From contig OX485803.1 of the NCBI GenBank assembly GCA_950295325.1, positions 59,349,554 through 59,413,553 of the forward strand: a DNA stretch of 64,000 nucleotides. The letters run 5' to 3'. Source of the stretch: Polytrichum commune (lineage: Eukaryota; Streptophyta; Polytrichopsida; Polytrichales; Polytrichaceae). The translations under genes were made by a program, and so were the position numbers. Every line of letters begins with the position of its first letter. Position 1 is the stretch's first letter. Under the pieces are notes generated by a model that saw nothing but the letters and a program-made list of their open reading frames with translations, had not been told where the DNA came from and did not search any database. Shown piece after piece: positions 1 through 64,000 of the stretch.

Positions 1-1762
1 ATCAAAAAGTGCACGTGAAAAATGTACTGGCGGCTCCTCAAGATCGCGCAAGAGTTTTGCAAATGAACCCACCGTGTGGTTTGCATCGCCAGGGTAAAAA
101 TCCAAACCATAATGGGCATACTTAACGTCCACATGGCCATGGGCAATCATACCTAGAAAAAACAAACGATGCGTGAACAACAAAAATGAAATAACCACTA
201 AACTGATGTATGATGTTGGACATTTGCCAAACACACCCAAGAAAAATGGAGAGACTTTGAACACATCGTTGTGATTTCTTACAAACCTGTGACAGCTACG
301 GGCAACTTGAAGAGACCATCCGTGGCCTTTATTTTGCGTGCATAACAAGGGCATGCGGTCTTGGCGTGGTCCATTTTATCATGGATGACTGTGAGAACCT
401 CTGTCGGCCTCATTATAGATAGTGCACGGTTCTTGTAGTAATCTTGGCGGTGTGCCTCTTGATTGTTGACATGCTCAATATTTTTTTTTGGTGTCTAGTA
501 TGGGATTCAGTACCAATGGGGTGGGCGTCTTGAAGACCTTTGTATTTCTCACACGCCGTACACCTAGCGAACTTGTCACCAGGTCTCTTCAAAATGTATT
601 CAGCAAACTGTTGGTTTTTAATCACACTCAACTTGGACAAAGAAATGGGCCCACATCCCGCTCTGCGACCCACTTCGTTGATGTCCGTTAAGATGTTCTT
701 CCATTTTGTGCCTATGGGCAACACCATTTGAACAACTTTCTCCCCTGTTCACAATGTCCTCGTCTTGTGGGGCATTGCATCGGCCAATGGCACTATGATG
801 GTGGAGAGTGTCGCCGAGGCTTGTAGTGTAGCCTCCCTAGGTTTCTTTGTGCCCGAGTTGCCATGAAATCGAGAGCGGCGACCCAACGATGAATACTTCC
901 TAAACCTATAAAAATCAACCTTGGAGACAGCATGGATGATATACCATACCGTACAACACACTTCGACATTTTCAAAGGTCACCACCTTATGACCATGGAT
1001 ATCAAGGTGCAAATTTCTGTGCACCTCGAATTTCTTTGCGGATCTCATACGAAAATCCGCAAGCCACATCTCTTCACGAAGTGACCTAATTTTTTCGCGT
1101 GGGAAGAATTGGCAACATTTCCTCGCGCAACAGTCCTTGGCGGACACGAGACGGATAGAATCGTCTCCCAATATGCGATCCCGTCGTCACTCCTTATCAC
1201 CGCGAGGCACGCGGTTAGAAGCATATCTGCGGAGGCCTTTGCGAGGAGGTAATTTGGCCAACAAAGCTGATTTCGCTTGTTTGTGCCGCCGCCCATGATC
1301 CCACAAGTTTACTTCTTCATGGAGAACACGACGAAGGGGCCATCGACGTAAGGAAAATCTCCACATCACCGGAACCTCGAGTGGAAGCAAAGAATTCAAG
1401 ATGCACACACCAACATCATCGGCACCGAGGGGGTTGGCATCCATACATTCACGGGGATCGGAGTTTCTACATATGCCATTTACCACCGGGACACCAAGAT
1501 CGTTAAGTAGAACGACATCAAGGCCCACCCATTCCTCTCTTCCAAAACCCGCACACAATGGAATGTCATCGTTGTCATCACCGGAATGTAGACATTGTTC
1601 GTGCCCTTCAAAAGAATCATCGGAGGATGCATCCACAAGCACCCCCAGCACATTTGTAATGTCAGTACCGTCCACCGACGTCAACGTTAGTTCGCGTTCA
1701 CTATCGGAAGACGATGCACTAGTTGACAACTCCAATGAAATATATCCCACATGCATCGCCAT
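1..1762 (-). pseudogene. Transposase/integrase-like gene of an uncharacterised mobile-element family, broken
   Basis: One reading frame runs leftward from an ATG at 1762-1760 (context acaATGG) to about 490. It is interrupted by TGA at 1189-1187 and TGA at 751-749. A run of nine T (481-489) then shifts the frame by one base, after which the family-like sequence resumes (EAHRQDYYKNR, then IHDKMDHAKTACP). A 134-bp GT-AG intron lies at 286-153, and the last exon runs off the left edge. The N-terminal 190 residues are acidic and Ser-rich. After that come a Cys-rich patch (CCARKCC), a HGNSG..KP segment, a C-x2-C pair (FARCTACEKY) and D/H-rich motifs (DKMDHAKT, IAHGH, YGLD, NHT). From memory, this motif order resembles transposase-like proteins repeated in plant and protist genomes, but I cannot name the superfamily. 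The damage suggests an inactive copy. It is divergent from the composite gene at 5644, and three palindromes lie just upstream of it. Confidence 0.5.
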
Positions 1763-1905
1763 TGTTCCTAAACAAACAACCATGGCATGAACAAACAATA
1801 CCCATTCCAATGTTTAAAATAACGCACAAATTATTTGTCAGAATATATGGCCCAGAAATCACAAACAACTCTTGGGGCATCCATGGGAAGGCCTCACACA
1901 TAAAG

Positions 1906-2251
1906 ACGAACGCACGTTCGAAAACAATATGAAGACACGGAAAAACTGCATGGGATTCCCACGGCAATTGACACCGGCATCTAGTTATATATCATTCGTG
2001 AAGGGTGTCGATATGAGTTGTTGTCCACCCATGGCAAAATGTTTGAGGCGGTTATGTATACGAACGACCGTTCGTAAGTTTTTGGAAAAACAGTATATGC
2101 AAAAAACACTTTGACAAGTCGACATTGTGATAACTCAAGCAATACGTTTTCTGAAGACATGCCACCCTCTGTCGGGGAACTGATAGGGTGTACCACATCA
2201 CGTCATACCCTAGTAAATAATGGGACGGCATATTTACGAACGACCGTTCGT
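1906..2251. repeat. Three copies of the ACGAACGNNCGTTCGT palindrome upstream of the transposase-like gene
   Basis: Copies at 1906-1921 (last base changed), 2060-2075 and 2236-2251. The last two are exact outside the free central dinucleotide (AC in both). They lie 140-490 bp upstream of the start of the leftward transposase-like gene. This is the same family as the arrays in and before the gene at 5644, so the palindrome is shared by both genes of the locus. Confidence 0.9.
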
Positions 2252-3117
2252 ATCTCTCTGTCATACTTTGGTTATATACAGGAAGGTGTCTGTAAGTGTA
2301 GTGTTGGATGCGATGGAGACCTAATATATGCTATGAATGTATGTAATTGTGTGTGTGTGTGTATATATAAATATATAAATATATATATATATATTTACAC
2401 ACACACACACATACACAATAAGCTAAACTCGAGTAAAAACATGTTGTGGAGGCCCCTAAAATTATAGGGATGATCATATGATTCAAATCGAAACATGCCC
2501 GTAATATGCTCACCAAGCGCGTGAAAACCATTAAAAAGTTTGGTTAATCCACAATGAACTAATCATATCTAGATGTAAGTTAGGGCTTAATTCAAATGTA
2601 GCCATACATGTCAAAATAATGCATTAAAATGGCATGTGTGGAAATGTTTAATTAATTTGGAATGGTGAATTTGATAGAGTAATCATAAGAAATGAAACCA
2701 TACTTACGACAAGTCACACTTACAATTATGTGTTTTACATCCTACGAGAAGTATGTGCATGCTCATAGCTGAAAGTGTTGATTTAAACTAAAGTCTTAAG
2801 ACATGCATGTTATAATCATGAGATTAAGTTTGGATTGTGTGATCAAATAGCACTCAATACTATTAAGGGGAGAGATGGAGCATTTCAACACTCACTTTTC
2901 ACCCGAACCAAAGCTTTATCCGAACTCTATTAATTTTGAATCTCAAAATGACAATTATTGGCATGATTCTCAATTATTATAGTTATTGGGAACCAAATAA
3001 AGCAATTTCCAATCCAACCAACATCGATAGACCACTTTGACATGCCCATAGACCACAACATGGACACATATATTAAGAAAGGTTAGTAAGAAGAAGAAAA
3101 AATGTAGGAATGCAAGG
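2252..3117. other. Non-coding AT-rich spacer with a GT/AT/AC microsatellite
   Basis: Contains a compound (GT)n-(AT)n-(AC)n tract at 2349-2417, itself nearly self-complementary. Beyond that no supported gene is seen. The short frames over the tract are microsatellite translation. Confidence 0.6.
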
Positions 3118-3212
3118 TTTAGGGTTTAGGGTTTGTGATGGTTGTGTATGTGGTTATAGGGTTTAGGGTTTGTGATAGTTGTGTATGTGGTTTTAGGGTT
3201 TGTGGTGTGGTC
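3118..3212. repeat. Minisatellite with telomere-like TTTAGGG core
   Basis: About two and a half units of roughly 40 bp. Each carries one or two TTTAGGG motifs followed by a conserved stretch TTGTGTATGTGGTT. The plant-type telomere heptamer supports a land-plant source. The interspersed non-telomeric part makes this an interstitial minisatellite rather than a telomere end. Confidence 0.7.
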
Positions 3213-3315
3213 GTTAATACGTTACATTACACACACAAACAATATTGACTCCTAAAAACCTTGTATCACACTAACTAAACTTATGAAACTGACAGTTGAT
3301 GGTAGCCGTTATCCA

Positions 3316-3825
3316 CAATCTCAAATTGGTCCTTTATGAATGTAATATTTATTTGAGAAACCATGGTTCAAATTGAAAGAAATCTCGTTCCCGAAAACTG
3401 TATAATTGAAAACCTCATATACACATCCTTAGGGGTGGATTCTTCATTGAAAACCTATGATATCATACATTTGATGCTAGCGAAATAATGACCAATATGG
3501 CTCATTGGTTAAATGCAATTACATCATTGTTAAAAATTAAAGTTCAATGCACTATACGATTGTTAGTTCAATTTGACACCTAATTAAATTAATTGTGGTC
3601 CTATTGGAAATTAAATTAATTGACGTCCTCCACCTCTTGCAAGAAACCGAATAGCCCCTCTCAACAATGTCAAATTGGGTCCTTTATGTACTATGTAATA
3701 TATATTTGAAGAACCATGGTTCAACTTGAAAGTTATCTCATTCATGAAAACTCTATACTTCAGAACACCATATCCACATCCTTGGGAGTGGATTCTTCAT
3801 CGAAAACCCACTAAATGACATACAT
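3316..3825. repeat. Two diverged direct repeats of about 160 bp, 350 bp apart
   Basis: 3316-3475 and 3664-3825 share a similar order of blocks (CAAATTGG.TCCTTTATG, ACCATGGTTCAA.TTGAAAG, GTGGATTCTTCAT.GAAAACC). The GGGGTGGATTCTTCAT block resembles the terminal inverted repeat of the elements at 50054 and 51066, so these may be end fragments of the same family. Confidence 0.55.
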
Positions 3826-4122
3826 TGTGCAATACTCATTAACTTAAAGTTGTTTTTTAAAATATGTTTACAAGGAATACAAATGTAAAGGTACTAAGGG
3901 GGCACGGCACACAAAATTCATGTCTTCATATTAAGCTCTTGAAGTTATTGTGATTAATGCTTCCATCCCATATTATACATATACATATGCTTTGTATTGC
4001 CTTCATGATTACTTCTACATCCATCTCCCATCGTATTTCCCCCCATCCCCCGATGTCCCCATCCTATCTCCTCCCATTTCCCCCATCACCCATCTCCACC
4101 CATACCCGCACCCCTTCACATG

Positions 4123-4206
4123 CCACGTGGAACGACGCCATTGGAAGGGTGCCAATGGACCGTCACCATTGGAACGTCGCCACGTGGCAGCCATGGGGAA
4201 ACCCTA
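4123..4206. promoter_or_regulatory. Symmetric G-box / CCAAT-box array with 7-bp rhythm, plus telo-box
   Basis: CCACGTGG (4123-4130), CCATTGG (4138-4144), CCAATGG (4152-4158), CCATTGG (4166-4172) and CCACGTGG (4180-4187) are separated by four spacers of exactly 7 bp, giving a nearly mirror-symmetric array. A telo-box AAACCCTA follows at 4199-4206. G-boxes bind bZIP/bHLH factors and CCAAT boxes bind NF-Y in plants. The block lies about 1.4 kb before the first ATG of the composite gene and is the best promoter candidate for it, assuming a long 5' leader with an intron. Which gene it serves is inference. Confidence 0.55.
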
Positions 4207-4886
4207 GCGGCGGGGGCGGCTACCACCCCACGCCCCTTCTCTCTCCTCCTCATTGTCATTTGGAACCGAGAGAGGAGGAGCGGAGAGCTTAGCGTATTCG
4301 GAGCGAAGCTCTTGCAGATTTTAGAGCCTTCTTCATTTTTGCATCAAGTTGTGTTTGAGAGTTGCATATTTTGCTTTAGAATTGACTGTTTGTGAGTAGA
4401 GAGCTTGAGGGTTGTAAGAATGTTAGTAGAGCTGAAGAGTTGCAATATTGGGGTTTGAAAGCTTGAAGCTTGAAGCTTGTAGCTGCACCAGAATAGGTGA
4501 TAGGGTTTGCACATAAAGAGTGAGGGCTTGAAACTGTGATAAAGGAGTGAGTGGTGCAAGGGCGCATCTCAACAACCAACATTGTACATTTGTGTGTAGT
4601 TTTGTGTTTTTTCAGCAAGCCAGGAACAGTTTGGGTTTAGAACACTTCAATGTGAGTGGATCAATCCTTCTAAACTCACAACCCACATCCTGAATTGGTT
4701 CATTGTTGATTTCCATTTGTTTTGTTTGTATTATGAGCTTTGGCAGGTTTTGCATGCATTCTGAGCTTTGATATTCATTCTGAAGTTCAATTGTGTTCTG
4801 ATTATTTTTTCTTTTTTCTTCAATTCAATCATTCTGGCCAAGCACTTGCAAGCATTCTTGCGAGCGGAAGGAGTATAGTCCATCGT

Positions 4887-4916
4887 ATACGTATTCGTAC
4901 ATATACGAATACGTAT
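4887..4916. repeat. Perfect inverted repeat, 13-bp arms, 4-bp loop
   Basis: ATACGTATTCGTA and its exact reverse complement flank the loop CATA. The arms contain TTCGTA/TACGAA, echoing half of the ACGAACG palindrome that follows at 4961, but the arm sequence is otherwise different. Confidence 0.85.
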
Positions 4917-4960
4917 ATATACGGACAATATGCAAGAAAATATCCAAATTAGCCACATTT

Positions 4961-5609
4961 ACGAACGATCGTTCGTAATTGCGAATACATAGTCTGAGCC
5001 AATTTTACGAACGCTCGTTCGTAAATACCCGCACCCTAAAGCACTAGCCAAGCAATTTACGAACGATAGTTTGTAAATACCCTAAACCCAATGCACAAAT
5101 CCAGAACATTACGAACGCGCGTTCGTAAAGTAAGCTGGGAAAACCAACAATTAAACAATTCAAAATTCAAACCCTCTGTAATATATTTAAACCAAATACA
5201 CAATTACTTAGAAATATTTAAATATGAATACCTACTTACGAACGCGCGTTCGTAAAAGACTGCAATCTTGTTTTGGCGGACCAAAACACATTTATTTACG
5301 AACGATTGTTTGTAAAATAAGATGAAAAGATTCTGAATCAAATAGATGAATGCCTTATTTTATGCAACAAACCCAAAATGCAGATAGTAATGTCGGGCCT
5401 GGTGGGTATCACTCACGAACGAACGTTCGTGTTTACTATTGTAAACATTTATTTTATTGTGAAGATGGTCTGAAATGTGAAAAAACAACCCAGAAAACCA
5501 CCTCCTTTACGAACGATCGTTCGTAAAGATAATCAAAATGTATTGCAACAAATACATTCATAATGTGTAGTATCTTGGATTTGCATGTCGTTTACGAACG
5601 CTCGTTCGT
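4961..5609. repeat. Array of nine ACGAACGNNCGTTCGT palindromes before the composite gene
   Basis: Starts at 4961, 5007, 5059, 5111, 5238, 5298, 5415, 5509 and 5594. Seven are exact outside the central dinucleotide. 5059 and 5298 carry changes in the right half only. Most extend the symmetry with TT/TTA on the left and AA/TAA on the right, giving about 20-22 bp. The centre varies (AT, CT, CG, AA) and each full site holds at least four CpG. Intervals are irregular (about 46-127 bp), and the sequences between share no other repeat, so the palindrome itself is the unit. The last copy ends 34 bp before the ATG at 5644. Confidence 0.92.
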
Positions 5610-5643
5610 AAACTCAACACTAAATGTTTATATTCTGTTGCAG

Positions 5644-6939
5644 ATGGCAAGATCAAGCAGAAGCGCGATTAAGATTTTCGCAGTGCAGGTCGATCGCCTC
5701 CCAGAGTCGGTGTCCGACGATAACGGCAACGACAACTTTGTTCCCAAGGACGACTTCATGGGGGAGTGGACGGCTCTGCCAGAGAAGTCCGTAGACGGCC
5801 TCTTCTGCATGCGATTCATCTACGAGCTGGAGACAAGACCGGACCAGCCCGAACAGTGGGTTCAAATGAAGACGTGGGAGATAGAGTCCATAGAGGCCCA
5901 GGGGGATTATGTAATTCTAGACATGAAGAACAAGAAGGATCATATCAACCTCTTGTTGCATTACCAAAAACATACATTCTCCTACCAATACGCCCAAATG
6001 AACGTAATCGAAGATGCCAAGCACTTCGACCTGGAGGGCCTCTTCTCCAAATATGCGTTGAGCCCATACTGGACAGCAAGGAAACTAACCGCCCTGGCAT
6101 TGAACATCTCCAAATACAATAGTGTGGTCACTGAGGCCAACAAGAAGAAGAAGAGCCCCAGGAAACCATCCACATCAAGGGCAGGAGGCTCTAGAAGTGC
6201 ACCCAGGCCTGTGCCTTCCGCAAGCAGGGCGACGGAGGGCCCTAGCAGACACTCCACGCCATCGAAGAGGACAAGGGACGAGATGGAGAAATCGGGAGTA
6301 ACAGAGACCGCGGAGGTGACCTCGCATGTCGTAATGCCTACCCCCTTGAAAAAGGGCGAGAACCCTGACGTTGTGAAGGCCACGAGGATCCTTCGAGACT
6401 TCAACAACTACTCGAAGGATTGCTAGCCCATGGGACGCCACTTCACATTCAATGTGGACTGCTTCAAGTGCGAGATGTCCCCCAACAAATGGGTGGTTCG
6501 GTCTCGCGAGAGCGGTGGTGTGAAATGGCAGATAAATAATCTAATGAACAACGTCAAGTGGGATAGGCAGACCGTCTGCGTCATGCCGAAGGGGCTGACA
6601 TCCCGTCCGACGGAGAAGGACTGGCCACGGATCCAGAATGGAGAGTTCTGGATCATAGACGGACAACACAGCTTGGAGGCGTCCCAGATAATCCTCAAGG
6701 ATGACAACTTCCAGCATGACTTAAAGGCAGACTTGCGCTACTGGAAGGCGTTCTTGGTGTAGTCGGACGATTGGGACAAGCTGCGGAAGATTTCCACCTT
6801 CCTCAACTCCGGCAACAAGATCAAGGCCTTCGAGGCGTCGTGGGCAGCCAACATAGTGGCTGCAAGGGACGTCTGGGTCGCCCACGGGTGCCCCCCTAAG
6901 GAAAGGGAGAACGCGAAGACGCCGTCTCCACAATGGAAG
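5644..6939 (+). CDS. Exon 1: N-terminal domain and ParB/DGQHR-like domain
   Basis: 432 codons from ATG 5644 (MARSSRSAIK) to the donor AAG|GTGAGT. Residues 1-165 form a compact domain conserved in copy 2 (DHINLLLHY..H.FSY, SPYWTARK). Residues 170-235 are a basic, Ser/Pro-rich linker (KKKKSPRKPSTSR) likely to be disordered or nuclear-targeting. After the first TAG the frame continues unbroken. At residues 337-345 it reads IIDGQHSLE, followed by a helical segment. D-G-Q-H-[RS] with downstream A/S is the signature of ParB-like nuclease and DGQHR (DndB-type) domains, which act in DNA partition, nicking or modification. R is replaced by S here. TAG codons at 6424 and 6760 align with Trp in copy 2. 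Confidence is fair for the motif and lower for function. Confidence 0.55.
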
Positions 6940-7061
6940 GTGAGTTTACGAACGAACGTTCGTAAACATCTTTGACATTCAAAATTTCAAGTTCTTTGAC
7001 ATTCAAATTTACGAACGTGCGTTCGTATTTTGTACATTACTGATGCCTTTCTTGCTGCAAG
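6940..7061 (+). repeat. Intron 1 with a palindrome at each end
   Basis: Donor GTGAGT at 6940. Palindromes at 6948-6963 (centre AA), only 8 bp after the donor, and 7011-7026 (centre TG). AAATTTCAAGTTCTTTGACATTC-like direct repetition of CTTTGACATTCAAA lies between them. Acceptor TGCTGCAAG ends at 7061 but gives the wrong phase; an in-frame AG occurs at 7086-7087. Copy 2 retains a donor (AAG|GTAGGT) and two decayed palindromes (28129, 28090) in the same place. Confidence 0.7.
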
Positions 7062-8386
7062 CATTCTGCGACGCGATGGTGGACAAGTTCTCCTCCATCG
7101 ACATGAAGTCTACAACAACCAAGTCTGTCATGGAGCTCAAGGGTGAGCTCCGCCTCATCTGTTGCAACAGGGACACTTGGGAGTTGTGGACACAATTTTT
7201 TGATGCGCACAGCTCGGGCGATCTGGTCAACCCCGACACCGAGGAGAAATACAGCGCGGAGAAGACCGGGGAGGCCCCTCCATTACTGAGGGAGTTCTTC
7301 AGGTCCCTTCAAGGGTTAACAGAGTCCGAGTTGCAGAGGTGCGCGGTGCATCTTCTTGGGAACACAGTGGGAAGAACCATCCCATACCCGAAGATATTTT
7401 TGAAGAGGCCAAGACACAAGCCCGGCACGTATTCCATCAAGGAATGGTGCGAACACCGCAAGCTAAAGACTGCTGCAATGAGGGAGTTGAGCGCCCTAAT
7501 ACCAGAGTACGCACTCATCCTAGCCGACGGGGAGATTAATTGGGCCAGCCGGAAGATGTTCAAGGTCGACTACAACATCTCCGGAGCCTCAATGCGTTGT
7601 CTTGTCAAGGAGCACGCCTCCATTTTGAAGCAGAAGGGGAACAAAAGGACAAAGAAAACCGAGACTGATCCCCAGGAGGTGGAGCAATACAAAAGGTTTT
7701 TGGCGCGGAAGAGGATGGCCACATTCGAAGGAGTGGCCAGATTTTGTTTGGTGACAACCGGAGTGGAGAGGGTCACATTTTCCAAGTGGGACGGGACCCT
7801 CAACAGGGCCGAGGTGAGGGAGGATCGACGGGGGTGCCCATTTGCCCTGATCGATTTCAGGGGGATCCCCGGTGTGTCGAGGCAGGGGGGAAAGGACATG
7901 CCCTTCTACAACCCCTTCATGGCCAAGTTCAAGGAGCACAAGTCGCCGGACATGAGGGAGCCTCATGTTTGGCTGTGGATAGTGGAGCAGGAGAAGCTCT
8001 CTGCTGTAGTCGACCTGTACGAGAGGTCGATCAAATTCAAGTACAACATCTTCCACAGCACTTACGTGCCCGCCAAGACAGAAGGGATCGTGGCCATCAA
8101 CGAGGCCAGGGGAAATAAACAGGTGGGGGCGGTCAGCCTCGTCTTCTTGACGTACAACGCGCTTCGGAATGGGCGAGCCCCTGTCAGGGCGAATACTACG
8201 TTCAAGAAGATCTACAGCATCCCCCATCCCCCTCCCAAGGATCTGCTACAGGAGACCTTGTACATTCTCCTCCCGGCGCTGGAACTCAGGTTGGAGTTCT
8301 ACGTCTCCGTGTTGCAAAGCGTCGCAATAAGCGGAGAGACCGTGTACAACGTTTGTGGAGGCAGTAAGTTCATGTACGCTGCGATG
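7062..8386 (+). CDS. Exon 2: DNA methyltransferase-like domain with altered catalytic motif
   Basis: About 440 residues, open from FCDAMVDKFSS to the donor ATG|GTAAGC at 8386/8387. The first 260 residues are a conserved region (TIPYPKIFLKRP, YSIKEWCEHRKLK) that I do not recognise. The second half has the layout of a beta-class N6A/N4C DNA methyltransferase. A strand ends in ALIDFRGIPG (D at 7853) where DPPY is expected, followed by HVWLWIVEQEKL..VV and, near 8348, VYNVCGGSKFMYAAM resembling motif I (FxGxGxx..AA). That strand continues into exon 3 (LGLVVNNFVDAVDEEDF). ParB plus methylase pairings are known from phages and bacteria, which supports the reading. DFRG in copy 1 and DIIC in copy 2 both lack DPPY, so methylation activity is doubtful. 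Pairing with a structure search would decide. Confidence 0.45.
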
Positions 8387-8527
8387 GTAAGCTCTCCAAC
8401 TGAAATTTACGAGCGCTCGTTCGTAAAGTTCACCTCAACCTGTTTTTGTGTTTGATGAAATTGTTTCTCGTCGTTGATTTTTACGAACGTACGTTCGTAT
8501 ATTCTAACGTATTAGCTTGGATCTCAG
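8387..8527 (+). repeat. Intron 2 with two palindromes
   Basis: 141-bp intron with donor GTAAGC at 8387 and acceptor GGATCTCAG at 8527, phase 0 on both sides. Palindromes at 8409-8424 (ACGAGCGCTCGTTCGT, one change) and 8483-8498 (exact, centre TA). Copy 2 carries four decayed palindromes in the corresponding stretch (26508-26694). Confidence 0.8.
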
Positions 8528-9984
8528 ATGCTGGGCCTGGTCGTCAACAACTTCGTTGACGCCGTCGACGAAGAGGACTTCCAGATGCACAGGGCGAAGG
8601 CGTCCATGATGGACCTGGAGGACATGTCCCTCGCAAGGACGGACATCAACATGCCCGTCGACGAGTGCATGCCCGCCATGGAGACGGACGACGACGAGCC
8701 CGCGCCCTCCTACAACGTCGAGGCGATCCTCCGATCATTGGACGTCACGCCTCTGCGAATTTTGGGGCCGTCGGGAAACCCATCCGACGTGCAGGGGACT
8801 CCGGGTGGATACACGGGGTCGTCCGCGGGGACAACCCAAGATGTCCTCCCCGCGCGAACGTCTGGGGCGGAGGCATTCGGCACTCCCGGGGGATGCTCGA
8901 CATCGGTGTCACCTAGGCCAGTCGTGGTTCCTAAGATGGAGAACCTCGACCTTCTGGACCAACGCTCCCGCCCGTCGTTGGACCACTTCCGCAACACTAG
9001 GCGGAAGATGAAGAAGACCCCCTACGTGGAGCTGCCTCCGGGGGCAATAATCGAGGTCTCCGACGAGGACGAGGGAGATATGGAGATAATGGTCGAGCTA
9101 GGGGTCGACTTCGACAAGAACAAGTGGGTCAAGGAGGAGGCCCTCTCCGTCGCCGAGCTTAACGCCAAGCTCGAGCAGAAGATGAAGGAGGACATGGCGA
9201 AGGCTGTTGAGGAGAATGCGAAGAAGATGAGAGCAATTCAGGAGGAGCTAAGGCAATCCAACGAGAAAACGGACGCCATCCTCACCATGCTCAACAAGAT
9301 GCAGAGTTTCTTGGCGCCCCCCCCCCCCCGCCGGCTTACCCCTTCCCTGGAGGATACCCATCGCAATACCCCCAGCCAGGCCAGTACCCCCCGCAGGGCC
9401 ATTTCCCAGGAGGACCATCACACCAATCCGCGCCCCACCCTACGCCTGTTGGGACTCCTCCGCCCCCAGAAGTTCCCTCGACCACCTCCCACGATGCTGT
9501 CGCAGCGGTCATCCAGGAGGACGAAGATTTACGAACGCGCGTTCGTGAATCTTCAGGTCCTGCAGTCCTCACCCCTCCCCCTCCAAGGGTAGGACTGCAC
9601 TCAGACACCGACACAACATCTTTCACCATCGTCCCCAGGGTAGTAGACAAATAGGGCGATGACTCTGCGCGACACACTGACATGGTCATTGTGGAGGACA
9701 CGCAGGGGAGCCCCAATGACGCAGCAGGAGAGCAGGGGATGGACATGGAAGAGACACCTGCCGCGTGGATGGAGGATGTCCAGATGGACGCGCTCGACCT
9801 GGGCGCCGAGGATGACAACGTGCTGCGCATCCAGCCGACACATGCCTCTCAGTCGGAGCGTGAGGCCGACTCCATGGAAACGGAGGCGGCTGCGGCTGTG
9901 GAGGTTACGAACGCGCGTTCGTTAATCGTTGAGGAGGGACCTGCTGCTCGGTCCAACGCCGCTTCCCTTCCCCCCGATGACGAG
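8528..9984 (+). CDS. Exon 3: end of methyltransferase-like fold, coiled coil, low-complexity tail
   Basis: Starts in phase with exon 2 (YAAM|MLGLVV). An acidic region (VDEEDF, METDDDEPAP) is followed by a heptad-like coiled coil at about 9150-9303 (ELNAKLEQKMKEDMAKAVEE, then IQEELRQ), also conserved in copy 2 (25900-25640). Then a run of 13 C at 9317-9329 breaks the frame. One base more restores a Gly/Tyr/Pro/Gln-rich tail (AYPFPGGYPSQYPQ) that stays in frame to the donor GACGAG|GTAAAT at 9985, apart from TAG at 9652-9654. The palindrome occurs twice inside this exon, at 9531-9546 and 9907-9922, in frame, coding LRTRVRES and VTNARSL. The tail is probably disordered. The role of the coiled coil is presumably oligomerisation (inference). 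Confidence 0.5.
9531..9922 (+). repeat. Two palindromes inside exon 3
   Basis: Exact copies at 9531-9546 and 9907-9922, both with centre CG, lie within coding sequence of the low-complexity tail. Copy 2 has a decayed counterpart of the first one at 25409-25424. Insertion into a disordered protein region resembles the behaviour of the Rickettsia palindromic elements, though the sequences are unrelated. Confidence 0.8.
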
Positions 9985-10558
9985 GTAAATCTCCTCTGAG
10001 AATACCATTTTTTGCGAACGCGCGTTCGTAACCTCACTAACATCGCGGTGTTTTTCTCTTCATCGACACCCCCTTGCCCACGCGAGCCCTCTTCAGCGAC
10101 CCCCCTTATGGGCGACCAATTTTGTAGGACACGGCATCATTTTGCCTTAGGAAAATGTGATAGACTATCACGTGAGAAATGTAAATACTCAACGGATTAA
10201 TATATGGGCCCATGTTATCTGCATCGCATTGCTTCAAATTCTATGCCCTCGACCCCTTCTCGTATATTGTGGATGTTGATGCGATTATGTTCATTCTTGT
10301 GTATCCACCTCATTCACGAACGCTCGTTCGTGAAAGGGTGCGACCCCGTGTCCACCTCCTTCACGAACGACCGCTCGTAAATGCACCGCCCCCGCAGCCT
10401 TCATTCACGAGCGGTCGTTCGCAAGTGTGCCCTTGTGCACATTTTCCTTGCACTCTCCTCACTTCCTTGTCTTTTCCCATAATGCATCGTCTTCATTTTC
10501 TACGCAAAAATTTCATTTTTGGATCATAGCATTAAACTAGTCGCGTTGTTCATCACAG
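9985..10558 (+). repeat. Intron 3 with four palindromes
   Basis: 574-bp intron, donor GTAAAT at 9985 and acceptor CATCACAG at 10558, phase 0 both sides. Palindromes at 10014-10029 (first base changed), 10316-10331 (exact), 10363-10378 and 10407-10422 (one and two changes). No frame of its own is supported. Confidence 0.75.
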
Positions 10559-11326
10559 GACCCCCCGGAGATAGGTCGCAACCCCTTGACCAGTGGACCT
10601 CACACTTGGAACAAGCCTTTCATAGTTTTTGACCTCAACGGGGTCTTGTGTCACACCCAACACATCCCCAGGGTCCCCACGCGTCCCTTCCGTCACCCCG
10701 ACGAAAGGGACTATGACGGCGAGCTCGACACCCTCATAAACCGCAAGGCTGTCCGCGCCCGTCCCGGCTTGCGGGACTTCCTTCGCGAGGTGGTCGAGTT
10801 CGCACACGTCGTTGTGTGGAGCTCCATGGTCATGGAGAACACGGAGCCCATCGTGGATTTCTTGTTCCGTGATCTCCCGAGCCTTTGCCTCGTCCTCGGC
10901 CAAGAGGACTGCGACGAGCTGCTCGACGAGAAAGGCCGACCGGTGCCCAAGTTTGGCGGTCGAGGCGGAGGACAACAGTTCCTCAAGGTCCTCCGCTCCA
11001 GACTCTGGCGAGGCGTCCCCCGGCTGCAGGGGACACCCCACGGGTGGTGGCCGACTCCTGAGAATACCCTCCTCATCGACGACAACCCCACCAAGAGCGT
11101 CTTGAACCCCCCGGGCAACGTCATCTTCCCGGACACATGGACCGGCGATAGGCAAGACACATTTTTGGTCGATAGGCTAGCCCCCTACCTTATAAGGCTC
11201 GTGCTCCACGCCGGTAGCATCCCATTTTTTGTTAGGTCCAACCCCTTCGGCAATGCGGCACTAAGCCCCCGCGGTAATGTATATAAGAGCATCATGAGGC
11301 TCGCCAAATTCAATAAATTGATTTGA
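10559..11326 (+). CDS. Exon 4: NIF/FCP1-like HAD phosphatase domain with DxN
   Basis: 255 codons, open throughout. The HAD motif I region reads KPFIVFDLNGVLCH (Asp codon 10631, Asn codon 10637). The catalytic pair is usually DxD in the NLI-interacting-factor/FCP1 family, and here the second Asp, the acid/base, is Asn. Further family marks are RPGLRDFLREV, a motif II-like VVVWSSM (Ser/Thr after hydrophobics), a Trp-containing insert, and the motif III/IV segment NTLLIDDNPTKS. The FDLNGVLC variant is, as I recall, common in plant NIF-like proteins. The Asn makes dephosphorylation doubtful and suggests a phosphoprotein-binding role. The last codons (KFNKLI, stop) are matched in copy 3 (KYNKLI, stop), so this is a true C-terminus. 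The fusion to exons 1-3 is inferred from splice sites only. Confidence 0.65.
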   Translation, partial: DPPEIGRNPLTSGPHTWNKPFIVFDLNGVLCHTQHIPRVPTRPFRHPDERDYDGELDTLINRKAVRARPGLRDFLREVVEFAHVVVWSSMVMENTEPIVDFLFRDLPSLCLVLGQEDCDELLDEKGRPVPKFGGRGGGQQFLKVLRSRLWRGVPRLQGTPHGWWPTPENTLLIDDNPTKSVLNPPGNVIFPDTWTGDRQDTFLVDRLAPYLIRLVLHAGSIPFFVRSNPFGNAALSPRGNVYKSIMRLAKFNKLI

Positions 11327-11406
11327 AATTCCTCCATGTCTTTGCTTCTTATCATGTGGTTCACATATCTAATGCTTGCTCTGTTTTTGGATGTCTCTTT
11401 TTGTTT

Positions 11407-11436
11407 TGTTGTTGTTGTTGTTGTTGTTGTTGTTGG
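11407..11436. repeat. (GTT)n microsatellite
   Basis: About ten GTT triplets in the non-coding gap between the phosphatase stop and the C-terminal module. It reads as part of a T-rich tract before a plausible acceptor (GGCCTCCTTAG). Confidence 0.9.
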
Positions 11437-11445
11437 CCTCCTTAG

Positions 11446-12430
11446 TCTGCCCCCATATGTGACGCCCCGGTACTCGACGGCCCTTCCCGTCCCATCTCGC
11501 CCCCTGGCTCCCCTTCCCGCGACGTCACGGACTTCCAAATGCCATCCCTCTACCAGTTCTCGGCGGTGGACGCGGCCTCGGCAGTGGATTACTCCCGCGA
11601 CGTCGGCATCGACGATGGCGTCGTCAACAGCCCGCCCCCGCACTTGTCGCCCGCGCCTACGCCCCGTCGCCCTCCCCCCTCTCCAAGGAGAAACGGACGC
11701 TCGTTCATTTGGGGCACCTCTCGCCCTCTAAGGACGACGCCGTCGCTCGTCGCGGGCCGAGCCGGCGTCTCCGCATGGACTTTGCCCCCGCCGACTCCGT
11801 TCCTCCCCCCGCAACGTCCTCCGCGATCGTGGGCCCTCCAGGCCTCGACTCCCCCCCCCCCCCCCCCCCCCCGCCATCCAACAGTGCAATAGTTCCATCG
11901 GCTCCGGATGCTCCCGTCGACGCCCCCCTAGTTCCCACCGTTCTCCGCATGGACGTCCCCAAAGCCAAGGTGCCCTCCTCACCCCTAAACCCCTTTCCCG
12001 CTTTTGCTTTCCTTGTCTTCCGTGTGCATGCCGTTCTCTTTACGAGCGCCCATCCCAAACCGCCCTCATTATTTTCCCCACTCCATTCCCATTCTTATCT
12101 TCCTATGACGTTGTTTCGCAGGTGGCGACCCGCTCGCTTGGTGCCCGGCCCTCCTCCACGTCCTCCTTGGATAGGCACGCCCTCAAGGCCGCATCTTCCG
12201 AGTCCGATCGTTGTCTGGCCCTCCGGAGAAGCGCAAGACGTTCCCTTTCGCAAACGCCCTCGCATTCTACCTATAATACCACCTCGTACAATTCAGGAGC
12301 GCATCCTGAAACATGCAAGAACGACACATATTCCTGTCCAGGCAACACACAAGGATACAGTCGTGGGCCTGAGATTTTTAGAGCCATGGAGGCCGCCAAA
12401 AAAAAGGACTTAGCCGCCAAAAAAAAATAG
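11446..12430 (+). pseudogene. Pro-rich C-terminal module or small downstream gene, copy 1
   Basis: GC-rich coding-like sequence in two blocks. Block one (11446-11969) starts with a segment matched in copy 3 (AVDYSRDVG..DDGVVNSPPP against IIDYSK..DAGVVDSPHP) and changes frame around 11680. It holds a 22-C run (11851-11872) coding polyproline. A donor AAG|GTGCCC at 11970 and acceptor TTTCGCAG at 12121 match the intron of copy 3 (58958-59078). Block two (12122-12430) codes RPSSTSSLDRHAL, TSYNSG and a Lys-rich end (GPEIFRAMEAAKKKD..AAKKK, stop). I do not recognise a domain. It is tightly linked to the phosphatase end in two copies, so it belongs to the same repeat unit. Whether it is a separate gene or an alternative 3' exon set cannot be told. 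Confidence 0.45.
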
Positions 12431-13784
12431 TGGGTCGGACTAGTGTGACTAGAAGCGTACCAGTGGGACGGACTCCCTAAATGGGCTTAGGTGTAGAACA
12501 TATTTAAGTGCTTATTTTCTATGCTATTCCAAGTTACTCAAGACATTGATGGTATTTCCATTATAATTGTATTTCAATCCCAATTAATTCATTCAACTTC
12601 CATTCATTCTTCGCATCTTCCCTTCCATTCATAACGAGTTGTCATTTCATACGCAACTATTTTCATGTATGCCTCACATTTTTGTTCACTTCCATGCCTT
12701 TATGTATAATAGTAGTAGCATACCATTATACATATGGGATTTTTAGTCGTCATTACTGGTCCAATTTTGAAATGTGCATCCTTATATAGTCTCATAATCA
12801 ACAAAAAGTCTCCAATTACCGAATATAGTGTTATATAAGTCCTAGGAAATCGTCCTATGTCAGTAACGTAACAATGTAAATCTACCATACTAGTAGATTT
12901 GCATATATTATGGTGACACAGTTGAAGTTTCCAGTGACATAAGTCAATTGTCCATGACGCATATGCTTGTAGTGCAACATATGCGTAACCCATATAACAT
13001 TATTCAACATCATTTCATTGTTATTTGGGCCTAACAAATAAAGTTGTTCGATCATCTAATTAAAAGCCTTCAATACAAATGTTCTGACACTTTCACTCTG
13101 GATATGGGGATTCACTCATGACAATGTACTACATACAACTCACCACCCCAACCCCATTCATTTGTCATTGTAAATGATCCACTTGACAATATTGGACGGA
13201 ACTTGCATACATCTAACATCATATTACATGCCTACTTCTCAACTTTTGCATCATCTCTATTGTGTATGCAACCCCATGATGATGCATCCCATGGTTAGTG
13301 TTTCCTTCATTTGTCCCATAAGCCAAACTTATTCAATTGTCTTCCTTGTGAGCATGTACAAGGTTAATCACTTACAAATTAAAAATGTTGAAACCCAAAC
13401 CCACACTTAGTTCAAAGGCATCACATTATGTAATAATGGCGGCCGCCAAGTGAGACTCATTGGTTTTGTAATACCAATATCTCTGGACATCCAAAGGCCA
13501 CACACAAGTTAGTCCAACTCCCTCAATAAACCTAAGTGCAGATCGCATGATGTACGCCTTGCTATACAAAACACCCTAGTTCCCTTGCCCAATGGGGTCT
13601 CTAGTCGGGAGTCACCCTAACTTGTGATCTTAAGAGCCTCAAACTCCCCGCAAGCTACCATTCCCACTTACTAGCCTTGGGAGCCTCTCAATTCGGAACA
13701 TGCCCTTACTAGAGGAGGAAATCTAAGACATGATTGATAACATGTGAGCTATAACATGTGAGCAATGACATTAGATAGAGTACA
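12431..13784. other. Non-coding 3' flank
   Basis: No supported gene. Around 12770-12840 the sequence resembles the 3' flank of copy 3 (59640-59700; shared blocks CAAAAAGTC and GAATATAGTGTT), so the duplicated unit seems to extend beyond the last stop. From about 13420 onward it is near the end of the Copia fragment, but no LTR could be delimited. Confidence 0.4.
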
Positions 13785-14985
13785 TTATCCATCTATAAGG
13801 GTCATAATCTTCCACCACTCTCCGGGTGGGCACTGCTCCCTCTTAGGATATTTTCCATCTTTGCCAAATCCCTCAACGCGGCCACCATTTTCCACAGGTT
13901 TTTTGATCACTTCTTCATTTGCAACCAAATGATTTCCCAATTGCTCATCACGCTCCTCATTATCATCACACGAAGATGATTTGGAAGATTTGTCCACAAC
14001 AACCTCCATAAGCCTTCATTTCTCCCACTTAGACACATTTTCAAAGTGTTTTTAACTCTCATGCTATCCTCTATGAATATCATGTCTTTATTTTTATTTT
14101 ATTTTTTATTTTCAAAAAAATAGCCTATAGGCCTTAGTCCCTTCACAATAATCCAACAATAAACATTTTGTGTCCTCTGCATCAAAATTATCATTTTTTT
14201 CATCCAACACCATTGCGTAGGCGACGCATCTGAACACACGTATGCAATGCAAGGCCTCCTTTCGCTCCACGCTTCCTCAAGCGTTATGGAAACCGACGTC
14301 TTTGTTGGACATCGGTTTCGTGTGTAAACTGCATTAGCCACCGCTTCCGTCCAAAAGGATTTTTTGAGGTTTTAAGCATTAAGCATGCTCCTTGCCATCT
14401 CCACGATGTTACGATTCGCACGCTCCGCCACTCCGTTTGTTGAGGCATATATGAAGTGGATATTTGCTTCTCGATGCCATAATCCTCCCAAAAACGGTTG
14501 AATGCCTTGGAAACGAAGTCCTTGCAATTATACGACCAAAATGCCTTGATTTTGTGCTCTGATTACGTCTCTATGAATGCCTTGAACTCCTTAAACCTCT
14601 CAAAACATTCTCCTTTGAATTTTAACGCATACAATCACACATTCTTTGAGAAATTATCAATGAAGGTCACGAAATACCGTGCACTGCCTATAGATGTGGT
14701 CCTCATAGGGCCACACATGTCGGAAGGCACGATTTCCAAAGGCTTGGTTGTTCGCCTCTCCCCTTGTTTGGAAACGCAACCCTATGTTGTTTGCCTTCGA
14801 TGCACGTTTCGTAAAACAACGAGGATGTGGGGTAAGAAATTTTACCAAGGTTCATGTCAGTCACCATGTTTTGAAATGTATGGACACCTTTCACGTTCAA
14901 ATGGCCAAGACAACAGTGCCAAACTTGAGCACACCATCTCCGGTTGGAGATTGCATCAAATTGGTTGCATTTGTCGCGACCTTTG
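13785..14985 (-). mobile_element. Copia-type retrotransposon fragment: integrase and linker
   Basis: Leftward debris of a Ty1/copia polyprotein. 14985-14700 holds the GAG-pre-integrase part (CCLGHLNVKG, matching WHRCLGHLNVKG of the plus-strand copy at 57430). 14341-14099 holds the integrase end (NAVYTRNRCPTK). 14009-13785 holds the acidic linker that precedes reverse transcriptase, ending in KYPKREQCPPGEWW. Frames are broken repeatedly and no reverse transcriptase or RNase H follows. This is a truncated relic of the same family as 56194-58340. Confidence 0.75.
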
Positions 14986-15940
14986 CTAGCACCTTTAACT
15001 ATGTTGACCATTTCTCAATTCTAGCAAGGGTCACGAGCGCTAACCCTTTGTATTCCACCATGCGAATGGTTAGCTCCCCATACCGCGGACCTCTTAGCCC
15101 ATAGGTGGAGGACCAGCCCTCCTACTTTGAATTCAAGATTCTCCCCTTAATTGGTATCCAATGATTAGATGTGGATTTCCATCCATGGAAATTCGATCTT
15201 AAGTTGATAAGTGCGTTGCTAGAACAACACTATAACAACCCGAACCATACTATGCAACTATGCCCTCATGTTGGGCCAACACCCGTAGAGGTCATACCGT
15301 TCGGCCTCGGGTGGGTTTGGCTAGCTATGCCACCTCACCCATATAAGCTTCTAGAACTTTGGGCAGGGCCCCTACCCCACTGTCAAGTAATATTTTGTCT
15401 CTCTACAAGGGTTGGCGTCCAGTAGACATTTTTTCTTAGCCGCCAAGGCTAGAAGCCCCTAGCAGCTTTAGACCTCCATAACTTTGTCGTATGGTCTTTG
15501 CTTCTAACAAGCGTTCATTCCACGTAGATGCCAATGGACCCCTCACTTGCTTCATTTAAGCAAGTATTGAGAAAGTTATGGTTGTTCAAACCTTGGCAGT
15601 CCCGGGAGCCACTCCCATGTCAATGTCCCAAGACAACGTCCCACTTAAATTGTCATATCTCCTAGCTCACATATCCGATTGAGGTGTTATTGAGTATTCT
15701 AGAATTCCGACGCCATGAGCTACTTTTAACTTATGGCCTTATCTTTGTGACTCTTAGTTTCCGTAGGTGGGAACACCCGGGGCCCTCACCCACACTATGA
15801 GCACGTGGGCCCTCTCACCAACGGCGCCACAAGTGTCCTCCCGGATATCATACCAGGGTCTCCCTTATGTCCATGGTATTTCAGGCACTCCTCATGGAAA
15901 GGTGCATGATAATATCCGCTTTGTGCTCTTTTATTGAGAA
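14985..15940. mobile_element. Insertion inside the Copia fragment, possible solo LTR
   Basis: Aligning the two Copia copies by eye, protease and integrase are less than 0.2 kb apart in the plus-strand copy but about 1 kb apart here. The extra 0.9 kb is non-coding, moderately GC-rich and has phrases typical of plant LTRs (CTCCATAACTTTGTCGTATGG, TGTCATATCTCCTAGC). Exact ends and a target-site duplication were not resolved, so solo LTR is only the leading guess. Confidence 0.35.
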
Positions 15941-17093
15941 AAAAAATCCTTATAAGTTGCTTTGACATGGCGCAATCGCAATGGCTTCACCGTTGCAAGA
16001 TTTTACAATGCATTTATTTAGGTTGAATTAGATCTTCAAATTGTTCGATACAAGATTGCTCATAGATAGCAAATTGACATGCAACTTGGACATATTTAAC
16101 ACATCTTTAATATGAATATTGTTGATATAATCTTTCACGATTGTTTCCATTCCATTGGCTTTGACAACACTATCATTTTTCAAATGTACATTTTGTTGAG
16201 CGATTACCTTATACATATCAAATGTGGTCTTATGCAAAGTCATGTGTTTGAATGCTCCCAAATCCATGATCCACTTGCACGCAATTTTAGAATGTGCTAC
16301 ATTATGTATTACAAATGCGTAGTTGACACCGTCCCCCATATTTTTCATATTATCTCGTTCTTTGTTCTTTATTTTGTAGCAAAAATGTGTAACTTGGTCC
16401 GGTTTATTGCAATGGAAACACAATTTTACATCTTGGTGCGGAAATGAGTTTCCGCCTTTTCTTTGTTACAACGCCATGGCGGTATCCTCATCTTGAAGCT
16501 ACTGTTCTTTGCGCTTTGATATATCATATATCAAACGCGGCGACATGTACTCCATCCTAAGTTTTTTCCATCGGTATTGTTTCTAAGGCGGTAATCAAGT
16601 ATTCATATGACGTCGGCAAACTCTCAAGCAAGGTTATGACAATGTTTTAGTCTCTCACATGTACGTCCAAACAAGTAAGTAGATCTGCAAACGTCTTTAC
16701 CTTGTTGATGTGGTCCAACAAGTCGTCATCTTCTTGCATCTTGCACGTAAAAAACTTGTGGTGAATGAAGAAGATGTTGGATAAACTATTCGTCTTGTGA
16801 ATGTTGCAATGGGTCTTTAACGCTTCCGCGGGTCCTTTGCAACTCTTGATGTGCACAAGTAGATTGTTTGTCAAGTTGAGGCCGATGATGAACATTGCCT
16901 TCTTAATGAGTCTTTGATACTTCTTTAGCACTTTGGGATCTGCATTGGAAGGTGGAGCTTCTTCGGATCCGTCCGCAATGTCCCAAAGATCCATGAATGC
17001 CAACAACATTTTGATTTTGAACTTCCAAAGGTTGAAATTTATTCCATTGAAATTGTCGATGATTCTAGCAGCCTTGCTTTCAAATGATGTCAT
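15941..17093 (-). mobile_element. Copia-type fragment: gag and protease
   Basis: 17093-16647 encodes a UBN2/gag-type domain beginning MTSFESKAARIIDNFNG with WKFKIKMLLA..DLWDI. 16423-16028 carries a CCHC zinc knuckle (CFHCNKPDQVTHFC, with the spacing C-x2-C-x4-H-x3-H/C altered) and the protease region, where the DSGAS active site has become MDLGAFKH. A large part between gag and the zinc knuckle is out of frame. It is the leftward counterpart of 56194-57250 and defective. Confidence 0.78.
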
Positions 17094-17420
17094 TGTAGGC
17101 TGAGATATATTCTCAAAACACTCAAATTAGCATTTCTTGGCCTATAATCAATCCAAACCAAACAAAAAAATAAATTCCGGCATTCAAAATATGTATTTGC
17201 ACCTCAATGTAGTGGAAACATACCTATATGTTTTCAAATGGGTCTTTTGGTCTCGAAAATGTTAGATCTTCTACACCTCAAGTTAGATCTTCTACTTCTT
17301 AAGAGAGGTCTTAAGACACTCAAATGACTCAAACAAGATCTTCTTCACTTTAGATGTCTTATACTTTCAAATATCTCAATTTAGATCTTCTACACCTCAA
17401 GAGTGTCTGCACTGGCGGTA
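17094..17420 (-). repeat. Copia upstream region with short tandem repeats
   Basis: On the minus strand, repeated blocks GAGGTGTAGAAGATCTAA and ATTTGAGAGTGTAAGGCATTT-like phrases lead up to the gag ATG. The same blocks precede gag of the plus-strand copy (55760-56150), so they belong to the element's 5' untranslated region or LTR. Confidence 0.6.
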
Positions 17421-20030
17421 GTTAAGGCAAGGCCAAGATGCCCAAAGAAAGCCAAGACCCCGACAACATCCTCCCAAAAATTTGTTCTTATTTATTTCTC
17501 CCAAAATCCATCTTAAATACAAGCATGATAACCCTAAAAATGAAAAACTGTGTCACCTCAAAAAAAATTGATCTAAATGTCCCCGTGTAGCTCATGATGT
17601 GAGTAGTCGATTGCCACTTTCGTAGAAAGAATCGGAGTTGTGTTGACAGCGCTATAGAGTTTATGCGAGAACTAGGGGCCAATGTGACCCCAGGGTCCTG
17701 CCATATGGTTCATATGGCAAAACCATGTCATGATCCGAGCAACACCTTTTGCATATGAAGGCAAAATCATAAACTTGGAGAAAAGAATACACCATTTGTT
17801 TAATAAAATGAAATTGTAATGCTAGACATCAAATGAGCACTTTTAAAGCTATAGATGTCAAACGATCGAGAGAATTTGGAGAATTAGTTGAATTTATACA
17901 TGGAATTGAATTTTTCTCACCATCTTCTGGATAGGCTCTTCGTCGGAATTAATAGAGGTATCTAAGCCAAAATTCTATTCAAACTAGAAGTTGGTATTGT
18001 ATCACGCAATGGTGAAAGAATGACATTGAATCATGAAGAATTTTTCCTTTACGCGACCAACTAGCGGCCACTACATTTGCAATCATAAATGAAGACACTT
18101 AACAACGAAATGTTGAGAGTGTGAAGGGTTCAATTGATTATTTGATCAATTAACCTCTTCATTATACTAATTAAAAGTTAAAAGATAAATAATGTGGTTG
18201 ATTGGATGATTTTAGGGATAAAAATTAGCTTGCCTAGATGAAAGCCCAAACCATAGATATTTTATTTTTTTAAATTAAAAAAAAAATGATAGGAGATGAC
18301 TAAACTAAAATCAAAGACCATTGTAATAATTAGAAATGAAAAGGTGATGGTTAGGATAATGATGGTTAGGATAGTGATGATGGTTAGGATAAGAGATGAT
18401 GGTCAGTTTAGTGATACGGGTTTCTCAGGCCTAGTTACTATTTAGAAAGTGTAAAAGCATGTGACCAATGCAAGGGAGTGGAGCTTTGTGGTGTACGACC
18501 TTGCTAATGAATGTAATAGTGTTGGTCCTTAGAATATTAGCATTGGGGTTTGAAGGGATTCCTAACTTGTTTGTGATTGTGGTATTGCTTGTCATTTTCT
18601 AAGCAATTAATGTTACAAAGTCTTGGACAGACATGATGTATGCATGTGTTACCTTCAATATCCTTAATAGCGAGAAATATGTACTGCATTAGTGTTAGAG
18701 TTAAGAGGACTAAGTTGGTCAATGCCTTAGTATCACTATTAGCCACGACCCACCCTTTGTAGCATAGTGCGGTAATCTTGGTCGTTATGGACTAAGTTAA
18801 GGAGCTAGAAATAAATATGGTTGACCAATAAGGGCAGAAGTACATAATCATTGGTTGGAGGGTTAGAGTGCTTCCGATATAAGAAGGAATATATTTGTAG
18901 ATATATCATATAACTTGTATAGAGATATGGTTATAAGTAGGTCAAATTATGAGGTAATACACCTATGAGTCTTGACCAATATCAAGAGGTGTGCAGTTTA
19001 TGTACAACCTTCAAGGATAATATTATTGTTAACATGGTAGTAATAAGGTCTAGGTAATAGGGTAGCATAGACTAGAAGAGGTGGCTAACAAGGATAGTAG
19101 AGAGAATTCCAATTGAGCTATCACCTTTCTTCAATCATACTACTACATAAATGCAGATTATGAAAGTAAATGTGTCCTAGAGAGGTGGATGAGAGAATGA
19201 TAAAAAAAAAAATCATTTCTTAAAATAGGTGTTGATTAAATCATGATCAATTATTGATGCTTATGCATCTACACGTGAAATGCTTTTAATGTTGAAATTT
19301 CAGATAATCTCTATGTCTCCGTGGATTGCACCTATATATGTTCTTGCTTATTGGTGTAGTAGCACTACTTTATCTTATTCAAGACATACTTTATCATATT
19401 TGATGTCATTTTGGCACCATCATACAATACTACACCCTCACCTCATAGTGATGGCTCAATGGCGAAGATGATCTCCCTCGGTGATGATGAGGAATTTATT
19501 TGGAAAATTCTCACAAAATCACGATGGAGTACGTACGTTTTCCATTTGTTACATGTTTATTTAATTTTGAAGTCATTCCATATGTTGGTTTCCAATAATT
19601 AGTGGTGACACATTAAGAAAATGAAAAATTCGACATTTCCTCCCATTTGCATTATTCTCCCACTACATGCAGAGACAATCACAAAGTTATGGTTGCAACC
19701 TCGACACCGTCACATCACAATAGGTCGTCAGGTTATGATCCTTGCATCCTAATATTCATAGGTGTTGAGGCGGAGGAATGTACTAAATATGTTAGTGACA
19801 AAAGGGAAGGAGGGAATGGAAGATGATAAGGGTAGTTACGGAGCTTCTATGCATGGTTCTACATTGAATGTGCTCATTACTTTGTGGACATTAATATGTG
19901 TGAGTAATTTCTTCTTATACTTCCATCTATGCTCAAAACTTAAGTTTCTAAATGTTCCGCAATGCCTCCATCAATTCATTTCTCAAACCTACATAAATTC
20001 AAAAAATATAGTCTAGAGGATGCTCAGTAC
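17421..20030. other. AT-rich region without a supported gene
   Basis: Only short frames with no recognisable motif. A small cluster of GATGGTTAGGATA-type repeats sits at about 18340-18410. Confidence 0.5.
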
Positions 20031-20330
20031 TTGGAATGTGCATGTATTTTTTTATTTAAAAAAAAATGAATGTTGAATCTAACAACAATATCAAAAATCC
20101 TATCCAAACCCTCATGCCAAACATGCAGTTGTTGATTTTAAATTATAAAGTTCTAGTAAAATAAAACATCCATTAGGTTGGTTGCACTTTATGTGAACTC
20201 CCCACTCATATTATTTTATACAAAGATGTTATTATTTATACCAAAATACCTCGGTTATAGGATACTAGTGGATGCATCTCCAATAATTTTGACTCCCTCA
20301 TTGATCACATGAGAGCACTCCCCCTTCATA
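20031..20330 (+). repeat. Dispersed repeat, copy A
   Basis: Matches 34848-35160 in the same orientation over about 300 bp (shared blocks GGAATGTGC.TG.ATTTATTTAAA, CCCACTCATATTATT, AAAGATGTTATTATTTAT and GGTTATAGGAT.CTAGTGG). Clearly diverged. Element type unknown. Confidence 0.7.
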
Positions 20331-23300
20331 AATGAACTTTTGACAGGTAAACAATATATCTAGATGAAGTAAAATTTCTCATCCTCAAAATCTTCAGAAG
20401 GGTACCTCTACTCTAAAATTCATCCAATCTCATTATTTCTACAAAACTAGATGGGACATTATTCATCCCATATGTATATTGTGTAAGCCGAAATCTAAAT
20501 CAATTCCCTAAGTTCGTACACCCATGTGATACCACACAACTCCATGGAGTGCACCCCTTCCCCCTCAAGAGGTCTCACCTCCACACCACCTTTCACTCAT
20601 CTTGCAAGACTCAAACAATTGACATTTGTTCACCCTTGGTAGATGGATGTTCACATATATAGGTTGGTAAGAATGTTGCAAAATACTTGCAGAAGATTTT
20701 ATTTATTTAAAAATAAATAAAAATAAAAATTGCAACACTATCATTGAGAATTAGATATCACAATTTAAGAACTACAATTTATCATCAAGGACTATATTGT
20801 TTTCTAAACTTAGCTAAAAATTGCAAGTGAACGAAGATTCAAGTAAAACATGATTTTTTATTTATTTAAACGATTGGATGAAACTATGTGTTTATGTAAT
20901 TTGTAGTTAAAGACCGAGTATAGAAACTTGTTATATACGTTTAGACTGCCCTTGTAATTGATAAAAGTAGTACCAATCTACAACCAACTTCATAGACATA
21001 TTTACGTATACAAACCTAGTTGCTCCTTTATGAGTCCATCTCATGTCCTTAAATTCTAATATAACTAAGAATGTTGAACATTGCAAGTTACAACTCCTGG
21101 ACTTCCAAAAAATCCAATTTTTCTTGAGTGATTCTTTGTTGCATGAAAGTAAATGTTTTGATTCCCTAAAGATACTTTTATTCTATGAGCAAGGCTTCAA
21201 GTTGTACTAGTGTAGATTTGATATTATAGAAGTTGACTTAGTCTTGGCGGGATGTACACTCACCACTACACTTTGGCTTATGTAAAAGAGGCTTGAGTGC
21301 ACCATGTTCCATAAACTCATGTTGATAGGCGGCAACATGGAGATAAGTGCTATATAATAATAAGGTGGCCTCAAGATGATAAAATCTTGTCCAATAAAGT
21401 CATGTTGCCTATGATTCCAAACTAGATATCGCATTGCTACATGGTCGTTTGGGGGTCGGTTAAGGTAACATGTCATCTATGAGCAATTTGCAATCTATAG
21501 TTACTTACTTGGATTGATGTGTCTAAAGTTCTAGTGAGTGTGTACAAGGTGCTTTTAAGGTATGATGAGAGTATGTAACTAGGACCTACTTTGAAAAATG
21601 TTTAAAGGACATTGAGTTTGTTCTCCCTCAAAGGTAGTGCCAAATGTTATTCTACATGTGAGGAAAGCAACTAGAATGTGAATGGTGTGTTATGTATGAT
21701 GAGCGGTGAGTAGTGAACAATAAGCGGTAACATGTAAGTGGTCATCTCATGATAATGGAAGACTCACGGGCATAGAGTTCATAATGTAAATTTTGCATTT
21801 GGTTTGACCATTGTGTCTTAGGCTCTAGAGCTTATATTCATCTTCACATATGATAGGGTGCCTATTACCACATGCTTTAATGTGTGTAGTGAAATGATGA
21901 AGTGTTTTTTTCAAATCCCAAATTGATTATGGTTTATTATGGTTGAATACAAATATACGGTGTCATATATTGCCAATTAAAAAGCATATGGAACAACCTT
22001 AGTAAGCAATCCCTATGAGTGCGCCACAAGTCTCACGCGCTCAAGAAGGTGCATCATCTCATTGTAGGTGTAGGTTGGGAACATCAAGCACGCATTTGAG
22101 GAAATCAATGTTATTGCCATACAATATGCTATGTCCATAATCCTACACAAAAGGAGAATAGAAAACAATGAGCCACTGCCAATAGATACACAACTACCAT
22201 AATAACCCCAAATACCCGCCAACAAATTAATAATTAAGATGAAAAGAAAAGATTAAATGCCAACGACAACTAAGGAACCACTCCAACCCAAGCTAGGGTT
22301 GTGGGCCATAATCTCATGTCAAGCAAAACCACATAGCACATGCCAAGTCACTAACATTAGAACACAACGTCCATACGAGGCATCCACGTTGATTACCCCG
22401 ATAACTATAGTGCCCACCCCAAGAGGGGTTAGTAGTCCTACACCACTGTTATTATGCCCAGAGGGTATAATACTAAGGGTGGGTCAAACGGGCATTTCAA
22501 TCACGCTGACCTATGGTCCGCGTTTCGTCTCTTCTCTCTGTAGGTTGGGGCATAAATGAACTTGTTGCTATCAAAATTCACCTTGCATAGAAATTTGAAC
22601 ACATGTTTTAGGTGTTTGCAATACATCCATTGTCCTTTCTTCCTTAAAGCTCTAGAGCTATTATGTTGGTAAAGTTAAGGCATGTGCATTGGGAGATATT
22701 GGCAATGGAGACCGTGTAGGACTTGTCCTTCTTTAAAACAATGATGATGATGACTCTATGTCATGGGTATGGAATGATTGTGATATTGACGACATAATAA
22801 CTATCCATAAGTTTTGTTTTGTCCCATTTTTTTTCAAGGATTGTTATGGATATTGTCAGATTTCGCCACAATTTTTTGAATATGAATATGACTTCATGAT
22901 TGCTACCAATAGCTATTGATCTCCATTGTGCGCAATAGCCTTAAGCTTCAAGGATGCATGGTATGGTTGTTTCCCCACGTACCCACCTTTCATTGAATAG
23001 TTCCTATAATTGGTAATCTGAGTGAAGACATGAATCAATTTGTCCATTATAGCTTCACTAAGGTAGAGGGTGCTTAAACCAACACTTTAAGCTATTGCAC
23101 ATACATATGGCTATGTGGTTGGTATATAAAACATATATTAATATTAGCCTTTGGGCTAAACATAGGTATCAAGAAAGGAAAAAAAATAGTCTCAATTGAA
23201 TATTTGATGAATTTTCAAATTCAAAACTATTAGCTTCCTTAAACCAATCCATAGGCCCCTTGTATGGCAACCTCGCACATGATGAGGACCCCCACCTTCA

Positions 23301-25249
23301 TAGTCTAGAACCAACACAACATAGTTGGGTACTAGACCCAAACTACATCAAAGCCCAAGTAGTAATGATATGCAAAGCCACACGGCTACCTCCATGATCC
23401 CACCCGGTTCGCTTGCAAAACCATCACCTTGCATCCCAAGAACCGACCCCCTTGCATCGTGGGAAATGACCCTTTTGTGCTTTTTGGGCCTACCTCCTTG
23501 GCATTATGAATAGAATGGCTACAATTGGCATTGACAAGCCACCCTAATCCCACCTCGAACCAACCCGAGATAGAGTGGAACACACTACCTACCCTACATG
23601 AAGGTGGAGGCTGCTATGAGGTGGCATCATTAATGGCACCTAAAACTGTCACTCTGTGGGCCCAGACACTCCTACACTGTTGGGCACGATTCAAGGTTGT
23701 TGGCAATTGGGAGGCGTTTTATAGGTGTTGGTTTTGGATGGGGTGTTGGTTTTAGCCCCATGTACCTTAGTTGGGTTTGTGCCATCCCGGCCTTTGCAAC
23801 CATGCATATGAATGGGTTGGATAAACATTTTTGTTTCTTATTATTTATCCTTTACTACAAATTCTAACCCTTCATCTCTACCCTCCTATGCCCGTCCCTC
23901 CCATCTATTTTCCCTAGTTTTGGCTTGTGGATATGACTTATGAATCGGGAAGGGTTGCAGAACAAAATGATGTGTGCATTGATTATGGAGAAAGAAATGT
24001 GGGCCAATGTATAGTGTGACTTGCCATGGCAACTACATGCAGTTTGGCCCACATTATACACCGTCCAAGATGAAAATAGTTTACAACCCTAGCATTATTT
24101 TTTATGCAATAGAATATTCTAACATACAACATAATGTACACTTATGATGTTGATGCTATGGATTAGTAAATATTGTGCACCAACAATGTTATCTTTAATA
24201 TTTTGTATAAAATTAAGCTCAATGTTGTGGCCTACAATTCTTTAAAATTTCTTTTTGGAAATTTGAAAAAAAAAAAAAAACCTCATAAGATACACATACT
24301 TGGTATTTTATATATGTGCACTTTTGACAAATAATTCATGGCACCTATTGTTGGTGAGATTTTGTGTAAATTTCAACTTTCCGTAGCTATGCACACAATG
24401 TAAAATCATGAATTTTTATCCTCTCCCATGTGCTTGCTAATATGTGGACCTAGAAACAAAGTGGAAATCATAGAATTCTAACATTCTCCACACCCACTAA
24501 GTTGCCAATGATGCCAATTGCTTAAGCAATGTGCAAGTATGTTGCCTCTAAGTTGGGCTCTACATCCTAAGACTACCTCGTCGTCAATAGTAAGTGGCAT
24601 ATATTCAATGCAGGTGCCACCTACCCCTTCCTAACTACCACTTTCTTATCCAAAAAATATAAAGAAATAATATCAATTGCATAATGTTGGGGAACGGTGG
24701 GAATATACTTTGAAATCAAAGATATTATCTTCCAATTGCCTTGGGAATCAACTACCATGGATGAACTTAAAACTACAATAGTGTCTTTTAGCATTTGATG
24801 ATGCTATCCACATTACCCATCTCACTACAACCAAAGCACTTCAAGCAAGCTACACAAAGTTACAACAATAAAGTGATGCTAGGGTTGTGAACTTGTCAAG
24901 ACACTACTTCAAGGTAGTGACTCTCATTGTTTATAGGCGATTTTAGGTGATAGTCAACTATGATATGTAGATGACATCACAATAGCATAGTTGGGGACTT
25001 GAAAATTTCTTCCATATTTTAAGTTATTTATCAAAGTGCTATCCAAATGCTCCCCACACCCTTGCGCAATGGGGAGGGGGGACACCCTCCCTAATGTTTG
25101 GTACGACATGTGTTAATCAAATAGTAATGTGGGGGATATTATGTTGAATTTGAGGAATTTTTGAGCCCCTTGAAGTAAAAAATATATTTGCATTTTGACC
25201 TAATTTCTTGTACCTTTTGAAAACTTATAAATCTTTTGGCCCTTCTTAT
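20331..25249. other. AT-rich region without a supported gene
   Basis: No recognisable protein, RNA or array. Slightly more GC-rich patches at 22250-22560 and 23330-23760 contain open frames of 65-100 codons without motifs. A poly-A run occurs near 24267. Confidence 0.5.
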
Positions 25250-25408
25250 TCCAGCATGCTTATCCCTCACGTTGTTAGTGAGTCATGCAATGTCATTGCA
25301 CCGCCCAACTACAACCTTGGGGACAGTCGTGAACATAGTCATGTCCATCTCAATAGATTGTCTTACCCCTAATGAAGGAAGGTGAGGGGCCCTTGGACAT
25401 CAGGATTC

Positions 25409-25424
25409 ATGAACGTATGTTTAT
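25409..25424. repeat. Decayed palindrome in copy 2, exon 3 equivalent
   Basis: ATGAACGTATGTTTAT, four changes from the consensus and all of the C-to-T or G-to-A type. It sits just after the low-complexity tail as at 9531 in copy 1. Confidence 0.6.
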
Positions 25425-26507
25425 AAATCTTGGCCCTCCTGCATGGCTATGGAAACAAGATTATGGGTGTCGACATTGGAGTCGGCAGAGGAGTTGTGAC
25501 TAGTGTGGGGTGGGGTGTCCTAGGGTAAGAAAGGACTCCACAGTTTGGCCCATGTGGAAGGTAAGGGGGAGGGGGTAAGCTCCCGGTGGGGCATGCTCCA
25601 GGAGAAATAAAAATGTGTTGGTGGAGGGACCTGCATGGAACCTGGCAGTTTGTTCAGCATTGCCAAAATTGCATTGTTCTTTGCATTTGAAGCCCTCAAC
25701 TCCTCTTGAATGGCATCGATCTTCATGGTATTCTCCTTGGCCGATGTTGCAATCTTCTCCTTCATCTTAATATGCTCAAACTTAGCATTGAGCTCTGTGA
25801 TGGAGAACACATCCTCTTTGACGTCTTTCTTTCTTCTTCCCTTGGTCCACCCCGAGTTAGGCCACGATGTCCATGTCTCCCTTGTCTTCGTTGAAGACAT
25901 CTATGATGTCACCTTGAGGTAGTTCGTTGTAGGGGGTCTTCTTCATCTTCCTATTTGTGGAAGAGTTCTAAGGATGGATGGGAGCGACGGTTGAGGTCGT
26001 CAAGGGGCTCCACTTTAAGGACCACGAGTTTGGGCCTCAATGATGATGATTTAAAATAGCCACCCAGAATCCCTTGAGGCTTAGCGGTAGAAACTCTCTC
26101 AGGCAAGACAACCTAGGGTCATGCTAGGAGAAGACCATGTGCAGCTACCTGGGGTACCTTGAAGTTCATAGCCCAACCCAGGTGGAGGCAAAACTTTGAA
26201 TGGGGCTATGTTCAGAGGGGGTAAGTCTTTAACGCCCAATTCTTAAATCCATGTCTCGCTCATGGGTGGACGAATTGCATCTCTAGTAATGGGGATTACC
26301 TCGTCGTTGTTCGTTTCCAATTGAGGCATGGGCGCCTTTGTTATCAAATTGAAAACCATCTTTAAATCTAGAGTGTCATTGATGCCCATCATGGATGCTT
26401 TGTCCTTGTAGACCTAATACTCCTCATGGTAGTTGTAATCAATGAATTTGTTCACTATGAAGCCAAACATCTGAATCAAAGCACCAAACAACGATTTAGT
26501 TAAGTCC

Positions 26508-26694
26508 ACAAACATGCATTCATAAAAATAAGCAAACATCATTTAAACATGGTTGGTGTTATACAAACGAGCATTCGTAAAGGCTTTGTTTATTTATAAT
26601 GTAGAAATTAACAAGAAACAAAGGGTTACAAACATACATTCATAAGTCAATGTCCAACATTGAGGAAAAATGTGATTTACGGACATTCATTCAT
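26508..26694. repeat. Four decayed palindromes in copy 2, intron 2 equivalent
   Basis: 26508-26523, 26563-26578, 26628-26643 and 26679-26694. Most differences from ACGAACGNNCGTTCGT are CpG losses (ACAAACA...CATTCAT). Copy 1 has two in this intron, so the number changed after the copies separated. Confidence 0.7.
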
Positions 26695-28089
26695 AAAGCT
26701 TGGTTGCATAATAATCAAGCTTACCATGGCTACACAAATGAATTTGTTGTGCCAGAAACGTTGTATATTGTCTCTTCATTCTTGGGCAGGTCTTGCAATA
26801 TCTTGATGTAAAATTCCATCCACGGTTTATTGCCAAGGAAGACAAAGTACAATGTCTCCTAGAACAACTCCTTTGGAGGAGGATAGGGCATGCTATACAT
26901 CTTGCTGAAATGGCTCACTTTAATGAGAGTCCGCCCATCCCTAAGTTTATTGTACATTAAGAATATTAGGTTGATGACCCCCGCCTGCTTGATACCATGG
27001 GCCTCGTTGATTGCACAAATCCCTTCGGTCTTGCAAGGCACGTATGTGCCGTGGAAGATGTTGTACTCAAACTTTATGTATGCCTTGTACAAGTCTGTCA
27101 CGGTAGCCATCTTCTCATGTTCCACAATCCACAACCAAACATGTAGTTCCCTCATGTCTAGCGACTTGATGGATATGAACTTTGACATGAAGGGTTCGCA
27201 GAAGGGTGTCCTTTTTATTCCTTGCCTTGTGCAACCTGGAATGCATATGATGTCAATGAGTCTAGAGGGGCACCCTCTTTGGTCTTCTGCACCTCCATCC
27301 TCGAGGAGCTTTCGTCCCACCCAGAGAAAGAATGTTGATCATGCCAGGGGTGATCAAACAAAAACAATCAACGCCCTAAAACCAGGCAATTATTTTCCAT
27401 TCCAAGAATATTATGTATTGATGGAGCTCTATGACAATTGTCTTTGTCTTTTTGGCTCATTTGTTTCCCTTGAGTGTAAGCATTGTTGTGTGCTCTTTAA
27501 TCATGCCATGTATTGAGGTTTCCATTGATGTGGTACTCTAACTTGAACTTCCACCACGTCTCCCAATCGATATCATTGTTAGCTTCAAAGAGGTTTTTTC
27601 TTGGAAGGAGGCCGCTCAACTCCCTCTTGGCGTTGGTCTTCATCTTGCAGTGTTTGCACCACTCCTTGATGTAGTAAGTGCCCGGTATGTGCTTTGGCCG
27701 CTTCAAAAATATTTTAGGGAAGGGTTGCTTCCTCCCAACTGTGTTCCTCATGAGATACACTATGCAACGATACAAGTCGGATTTTGTAAGCCTTTGGAAC
27801 GGAATTAGAAACTCTCTTAAAATTGGTGGGGCCTCTTCATCCTTCTCGGCGCTCAATTTATTTCAAATTTTGAATTGACTATGTCTCCCACATTGTGTGC
27901 GTTGAAATATGATGTTCACAACTCCCATGTCTCTTTGGCACAAAAAAAAATAGTATGAGCTCTCCCTTTAGCTCAAGGATTGATTTTGTGATTGCGGACT
28001 TCATGTTGATGGAGGAAAATTTGTCCACCATCACGTTACAGAATGCTTGCACATTCCATCAAATAGTGTTAGTGATATCCAATATTTTC

Positions 28090-28144
28090 ACGAGCGTTTG
28101 TTCCTAAAAAATAAATATGGTAGTGTTTACAAACGGTCGTTCAT
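28090..28144. repeat. Two decayed palindromes in copy 2, intron 1 equivalent
   Basis: 28090-28105 and 28129-28144, between the conserved donor (AAG|GTAGGT on the minus strand) and the conserved AAGCATTCTG acceptor region. Same number and order as in copy 1 intron 1. Confidence 0.7.
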
Positions 28145-29482
28145 ATACCTACCTTCCAAGAGGGCGATTGCACCTTGGTGTTCTTCCTTTCCTTTGGAGG
28201 TGATCCATGTGCAATCCAAACATCTCTCGCTGCAACAATGTTGGATGCCCAAGATGCCTCAAATGCCTTGATTTTGTTGGCTTGGTTCAAGAACTTTGAG
28301 ATCTTTCTAAGCCTGATCCAATATTTTAACCAAACAAAAAATGCATTCTAGTATCGGAGGTCTTACTTGAGCTCGTGCACATAGTCAAGGTCCTGAAGGG
28401 TAATCTAAGCCGCCTCCAGACTATGTTGGATGTCTAAGATCAAGGAGTCTCCAATTGAGATCTCTCGCCAATTTGAATTTGTGGGTGGGGCATTTGTCTT
28501 GGGCATGACACACATTGTTTGCTTATCCCATTATAAATTATTTATGAGGTTATTGATTTGCCATTTCACACCCTCATCCCGGCAAGTCCTCACAACCCAC
28601 TTGTCAAAAGATCTCTCGCAATTAAAGCAATTGATTTTGAAAGAGAAATACGGTACCAACGGCCAATAATCCTTGGAGAATTGATTGAACTCGGACATGA
28701 TCCTTGTCGCCTTCACGGCATCTAGGTTCTCTCCCTTCTTCAGTGGCATTGGCATAAGGGGTTCCAAATTCATTTATGCTTCCATTGTGACATGATTTCT
28801 CCATCTATTCTCTTGACCTCTTTGAAGGTGTGGACTTTGGCATACTTGGCCTTTGGCAAGGGGCCCCTAACTATGTACTCAATGCGGACACTTGTCTTGA
28901 AGCTCCCCTGGATCCACTAGCTCCCAATGCAAATTATTTGTTAGGGTTGTTTTCTTCTTGTTGTTCTCTACTACCAAGCTATTATATTTGGATGTGTTAA
29001 TGGAGAGGGCAATGTTTTTTTGGTTGTCCAATAGGCACTAAGGGTGTAGCCAAATAAATGTGTATTGAGGTTGGATGGCTTCGCCTCGCGTGGACTATTG
29101 GTACACACGTACATGTAGGAAAAAATGTGTTTCATATATTGAATTAAAAGGTTCACATGGTCATTCTTCTTGCCTAAGTCCAAGACCACATACTCTGATT
29201 GGCCTCCTGTGCTCCCTATGTCTCATGTCTTTACTTGCACCCACTCCTCATGTAGGTGGGGAGGGGTGTTTAGCTCCTAGGTCAAGGGAAGCAAAATGTT
29301 CCATACTTGTTTCTCTCAGGTATTGTTGTCCACTCCAACATGATGTCTTACTTTGGGATATATGTGTCATTATCGTTGATGTTATTAATAATTACCGAGC
29401 ATGTTAATTGCACTGCGAACTATTCAATTGTGGTTCTATTTGGTCTTGCCATCTCCACATAATGAATTTCAATTCCATGTTT

Positions 29483-29960
29483 ATAATCGCTCATTCATGA
29501 TGTTTTATAAAGATACTCATATTACGTGTTTCCCCATAATAAATAAGAAACAAAAATGGAAACATGAGCTCTTGTCTAGAAAATTGTCATGAACGTTACG
29601 TTTCCCTTGTAGTGGGCAATATGAACATTTGTTCGTAAATGTGTACCTTGAGAACATGGTATTTTACAATCGATAATGTATTAGTTGATTCTCTAGTGTA
29701 TATTGTCTCAATAGATTCGAACATGCGTTCGTAACTGGAATACATTTATATTGCTCATTAAAAGCTCATTGCGAAGCACAACGCTTTATTTACAAACATG
29801 CATTCATGAGTTTTATAATATATTGGTCTTTACCACGTAATTTATGAACAAACGTTTAGAAGTTCTATAATATTTTGTTGTCATCGTTGATTACGAATGG
29901 TTGTTCATAAATTCTAAAATATATTTGTCTGTAGTGGGTAATTTATGAACGACCATAGTT
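29483..29960. repeat. Decayed palindrome array upstream of copy 2
   Basis: About eight degenerate sites (near 29483, 29589, 29621, 29717, 29792, 29844, 29893 and 29945) lie upstream of the copy 2 ATG. This mirrors the nine-site array of copy 1, including a site about 30 bp before the start. 29621 and 29717 are the best preserved. The others are recognisable mainly by context. Confidence 0.65.
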
Positions 29961-32900
29961 TGAAATGAATTCAAAGGATTGACTGCAACAATTAAAAGAG
30001 TTCGTACTGCTAAGATTGCATATTCTAAAGAACAAGAATTGGGTTTTAGATTTGAAGAACTAAAACAATCGAATTGAAGGGGGTGAATTTAGAATGTTAG
30101 AATTAGTATAAAATATCAATATGAATCATTCCAGACTTGACAAGATGAAACATGTCGGGAAAAAGTCAAAAGATGGGATCTTGGATTTCAAGAAAATTAA
30201 TTTGAAATTTAGTGATGGCAGAAAGTTTGTTCATTAAAACAATAAAAATTTAAAATTTACATATTTATTTTATATTTGAAAAAATACACTACTCTATAAA
30301 GTTCACCCTAAGGCAAGATACAATATGTAATGAATGAAGAAGAATGCTTTTAAAAAACAAAGAATAGATAGTCAATGGAAAGCAATTCAAGATGTGAGAG
30401 AAAATGGTTTGAAGATGCAAAAGAATGGTTTGAATATTAAGAGACAAACTAACTCATATTAATGTGGAAGGTACTAAAAAAATTCTTTGATCTAACCCAC
30501 AACCCCCAATTCATTGTTTATCCTTACAAACCACCCTCCAACCTAGAATGTGCAACACACTCACTCACAACTCAAAAATTCCACTCAAATCCCAACTCTT
30601 ACATTCAAACCTCTCAATATGAAATATCAGATATCATCTCTCAAACCTCACAACTCTCAAGCCTCACAACTATTATATCTCACCTGAGCACTCATAATTT
30701 CAGACAGGCACTCACAATCTCACATAACCTCACATAAGCATTTACAAAAAAAATTGCAAGGCTCCGCCTCCGCCTCTGCTCAATTGATCCTATTATGCAT
30801 ACTAAAATGCAAAACAAGAAAGCATTGTAGAGATGTACACTATGCCATTAGGATTTTTTCCACATTGGCACATGACCATCTCTTAACGGCTGCAAATGGG
30901 GGATGAGGATGGGACGGGGTCAAGGCAAATAGCAATGGAATGGGAAATAAAATGAATGAAAACACATGGGTGTTAAGATGGAAAATTTTATATATAAACA
31001 GCAATATAATCATATTGTGAAGAATTTAATTGATTCCTTGATCAATTATTCTTATCATGATGGTAAATATGGTTTTTAAGAAGTAAATGATTTGGTCAGT
31101 AAAAGAACTTAGAATGGATATTAATTTAGTAGGTAAAATCCTAAAGCAATGAGTATCACAAAATCATTAGTGAATTTTTTTAAATTGACCAAGCTAAAAT
31201 TAAATCAAAAATGATAGATAGGAATGTTATTTTTTATTATACCAAGGATCCAAAGTGATGACGCATCATAATGATCAAACGAGTAGAGCTGAGTGAAGTT
31301 GATCAATGAAAGGTCCTTTTGACTTTGCAAAATCATTTTGGCGTTGTGAGATTATATTCTGAAAAATGTCTTTTGATAATGTTAAGTCAATCATAGATAA
31401 GATTATTAGATGAAAGACAAACAATGGCTAAAGTCTTTAAAGGGATATAAAAAGCAAGTGAAACCTTTGGAGACGAATGTTAAAGAAATCCTCACCTCCA
31501 CCGCTTGAGGCAACTCTATACGGGGTGGACATCAAATTTCATTTGGATGTATGTCATATTTTTCTTTTGTGACTTCAGTCTGAGCCCTTCAGAGGTCTGA
31601 ACTCCTCCATATTTATTTTTTAGCACCCTCAATTTTGGCCTCAATCCCTTTCGAATTCGATCAACCCCATGACTTGATTTTCCTAAATAGTTTGAATGTT
31701 ATTATTACTCCATAAAAAATTTAAATATTTTATTCAAATATTGTAAACCCTTCATAAAAAATAAAAAATCATTTATTGACTAAAGGCTAACTTCCCAACT
31801 TGGAGACACACACAAAACATATCATGTGTTCTCCTCTCACGACTAGATGTATGTTTCTCCATTGCCATGACAACGGCTTGGGAAATTGCATCCTAAATTG
31901 GTTTAGATAACAACTCAGAGTTGGGAACCCCACCGCTTTAATTTTTCTCAAAAGGAGCACTACTGAATGAAAGCATAGCACTCAAAAAAATCCACAGGGG
32001 GGTCACTCCATTGTCAACTTGAGCACCATGTGTGAACAAAGTTAACTACCCTTGTATTACATACCATAAATAATTTTAAAAATTATGATATTATTCTACA
32101 TATACATAACCATTGATAGATGATTTTTATATATTTTTTGAAATTTTTAGTCATCCTCATTTTTGTAGTAATTTTTTTAGTACAATTCTATGTCATTTGA
32201 GTTAGAAACGGTATGTTATATAAAGAAAAACAAATCACCAAATTTGGTTATCATTTTTACTATGTAATAGATACCGTATATATGTACTCATAAAAAAATT
32301 TGATAAAATTTTGACCCATTTTGGTGATGCTTTATGTAAAAGACAAATTGTTTTTGTTCACACGTGGTGTCCAACCTGATAATGGAGTGACCTACCTGTG
32401 AAAAAATCACAACACTATTTAAAAAAAACATGAGCATAACACAACACAATGCAATTCGACAAAAAACCACGCTATGATATCAAATTCTTGAATTAAATAA
32501 ACATTTTAATTTTGTTTATTAGTCGGTAAATAACAATTGGTTTTTTCTTATATGTTCCATTTTTTAATGATCTTGAATAGATAAAGACAACTGACTTCAA
32601 AAACTTGCCGGAACTTACTCCTAAGCCTAATTCTCATAAATCTTATATGTGTGAATAGATCTTTAAGTATTTAAAAAAAAATTAATCATATAGGCCTCTA
32701 GGGTTTTTCTAGACGTTATGAGTATTCTTACTATAGAGTTTTTTTTTAATATAGCCAACTCTGTAGCTACATCACAACCGGCCACAATCCTACAAGTTTT
32801 ATATTTCTAGGTAAATATTCAACTCTGATTTCTAATCCAATGAGTTTAACTTCATCCTAAAATTCTAGCATAAAGTCATATATACCTCTATGACACAACT

Positions 32901-34847
32901 CACCAAATCTTCTATTTTTTTTCTTCTTTAGGATAATGTAGGTTTATAAATAATCATGTTAGAGGTTAGGCCACCTTGGGATGCCTTATAGTAACTAAAT
33001 TCCATTATAATGGTCTAAATTGTTTAAATCTACGACAACTGAGTTTGGGGTTCTCAAATCAATGATAAATCAATGATTTTCAAATCTTTCATGGGCACTA
33101 TCAATTGGTAATTTTCAATGAGAGTCACCAATAGTTGAATTGTAGAATTCTTTTTCTAAGTTCCAGCAATATTGTTGATGAAAAAATATGTCTATATAAT
33201 ATGCAGTGGACACAAGTACACTCACTTGTCCAACACCTCAAATCGACAATCTTAGTACACTATACTTGACCATGTCCTCAACCTCCTCTTTCCATTCTTT
33301 GCAAATTTCTTTCAAATCCACAAACCCAATTAAAACGTGCATATTTTCAACACTTGGACAATCTCCCTTCATCTTTCAATCCTCCTTGGAAAAATAAACA
33401 AAATATCAACATTCACTACATGATGAAAATGTTATGAAGTTTTCGCATTGAAAACTATGAACACCGCATTGAATGTGTCTTTAATATATTATTAAACTAC
33501 ATGTAAATATGTTGCTTACAATAGAGATGAAGTATTCTGATACATATGAGTATTCACCAAATCCGTAATCATATATTTGGAGGAGCCAACGGAATGCTAC
33601 ATTAGAATTAGAAGTTATTTGTTAATCACTTCACCTTAATCAAATCGCCTTGATATTATGATGAATCTCACTCATGTAACATATATGTAATATTTTAACA
33701 ATAAAAAAGTAAAAGTGTACACCAAATCTTCAAAATTTGATGAATCATAAGCATATCAAGTAATTTGTGGTCTAAGGTTCAATATTATGATGGTTGTTAA
33801 CTAAAGATTGGGTTAATTACAACCTCACCTACCTATCGTTTGATATTTATCGAAGGTCGTTACTAATGTGTTACTATATAAATTATATTATTACCAAAAT
33901 TTAGAATATTGTTAAAACTAACTTAATTCTAATTCAATGACACTACTTAATAAGCCAATATGTAATTTTTAGGCACATATTTTATTATATATTTCATATG
34001 ATATTTAGTATTTTATCATATATTATGTCACTATAATATGCTTTCTACATACATTCAAACAATTTTATGCATAATTTTACAAATATTTCCAACTCAATAT
34101 AAATTATATAATTTAAGTTTTTCTACATTATTATAAATTCCAACAAATTTAGAGATTTTAGTTATTTTATTCAAGTAAACCTATGATTATCCAATAAATA
34201 TTGTCACTCTATAATTTTCCAACTACTCATTCTTTAAAGTACACAAAACCTAGATATGACCAAGGCTTGTTTATATTCAAATTGAAATAATACCTTGGTC
34301 TAAACAAGGTTAGGTTCGTATTGGATTAATAATATCTTGGTCTAACTAAGGTTTGGTTCATTCTCCACCATTAATACTTTGGTGTAACGAATATTTGGTT
34401 CATAATATTAAATGTTGATCATTTCTTATTACAAATCTAATTGATTAATAAGGCGTATGTGTTGGGTTAAACCATCCAAAACTTTCACAAACCAAGATGT
34501 GGTTACAATTTTTATCAAAAATTTAGTCATACATTTTTAAGTTCAGTGGAAACCAATGTATTGTCACATATTTATAAGCTACCTTACCTCACATGTCTTA
34601 TACAATTCCTCAATAATAGAAACAAATCTTATGATATTACAGTCATAAGAAAAAACAGAGAAAAACTAAAATTTAAATCTTTTGTATAGGTTTAGATCGA
34701 CAAAATATAAAATATTTTTTAGGTGGAGAAAAGGAGAGTTGCCAAACCTTTATTTGGTGCATAAAAGATCATGAATGAATTAAGAAATTCGTAATAGCAA
34801 AGTACTAGGTGCGCCAAACTTCCAAATGAATGAATCAAATGCTTGGA
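29961..34847. other. AT-rich region without a supported gene
   Basis: Long non-coding, strongly AT-rich stretch. A CT/CA-rich patch at 30480-30740 repeats CTCACAACTC-like phrases. Otherwise nothing recognisable. Confidence 0.5.
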
Positions 34848-35377
34848 ATGTGCTTGCATTTATTTAAAGAAATTGAAATGTTGAATTTAGTGACAATGTT
34901 AAAAATCATCTCCAAACTTTTATGGCAACCTTGAGGTTGTTGGTTTTAAAAGTAAAGTAAGACATTCATTAGGTTAATTACATTTTTGTGTGAACTTCCC
35001 ACTCATATTATTACAAACAAAGATGTTATTATTTATGCCAAAATACCATGGTTATAGGATGCTAGTGGGTGTATCTCCAAATATTTTGCCAACCTCACTG
35101 CTCAAAAGTTACTGCTCACGCTCACATGTTAGCACTCCCCGGCAATGACCTCACCTTCATTAACAACAAATGGGATCCTATAAAAGTTATGCCATTTAAT
35201 ATTTGGCAAGGTTTACTTGAATCTGCCAAAATTGCTTGGGAGAGAGACTTACCCAACGAGGACAAGACCTTCATTTACGACAACATCCTCCTCTTATTCG
35301 ATTGGTCTTGGGGAGATAATAACCAGTGTTGGATTTGTGTTGTCATTTTCCTTATACCAATTTGGTATAAAAAATAA
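34848..35377 (+). repeat. Dispersed repeat, copy B, with an adjoining coding-like remnant
   Basis: 34848-35160 matches 20031-20330. Immediately after, 35130-35350 is open and reads protein-like (NDLTFINNKWDPIKVMPFN, then WQGLLESAKIAWERDLP), with no match that I can name. The repeat may be the end of an element whose coding part survives only here. Confidence 0.5.
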
Positions 35378-38300
35378 GGTTTTTTATTTTAAAAAATCAA
35401 TAGGATATGGTCAGTTTTTTTTGTTGTTGTTTTGGGTGGTGAAATATAGCCAAAAATGTGTTTTTTTTTAAAATTTCAAAGTTTGTTAGAATTCATACCA
35501 AATTTGGCAAAGGCACCTATTTTGAGCGCTTTTATCTACCTTTAATAAATTTCTTCCATTTATGACAATGTCATTCAAAACATGGATGAAATTGATTCGC
35601 TCTTTATTTTCTCGGTGCTACCTCGCCAAAAACACACAAAAATTGCAGGGAAAAAAAGCTAGTATACATATTTGAGGATATTTTATCTTCAATATCATTT
35701 GGATCTATAAACCGTGCAAGAACCTTCCGTGAAACTTCATACCTAGGTAAAATCCCCTAAGATCGCCCTAGTTTAAACGTGATATCCAATAACATCGATC
35801 CAAATAATAACTCAGGTATACAAAGATCCTTTGATCTTCAGATATTCGCCAAAAATCAATGTTTGACTGCTACTGCGTTTTCGATACCAGTCGGGTAGGC
35901 CCTTAACACTATCATCGATGTTGATTATTGATAACATCCATTCACTTACATAGCCTTTGCGGGTTAAAATACAATTTCTACTAGTAAAGCTTGGAACCCC
36001 ACTAGATCTTTCTCTCTTTGGTGATGCCCACATGGTACTCTCATTATGGGAACATAATGTTGCACTTTTGTGGTGCATTCGGAGGTGTGCAAGCTCTTCC
36101 ATACCTACATTATAGTGGTGACTGGAGGTGTGGCCGGCCTTTCGGGGGTTAAGTTAGTACTAGCGGGTAGCCCGTAACGTAACTTAACTTAACTAACCCC
36201 GGCCCGTAACGTAGTTGGCGTTGCAGGAAGTAAGCTCTGCATGGGTGGGGAGGGGAGGGGAGCCTTGAATGGCCCCGCTCGAGAAGGACGTGATGTTGGG
36301 GTTTCCTTACACGATCAGAGCGGGAAGAGGATGAAGTCTGTACTGTGTAGTTCAAGCAAACTTAATGCTAATTCATGGGAGTGTAAATTATCATGTGATG
36401 GCTCGCCGTGGTCGTGGACTCCTCGTCCTCGATGGACTTTGCGCACAATCTTAAGAATCGTTGAATGCAATTATTGTACCCAGCGGGATGTAAGGGATGC
36501 GATGCGGGATTTAAGAGAGATGGGGAAGGCAGCTGCTGAAGTGTCAAGCTTCGACGGCCATTACGATGATGGCTACTAGCTAATTAATTAACACAATCTC
36601 CAGGTTAAGATTTGGCTAACCGCAGTAGGTACAACCATCCTTGCAAATCAGATTCTCATAAGGACGAACTTACACCGAGTTCGCGGTCAACATTAACTCC
36701 CTCCCCTCCACCACTATTATAGCCTCGAGTCACTGCTGCTGGCCATGGGAGGGAGACTAACTTACTACAATCAAGCCTGGGCTCCATCAAGCCGTGGAGC
36801 TGTAACTTAATTAGTAGTCTATGAAGTTTCGAGAGTTTAGCTTGAGTAGTTATGGTGATAATGGCAGCCCACACGACCCGCTTGACATGCTTTCGCCTGA
36901 CCACGTAAGTTACAAAGACTTATTGAACCTAGCTACAACATCTTAACATGATATCATAAACAAGCTCCGAGACGACGTAAGCTTGATAAAATCATGTTAA
37001 GTCCGTAATCTCATTGGCCTATAATTTATTACCAGCCACAGCTTGCGAGATGTTATTTCAGATGATCAGTCTATTTAGCACAAAGTCTAAAATGACAATC
37101 TAGAGTCCTTTTGACATGTTAAAAAGAAACCATTGAAATGGAGGGAAAATTCAGCAAATTTAGTGCAAATCATGAATTACCATATCACTGATTTGCATCA
37201 CCTTGTATATTACACATTGTACTTACCTAATTAGTTATTGTAGGGGACGCCACACACGCTTAAAAACACCGGTTTGAAAACGGAGTTTGGTAAAGCAAGG
37301 TAACCTAATTTTGGTCTCGACATGTGCCGGACTTTGAGGAGCTCGGTTTCAAAGTCGGTCTCTAGTTATTGTTTTCTTCGTTTAACTGTCCGTTGCCAGC
37401 TCCGCACGGAAACAAAGATTTTGAAAGCCTTGCAAACCCATCGTCTTGGATGAGGGTTGAGAATGAACGTTTATACCCAATAAAAGAGAGACCAACCTTG
37501 AAACCAAGCTCCTTGAAATTAAACACATGTCAAGGCTGAGGTTTTTTTTCTTTTTTTTACCTTGGCTTCGATATCGACGTTTTCAAACAATGTAGGGCTT
37601 CCACAGTGTGGCTTCCACAGTGTGGCTTCACCACCTATGAGCCAGCTATGCCCCCCTCCCCGCCCCTTCCTTCCCTTCCCTTATCCACTCGCCAGGAGAT
37701 CCTCCTCAACATAGAAAACAGAATCAACTTAAAAAGCTGCAATTACAAGTCTGGATTACATCATCAGGTGTCCCTTCTACTTGCAGACATGACGCGAAGG
37801 TCATTTTCTCCAATGCAAGAGTTGACTGCTGTAAGTATGTAATCTCCTCCGTGCACAAACCGCTGCCAGCACTCGAAGATGTTCCTCCCTGCCACGTGGG
37901 AACTTGGAAGTAAGTACTTACACAAGCCTGGTGAAATAAGTTGGTTACTTGCGGTCTGCATAGATGCAGTTCCCAGAATTAGCTACCCGAACTTCAATCC
38001 AACTAAATCTTCCTGGCCGGGAGGAGGACTAGCAGTCAAACACCTAGTAACATGACACACCTCATGCATCCAGTATGCATGACAAAGTGTGGAAGACAAG
38101 CCTGCAGGCAACCTCCTCAGTCTCTGTTAACATTCCACCACACCAACACTTTACCGGTCTGCCACTTTTGGCTACAAAAGTGCCGGAAGCAAGGCACGGA
38201 TGTATTGCATATTGTATTATAAGCGCACCTGTCCTCCGTCCGACCACCATGTCATGCAACCCAAAGAGTTTTGGGAAGTCGACTTGACCTAAAATGAGTT

Positions 38301-41300
38301 TAAACTTGTTTGAATTGCTAGTCTATGGAGGCACATGTGAGATAGATTGAGCACAAATCTAAGCGGGTGCTTTTTGGATATGCATGGGTCGTGGAAGAGA
38401 GGCACACTTGTCCCTATAAGGATACGAGACCTAGGCAACTCGTCTTGCGTCGGTGAATTTCTTAGTAAATCTATGATGTGGTAGATTTCCAAATTTTTTA
38501 AGGATTCAAGGCAATTTTTCACCGATGCAAGATGAGTTGCCTAAGTCTCATATGCTTGTAGTGTGTGTTCAACAATTCCCTCTCGTCACAAAGCGGCTCA
38601 AGTACAACTGTTAGTGCAACCACATCAATTTGGACATAAGAACTATAGTGGATGACAAATGGGTGTTGTGTACAAGTTGGTAGACAACACATTTGCTTGA
38701 CTTCAGTTCCTCACACATGCCCATTCTCCATCCATATAAAACATCATCAACATACGTGAAAGTCAGTGAAAAAGGGCAAGATGGTTAGGTTACTCGTATA
38801 ATATGTGGCCCTATTGTGGGGCACTTCCACTGCAAGGATTGAGGATTGTCGCCAACTTGCCACTAGTTCTTTGTCACTACGAGGTAGATTCTAGGGATCC
38901 GAATTGAACACAATAATAACAAATTTGGATACCTAAATCTACCTTGTAGTAGCGACGACCCTTGATTCTTGTAATGTTCCAACCCCACATACAATTATGA
39001 TTGTTGGATCAGATTGGCATTAGTCTCATCCAATGCACAATTGGAAACCAAAAAAAAACCATTTTAACTTTTAGAGTTAGACTATTGAAATCGAGTCGCA
39101 AAAACTATAAGAGGTCAAAGTGAAAAGCCTCTATATTTCCTTAAAACCATCACATGTATACACCCTCCCATTTGTGTTGATTATTGAACTTATGCCCCCT
39201 CCTCATTTGACTTTAGTGAAGCTTAAAAGTTGGTTCTAAAAACACAGCCTACACACCATCGACATTATTTAGTGCCGAGCCTAGTTGGCAAATGATGTGG
39301 CATGGCTTAAAAGTGGAGGTTTTAAGCCTCAAGCACCAACCCTCCCATCGGTACCTAGACATGAGGCAAGAATATAGGACTTTTAAAAGTGTCGCCTCCC
39401 GCCCTTGTGGTTGGTTGCGTTTTAGTCTTAGCTATGAGGGCATGAGGAGCTCCATTAACAAAACCCGATGGTAAGATAGATGAGTAGTAAGGGATTTGGG
39501 TATGGGACAAAAACTATTCAACATTCATTGCTTGGTAGATAAAACCATGAACATGTGTGAAAGCTACTTAACTAAAACCTACTCAAAAATCTCCGGAGCA
39601 AGTTCTTGTAGGTGCATTGGGATAGCCGGATGCCTCCCCTATAGCTGAGGGAGCTTTACCCGGGTTTTAAGAAAGACTTTGGTTATTTGGTAAAGTCAGG
39701 TGGAAAGGGGGCATTAGAATGATATCTATGTTTTGAAAGCATACACCAATCTCCTCATAACACGTGCCTATTTCATGTCTCTTTCATATCATGTGTTAAC
39801 TACCAGCCTTCCCATACACCACACAACAGCAGATTTCCAACCTTTTTCCAATAAAAGAACAACCACATACCTTAAAATAAGCTTACATATCAAGACAACT
39901 GCATTCTTTTTTTCCCCTTCATCAAACAGCTAAGATAAGTTAAGTGGTGTCCGGAAACTAGGGGCTACCTAGGTGCCATGGCCCATATATCTATTTTACT
40001 AATTGTTTCCTGGATCTCCCTCATTATGGTTAACATTGTCTTAATTGATATTCGGGCACAGCTTTGTCTGGCAAAGAAAATTCACAATCTCAACTGGAAA
40101 CCTGTGACAGTACTACACCATTTATAGTATTTAGTGTCACGTACACTATTGGCAAATAAACCTGAACTAGATGTTTAGAGCTCTCAAAGTGTCACGTCCG
40201 CTAATTGTCAACACAATACTATTCGTTAAAAGAAGTAACTATTTGAAGTGAAAAAAAATATGTGTTGTTATATTTAGCACAACACATTGGGATACTTGAG
40301 ATGATAGTTTGGTGTTTTAATATGCAAGTGTATTGTTAAGCATACTAATGGTAGTGTCATGTGTTTATCTTTAATAGGTAAGAGGAAGATATTCTTGAGC
40401 ATACTAACGTCAAGTGTTATTTGCGTACACTTTTAGTCAACTTGTAAACCATTGTGTAAGATAGGCATACATCTCATAACACTATCACACATACCCATGG
40501 CAAGATATTAGTAAGCGCACTTGAAAGTCGAGTGTCATGAGGTGACACTAATGATGAAGTTGTTGATCATTATTTTAACCTAACCTACATTTCAAAATAG
40601 GGTAAGTGACACTATCACGCATGTAACACCACATACCATAAACGGTCTAAGGAAAACGTGCCTAATTTGATTACTTATCTTAATTGGACATCTATATTGA
40701 GTGGTATGTGGTTTGGTGTGGCTCCAAGAACGGATACCAAAAAGACATGTGTTTAAAAGAAAGTGGACTATGCACTAAAATATGATAACCATTTTAGGTT
40801 CAATAATCAACATAATTGAGGGGACCTATATAACCACTTAATGAGCACAAAATGTTTGATTTGTTGATGAACAAGATATGCATATGAGCTCTAGAAACTA
40901 CGAAGAAAAGTGGCGAGAACCTCAGTTTGGACGTGCTAACCATCTTGTACCAATTGCATGCAATGTTCAAAATTGAAAACCTCATAGGAGTTTCATTTTG
41001 AAGGGCTCTCAAATTTCAGCCCTTCAAGCGAAATCGAAGACTTTAATCCAAGAATATAGAAACAAAATACAAAACTCATATTAAACTTGTGCATGAACTA
41101 TACGGTACATGTTTCCAATACAATGTGAAGAATTAAGGATCAACCATCTAACTCCACTTCTTGTAGTGACAGTGCCCTGCGCTTGTTGGTTCTTGTGGCG
41201 GGCAGATTATAATGAGGACTTCAAATGACGTCTTCATTTTCAATTTGGGGTTGCATTTTGAAGGGTTGTTTTGAGAGGTGTATAGTTTGAAGGGCCAAAT

Positions 41301-43517
41301 CGTGTTTGAAGGGCATTGAAGACTTCAATCTTGAACACTGATCGCGTGTTTTGTATACCACGAGAAGTGAGCGCTAGTTGGAAAAAGTAAACCATGTAAG
41401 ACCCATCTAGCTACCTCCTTAGTACTCCTTAGACATAATAATTACTGCTGATGACAGCCAAACAGTGTAGTAGAAGATGTTTTTGCAAGAGTCAAATTGT
41501 AGGCTGTCCATTGTGTGTTCAGCTATTTCCGGTGGCCTATCATGAGTTCCTCCACCCTTGAACTTGACGTCCCCGGTGAGAGGAGGCTAAGTAGCCAGCC
41601 AGCAGGCGGCTGTACACTGCCTGAGTCGCTGAAGTTCACCAACTTTTGCCAAACAATCATGATTATCTTTGTGTAAAAGCACGTCAAATCTGATTATCAC
41701 TACGTATTCTCAGTTCTGACAACCTTAAACCCTGACACTTTGAAACCCATTATTTCTATTATGGGTAAACTCACAGCTCAAATCATGTAAACGGGGAAAA
41801 TAAATATCGAATTAAGACCTTCACGGGAACTCCATTATTTCAACTATGAATTGGAACTCCTTCTTTTCACTAAAGAAAGCGTCAGGCCTCTGAGGTCCCA
41901 ATGCCTCATAATGTACACGAGGTAAGTAGTCAATAACACCTGAGTATTTCTATTTTCATTTTTTTTTGAAAGTAAATGAAACAGTTTAGCTCGTAGCAAA
42001 ATATAATAAAAGGTCATTGGGACTCAGAGAGAGAGAGAGAGAGGCAGCTCTTTCGGGTGTACATAATGGAACCAAACAATTCCAAAGGAGGTCAAGTTCA
42101 ATGTCACTTTTGTAGATTGGACCTTTAACATGAGTGTTAGACCCTTTAAATATCATTAATGAAAACTTGTTTTTCTTTTCTAATTTTTTTCTTCCAAATC
42201 AAGTGAGCGGTGTTGGCTACAATCATAGATGTCATGAAGCCACATATGAACGTCATCAAAACCTTCATCCAAGATTAAACATATTTGACCATATTTTGGC
42301 AATTTCGTATTAAAGCTTTTATGGGTGTTCTCGGGTGATTTCATTCATGACAAAACATGAAAAAAAAAACATTGAAGTAGTTTACGTTTCACTTTTGAGA
42401 ATGAAGACATTGCAACTTGTCATATTTCTATAATCCACTCTCAAAAAGACAACTCTCAATGGGGCTTCAATTATGAGCAAATCAAATCTTCACTTGTGAC
42501 ACCTTCAATATGTCCTAAAAATAACCACATGGAAGTTTGAAAATTGTTCTTTGATAACTTTCAATCTACATAATTAGATTTCTCATATGTTCTCAATCTC
42601 ACTTCACCCTCACCCCCTATTGTATTATTCTTTTCCTTAGGGTGCAGGAGCATGAGGCTTAGCAATGTTATTTGAAGTAATGCAAGGGTTAGGTACTTTT
42701 ACTCACCAACTTAGAGGTAGATTTATGAGATACCAACAAAAGAATACAAGGTTAGGGCATGTAATATTTTGCACTTCTTTAGGTCATAGGCATTATTATG
42801 ATGGCCTCTAGTTATTAATTCCCCCCCCCCTAGTTTAGAGTTCTATGTGGTCCCCAAAAAAATTTGACAACCTTTCTTGATAGATCATTATTAGACTTTT
42901 ATTCAAGAAGAGTCTTTTGCTTATGTATTCAATGATTACAACCAAATCAATTTCTTAGGTACATTTGAGCATTAACCTATTGGACATCGCAAATGCTGCA
43001 AGATGCCCTTGATTATTTTCTGTTAATGTCAAACAAACCCATAGGTTTCAACCACTATAATGACATGGTTGAAACAATACGTAGATTTCAACCACGACAA
43101 GAATAACATATGACAAAGTCTTTAACATAATCATCAAGTTATTCCAAAATAGACATCAATATAATTGTTAAGACCTAGGAATGATAACCTTTTTGCCTAA
43201 ATGGACAACCTAAGTAAGCTAGCATATTTAGAGTAAGCTTAATTCAAAAAAGAAAGCTAGATCCAATAATAAGGCATATGGAATCAGTCCATTACCTATT
43301 GTTCCTTGATGGCTATTGATTCTTCATATTGGGATGGTCCCATAGAGAGCTTAACAATATTATGAAAGCACCCTTCGAGAGTATACTCCCCATGGTTCAA
43401 TGTCGTTGGGAAACTTTTGAAGGTTGAGAGTGAGGTACTTCTTCTCTTGGAGAAGTACAGTTGCATGCTTGTGACATAGTTGTTACATACTAGAGTGGCT
43501 GGTATCAAAGGTGGCTC
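35378..43517. other. Region without a supported gene
   Basis: Mixed composition, somewhat more GC-rich from 36 to 38 kb. Direct repeat GCCCGTAACGTA at about 36168 and 36202. An open frame at 36241-36579 has no motif. A (GA)n tract lies at about 42026-42043. No gene could be defended. Confidence 0.5.
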
Positions 43518-44700
43518 TCATGAACTCCAAAAAACTTGGCAATGGACAGATGGCGTCTGAAGTGACTGTAATATTCGACCCATCTCCTGGGGCTTCGCTC
43601 CGTCTGCTCTTTCCAGCCTAATTCTCCGGTGCAATGGCAACACTGCTCTCAAGTCGAGTGCATGGTATTCATTCCCTAAGATTGGCTCCTTTTGGAAAGA
43701 CATTGGATAGGTAACAACGACCACTTGAACGCTGTAGGGCGACCATGCTGTCCATTGCCACAAGGACTTTCCCAACACACTCTAGCTAGTCTCTCAGTCC
43801 CATTCGCTTTATGGACTCAGTTCTGGAGTCTGATGAGACTGAGAGGTTGACAGAGTCATATGTGGGAATGGACCCACTAATTTTGGTTAGGCAATGAATG
43901 GTCCATTTGTGCCTGGGAAATTCACAACAAGGGGGGTGACTTGTACAAATCCCTCATGAAAAGAAGGCCGTGTGTCGAGAGGACACTTAAAAGCCCCATC
44001 ACAAGGTTAGCTGTTGTTTCCCCATGTGTGATCAGCAAGAGTTCTAGCTGCAACCCAGTGCCCACTGCTGGGTTAATGGCAATATATCTCATGCTCACAA
44101 ATTCGTTCCAACAAAAACAACTTTAAGTGCACCTGCACGGAAAGGTAGACTTACATTAGGTTTCCTTATAATTTCCATCTATTTTTGTGTAACAACACTT
44201 TGGAGGAAAAACTGGTTCTGGTGCAGCGAAAGTTCCAGCTGCAACCCACTGATGAACTAGGTAAAGGCAAAAACTTCCGACCATGCTCACAAATTCGTTC
44301 CAACCATAGCTAACTTTTAGTGCGCATGTACAGAAAGGTACCTAGTACAGTAGGTTTCCTTCCCTTCCTACTACTTACAGTAGCTTCAAAGGATTCCAAA
44401 AGAGAGAGGTACTCTACTCCTGTCAGTCATATACTCTGAACCTACTAAGTTTTCACTGCAGCAATCCTATAACTAGCATGCAGTTGGCTACTAGCTGATG
44501 TAGTATGCAAGTAGGTGGATGGAGTCTTCATAAACTCTCCCTCCATGTAAACAGATAGAAGAAGCTGGAAGGAGCGAATGCCTTTTATGAGGAGCGGGTA
44601 GGACTTTAGGGCTTGCCTGCGGAGACGGCCGACCTGGCGTATCAGTCTCGGGTAAAGAGCCTTGCAAGAGTCTAGGGCATGATATCCTTGTGGCTGCAAC
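43518..44700. repeat. Tandem duplication with diverged halves
   Basis: 44035-44165 and 44225-44360 share GAGTTCTAGCTGCAACCCA-like, CATGCTCACAAATTCGTTCC and AAAGGTA...TAGGTTTCCTT blocks. On the minus strand, frames at 43778-43518 and 44699-44445 share a YHALD..A.LP pattern, hinting that a larger unit was duplicated. No protein family recognised. Confidence 0.5.
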
Positions 44701-44810
44701 GCAGACGCCCATCACTCAACTCGTGCAGGCCTTTAAATGCTGCCTTCCAACAACGGCCGCACCCGCTTCGTTGTCTTTGTATAATAACTCACTCGGGAAA
44801 CTTGAAAGCT

Positions 44811-45960
44811 GGTATATTTAAGCCTGGGATGTGTGCGCACATTTCATCTGCAACTCCAGAGTTTGCCGGGACGAGCTCTCTGTTCTTGAAGAGGAAATTT
44901 CTTCCAAGCTTACTGTGGGTGCTTTGAACTTGGATCATACTTTTTCTGAAGTTGATGTTTTCTCAAGCCCATGTTTGATTCCGAGGACGTGGGGGCAAAG
45001 TCAATGTGCATTCACTACTTTCGATCTGTAATCAAGTGCATGGTAGCAAGTTCTCTGTGTGAATGTGTGGTGAAGTAGAATTCATTGCGAGCTGGTGTGC
45101 AGAGTCGTTGTGATGTAGTGGAATATAATGAGGGGATGGGAGACTAGGTTGCGTAGTAATTCATCAGCTCAGGTGGTTTGCGCTTCTGGAGGTGACCCGA
45201 AGTTTGATTTGAGCTGAATGTGAGACAGCTGCGCTTCTAAGATCTGTTGCCCCTATGTTGTGAGCCTGACTTCGCAGACGAATTGCCATCGCTAGACTAG
45301 TAATCCCCCACAGTCCACTGAGCTGGTGGCATATGGGTCGAGACAGGTGTCAAGCTCGATCGATCAGAACCTCATTTGGATTTCGGTGCAGCCGAGTGTT
45401 TAATATTGTCCTGTGGAGTTGTTGTGCAGGGCTGCTGCATGTTGGGAGTCCTTGTTGAGTTATAACTTATAGTCACTTGTTGAGTTATAACATACGCGTG
45501 GTTATGGGGTTGGGGGGAAACGCTCTCGAGGCATGTGATGTTGGTGGTGCTCTATCAGATGACTATGCCAGTGCGTGGTGTTGCCATCAGATTGAGCCGC
45601 GCCAATATCACATCCTTAAAATTCTTTCGTGCTTGTGCAGCCTGGCGACCAGCAACCGAGTCCCCTTTCTGGATAATGGTGCAGCAGAACAAGCAGATTG
45701 TGGTCAGGAGAAGCTGACCAGTCGAGCAAGATTGTTTTTCTTCACTATCAACTTGGCAAGCAGCTCGGGAGTGAATTACGGGAGTCTGATATGTTTCATT
45801 GTCCACGTTTCCGAGTCTACATTTCGACCGATCAGTGTTTGGGACTCGGGAAAGGTCCACTGTTTTGCCGATTAAGGCATTTGCTACAGTCCTCAAATAA
45901 AGGCCCAATGTATGATATTTCATCCGGCGTGACTTCTTATTGTGTATTTATTTCACTGGA
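44811..45960 (+). other. Possible non-coding transcript unit
   Basis: TATATTTAAG at 44814 resembles a TATA box and AATAAAGG near 45896 resembles a poly-A signal. The stretch between is moderately GC-rich, with no long or recognisable frame. This is a weak suggestion of an RNA gene or the untranslated part of one. Confidence 0.2.
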
Positions 45961-48900
45961 ATGATTTCTGTACTTTGTTTCACGTATTGTATTTGACCTG
46001 TATGAAACGAATGGCATGTTGTGATAACTTATAATATGACAGCTTCAGCATATAGTCCTCCTTTTATCACCGAGGTAGCCTTATTAGCCGTCTCGCAATG
46101 TTAATGTCTGGGAGGAGGCATTCTAAGGGTAGCCGTCCTGATGGTGGAGGGACCCTCCGCAAACACGAGCCTCTAGTACAGGTCGAGCTCAGTCAAAAAC
46201 TGTTACCCTCCGTCACTTGTCTACTTTCGGCAATTCGAAGTGTACTGGCAAGCTTGACACCTTCTAACTCTATGCCCTGCAGCTTCTGTAGCTCCTCATT
46301 CCGACTTGTAACTGTTATATCGTCCGGTCCATCTATCCAATTGCAGTCTTTCCACTAGTAGGAAACTGGTAGCTCCAAACAACATGCTTGTCGAATCACG
46401 ATCCCTACGTATCAAGGTATGTGGATGTTATTCGGTTCGTTTTTCATGTTCTCCAACTCCATTAGAATACATAGGTCATCCCATGTGTGGACCAGAAATT
46501 CTATGATGATGCATCAGCAAAAATGGTTCTGAAAATTACAACTCAGGGGAGTTTTTCGCAAGTGCATATTTGGCGGTTCTTTAACTGAATACATAGGTCC
46601 TCCGCAATGTGTTCACTATTGAATGTGGAGTAGGTAATAAAGACGCTAGTCTAATCTCTTTGAACATGATATGTCTTTATGGTTTTTGTTTATCTTTACT
46701 GAACCACACACCAAATAGGTTTCCGATTAGGAAAAGCAACCGAATGAACCCGCATGATAGTGTTCGAATGGAGGAGGTGTGCATGATGCAAGTGTTTGTT
46801 CGATCTCCAACCACTGTGTGTTTGTTTACCTTTCTCACTTGCAACTGATCATGGAAAGCCATGAGCCTCGGAGAGAAGTTGCCTCGGAGCATCTGTGAGG
46901 TCTCCCCGAAAAGAGGTGGGCTATGCATTACGCACGCAGGCACCCGACAACTGGGCCCCAACATACTAAATTAGCATGTGCATTAATCATCACCGCACTC
47001 AGTTTAGAAAGGTGCATGGGCCTACGCAGCTATCTCGTCGGTGATTCTGTCAGCAACATTCCCCTTTCATCTTTCCTAACTGATTTCTTCAAGCACCCCA
47101 TTACATATAACATATGTACAGTCTTCCCCTTGGGCCATAATATGTGATCAATCATGGGGAACGGCGCTAAGAAAATGTTGGAATCTCAAATAAGGCAATT
47201 GCAGCAATGTCAAAGGTTCAAAAATTATATGTTTAAAATCAAAGAATTTTTAATCAAATTACTTGGATTCTTCTTGAAGTTCGGACCTACATATTCCAGT
47301 GAAATTGCAGAGGGAGATAAGATAACCTTCAATTTGTTTATGAGCATTGCAAAGCCTGAATATTTGTGGGTCCCGCAGAATTGAAGTTCGTATTGTGACA
47401 AATAAAAGCCGCAAAATGTTGTTGTGTAAGTGGCTGAGGTAAATGTACACTGTAAAAGTTTGGTTGAAGAAGTTATATCGTAGTAATTGGCTGGGGGTGT
47501 CGTATTCATTTGGGAGACTAAATGCAGTTCGGAAAGCACAATTGGCATTGCGAAGGACACTCCTGAACTTTCCACTAGGTACATTGAATATTTCATGCTC
47601 TCCATTTTGTGCAGTGGGAGCATTCTACTATGCTTATTAGTTCTTGTCTGTAGGGTTCCTTTTAATCAGATTTAACATGCTATAGGTTGCAGACCAGAAT
47701 CTTCTCAAAGGCTGATGCGTTCTGTACTCGTAACTTCGTAAGACAGCGGCTGGGATGTGCATTGCCGTGTGGAGCCATCAATGCTTGACTTGAAACTCAA
47801 ATTAGTTGTGCATGTTTTGTCTAACTAGTGGTTGGTGTCCACTTCCGATTCACAGAACCATGCCCAATTAAAAACTTTCCATGTTCATGCATCATTAATG
47901 AGCTAAGTTACGAGTACAGATTTTAGCATTACTGAAAACACCTCATTTGTCTAGAAAGTTCTGTACCTCAGCAGTCATGACTCATGACTCATGAGCTGTC
48001 TAATGCCCCGGCCAAACCACCAGTTACTGGTTAGTTGTGGTAAAAATTAACTCGAAATTGAGGCTGTACCAACTTTGCTAGAGATAAGCTAAGCAATGTC
48101 TTCTAGCTCTGGAGTAGGCTGATATTTTACAAGAACTTGTTATTTTAGGAGTTGCCGAATTCACAGGTGTGGCCATGAAGCTACTAAACTAAATAAAGGA
48201 TATTTAGTGTCATCAATTCTATTTGTCTTGCTCAATACTAATTGTAAACCTTGGTGTAGTGTCACCAACACTAAATGTTAACCCAACATTATTTGTCATT
48301 CATTATAAATTTTCTGGGGGAATATAGATTCAATGTTGTAATTACTGTCACTTACTACGTGATTTTTAGTAAAATTTCAATCATCCATAACAATATTTCA
48401 TCACATGTTTTTAGGACAGTACTTTGGAAAATTTGTGTGAAATACAAGTTTCTCAAACTTGGAACAGTAGCCAACATAAGTGTGGTTCAAGTCTAATTTT
48501 CTCACTTTGCCTTGCTAATTAACACAATAACTGGGTAGGAGCTTCATAAAGTTGGGATAAGATGCACAGATAAAGGATTAGATATCAGGCTGCAGGAACT
48601 CCTATAGTGAAGGGACAGGATATTATGATCTTTTCAAACCTTGAAACACTTAAAACTTCTAAAGTGGACAGAACAAAGTGAAGAACAAGAACAGTTAAAA
48701 TTTTGCTCCCAGGAAAAGGTTTTGATGGCTCCATGCTAACCAAGCCATGATTTCTAAGTGCATCTTTATCTGTCCGGCTTCCACATTGACTCTAACCACT
48801 TCAAATTGCACATAGACATATGCAATGATGGAAACTAAGATATTCAAGCACTGAAGAAATGTCCAATGAAATCTTATGTGCATTTGTATCATAATGGACA

Positions 48901-50053
48901 TACCAATGCAACCAAGAATGAGAAGCAAACTAGCAGGAGCAAAATCTATCCCTGAAGATTTCGACAAATGCCAAACTGCGAGGTTTACACTACAATGATT
49001 CCACCTAATAATGGTCTGCAAAATAATCATATTCTAGATGGAACTCAGAACACCAAAGATCCCAAAAACTGAACGTTTTTTCAAACACTAGCCTGAAAAT
49101 TTAACAATCAATGTGCATGTGCACCTCCAACAAGTCTTAATGTACTATGCTCTCACCACCAACCTCAACTGCAATGACCTCCATATCTCTGGAACTGCTC
49201 ATGCACCTGATCCTAAATCTGAAGTGCAAATTTATTGACAAATTCATGAAGCTTAAACGACTTAGATCCATCTCTTTTGTTTCTATGCGCTACTTGCAAT
49301 ATGTATCTTCAATGACACTGACACTATATCACACCAACACTAAGCTTAGCCGCATTGCCTGACATGGAGCAAACTCTCTAGCACACAAGGAGTACTTAGG
49401 GTGGAGGCGGAATCAAGAGAAGAGTAGCCGTCAAGAGAAGGTATTACATTGTATTCGTGAAAATGTCACATGGCATGCAAAAATGTCAATAAGGTTGTTT
49501 TCTCGAATACAAGGAAGGCTGGCTTGAATTGGTTTGCGGAGGCAACTTTTGCCAACTACATCTGGATGTATTTACAAAGTGCTAGTAGTATGTGCAAGTG
49601 GTAATGAGGGAAGAACACTTTTATATCATGAATGTTATGTTTTTCACTATTACTTCAAACACTCCTGATAACAATCAAAACATAACATTTTTGATAAAAA
49701 AAAAACCAAGACTTCTTCTTTACTCTATGAACTTGTACCATAGGTGCCCACACTAAATTAGTTTTAAAATGAAATTTTAACAAAGTTGAAGTGCACTACA
49801 CAAGACTAAAAACTAAGGCGGCCTTGGGAAAAAGGAAAAAATCACTTGTGAATGTGACGTTTTCACAAATACTATTAGGACTTTGGCTAATGGATGAAAC
49901 TCATCCATTATCCAAGATAGTTTTTGTTCCCTTATTCATAAGAAGTGTCATCCAAAAAGTTACTATAGTGACATAAACTACCTCCTAACACTAAATATCA
50001 TATTTGGTGTAGTCCATACTGTACATTAAATTATCCTATTATTGTCAATGGAA
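45961..50053. other. Region without a supported gene
   Basis: Only short frames (for example 46677-46964, 47225-47623 and 48695-49030 on the minus strand) without motifs. AT content rises towards the right. Confidence 0.45.
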
Positions 50054-50780
50054 CCCGGGGGGTGGACTCTTCATTGGAAACCTAAATGATGGCATGGATC
50101 ATCATGAAATTAAACCATAATAGACAAAGTTTATTATGAGAAGTTTATAGACAAAAAATAATTTATACATACTAATGGCATGCTAAAAAATGGACTCGTG
50201 TATTTATACTAAGATTTTCAAATTAATATGATAAATGCCTCCACTACATATACAAATTATACTTCATGAATGAAATAATCCTTTATTAAAAATATAAAAT
50301 CCACTTTCACTTTCCAAAGATAAAGTCATTGACTATTTTCATCCATAGCATGTAACTTAAACATTTGTATCAAACAAAGAAAGATAAGAGCATAATAACT
50401 TAGTCACAATCTGGAGAGCAAAACTAAAGGAAGCCCATGACGTTCGAAGGCCTCTAGTTTGTAAAAACGTAGAACCCAATTGCAAACACTAACAAGAAGA
50501 GACATGGTAGTCATTGAAGGCTATGACCGTATGAAAATTATGGATGAAAATGTGAAGCGGGTGAAACTAACACATTTATTGTCGAAATTTTCTCTAAACC
50601 TTAAGGCCCCTTTTGTACATCTACCTTTACTTCATAAATTTTAATATCATTTTTAGATGCACAAATTAAAGAAAAACAATACTTCTCCCTTATGTATATT
50701 GTGTATGCTAATGCCTCAAATATTACCCCTTCTTACACTCACATTAGTTTGTATGTGGTATGAAGAGTCCACCCCCTAAG
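50054..50780. mobile_element. Non-autonomous DNA element A with terminal inverted repeats
   Basis: Left end GGGGGGTGGACTCTTCAT at about 50057-50074 is the inverse of the right end ATGAAGAGTCCACCCCC at 50760-50776. The interior has no coding capacity and is homologous to element B (TGATAAATGC.TCCACTACATAT, ACTTTCCAAAGA). About 0.73 kb. No clear target-site duplication. Confidence 0.65.
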
Positions 50781-51065
50781 GAGTGGACATTAATGTGAAA
50801 GTAATTAATGTGGGCCACTTCAGTTGTCTAGCAAGGTAGAAATCATGTGGGGGGCAGGCCTAAGCAAATCCTAACTCTTCTCCTAAGGCTTCCTAGAAAA
50901 ACCAACTCACACTTTAAGTATAAATTCAAGGATGTAAATTACAAAAATAAAACATTCATCTATATTTTTCTAGAAAATATAAATGTGGCAAACCATCCAA
51001 TTTTAGAACATATATTTAATGTGGATTATAGGAGTATTGTGGCCCACACTAACAAGACACTTTTT

Positions 51066-51791
51066 CCTAGGGGTGGACTCTTCATTGGATACCAAAATGA
51101 TGTGCATGGGTCACTGCAAAATCTAACCCCCTATGTGCAAGAAATTTATAGGGAAAAAATCAATATATACATACAAACTGCAGGCTAGAAAATGACCTCA
51201 TACATTTATACTATGTTTTTCATTGTATTGTGATAAATGCATCCACTACATATACAACATATAAATCTTGAATTAAATACACCTTTACTACATATGAAAT
51301 CCAATTTCACTTTCCAAAGAAAAAATCATTGAACATATTTTCAAGCATAGCATGTAACTCAACGATTGCATCAAACAATCAAAGACAAAAGCACATTAAC
51401 TTAGCCACATTTTGGAGAACAAACTTAAGGAAACCCATGGGCACTCCAGGAGCCTCCGGTTTGTTAACACCTAGAATCTAACTATATGAACCCTAACAAG
51501 AATGAATAGGGTAATCATTGGGGATTTTTACCATATGACAACAATGGATGAAAACATGAATTGGATGGCACTTGTATATCTATTGTCATTTCTTCCCTAA
51601 ATCCTAAGGGCCCCCTTTTGTACACCTACCTTTACTCCAAAATCCTTAATAGCCTTTTTAAAAGTACACACTAGGGAAAAATAATACCTCTCCCTTATGT
51701 GTATTATGTACGCTAATGCCTCAAATAATACCCCTTCTTACACTCACATTAGTTCATACGTGGTATGAAAAATGAAGAATCCACCCCCTAG
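51066..51791. mobile_element. Non-autonomous DNA element B with terminal inverted repeats
   Basis: Ends CCTAGGGGTGGACTCTTCAT (51066-51085) and ATGAAGAATCCACCCCCTAG (51772-51791). Same length and interior as element A, 286 bp to its right in direct orientation. Similar end motifs occur at 3428 and 3781. Confidence 0.68.
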
Positions 51792-54700
51792 CTCAGGGAG
51801 GTCACTCCCCCTTGTGTTATGTAACCACGTGCGTACAAAAGATATTTTTATGGGGGCTATTTACCTCCTCGTTTGGATTTTAGGGAACTCTTTAACTAGA
51901 AAAAAATCTACTTCATCAAAGATTTGGCACCCTATAGGTAATTATAAAAGAAAACCCATATTATTTCAAGTGATGGTAAATTACTTATAAATTTTTGATT
52001 TACTAGTTCTGTACGAAGGAAAACTTAGAACACCAATATGGCATGGTGTAAATTCATGTTGCTATATATTGGTGAAAGAAGAGTGTACACATCATAACTA
52101 GAGCATGTCATGCATCTAAGTTAAATGTTGGTTTAGGAATTTGTAACCTAAAAGTTAAACCCACAAACAATGCAGTTGAAATGAGGTCAATGACATGAGC
52201 AAGAACATAACCAATGAATGTGGCACAAAGACAACACATGCCAAGAAAACTGAGCCAGAAGTTCAATTACAAAGCTAAAGTGTTAAAAAACACAAAGAAA
52301 AAACGTATTCCACTAAAGTTTTAGCAAACCACAAACACCAATCTCCATAGAGTATTTGTGCAATCCCTAGGACAACCATAGAACTATAAACGAAGATGGA
52401 AGACTAACACAATAATGCATTCATTTGGAGGAGTGCAACCTTTATCACAATGGTTGAGAAGTATTCATGAAGGCAGCGGACGAAGCCGAAGATTGGGCAC
52501 CTCAAGCTGAGGAGAGGGTTGAGGAAGTTGATAGAAGAGTCGAAGAGTTGTTGCTAGAGCTTGAGAATGTCACACGGTGCAACCCACATAAGTATCATGC
52601 AACTCCAGAGTGACTTGCGAAATGCTAAGAGCAAGAGAAGGAGCAAAAGAAAGTAAAGCTAAGCAAAGAAGGGAATGTGAGGCATGGAAGTGCAAAGGCT
52701 AAACCCTAATCCTAAACCCCAATCAATATTAAGTCTTCATCCATAATTCGACCCATCCATTAATACTCAATCAATATTTCTTTCATTCATGTATTATATG
52801 TGAATATATTCATTTTATTTTAATTTCTTTAATCCTCCTTATTTTTTGTCACCCTAATTTCTTTCTACCTCAAACCTAAAGTGGGGGTTTTCCTCTTACA
52901 CTAAATTATATATAATCACATGTTTTGCAATTTAAGGAGGTTATGGTAGATCCAAAGTTTATAGAAATTTTCCTTCTAATGAATAAAAAACACCCTATAG
53001 TTGTTCTCACGTGGTTTCTACTTTTCGGCCGGTGACCCCCCCGATCCCCTAGACCTACATGCAAGGCCTTAGTTGCCCACCATGGATTCACATGTGATAT
53101 CAACGTTCATCGCGTCTTGTCATGTCTTGTGTCAAGGACATGATAGCAAATATCGGACCCAAACATATCACGTCGGGAGGGGGGTTAACCAATTTATCCA
53201 AGAGTAAAATAATGTGGTCAACCCGGTTGGTCAATGACCAAGTACAATATTTACTGCAAAATAACAGTCAAATAGGCAAGTCAACTACTCCATAGCAATC
53301 AACTTACAAAATCAATCCATTATTTATGGCACTTGTCAATTAACTTTCCATTCCATTCCTCTAGAATAGTTGCCCTGATAATCAATTGTAGAAGATGTGT
53401 AGATGACATTGGTAGATCCACCATCACAAGAAGTTGTTGTAGTTATTAACGAGGTGGACTTAGTATTTGTTAGGTAAAGTCAATACGACGTGAATCCACA
53501 AATCCTGAATATATTTGTAATACATAAATAAGCTAGATTAAAAGTTCAAACGTTTTTGGAAATAAAAATAAATCCAATAAATCTTAATAAATGCTTAAAC
53601 ATCCAACCCAATCTTAGTTGCAATGAATGAATAATTCAGAGCCCATGTAATATCTTTTAATTGCCCCAGTATATCTCAATGTGGCTTAAAGTTGGGCACA
53701 AGCATGGTAAAGTGGACCAAAATAATGCTCTAGTATTTTAAAACTTAGATTTGTGGGGTCAAACACTCAAAAGTGGTAGCAAAAATGTTTTTTAATTCAA
53801 ATAAAATTCATGGTAACATTTATTGTTGTATTAAGTACTCAAATATAAAGTACCAAGATGAGATCTTCAAAAACTTATCATTAGAAGTGATGTTGAAAAG
53901 CAAATGGCTAGATATGGCTTTGGACATAAATTTCATGACCTTCCTATTTTTAATTTGATTTTTTTAATAATCATTGATATTTTTCATTATACACTTGAGG
54001 TCACCAACAAGTATTCTTGTACAAATTCATCAACATCCTCATGTTTAGAATATTGTTTTAACAATTACTTGTTCAATATCACCACTTCCACATCACATGC
54101 ATCTATCTTCTAAAATACTTTAAAAACATATTCTTGTCAACTTAAATTTATTGACTTTGTAAATTAATGTTTTTTAATTATTAATATTCTACTAAATACT
54201 AGTAAATTTATTGTTCTAAATCACCTTCAGTGAAACCTATGCAATGATCGATGGTTGTTCACTATACCGTGCTTGTAACCAATCCACTATGATTATCCAT
54301 GAGTATTATAGAATGGGAGAGTGAGAGAAGAAGAAAATGAGGTTTTCAAGTTGCTTCATGAGAACACCTATAACTTCATGTCATAAACTTTTATTGATAT
54401 TAAAAACTTGGATTAAAATTAAAATATAATATAGATTCATAATTATAAAATTTGTAAAATATGAATGTTTTGTCCAACCTTAATAAGCCTTCAAAGTCAA
54501 CTATCTTAAATGGATTGGTATACTTAGCTGCCTTACAAAAACCCTATAACTTTTTTTTATCAACATTTTAAATCGCAATAAATCCAATAGGATTGGAAAT
54601 GAAACTTTAAAATCCGTTTGTTGATATAAGATTTATAAAACATGGACTTCTAAGAACTTTTGATGAGCCTCTAAAGTGAGTTGTTATTAACAAACCAAAA

Positions 54701-55429
54701 AATATCTACAAAATTATTTGTCAATTATTTGCTTTCTATCAACTTAGGAAAATACTCTAATCAAATATCTTTCAACAAATTGAAAATCACCTATATAAAA
54801 TATATTATTAGACATAAATTAAAGTAAAAACTTAGAAAGAATTGAGGCTTTATTTTACAATAAAATACATATCACTATTCATTATAATGTTTTACTATAA
54901 TTATAAGCCTTAATATCATATTTTATTTCTATTGCCATTATAGTTGGAAAAAAAAAACTACCAATCATTATCACCATATCCCACTTAAAAATATAGAGGG
55001 TAGAACATTAGATTGCTCGTAGTCAATAAAAATATCAAAGAAGAAGCATGAGAAAGAATAAGGTTAGAACAAGGCTACCATGCTAGTCTGAAGAGGGGTA
55101 CGAGTTATCCTATATTATTTGTATGAACCAATGTACAGAAGAAAATCAATAAAAGGCAAAGGAAGGAGAGCATGAGACCATCTCACTCCAAGCATTGTTC
55201 ATATGCCTTTGTATAGGTGTCTATGCTTGTATAATCTTATCTCCTATTGATTCCAATAGGTTATTGGCCCACCATGCAAGTGAAATGCCTAGAGATTTGA
55301 TTGTATTTGAGTTTGCGAAGTGGATCTTGAGAAGTTGGCGCTTCAGAGCGTTGGAGGTGTCTGAGGGCGCATTGTGTTGTTGTAAGTATTTTTTTGTTTT
55401 TTTTTTAATGTATGTTTGATGCAAGAGCA
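51792..55429. other. AT-rich region without a supported gene
   Basis: A small coding-like phrase (AEDWAPQAEERVEEVDRRVE) near 52480-52545 is too short to call. Otherwise nothing recognisable. Confidence 0.45.
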
Positions 55430-56150
55430 TGTGATTTGAATTTCTTGAGTGTTGAGAAGTTTATTTTGAGAAGTTTGGAGGTGTTTAGACTTCAAGCATT
55501 TGATTGGAGTGTTTTGAGTGTTCAAGGATTTATTTGAGAGCTTTGAAGGTGTTTAGACTCCAATAGTATATAACTTGAGAGACTTGAGTGTTGAGAGAGT
55601 TATTTGAGAGGTTTGGAGGTGTTTAGACTTTAAAACATTTGACTTGAATGTTTTAAGCGTTCAAGTGTTTCTTTGAGAACTTTGAAGGGTTTCGACTCCA
55701 ATAACACATGACTCAAGAAACTTGAATTTTGAGAAAATTCTTTGAGAGTGTAAAACGCATTTGAATTGAAGATATATCATTTCAGTGATTTGAATGTCCT
55801 AGAACTCTCTTGAAGTGTAGAAAATATTATTTGAATGATTTGAGAATATAAGGCATTTGAGGTGAAGAAGATCTTATTTGAATGATTTGAATATCTTTCG
55901 AACTTTCTTGAGGTGTAGAAAATTTATTTGAATGATTTGAGAGTCATTTGAGGTGAAAATCTTATTTCAGTGATTTGAGTGTTTTTCGAACTCTCTTGAG
56001 GTGTAGACAATCTTATTTGAATGATTTGAGAGTGTCAGACATTTAAGGTGAAGAAAATCTTATGTGAGTGATTTGAATGTCTTAAAACATTTTACGAGGT
56101 GTAGAAGATCTAACTTGAGATATTTGAGAGTGTAAGGCATTTAGGGTGAA
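55430..56150 (+). repeat. Two-level tandem repeats upstream of Copia gag
   Basis: 55430-55740 repeats a unit of about 130 bp (GAGAGGTTTGGAGGTGTTTAGACTT-like). 55760-56150 repeats a unit of about 110 bp (GAGGTGTAGAAAATCTTATTTGAATGATTTGAGAG-like). The second array also precedes the minus-strand Copia fragment, so it is part of the element. Confidence 0.65.
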
Positions 56151-56193
56151 AGATATATTGTTTGATTGTTTTGAACATAAATTTGAGCGTATG

Positions 56194-58340
56194 ATGACAT
56201 CATTTGAAAACGAGGCCACTAGAATCATTGACAAGTTCAATGGAAGGAAATTCAATATTTGGAAGTTCAAAATTGAAATGTTGTTGGCATCTATGGATCT
56301 TTGGGATATTATGGACGGATTAGAGGAACCTCCTCCTTCCAATGCAAATCCTAAAGTGTTGAAAAAATAACGAAGACGCGTTAAAAAAATAATGTCAACC
56401 ATGGGCCTCAACTTGGCGGACAACGAACTTGTGCACATCAAGGGTTTAAAGGACCGGCGGAGGCGTGGAAGACCCTTTACAACATTCACAAGATAAAGAG
56501 TTTGTTTAACATCATTTTCATTTGCCGCATATTTTTCACGTGCAAAATGCAAGAGGGTAATGACTTGTTGGGCCACTTCAACAAGGTCAAGGCGTTCGCG
56601 GATCAACTTGCTTGTTTGAAGGTACCCATGAGAGACGAAGACATTGTCATGACCTTGCTTGAGAGCTTGCCGGTGTCGTTCCATTACTTGATCACCGCAA
56701 TGAAGACGATGCCAATGAAAGAACTTACGATAGAATACATGACGGCGCGTTTGATGCACGAGATGTCGAAGCGCAATGAGAAGGAGCCTAATGTGATGAT
56801 GACGCCATGGTGTTGCGACAAGGTGAAGACGACAACTCATTTCTACGCCAATGTACAAAATCATTTTTTATTGTGGCAAACCAGACTACATTAAATATTT
56901 TTACTACAAAACAAAAAAAGAAGCAAGAATAAGAGAAGAATGCGAAGGACGATGAGAACTACGCATTTGTAATGTGTAATAAAGCACATTCGAATAGCAT
57001 GTGTAAGTGGATCATGGATTCGTGTGCCTCTAAGCGCATAACTTTGCATAAGGCGGTAATTAACACGTATAAGGTAATCACTCCACGCAATTTGCATTTG
57101 GGTAATAATAACGTTGTTCAAGCTATTGGAATAAGATCTATTGTCGTGAAAGCAATATTGGAAGGTAAAATCAACCAAATTTGTGTAAAAAATATGTTCC
57201 ACGTACTTAAATTGCATGTCAATTTATTCTCGGTGAGCAAACTTGTGTAGAACAGTTTAAAGTTCCAATTCAACCTAAATGAATGCATTGTCAAATCTTA
57301 TAATGGTTAAGCCATTGCGATTGCATCACGCGAACGTCACTTGTATAAAACCGATTTTGTGAAGATGCATGAATCGGAAGCGGCCAATTTGGTACAATCT
57401 CCAACGGAAGATGGCGCCCTTGATCTTTGGCACCGTTGCCTTGGCCATTTGAATGTGAAGGGTGTTTATATCCTCCAAAATATGGTAAGTGGTATAAACC
57501 TTGACAAAAAAATTTGCCCCACATTCTTGTTGTTTTGTGAAGCATGCATTGAAGGCGAACAACATAGGGTTGCATTTTCTAACGAGAGAGAGAAACAAGC
57601 GACCAAGCCTTTGGAAATTGTGCATTCCGATGCATGTGGCCCCATAAGGACTACATCTATGGGCGGTGCAAGATATTTTATAACTTTCATTGATGATTTT
57701 TCAAGGAATGTGTGGTTGTATGTGTTGAAATCCAAAGGGGGTTGCTTTGAGAAGTTTAAGGAGTTCAAGGCACTCGTAAAAACAGAATCGGAGCACAAAA
57801 TCAAAATATTTTGATCGGACAATGACGGAGAGTTCGTTTCCAAGGCATTTAATTCTTTTTTGAAGGATTATGGTATCAAGAAGCAAACATCTATTCCATA
57901 TATGCCTCAACAAAATGAAGTGGCTGAACATGCAAATCGCACCATTGTGGAGATGGTAAGGAGCATGTTTCATGCTCAAAACCTTGACAAATCGTTTTGG
58001 GGGAAACGATAGTTAATGCGGTTTACACAAGAAACCGTTGTCCAACAAGGGCGTTGGATTTTATTACGCCTGAGGAAGTGTGAAGCGGAATGAGGCTTTG
58101 CATTGCACACATGTGTGTGTTTGGGTGTGTGGCCTACGCAATGGTGCTGGATGAACAAAGGAGTAAGTTTGATGCAAAATATATATAATGTTTGTTTTTG
58201 GGTTATTATGAGGGGACTAAGGCCTACATGCTAATGTGTTTACAAACTAAAAAAATCATAAAAAGTAGAGATGTCATATTCATGGAAGATAACACGAGCG
58301 TTAGAACGTTAGAATGTTAGAAACGCTTTGGAGATACGTC
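56194..58340 (+). mobile_element. Copia-type retrotransposon fragment: gag, protease, integrase
   Basis: Gag starts at ATG 56194 (MTSFENEATRIIDKFNG) and is broken by TAA at 56368 and a frameshift near 56450. It resumes to 56894 (FFTCKMQEGNDLLGHFNKV). Protease 56972-57250 has CKWIMDSCASKRIT, where DSGAS is DSCAS. Integrase 57341-58150 has WHRCLGHLN, CEACIEG, the first catalytic Asp in HSDACGP, FIDDFSR, SDNDGEF and QQNEVAEHANRT with the catalytic Glu. A TGA at 57812 replaces Arg before SDNDGEF. KSRDVIFMED near 58260 is the last recognisable piece. Reverse transcriptase, RNase H and 3' LTR are absent, and the sequence switches to composite-family copy 3 at about 58340-58365. Confidence 0.82.
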
Positions 58341-58364
58341 CAAATGATAGAAATGAAGGCCCTA

Positions 58365-59359
58365 CGTGGGAAGTGGACTACCCGTGCCCCAATTCTTAAG
58401 TTATAATCTGATAGGCGAAAGATACATGGATCCGAGGACTATATGTACAGAGAGTTGTACGCTCACACAAAATATAATAAACTCATTTGAAATACTACAT
58501 GGTGTGCCATTTATGTAATATATGCCTCAAATGTATATCGATTTTTACATGCTCCACCTCCCCCCCTTCCCTTGGGTTTTGTTTGTTTTTATTTTGGCAT
58601 CAGCGTTTGGAGTCGTCGCTTAAGGTCGTCTATGAATCAAACTTGGGAAGCTTCTTCTATGAGACCGTTTACATTGCCGCGTCCATCATCGACTACTCCA
58701 AAGGAGCCTCTTGATGCCGGCGTTGTCGATAGCCCCCACCCTAGCAAATCTTCTGTCAATCTCCGTCTCCGTCGCCACTCAAGGGCATAGATCGCAATTG
58801 CGTCCGAGCGTCCCCCTCTCGGCTTGGCGGCGGTATTACACCTCAACGGCGGTTGCGGATGGACGCTCGGCCTACAAAGAGTGGACCCCTCCCTATTCCT
58901 TTGCGGGACGCTTTGCCCCTCCTCACCAACTCGGACGCGAGCGCCCCCTGTACCAAGGTGACCCCCCTGCACATGGCTTAACCATACATTATAATCATTC
59001 TGCACTAAAAGGAATGTGTGACATGTTTGGGTCTTTCTCCTCAAACTAACACATGTTTCTTGGTCTAATGCATTGCAGGTTGCGTCCAACCCTAAACCTC
59101 CGCGGTCTAGTGCGTCCATCGAGTTGGAGCATATGTACGCCATGTCCAGAAATGCAAGACAAACCACTTCATTGTATTCGAATTCTTCGTCATATAATTC
59201 GGGCGGCTGACGGAATCCAAAATGTGTTATGGAGGGCCCACGTCCCAACCTTGGCTATGGTCGTGGGGTGGAGATTTTCAGGAATGTTGAAGCAATGCGA
59301 GCAAAAGAATCGGTGGCAAAAGAAAAAGATGCAATCTCCAAGGCTAGATAGGCCATCGT
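58365..59359 (+). pseudogene. Composite family, copy 3: end of phosphatase exon plus C-terminal module
   Basis: 58365-58486 matches the last 40 or so codons of exon 4 (GSGLPVP, LIGE, then YNKLI and TGA at the same place as copy 1), with one frameshift. The non-coding gap that follows also aligns. 58600-58957 matches 11500-11969 (IIDYSK, DAGVVDSPHP) with stops. Intron 58958-59078 (AAG|GTGACC to ATTGCAG) matches intron 11970-12121. 59079-59359 matches the last block (RSSASIELEHMYAMS, SSSYNSGG, GYGRGVEIFRNVEAMRAKE). No palindromes were seen in it. It is a 5'-truncated copy. Confidence 0.7.
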
Positions 59360-59965
59360 AGGCGTAGGGGTTTGGGCCATAGGCAAGATGATTTTGGGTA
59401 GCACTATCCAATGGATGTGTGATGTTAGCATGGTATTCATTTTACATGCCATACATTGTATATTTTATTTGCAATAACATGAGTGTCATACGATTTCCCC
59501 TTCAATATGATCTAATGTTTGGATTGTCCTACCTAAACCATCTCGATATGAGTTCTTTATTGGGTCCTTGATATGAACACCTGCTTCAAAGTGTTTGCAT
59601 CTTACAACAATCTCCAATATTTGTGTCATTTTATCCATGTTCTTCTATTTGTAAATGTCTCAAAATGCCCAAAAAGTCCCACATTAATGAATATAGTGTT
59701 CTAGACTACGTTTTGAACTCAACTGCCATATGTAATGTGTTTTTGCGACCATGACACACATCATTACATTTTAGTACTTTATGCTATCAAACTTTGATTT
59801 GAAAGCAAAGAAACATGATAGCATATCTAACCACTCTAATGAAAATACATACTCCTTGTTAAAAGTTCAAACTACTTCATATGATGTAAAACATAGCACT
59901 ACATCCATAGCTACAATGACGGATACTATGTTTTGGTGAGTAATAGACTTGTGATGAAAGAAAAT
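59360..59965. other. Non-coding 3' flank of copy 3
   Basis: Part of it (59640-59700) resembles the flank of copy 1 near 12770-12840. No gene seen. Confidence 0.4.
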
Positions 59966-60052
59966 CCCACCCACCCACCCTTGCTTTATTTTGATGAAGA
60001 ATAAAAAGAAAAAGGCCTTTGAAAAGTGGAAGATCAAGCTTTGAAAAAAGAC

Positions 60053-60106
<54 letters not shown>

Positions 60107-61209
60107 TGTTCAATACCATGATTTTAAGTTTTATAAATATGAACCTTCAAAATATTCACTTAGCAAAAGTCATCTTTACAAAAAGACGACTATAAGCACA
60201 TGATATCCTTAATATACATGTATGGAAAGTGATCATGCTTACCATACTAAAAAGGTAATAAGGTTATGGAGGAATAGGATAATGTAACCACAGTTACTGA
60301 TGTAACTCACATCTTTAACTCATGGTTAAATAGGGTTTAGAAGAACTTACCGCAGGTAAGAACTCCAATATAAACCCTTAACCCTAAAATGAGCCTCTCT
60401 TCTACCATTCATACAAACGGTGAGGTAACTCTCGGAGTACTCACCAAAGGGGTAGATACGTGAGGAAGGTGAAGGAAACTTGGGCTAATCACCAAGAGGA
60501 GTATTCTACTTGGGGTGACTCAATCATGGCTAAGGAACAGGTTTGAACACCCATTTGTCATTTTGCAATGAGTGTTACATTTTGAAAAACTGCTATGCAT
60601 TTGATGAAACATAAAGGTGTGTGACATGGATAACAATTGGGTCCTGCTGTTATTTACCTCATGTACGTAACTAATCCTCAAATGTTTGTTGGTTGGTTGC
60701 ATGGGCACAGGTGAGGCATGCCCTTCACACTTACAATACGCTGGTGTATTGGGATTATGACATTTTATGCATATCTTGTGGTTGATGTTACTAGGAATGT
60801 TTCCCTTGTAAGCACTCCATATATAGAGCAGATGAGGTATACATACCCTAGGGTAAAAGCATGAGGATAGTAGGTTAAACTTGCAAGGTATGGGGTAGTC
60901 AAGAACAATGGTTTGGTATAGGATACAATTAGATGATAGAAACCCTAAGTATGGCATATACTCTTGCAAAGCAAAATAAGTTGTGGTACAACGAGTCTAT
61001 ACTATACAACATATTGTGTTAGACTTGAGGACAAACAACTTCATCATGCAAAAATGATATTGTGTAAATTAGTAAGGAAATGCATTAGTGGTAGAAAGAG
61101 TTAGTCAAAGTTCCCACCCACCCACCCTTGTATGGCAATAAGGAAGATTTTGAAGGATTTGGCCTCTGAAAAGAGGAAGTTCAAGCTTTGCAAAAAGTTT
61201 TGAAAAGTC

Positions 61210-61276
<67 letters not shown>

Positions 61277-62221
61277 GTTTTTACCTTGCCATGCATAAAT
61301 TATTGAGCTCAGTAAATATAATCTTTAAAGGGTAAGTACCTTAGGGTTAGAAGAGCTCTACTTAACTATTGTCCGCCATAGATTCTGCTCATTGCATCTA
61401 CGGACAAGGTTGGAAACCTAATCTTATAATAAGAGCAAGGGCTTGAGAAAGTGCCCTTTCACTCAAAGGTTAAACTGCACTAGGCGTTCATCTTTGGTAA
61501 ACTCTGTGATTAGGGTAGAGGAAGTTAACTAGTGGGTGATTTAGGCTAAGTGCTTCAATCCGACCCCACAAGAAACTTCAATGGCAAAGGAACAGGTAAA
61601 ATACTCTTTTTTGGAGTATGTGGTAATGCAAAATCAATAGGTGTATTGTTGTATGATTGTGTAACATAGATAACAATTGGGTTTTGTTGTTATTCACCTC
61701 GTGTACGTGACTAATCCTCATTTCTTGTTGGTTGGTTGCATGGGCACAGGTGAGGCAGACCCTTCACAATTTTGAACGACATCCTTAGGTTTTGCTTATC
61801 TTTTTGGGTTCATACACTTAGTGCTCATATATTGTATGTATTCCGTGATGAAGAAAGTGAATACTTACACATATATTGATTATTGGGTTATATTTTGAAG
61901 TGCATATGGTGACAAAGGTCCTTTCAAGTTTTTGACTATAAGTTGTTTAGTACATACAAGGTTATTTCAAACAATGCAAGGTGTGTAGAGTTAGTTGAGT
62001 ATGAGTTGCATACAATAGATGGTGTCAACCCATGGTTACACCATATGATAGAGTTACTAAGACATGCATTGTATTGTAATGAGGAGGGATCCCACCCACC
62101 CACCCGGGTTTTTGTTAATAATACAAAGATATGTATATGAATGGAATGGCCTCTGTATGGAGGATGTTTTCTGAATATGACTATGCTTGAATATAAGCTT
62201 AGTTCTTACCAAGAAATGCCT

Positions 62222-62293
<72 letters not shown>
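59966..62293 (+). repeat. Tandem repeat of about 1.0-1.15 kb, three units, each with a (CT)n tract
   Basis: Each unit has CCCACCCACCCACCC (59966, 61111, 62091), then an AAG.TCAAGCTTTG.AAAAAG-like block in the first two units, then a long (CT)n run (60054-60100, 61210-61271, 62223-62293). Units 1 and 2 also share a block around 60633-60732 and 61671-61770 ending TGCATGGGCACAGGTGAGGC. Homology of unit 3 is weaker. Frames across the CT runs are artefacts. Confidence 0.75.
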
Positions 62294-62296
<3 letters not shown>

Positions 62297-64000
62297 TGTA
62301 AAGTTCCTAAAATGCTAGCAAAATTAATGTTAAATAAAATAATTTGTAAAGCCTATTGGATAATTGTTGTACGGATATGTGGTTGTTGGAATGAAATTGT
62401 GCGTGGACATGTAGCTGCTGGAGTAAGAACTGCAACAGGTTGTAGTTTTAGGTTTTGTAGGTTATATTGCTTTTGTTGTATTGATTCTAGTTGCGTTATT
62501 GGTTGTTGAAGCTTAGAGGCATGAGGTAGATATAAAAACAAAGTTATTATTTAGTGACAAAGTTAGAGACAAAAGCTATAGCTAAAGCGCTAACTTTAGT
62601 CTTGACTTGGAGGGTGGCAAAAAGTCACAAATTTAAGTATTATTTCTCAGAAGGGTGACTTTATCCTTAATCCTTCTACTACTCAGCCAACCCAACCAAG
62701 GGTGCCCGGTGTGGAATTTGGTGGAAGGTAGGTATCTTGAGTCAATGCCCCCTTACTATAGCAACTACTAGGTGTGATGGATGAATTTTAGTTGAAGTTG
62801 AAATGATTAGGTTGGATGAAGAGTGGTTTTGTGAGGTATGAAATGATGAACTTAGAATGAACTTAAGGTGGTTTGCATAGATGAATGTGGTGCATTTGGA
62901 TGATTGTAGGAGATAGAAAGTCATTGCTTGGAGGTACTAGAATAGTCCATCCATCCCCAATCTTGTAAGTTATTACTTCGATTGGAGTAGCAATTATCAC
63001 CATGCTATTATGCATTCATGATTTGCGAAACCAATGTTTCATGAATTGGCGGCAACAAGATGCCACCTAATGTCAAATAAACAATGGAGGAGTTGAACAA
63101 TGTAAAGACACGTGAACAAGCTGCACATATGCAACTGCAAACATAAATGATACGTGCAACGTGCACAAACGGCTCAAATCTTGCAAGACATGGTGGCTCA
63201 ATAAACTCAAATCATGAATTCGATTCGTGTCATATTTTGTGTTTGCTAAAATAATAATTTAAATTTCACATCCCCCTTAAAAACTAACCCTGAAGTGGAG
63301 GCAATTGGACAATACAAAATGTGAAAAAAAAATGATTTTTTTTTGTGCTTGAATGGTTTCAAGGTTGTAGTCATGCACATAAAACCATATAGGTTATAGG
63401 TAACTTGAACCATTGGACCAAGGTGGATTCTGACTATAGCTATGATGTGGCCAATTCTGCACCCTCGGTGCACCAACATATGCTTCTAGGTCCCGATACC
63501 CATATATTGGGGTCGCCTTAGTATATATATCCCACGGTTGCACTACACCCAATCTCTCCACAACCTGCAAAGACACCAACCAAATTAAGGGTCTATAATT
63601 TTCCGTTTGGTGGAACATGCGTGATCATGATCTTAACATGAGACTCATGTGTTGGTTCTAGATCATATGTGAATAAAACTTTGAACCCTTATATTAAGTA
63701 TTGTATATACACTTCAAACAAGACATTTCATTTTGGTGTGTTGCAAGCCCCTTCAATTATTATCAAGGACTAGTTAATTGTTTGGAACTAATATTTAAAT
63801 TATAATATATGTACTCAGTGTTCAAGTGATAATTTTAGCACCATCTAGTACCTTATGCTTGTTCTTACAAAAAAGGAAAATAATGCTAGTCATCTTCAAC
63901 AATTTCAGCCATGGCGAGTGAATTTTTGTGTGAAAGTTGAATGAAGAAAATGTGGAATCAAAGTGATCGCCACGGGTCCCAACTTGTTGCTGTGATTGAC
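62294..64000. other. AT-rich region without a supported gene
   Basis: No recognisable coding sequence, RNA or further repeat was seen up to the right edge. Confidence 0.45.

Follow-up and report, generated by a model that had tools for sequence, protein, structure and literature searches.

A CpG-rich palindrome repeated within a DNA transposon of Polytrichum commune and its association with an element-encoded gene

A CpG-rich palindrome is repeated in and around two genes of the plant Polytrichum commune, within a 64-kb stretch of DNA. Throughout the text the term “window” refers to the whole of this stretch. The locus raises a simple question: what kind of sites are these palindromes, and which protein, if any, would recognize them?

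The sites and the element that carries them

The pattern ACGAACGNNCGTTCGT has 15 exact matches in the window, all of them within positions 2060-10331, while the number expected by chance is 0.00 on average (100 dinucleotide shuffles of the window). Seven further sites with one or two mismatches (1906, 5059, 5298, 8409, 10014, 10363, and 10407) lie in the region 1906-10422, so that our recount gives the same totals as the preliminary description, 15 exact and seven near-exact sites or 22 altogether. The two central bases had been described as free, and nine different dinucleotides are indeed found there among the 22 sites, including CG (five sites), AT (four), and CT (four). In comparison with the 20-bp form TTACGAACGNNCGTTCGTAA, the CpG bases deviate in 4 of 176 cases and the other bases in 21 of 220. 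The symmetry is lost past approximately 20-22 bp.

The two genes are arranged head-to-head, i.e., they are divergent, as was previously claimed. Gene B, a presumed transposase related to DUF7869, is encoded on the minus strand; its first exons occupy positions 1-1813, and the gene continues leftward past the window. Gene A is encoded on the plus strand. According to a model with splice sites read from the sequence, it consists of four exons: exon 1 with a DGQH box (5644-6939; relatives P0001, P0002, P0005, P0008, and P0014), exon 2, whose second half has a predicted fold of a beta-class DNA methyltransferase (7061-8386), exon 3, which encodes a proline-rich charged linker (8528-9984), and exon 4 with a NIF (CTD-type) phosphatase domain (10559-11326; PF03031, E 1.4e-16). 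Intron 3 (9985-10558) was deduced from GAG/GTAAAT and CACAG/GAC, where the slash marks the junction. The window copy of gene A is broken: exon 1 contains two TAG stops, near 6424 and near 6760, and exon 3 has a frame break at a C run near 9316.

The distribution of the sites, for which no strand is assigned, was described with the same splice reading. Three sites lie 5' of gene B (1906-2251; starts at 1906, 2060, and 2236) and nine in the 783 bp preceding the ATG of gene A (4961-5609; starts at 4961, 5007, 5059, 5111, 5238, 5298, 5415, 5509, and 5594). The latter nine are possibly located in a 5'-UTR intron that would end with TTGCAG/ATG. Two sites are found in intron 1 (6948-7026 within 6940-7060), two in intron 2 (8409-8498 within 8387-8527), two in exon 3 (9531 and 9907), and four in intron 3 (10014-10422; starts at 10014, 10316, 10363, and 10407); under this splice model none of the 22 falls into exons 1, 2, or 4. 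This is the distribution that had been reported before: upstream of both genes, in each intron, and in exon 3.

The preliminary description missed that the locus is a transposon, that the palindrome is subfamily-specific, and that it has two sister palindromes. A comparison with other copies delimits a DNA transposon of 14,602 bp (C1:59347784-59362385). Its left end lies 1.8 kb to the left of the window, and its right end is at position 12832. The terminal inverted repeats read AACACTATATTCG(T/G)TAAT(C/T)GGAGACTTT; the left one starts outside the window at C1:59347784, and the right one occupies positions 12788-12832 (no strand assigned) and ends with CAATTACCGAATATAGTGTT. ATAT stands at either side of the window element, and CACT at either side of a 17,313-bp element from a related group (clade II, see below). 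Thus inverted ends together with a candidate target-site duplication, the two features expected of a DNA transposon of this kind, were found in two elements. The duplication is probably 4 bp long, though it is seen in these two cases only and ATAT could have occurred by chance in AT-rich DNA. The element carries both head-to-head genes, gene B related to DUF7869 and gene A with its DGQH box, methyltransferase-like fold, and NIF exon. The head-to-head arrangement of genes A and B seen in the window recurs at five of the loci fetched for clades I and II (L015, L017, L020, L022, and L027). The NIF exon 3' of gene A is also present in L016, L023, L025, and L036, the last of which is cut by the end of the fetched stretch. 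In addition, a relative of gene A and a relative of gene B each come from a contig of length 19,915, which is consistent with linkage there.

The window copy of gene B contains one stop and several frame breaks. Its part within the window matches DUF7869 (PF25273) with an E-value of 0.0015, below the Pfam cut-off, and the weakness of this match is explained by the window edge, which cuts the domain after 52 of its 192 columns. Ten relatives were scanned: nine of them show DUF7869 with an E-value of 0.001 or lower, and in eight the match exceeds the cut-off. One of the relatives that carry a name is a DUF7869 protein of Physcomitrium patens. At E 0.001 these relatives match no other Pfam family, including Mutator transposases. 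Structure prediction for a relative of gene B yielded a model of low quality (mean pLDDT 50.2). We found no mention of DUF7869 in the open-licence literature, which need not reflect all that is in print. Gene B is called a transposase presumptively, from the layout of the element.

Relatives of gene A come from a database of mostly nameless proteins: 16 were obtained with one query and 71 with an alignment, 73 different proteins overall. Sequence and profile searches identified no methyltransferase in gene A. The similarity is a match at the level of fold only, with a best Foldseek E-value of 0.09 to a DNA methyltransferase, and in the predicted fold motif IV precedes motif I, as in the beta class. 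The usual catalytic motif of such methyltransferases is DPPY. The corresponding place in gene A, which we assigned from the strand order of the predicted model, reads DFRx(I/F/L/M)P in all 55 places found with a loose pattern in the 73 proteins, and (D/N/S)PP(Y/F/W) occurs at none of the 55. The N-terminal half of the protein is poorly modelled by structure prediction, and profile searches revealed no known DNA-binding domain in it. A DGQHS box was located by pattern in five relatives. The profile matches of the box region to DUF6551 (E 0.03) and DUF1015 (E 0.043), both of which we take to be ParB-like, are below the cut-off; no ParB or DGQHR profile matched above the cut-off, and NCBIfam gave no match. 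Candidate relatives of gene A in viral contigs and in prokaryote genomes were considered as well, and tblastn confirmed none of them. A Foldseek comparison with viral structures likewise found nothing at E 0.001.

Sister palindromes, gene A clades, and a decayed copy

Many relatives of gene A in the protein database are exon-2 frames that run into introns, and thus their translated tails disclose the intron DNA by way of the genetic code. In the clade nearest to the window (clade I) the tails contain LRTxVRK, YERxFV, and FTNxRS, which are the three frames of the window palindrome. Clade II (about 51-58% identity to P0003) has FTDARP and YGRASV, implying ACGGACGNNCGTCCGT, and clade III (about 36-40% identity) has VWVARPKL and SFGRPTET, implying TTTSGGTCGNNCGACCSAAA. 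Shuffled protein tails seldom give such frame matches. The three palindromes, designated I, II, and III after their clades, have a common CG-NN-CG centre, and the places of the sites in introns and upstream are kept across clades.

The palindrome type follows the gene A clade. Trees were built after the exclusion of 15 of the 73 proteins that were short or covered other parts. The tree has 59 rows, and a type could be assigned to 28 of them: 13 as I, seven as II (three of them LRPRxR variants, which fit palindrome II only at one or two mismatches), and eight as III. Five of the typed rows (P0007, P0020, P0052, P0056, and P0062) match with one or two mismatches, and the other 31 rows have a short tail, no site, or a frame common to I and II. 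On the tree the 28 typed rows require two changes, the minimum for three states, as against at least nine changes (mean 12.8) in 300 shuffles of the types.

Palindromes II and III, first deduced from protein read-through, were then searched for in the genome (407.8 Mb, 64 contigs) and found there. The genome contains 5602 exact sites of palindrome I, 1394 of II, and 10287 of III, 17,283 altogether; the reversed-pattern controls gave 4, 1, and 0 sites, respectively. It had been suggested earlier that dispersal over the genome with no enrichment near this gene family would point to an ordinary repeat. On the fetched loci the result is different: the 5602 sites of palindrome I are clustered, gene A is present at 10 of the 12 fetched clusters, in each case of the matching clade (three of four for I, five of six for II, and two of two for III), and five arbitrary 10-kb control stretches contain no site of any of the three palindromes. 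Gene A of a non-matching clade was found at none of the 12. These clusters were chosen by their sites among those listed, the first places of contig 1: four for palindrome I (one listed cluster near C1:2.367 Mb was left out), all six for II, and parts of two of about six for III. Gene A is missing from the other two clusters, L014 and L021; the former has 33 sites together with a NIF fragment, the latter a fragment of gene B. Among all palindromes with 7-base arms in 18 fetched element stretches, ACGAACG, ACGGACG, or TGGGTCG is the most frequent alone in 13 and tied for the first place in four, and is absent from one (L034). The split is not perfectly clean: single palindrome-I sites occur in the clade-II loci L026 and L027, and another occurs in L035, where a second gene B fragment, similar to clade I, lies next to it.

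The window also contains a dead relative of gene A (25407-29910, minus strand; coding pieces from 29452 to 25646), which has many stops and frame breaks and belongs to clade I on a long branch of the gene A tree. Eleven decayed sites with at most five mismatches among 18 fixed bases lie in and around it (25.4-29.9 kb), and the other 44.5 kb tested contain none at this threshold. The remnants occupy corresponding places, i.e., upstream, in introns 1 (28088 and 28127) and 2, and in exon 3, with the remnant at 25407 being the counterpart of the site at 9531. Of the CpG bases 32 of 88 are changed, 31 of them by C>T or G>A, compared with 11 of 110 other bases (Fisher p 1e-5, bases taken as independent). 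Such decay is expected of a silenced copy that has long been methylated at CpG. Judging by these letters, the idea that the sites are methylated at CpG gains indirect support, which extends to the dead copy and not to the state of live ones.

A candidate self-recognition system

That sister elements have changed their palindromes together with one gene of the element suggests a self-recognition system, perhaps serving escape from silencing. The closest known case is VANC of the Arabidopsis VANDAL transposons, whose anti-silencing effect was shown by ChIP-seq, EMSA, and bisulfite sequencing, as reported in two papers (PMC5735166, PMC10398659). The same papers describe a short subfamily-specific motif repeated in introns, intergenic regions, and upstream of genes, often in tandem arrays, with related elements differing in the motif and with a transposase better conserved than the other protein (PMC5735166, PMC10398659). 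In the Polytrichum elements, likewise, a subfamily-specific motif is repeated in non-coding parts of a multi-gene DNA transposon, some copies have motif arrays, and the presumed transposase gene B is better conserved than gene A: between clades I and II the identity is 70% for gene B and 42% and 54% for gene A, while the terminal repeats are nearly identical. The layout, motifs that are specific to subfamilies, tandem arrays in some copies, and a fast-diverging non-transposase gene all resemble VANC, and we take anti-silencing as the most likely purpose of the sites.

We give an even chance to the reading that the palindromes serve as address sites of the element itself, by which an element protein recognizes its element for anti-silencing in the manner of VANC. 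The product of gene A, the most likely candidate, would bind the palindromes as a symmetric pair, with two half-sites around the kept CG-NN-CG centre and outer bases that set the subfamily. From its positions in the introns and at the starts of both genes, it would protect its own element from CpG methylation and maintain its expression; the methyltransferase-like domain may read CpG DNA or shield it, and transcription may be favoured by the NIF phosphatase domain. We infer gene A as the binder, binding against methylation, and these domain roles. A bolder version is less probable. In it a ParB-like module, a bacterial-type methyltransferase that has lost its usual catalytic motif, and a polymerase-tail phosphatase would form a transposon self-recognition protein that loads at CG-NN-CG palindromes, spreads along its own element as ParB does, and excludes CpG methylation, with three lock-and-key codes in one plant genome.

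The putative system would be like VANC in its working and built of different parts. The palindrome is CpG-rich and 16-20 bp long, whereas the VANC motif is directional and 9 bp long. None of 61 relatives of gene A matches the VANC domains DUF1985 or DUF287 in Pfam, even at E-values up to 10. Gene B has no match to the Mutator-type transposase (VANA), its relatives matching only DUF7869 at E 0.001, and the terminal duplication, unlike that of VANDAL, is 4 bp. Finally, anti-silencing has been demonstrated for VANC, whereas for gene A we infer it by analogy.

Other systems share single features. TnpA of maize Spm recognizes a motif that is repeated at subterminal sites of this element, which has CACTA ends. 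In the window element, by contrast, the sites are internal and the ends start with AACAC; no CACTA (En/Spm) terminal repeat was found, the element ends starting with AACACTATATTCG. TnpA is also an element-encoded protein that activates the methylated element (PMC10398659). Unlike the beta-class DNA methyltransferases M.BceJIV, RsrI, CcrM, and PvuII, gene A has no match at the sequence level and an altered catalytic motif. Its relatives resemble ParB and DGQHR proteins such as DndB in the DGQHS box (the five found by pattern), but the matches of the box to profiles are sub-threshold. ParB binds 16-bp palindromes. DndB is described as part of a system acting at GAAC/GTTC, and these letters are present in palindrome I; the likeness may be due to chance, since palindromes II and III lack GAAC. 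For the same reason phosphorothioation at GAAC/GTTC of palindrome I was dropped. No methyltransferase-like or ParB-like transposon protein is mentioned in titles and abstract openings of the open-licence literature; the wider print may differ.

If the proposed reading is true, a plant transposon possesses sequence-specific self-recognition built independently of VANC. Its code can be read from sequence, with half-sites that swap around a CG-NN-CG centre that stays, and it becomes possible to test in what way the regulator of a mobile element changes in step with it while cross-talk is avoided. The three related proteins, each with a long palindromic target of its own, would also be possible tools for altering methylation at chosen sites.

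Other explanations of the sites

The sites could be bound by the transposase, gene B, for transposition or autoregulation, like the subterminal repeats of other DNA transposons. Three sites do lie upstream of gene B, gene B is inherited together with gene A in clades I and II, and a joint change of palindrome and gene A would also be expected if a co-inherited protein such as B were the binder. Nevertheless, we consider this improbable: no site is near either end of the window element (the first is about 3.7 kb from the left end and the last about 2.4 kb from the right one), and clades I and II have different palindromes, with terminal repeats that hardly differ and gene B as the better conserved protein.

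We also regard it as quite unlikely that gene A encodes an active modification enzyme and that the palindromes are self-marks, as in restriction-modification. The replacement of the usual catalytic motif by DFRx(I/F/L/M)P at every place found argues against it. A low probability is likewise given to a host protein, a silencer or an activator, that targets the sites, their variation being due to drift or escape. The sites of the dead copy did decay as if methylated, in agreement with this explanation, but three palindromes, one per gene A clade and each with many exact sites, are better accounted for by a partner inherited with the element.

Palindromes can fold back and many of the sites are intronic, so that RNA hairpins in transcripts, acting for example in splicing, might be imagined. 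Positions 7 and 10 are unpairable across a 2-nt loop and yet are kept in 22 of 22 and 20 of 22 sites, which disfavours hairpins; the CG-NN-CG centre is common to the three palindromes, and hairpins would not account for the sites 5' of gene B or for those in exon 3. Hairpins are thus very improbable. The earlier proposal of a two-fold symmetric site for a presumed binding protein is, in turn, well supported by the match with gene A clades and by these two kept positions.

Four IMG/VR contigs with one exact 20-bp palindrome I each were taken as unrelated, having no match to the window genes A and B.

Neutral spreading of a repeat by tandem duplication would be in keeping with the site arrays at some loci, such as L014 with its units of 34, 93, 110, and 160 bp, but it is hardly credible given fixed arms around a free centre, one palindrome per clade, and the same intron places in clades at 33-40% identity.

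Decay of gene A and its intronless form

A diverged, dead relative of gene A, the plus-strand gene of the 14.6-kb DNA transposon, occupies positions 25407-29910 on the minus strand. The CpGs of the palindrome sites in this relative have decayed through C>T/G>A changes, and it can help to date silenced copies. Gene A itself has TAG stops at about 6424, 6760 and 9652, where its relatives have other codons or read-through. At least the first two of these stops could each have arisen from a single C>T or G>A change, as in methylated DNA.

In the metagenome protein P0002, a gene A reading frame of clade II, exons 1 and 2 are fused and intron 1 is absent. Thus gene A also exists in an intronless form.

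Palindrome copies outside complete elements

A stretch of genome contig 1 (C1:638500-648499) holds 33 palindrome-I sites in tandem arrays with units of 34, 93, 110 and 160 bp. It carries a left terminal repeat at its position 571 and only a fragment of the NIF phosphatase region. This locus is perhaps a non-autonomous derivative or a reservoir of sites.

Four IMG/VR contigs each contain a single exact TTACGAACGNNCGTTCGTAA. Since its flanks are closely similar in three of them, the sequence may be a conserved phage operator that has no relation to the transposon.

Other repeats in the window

At about 59656-59700 there is a right-type terminal repeat of the transposon's own family, decayed (4 mismatches in 20) and with no recognised element adjoining it. 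Related copies of a second repeat type, which by eye we take to resemble a copia-type retrotransposon, lie in opposite orientation at 14050-17126 and 56161-58306 (75-78% identity). Three perfect CT runs (60055-60101, 61212-61271 and 62224-62293) are spaced about 1.1 kb apart, and two of them fall within a duplicated stretch.
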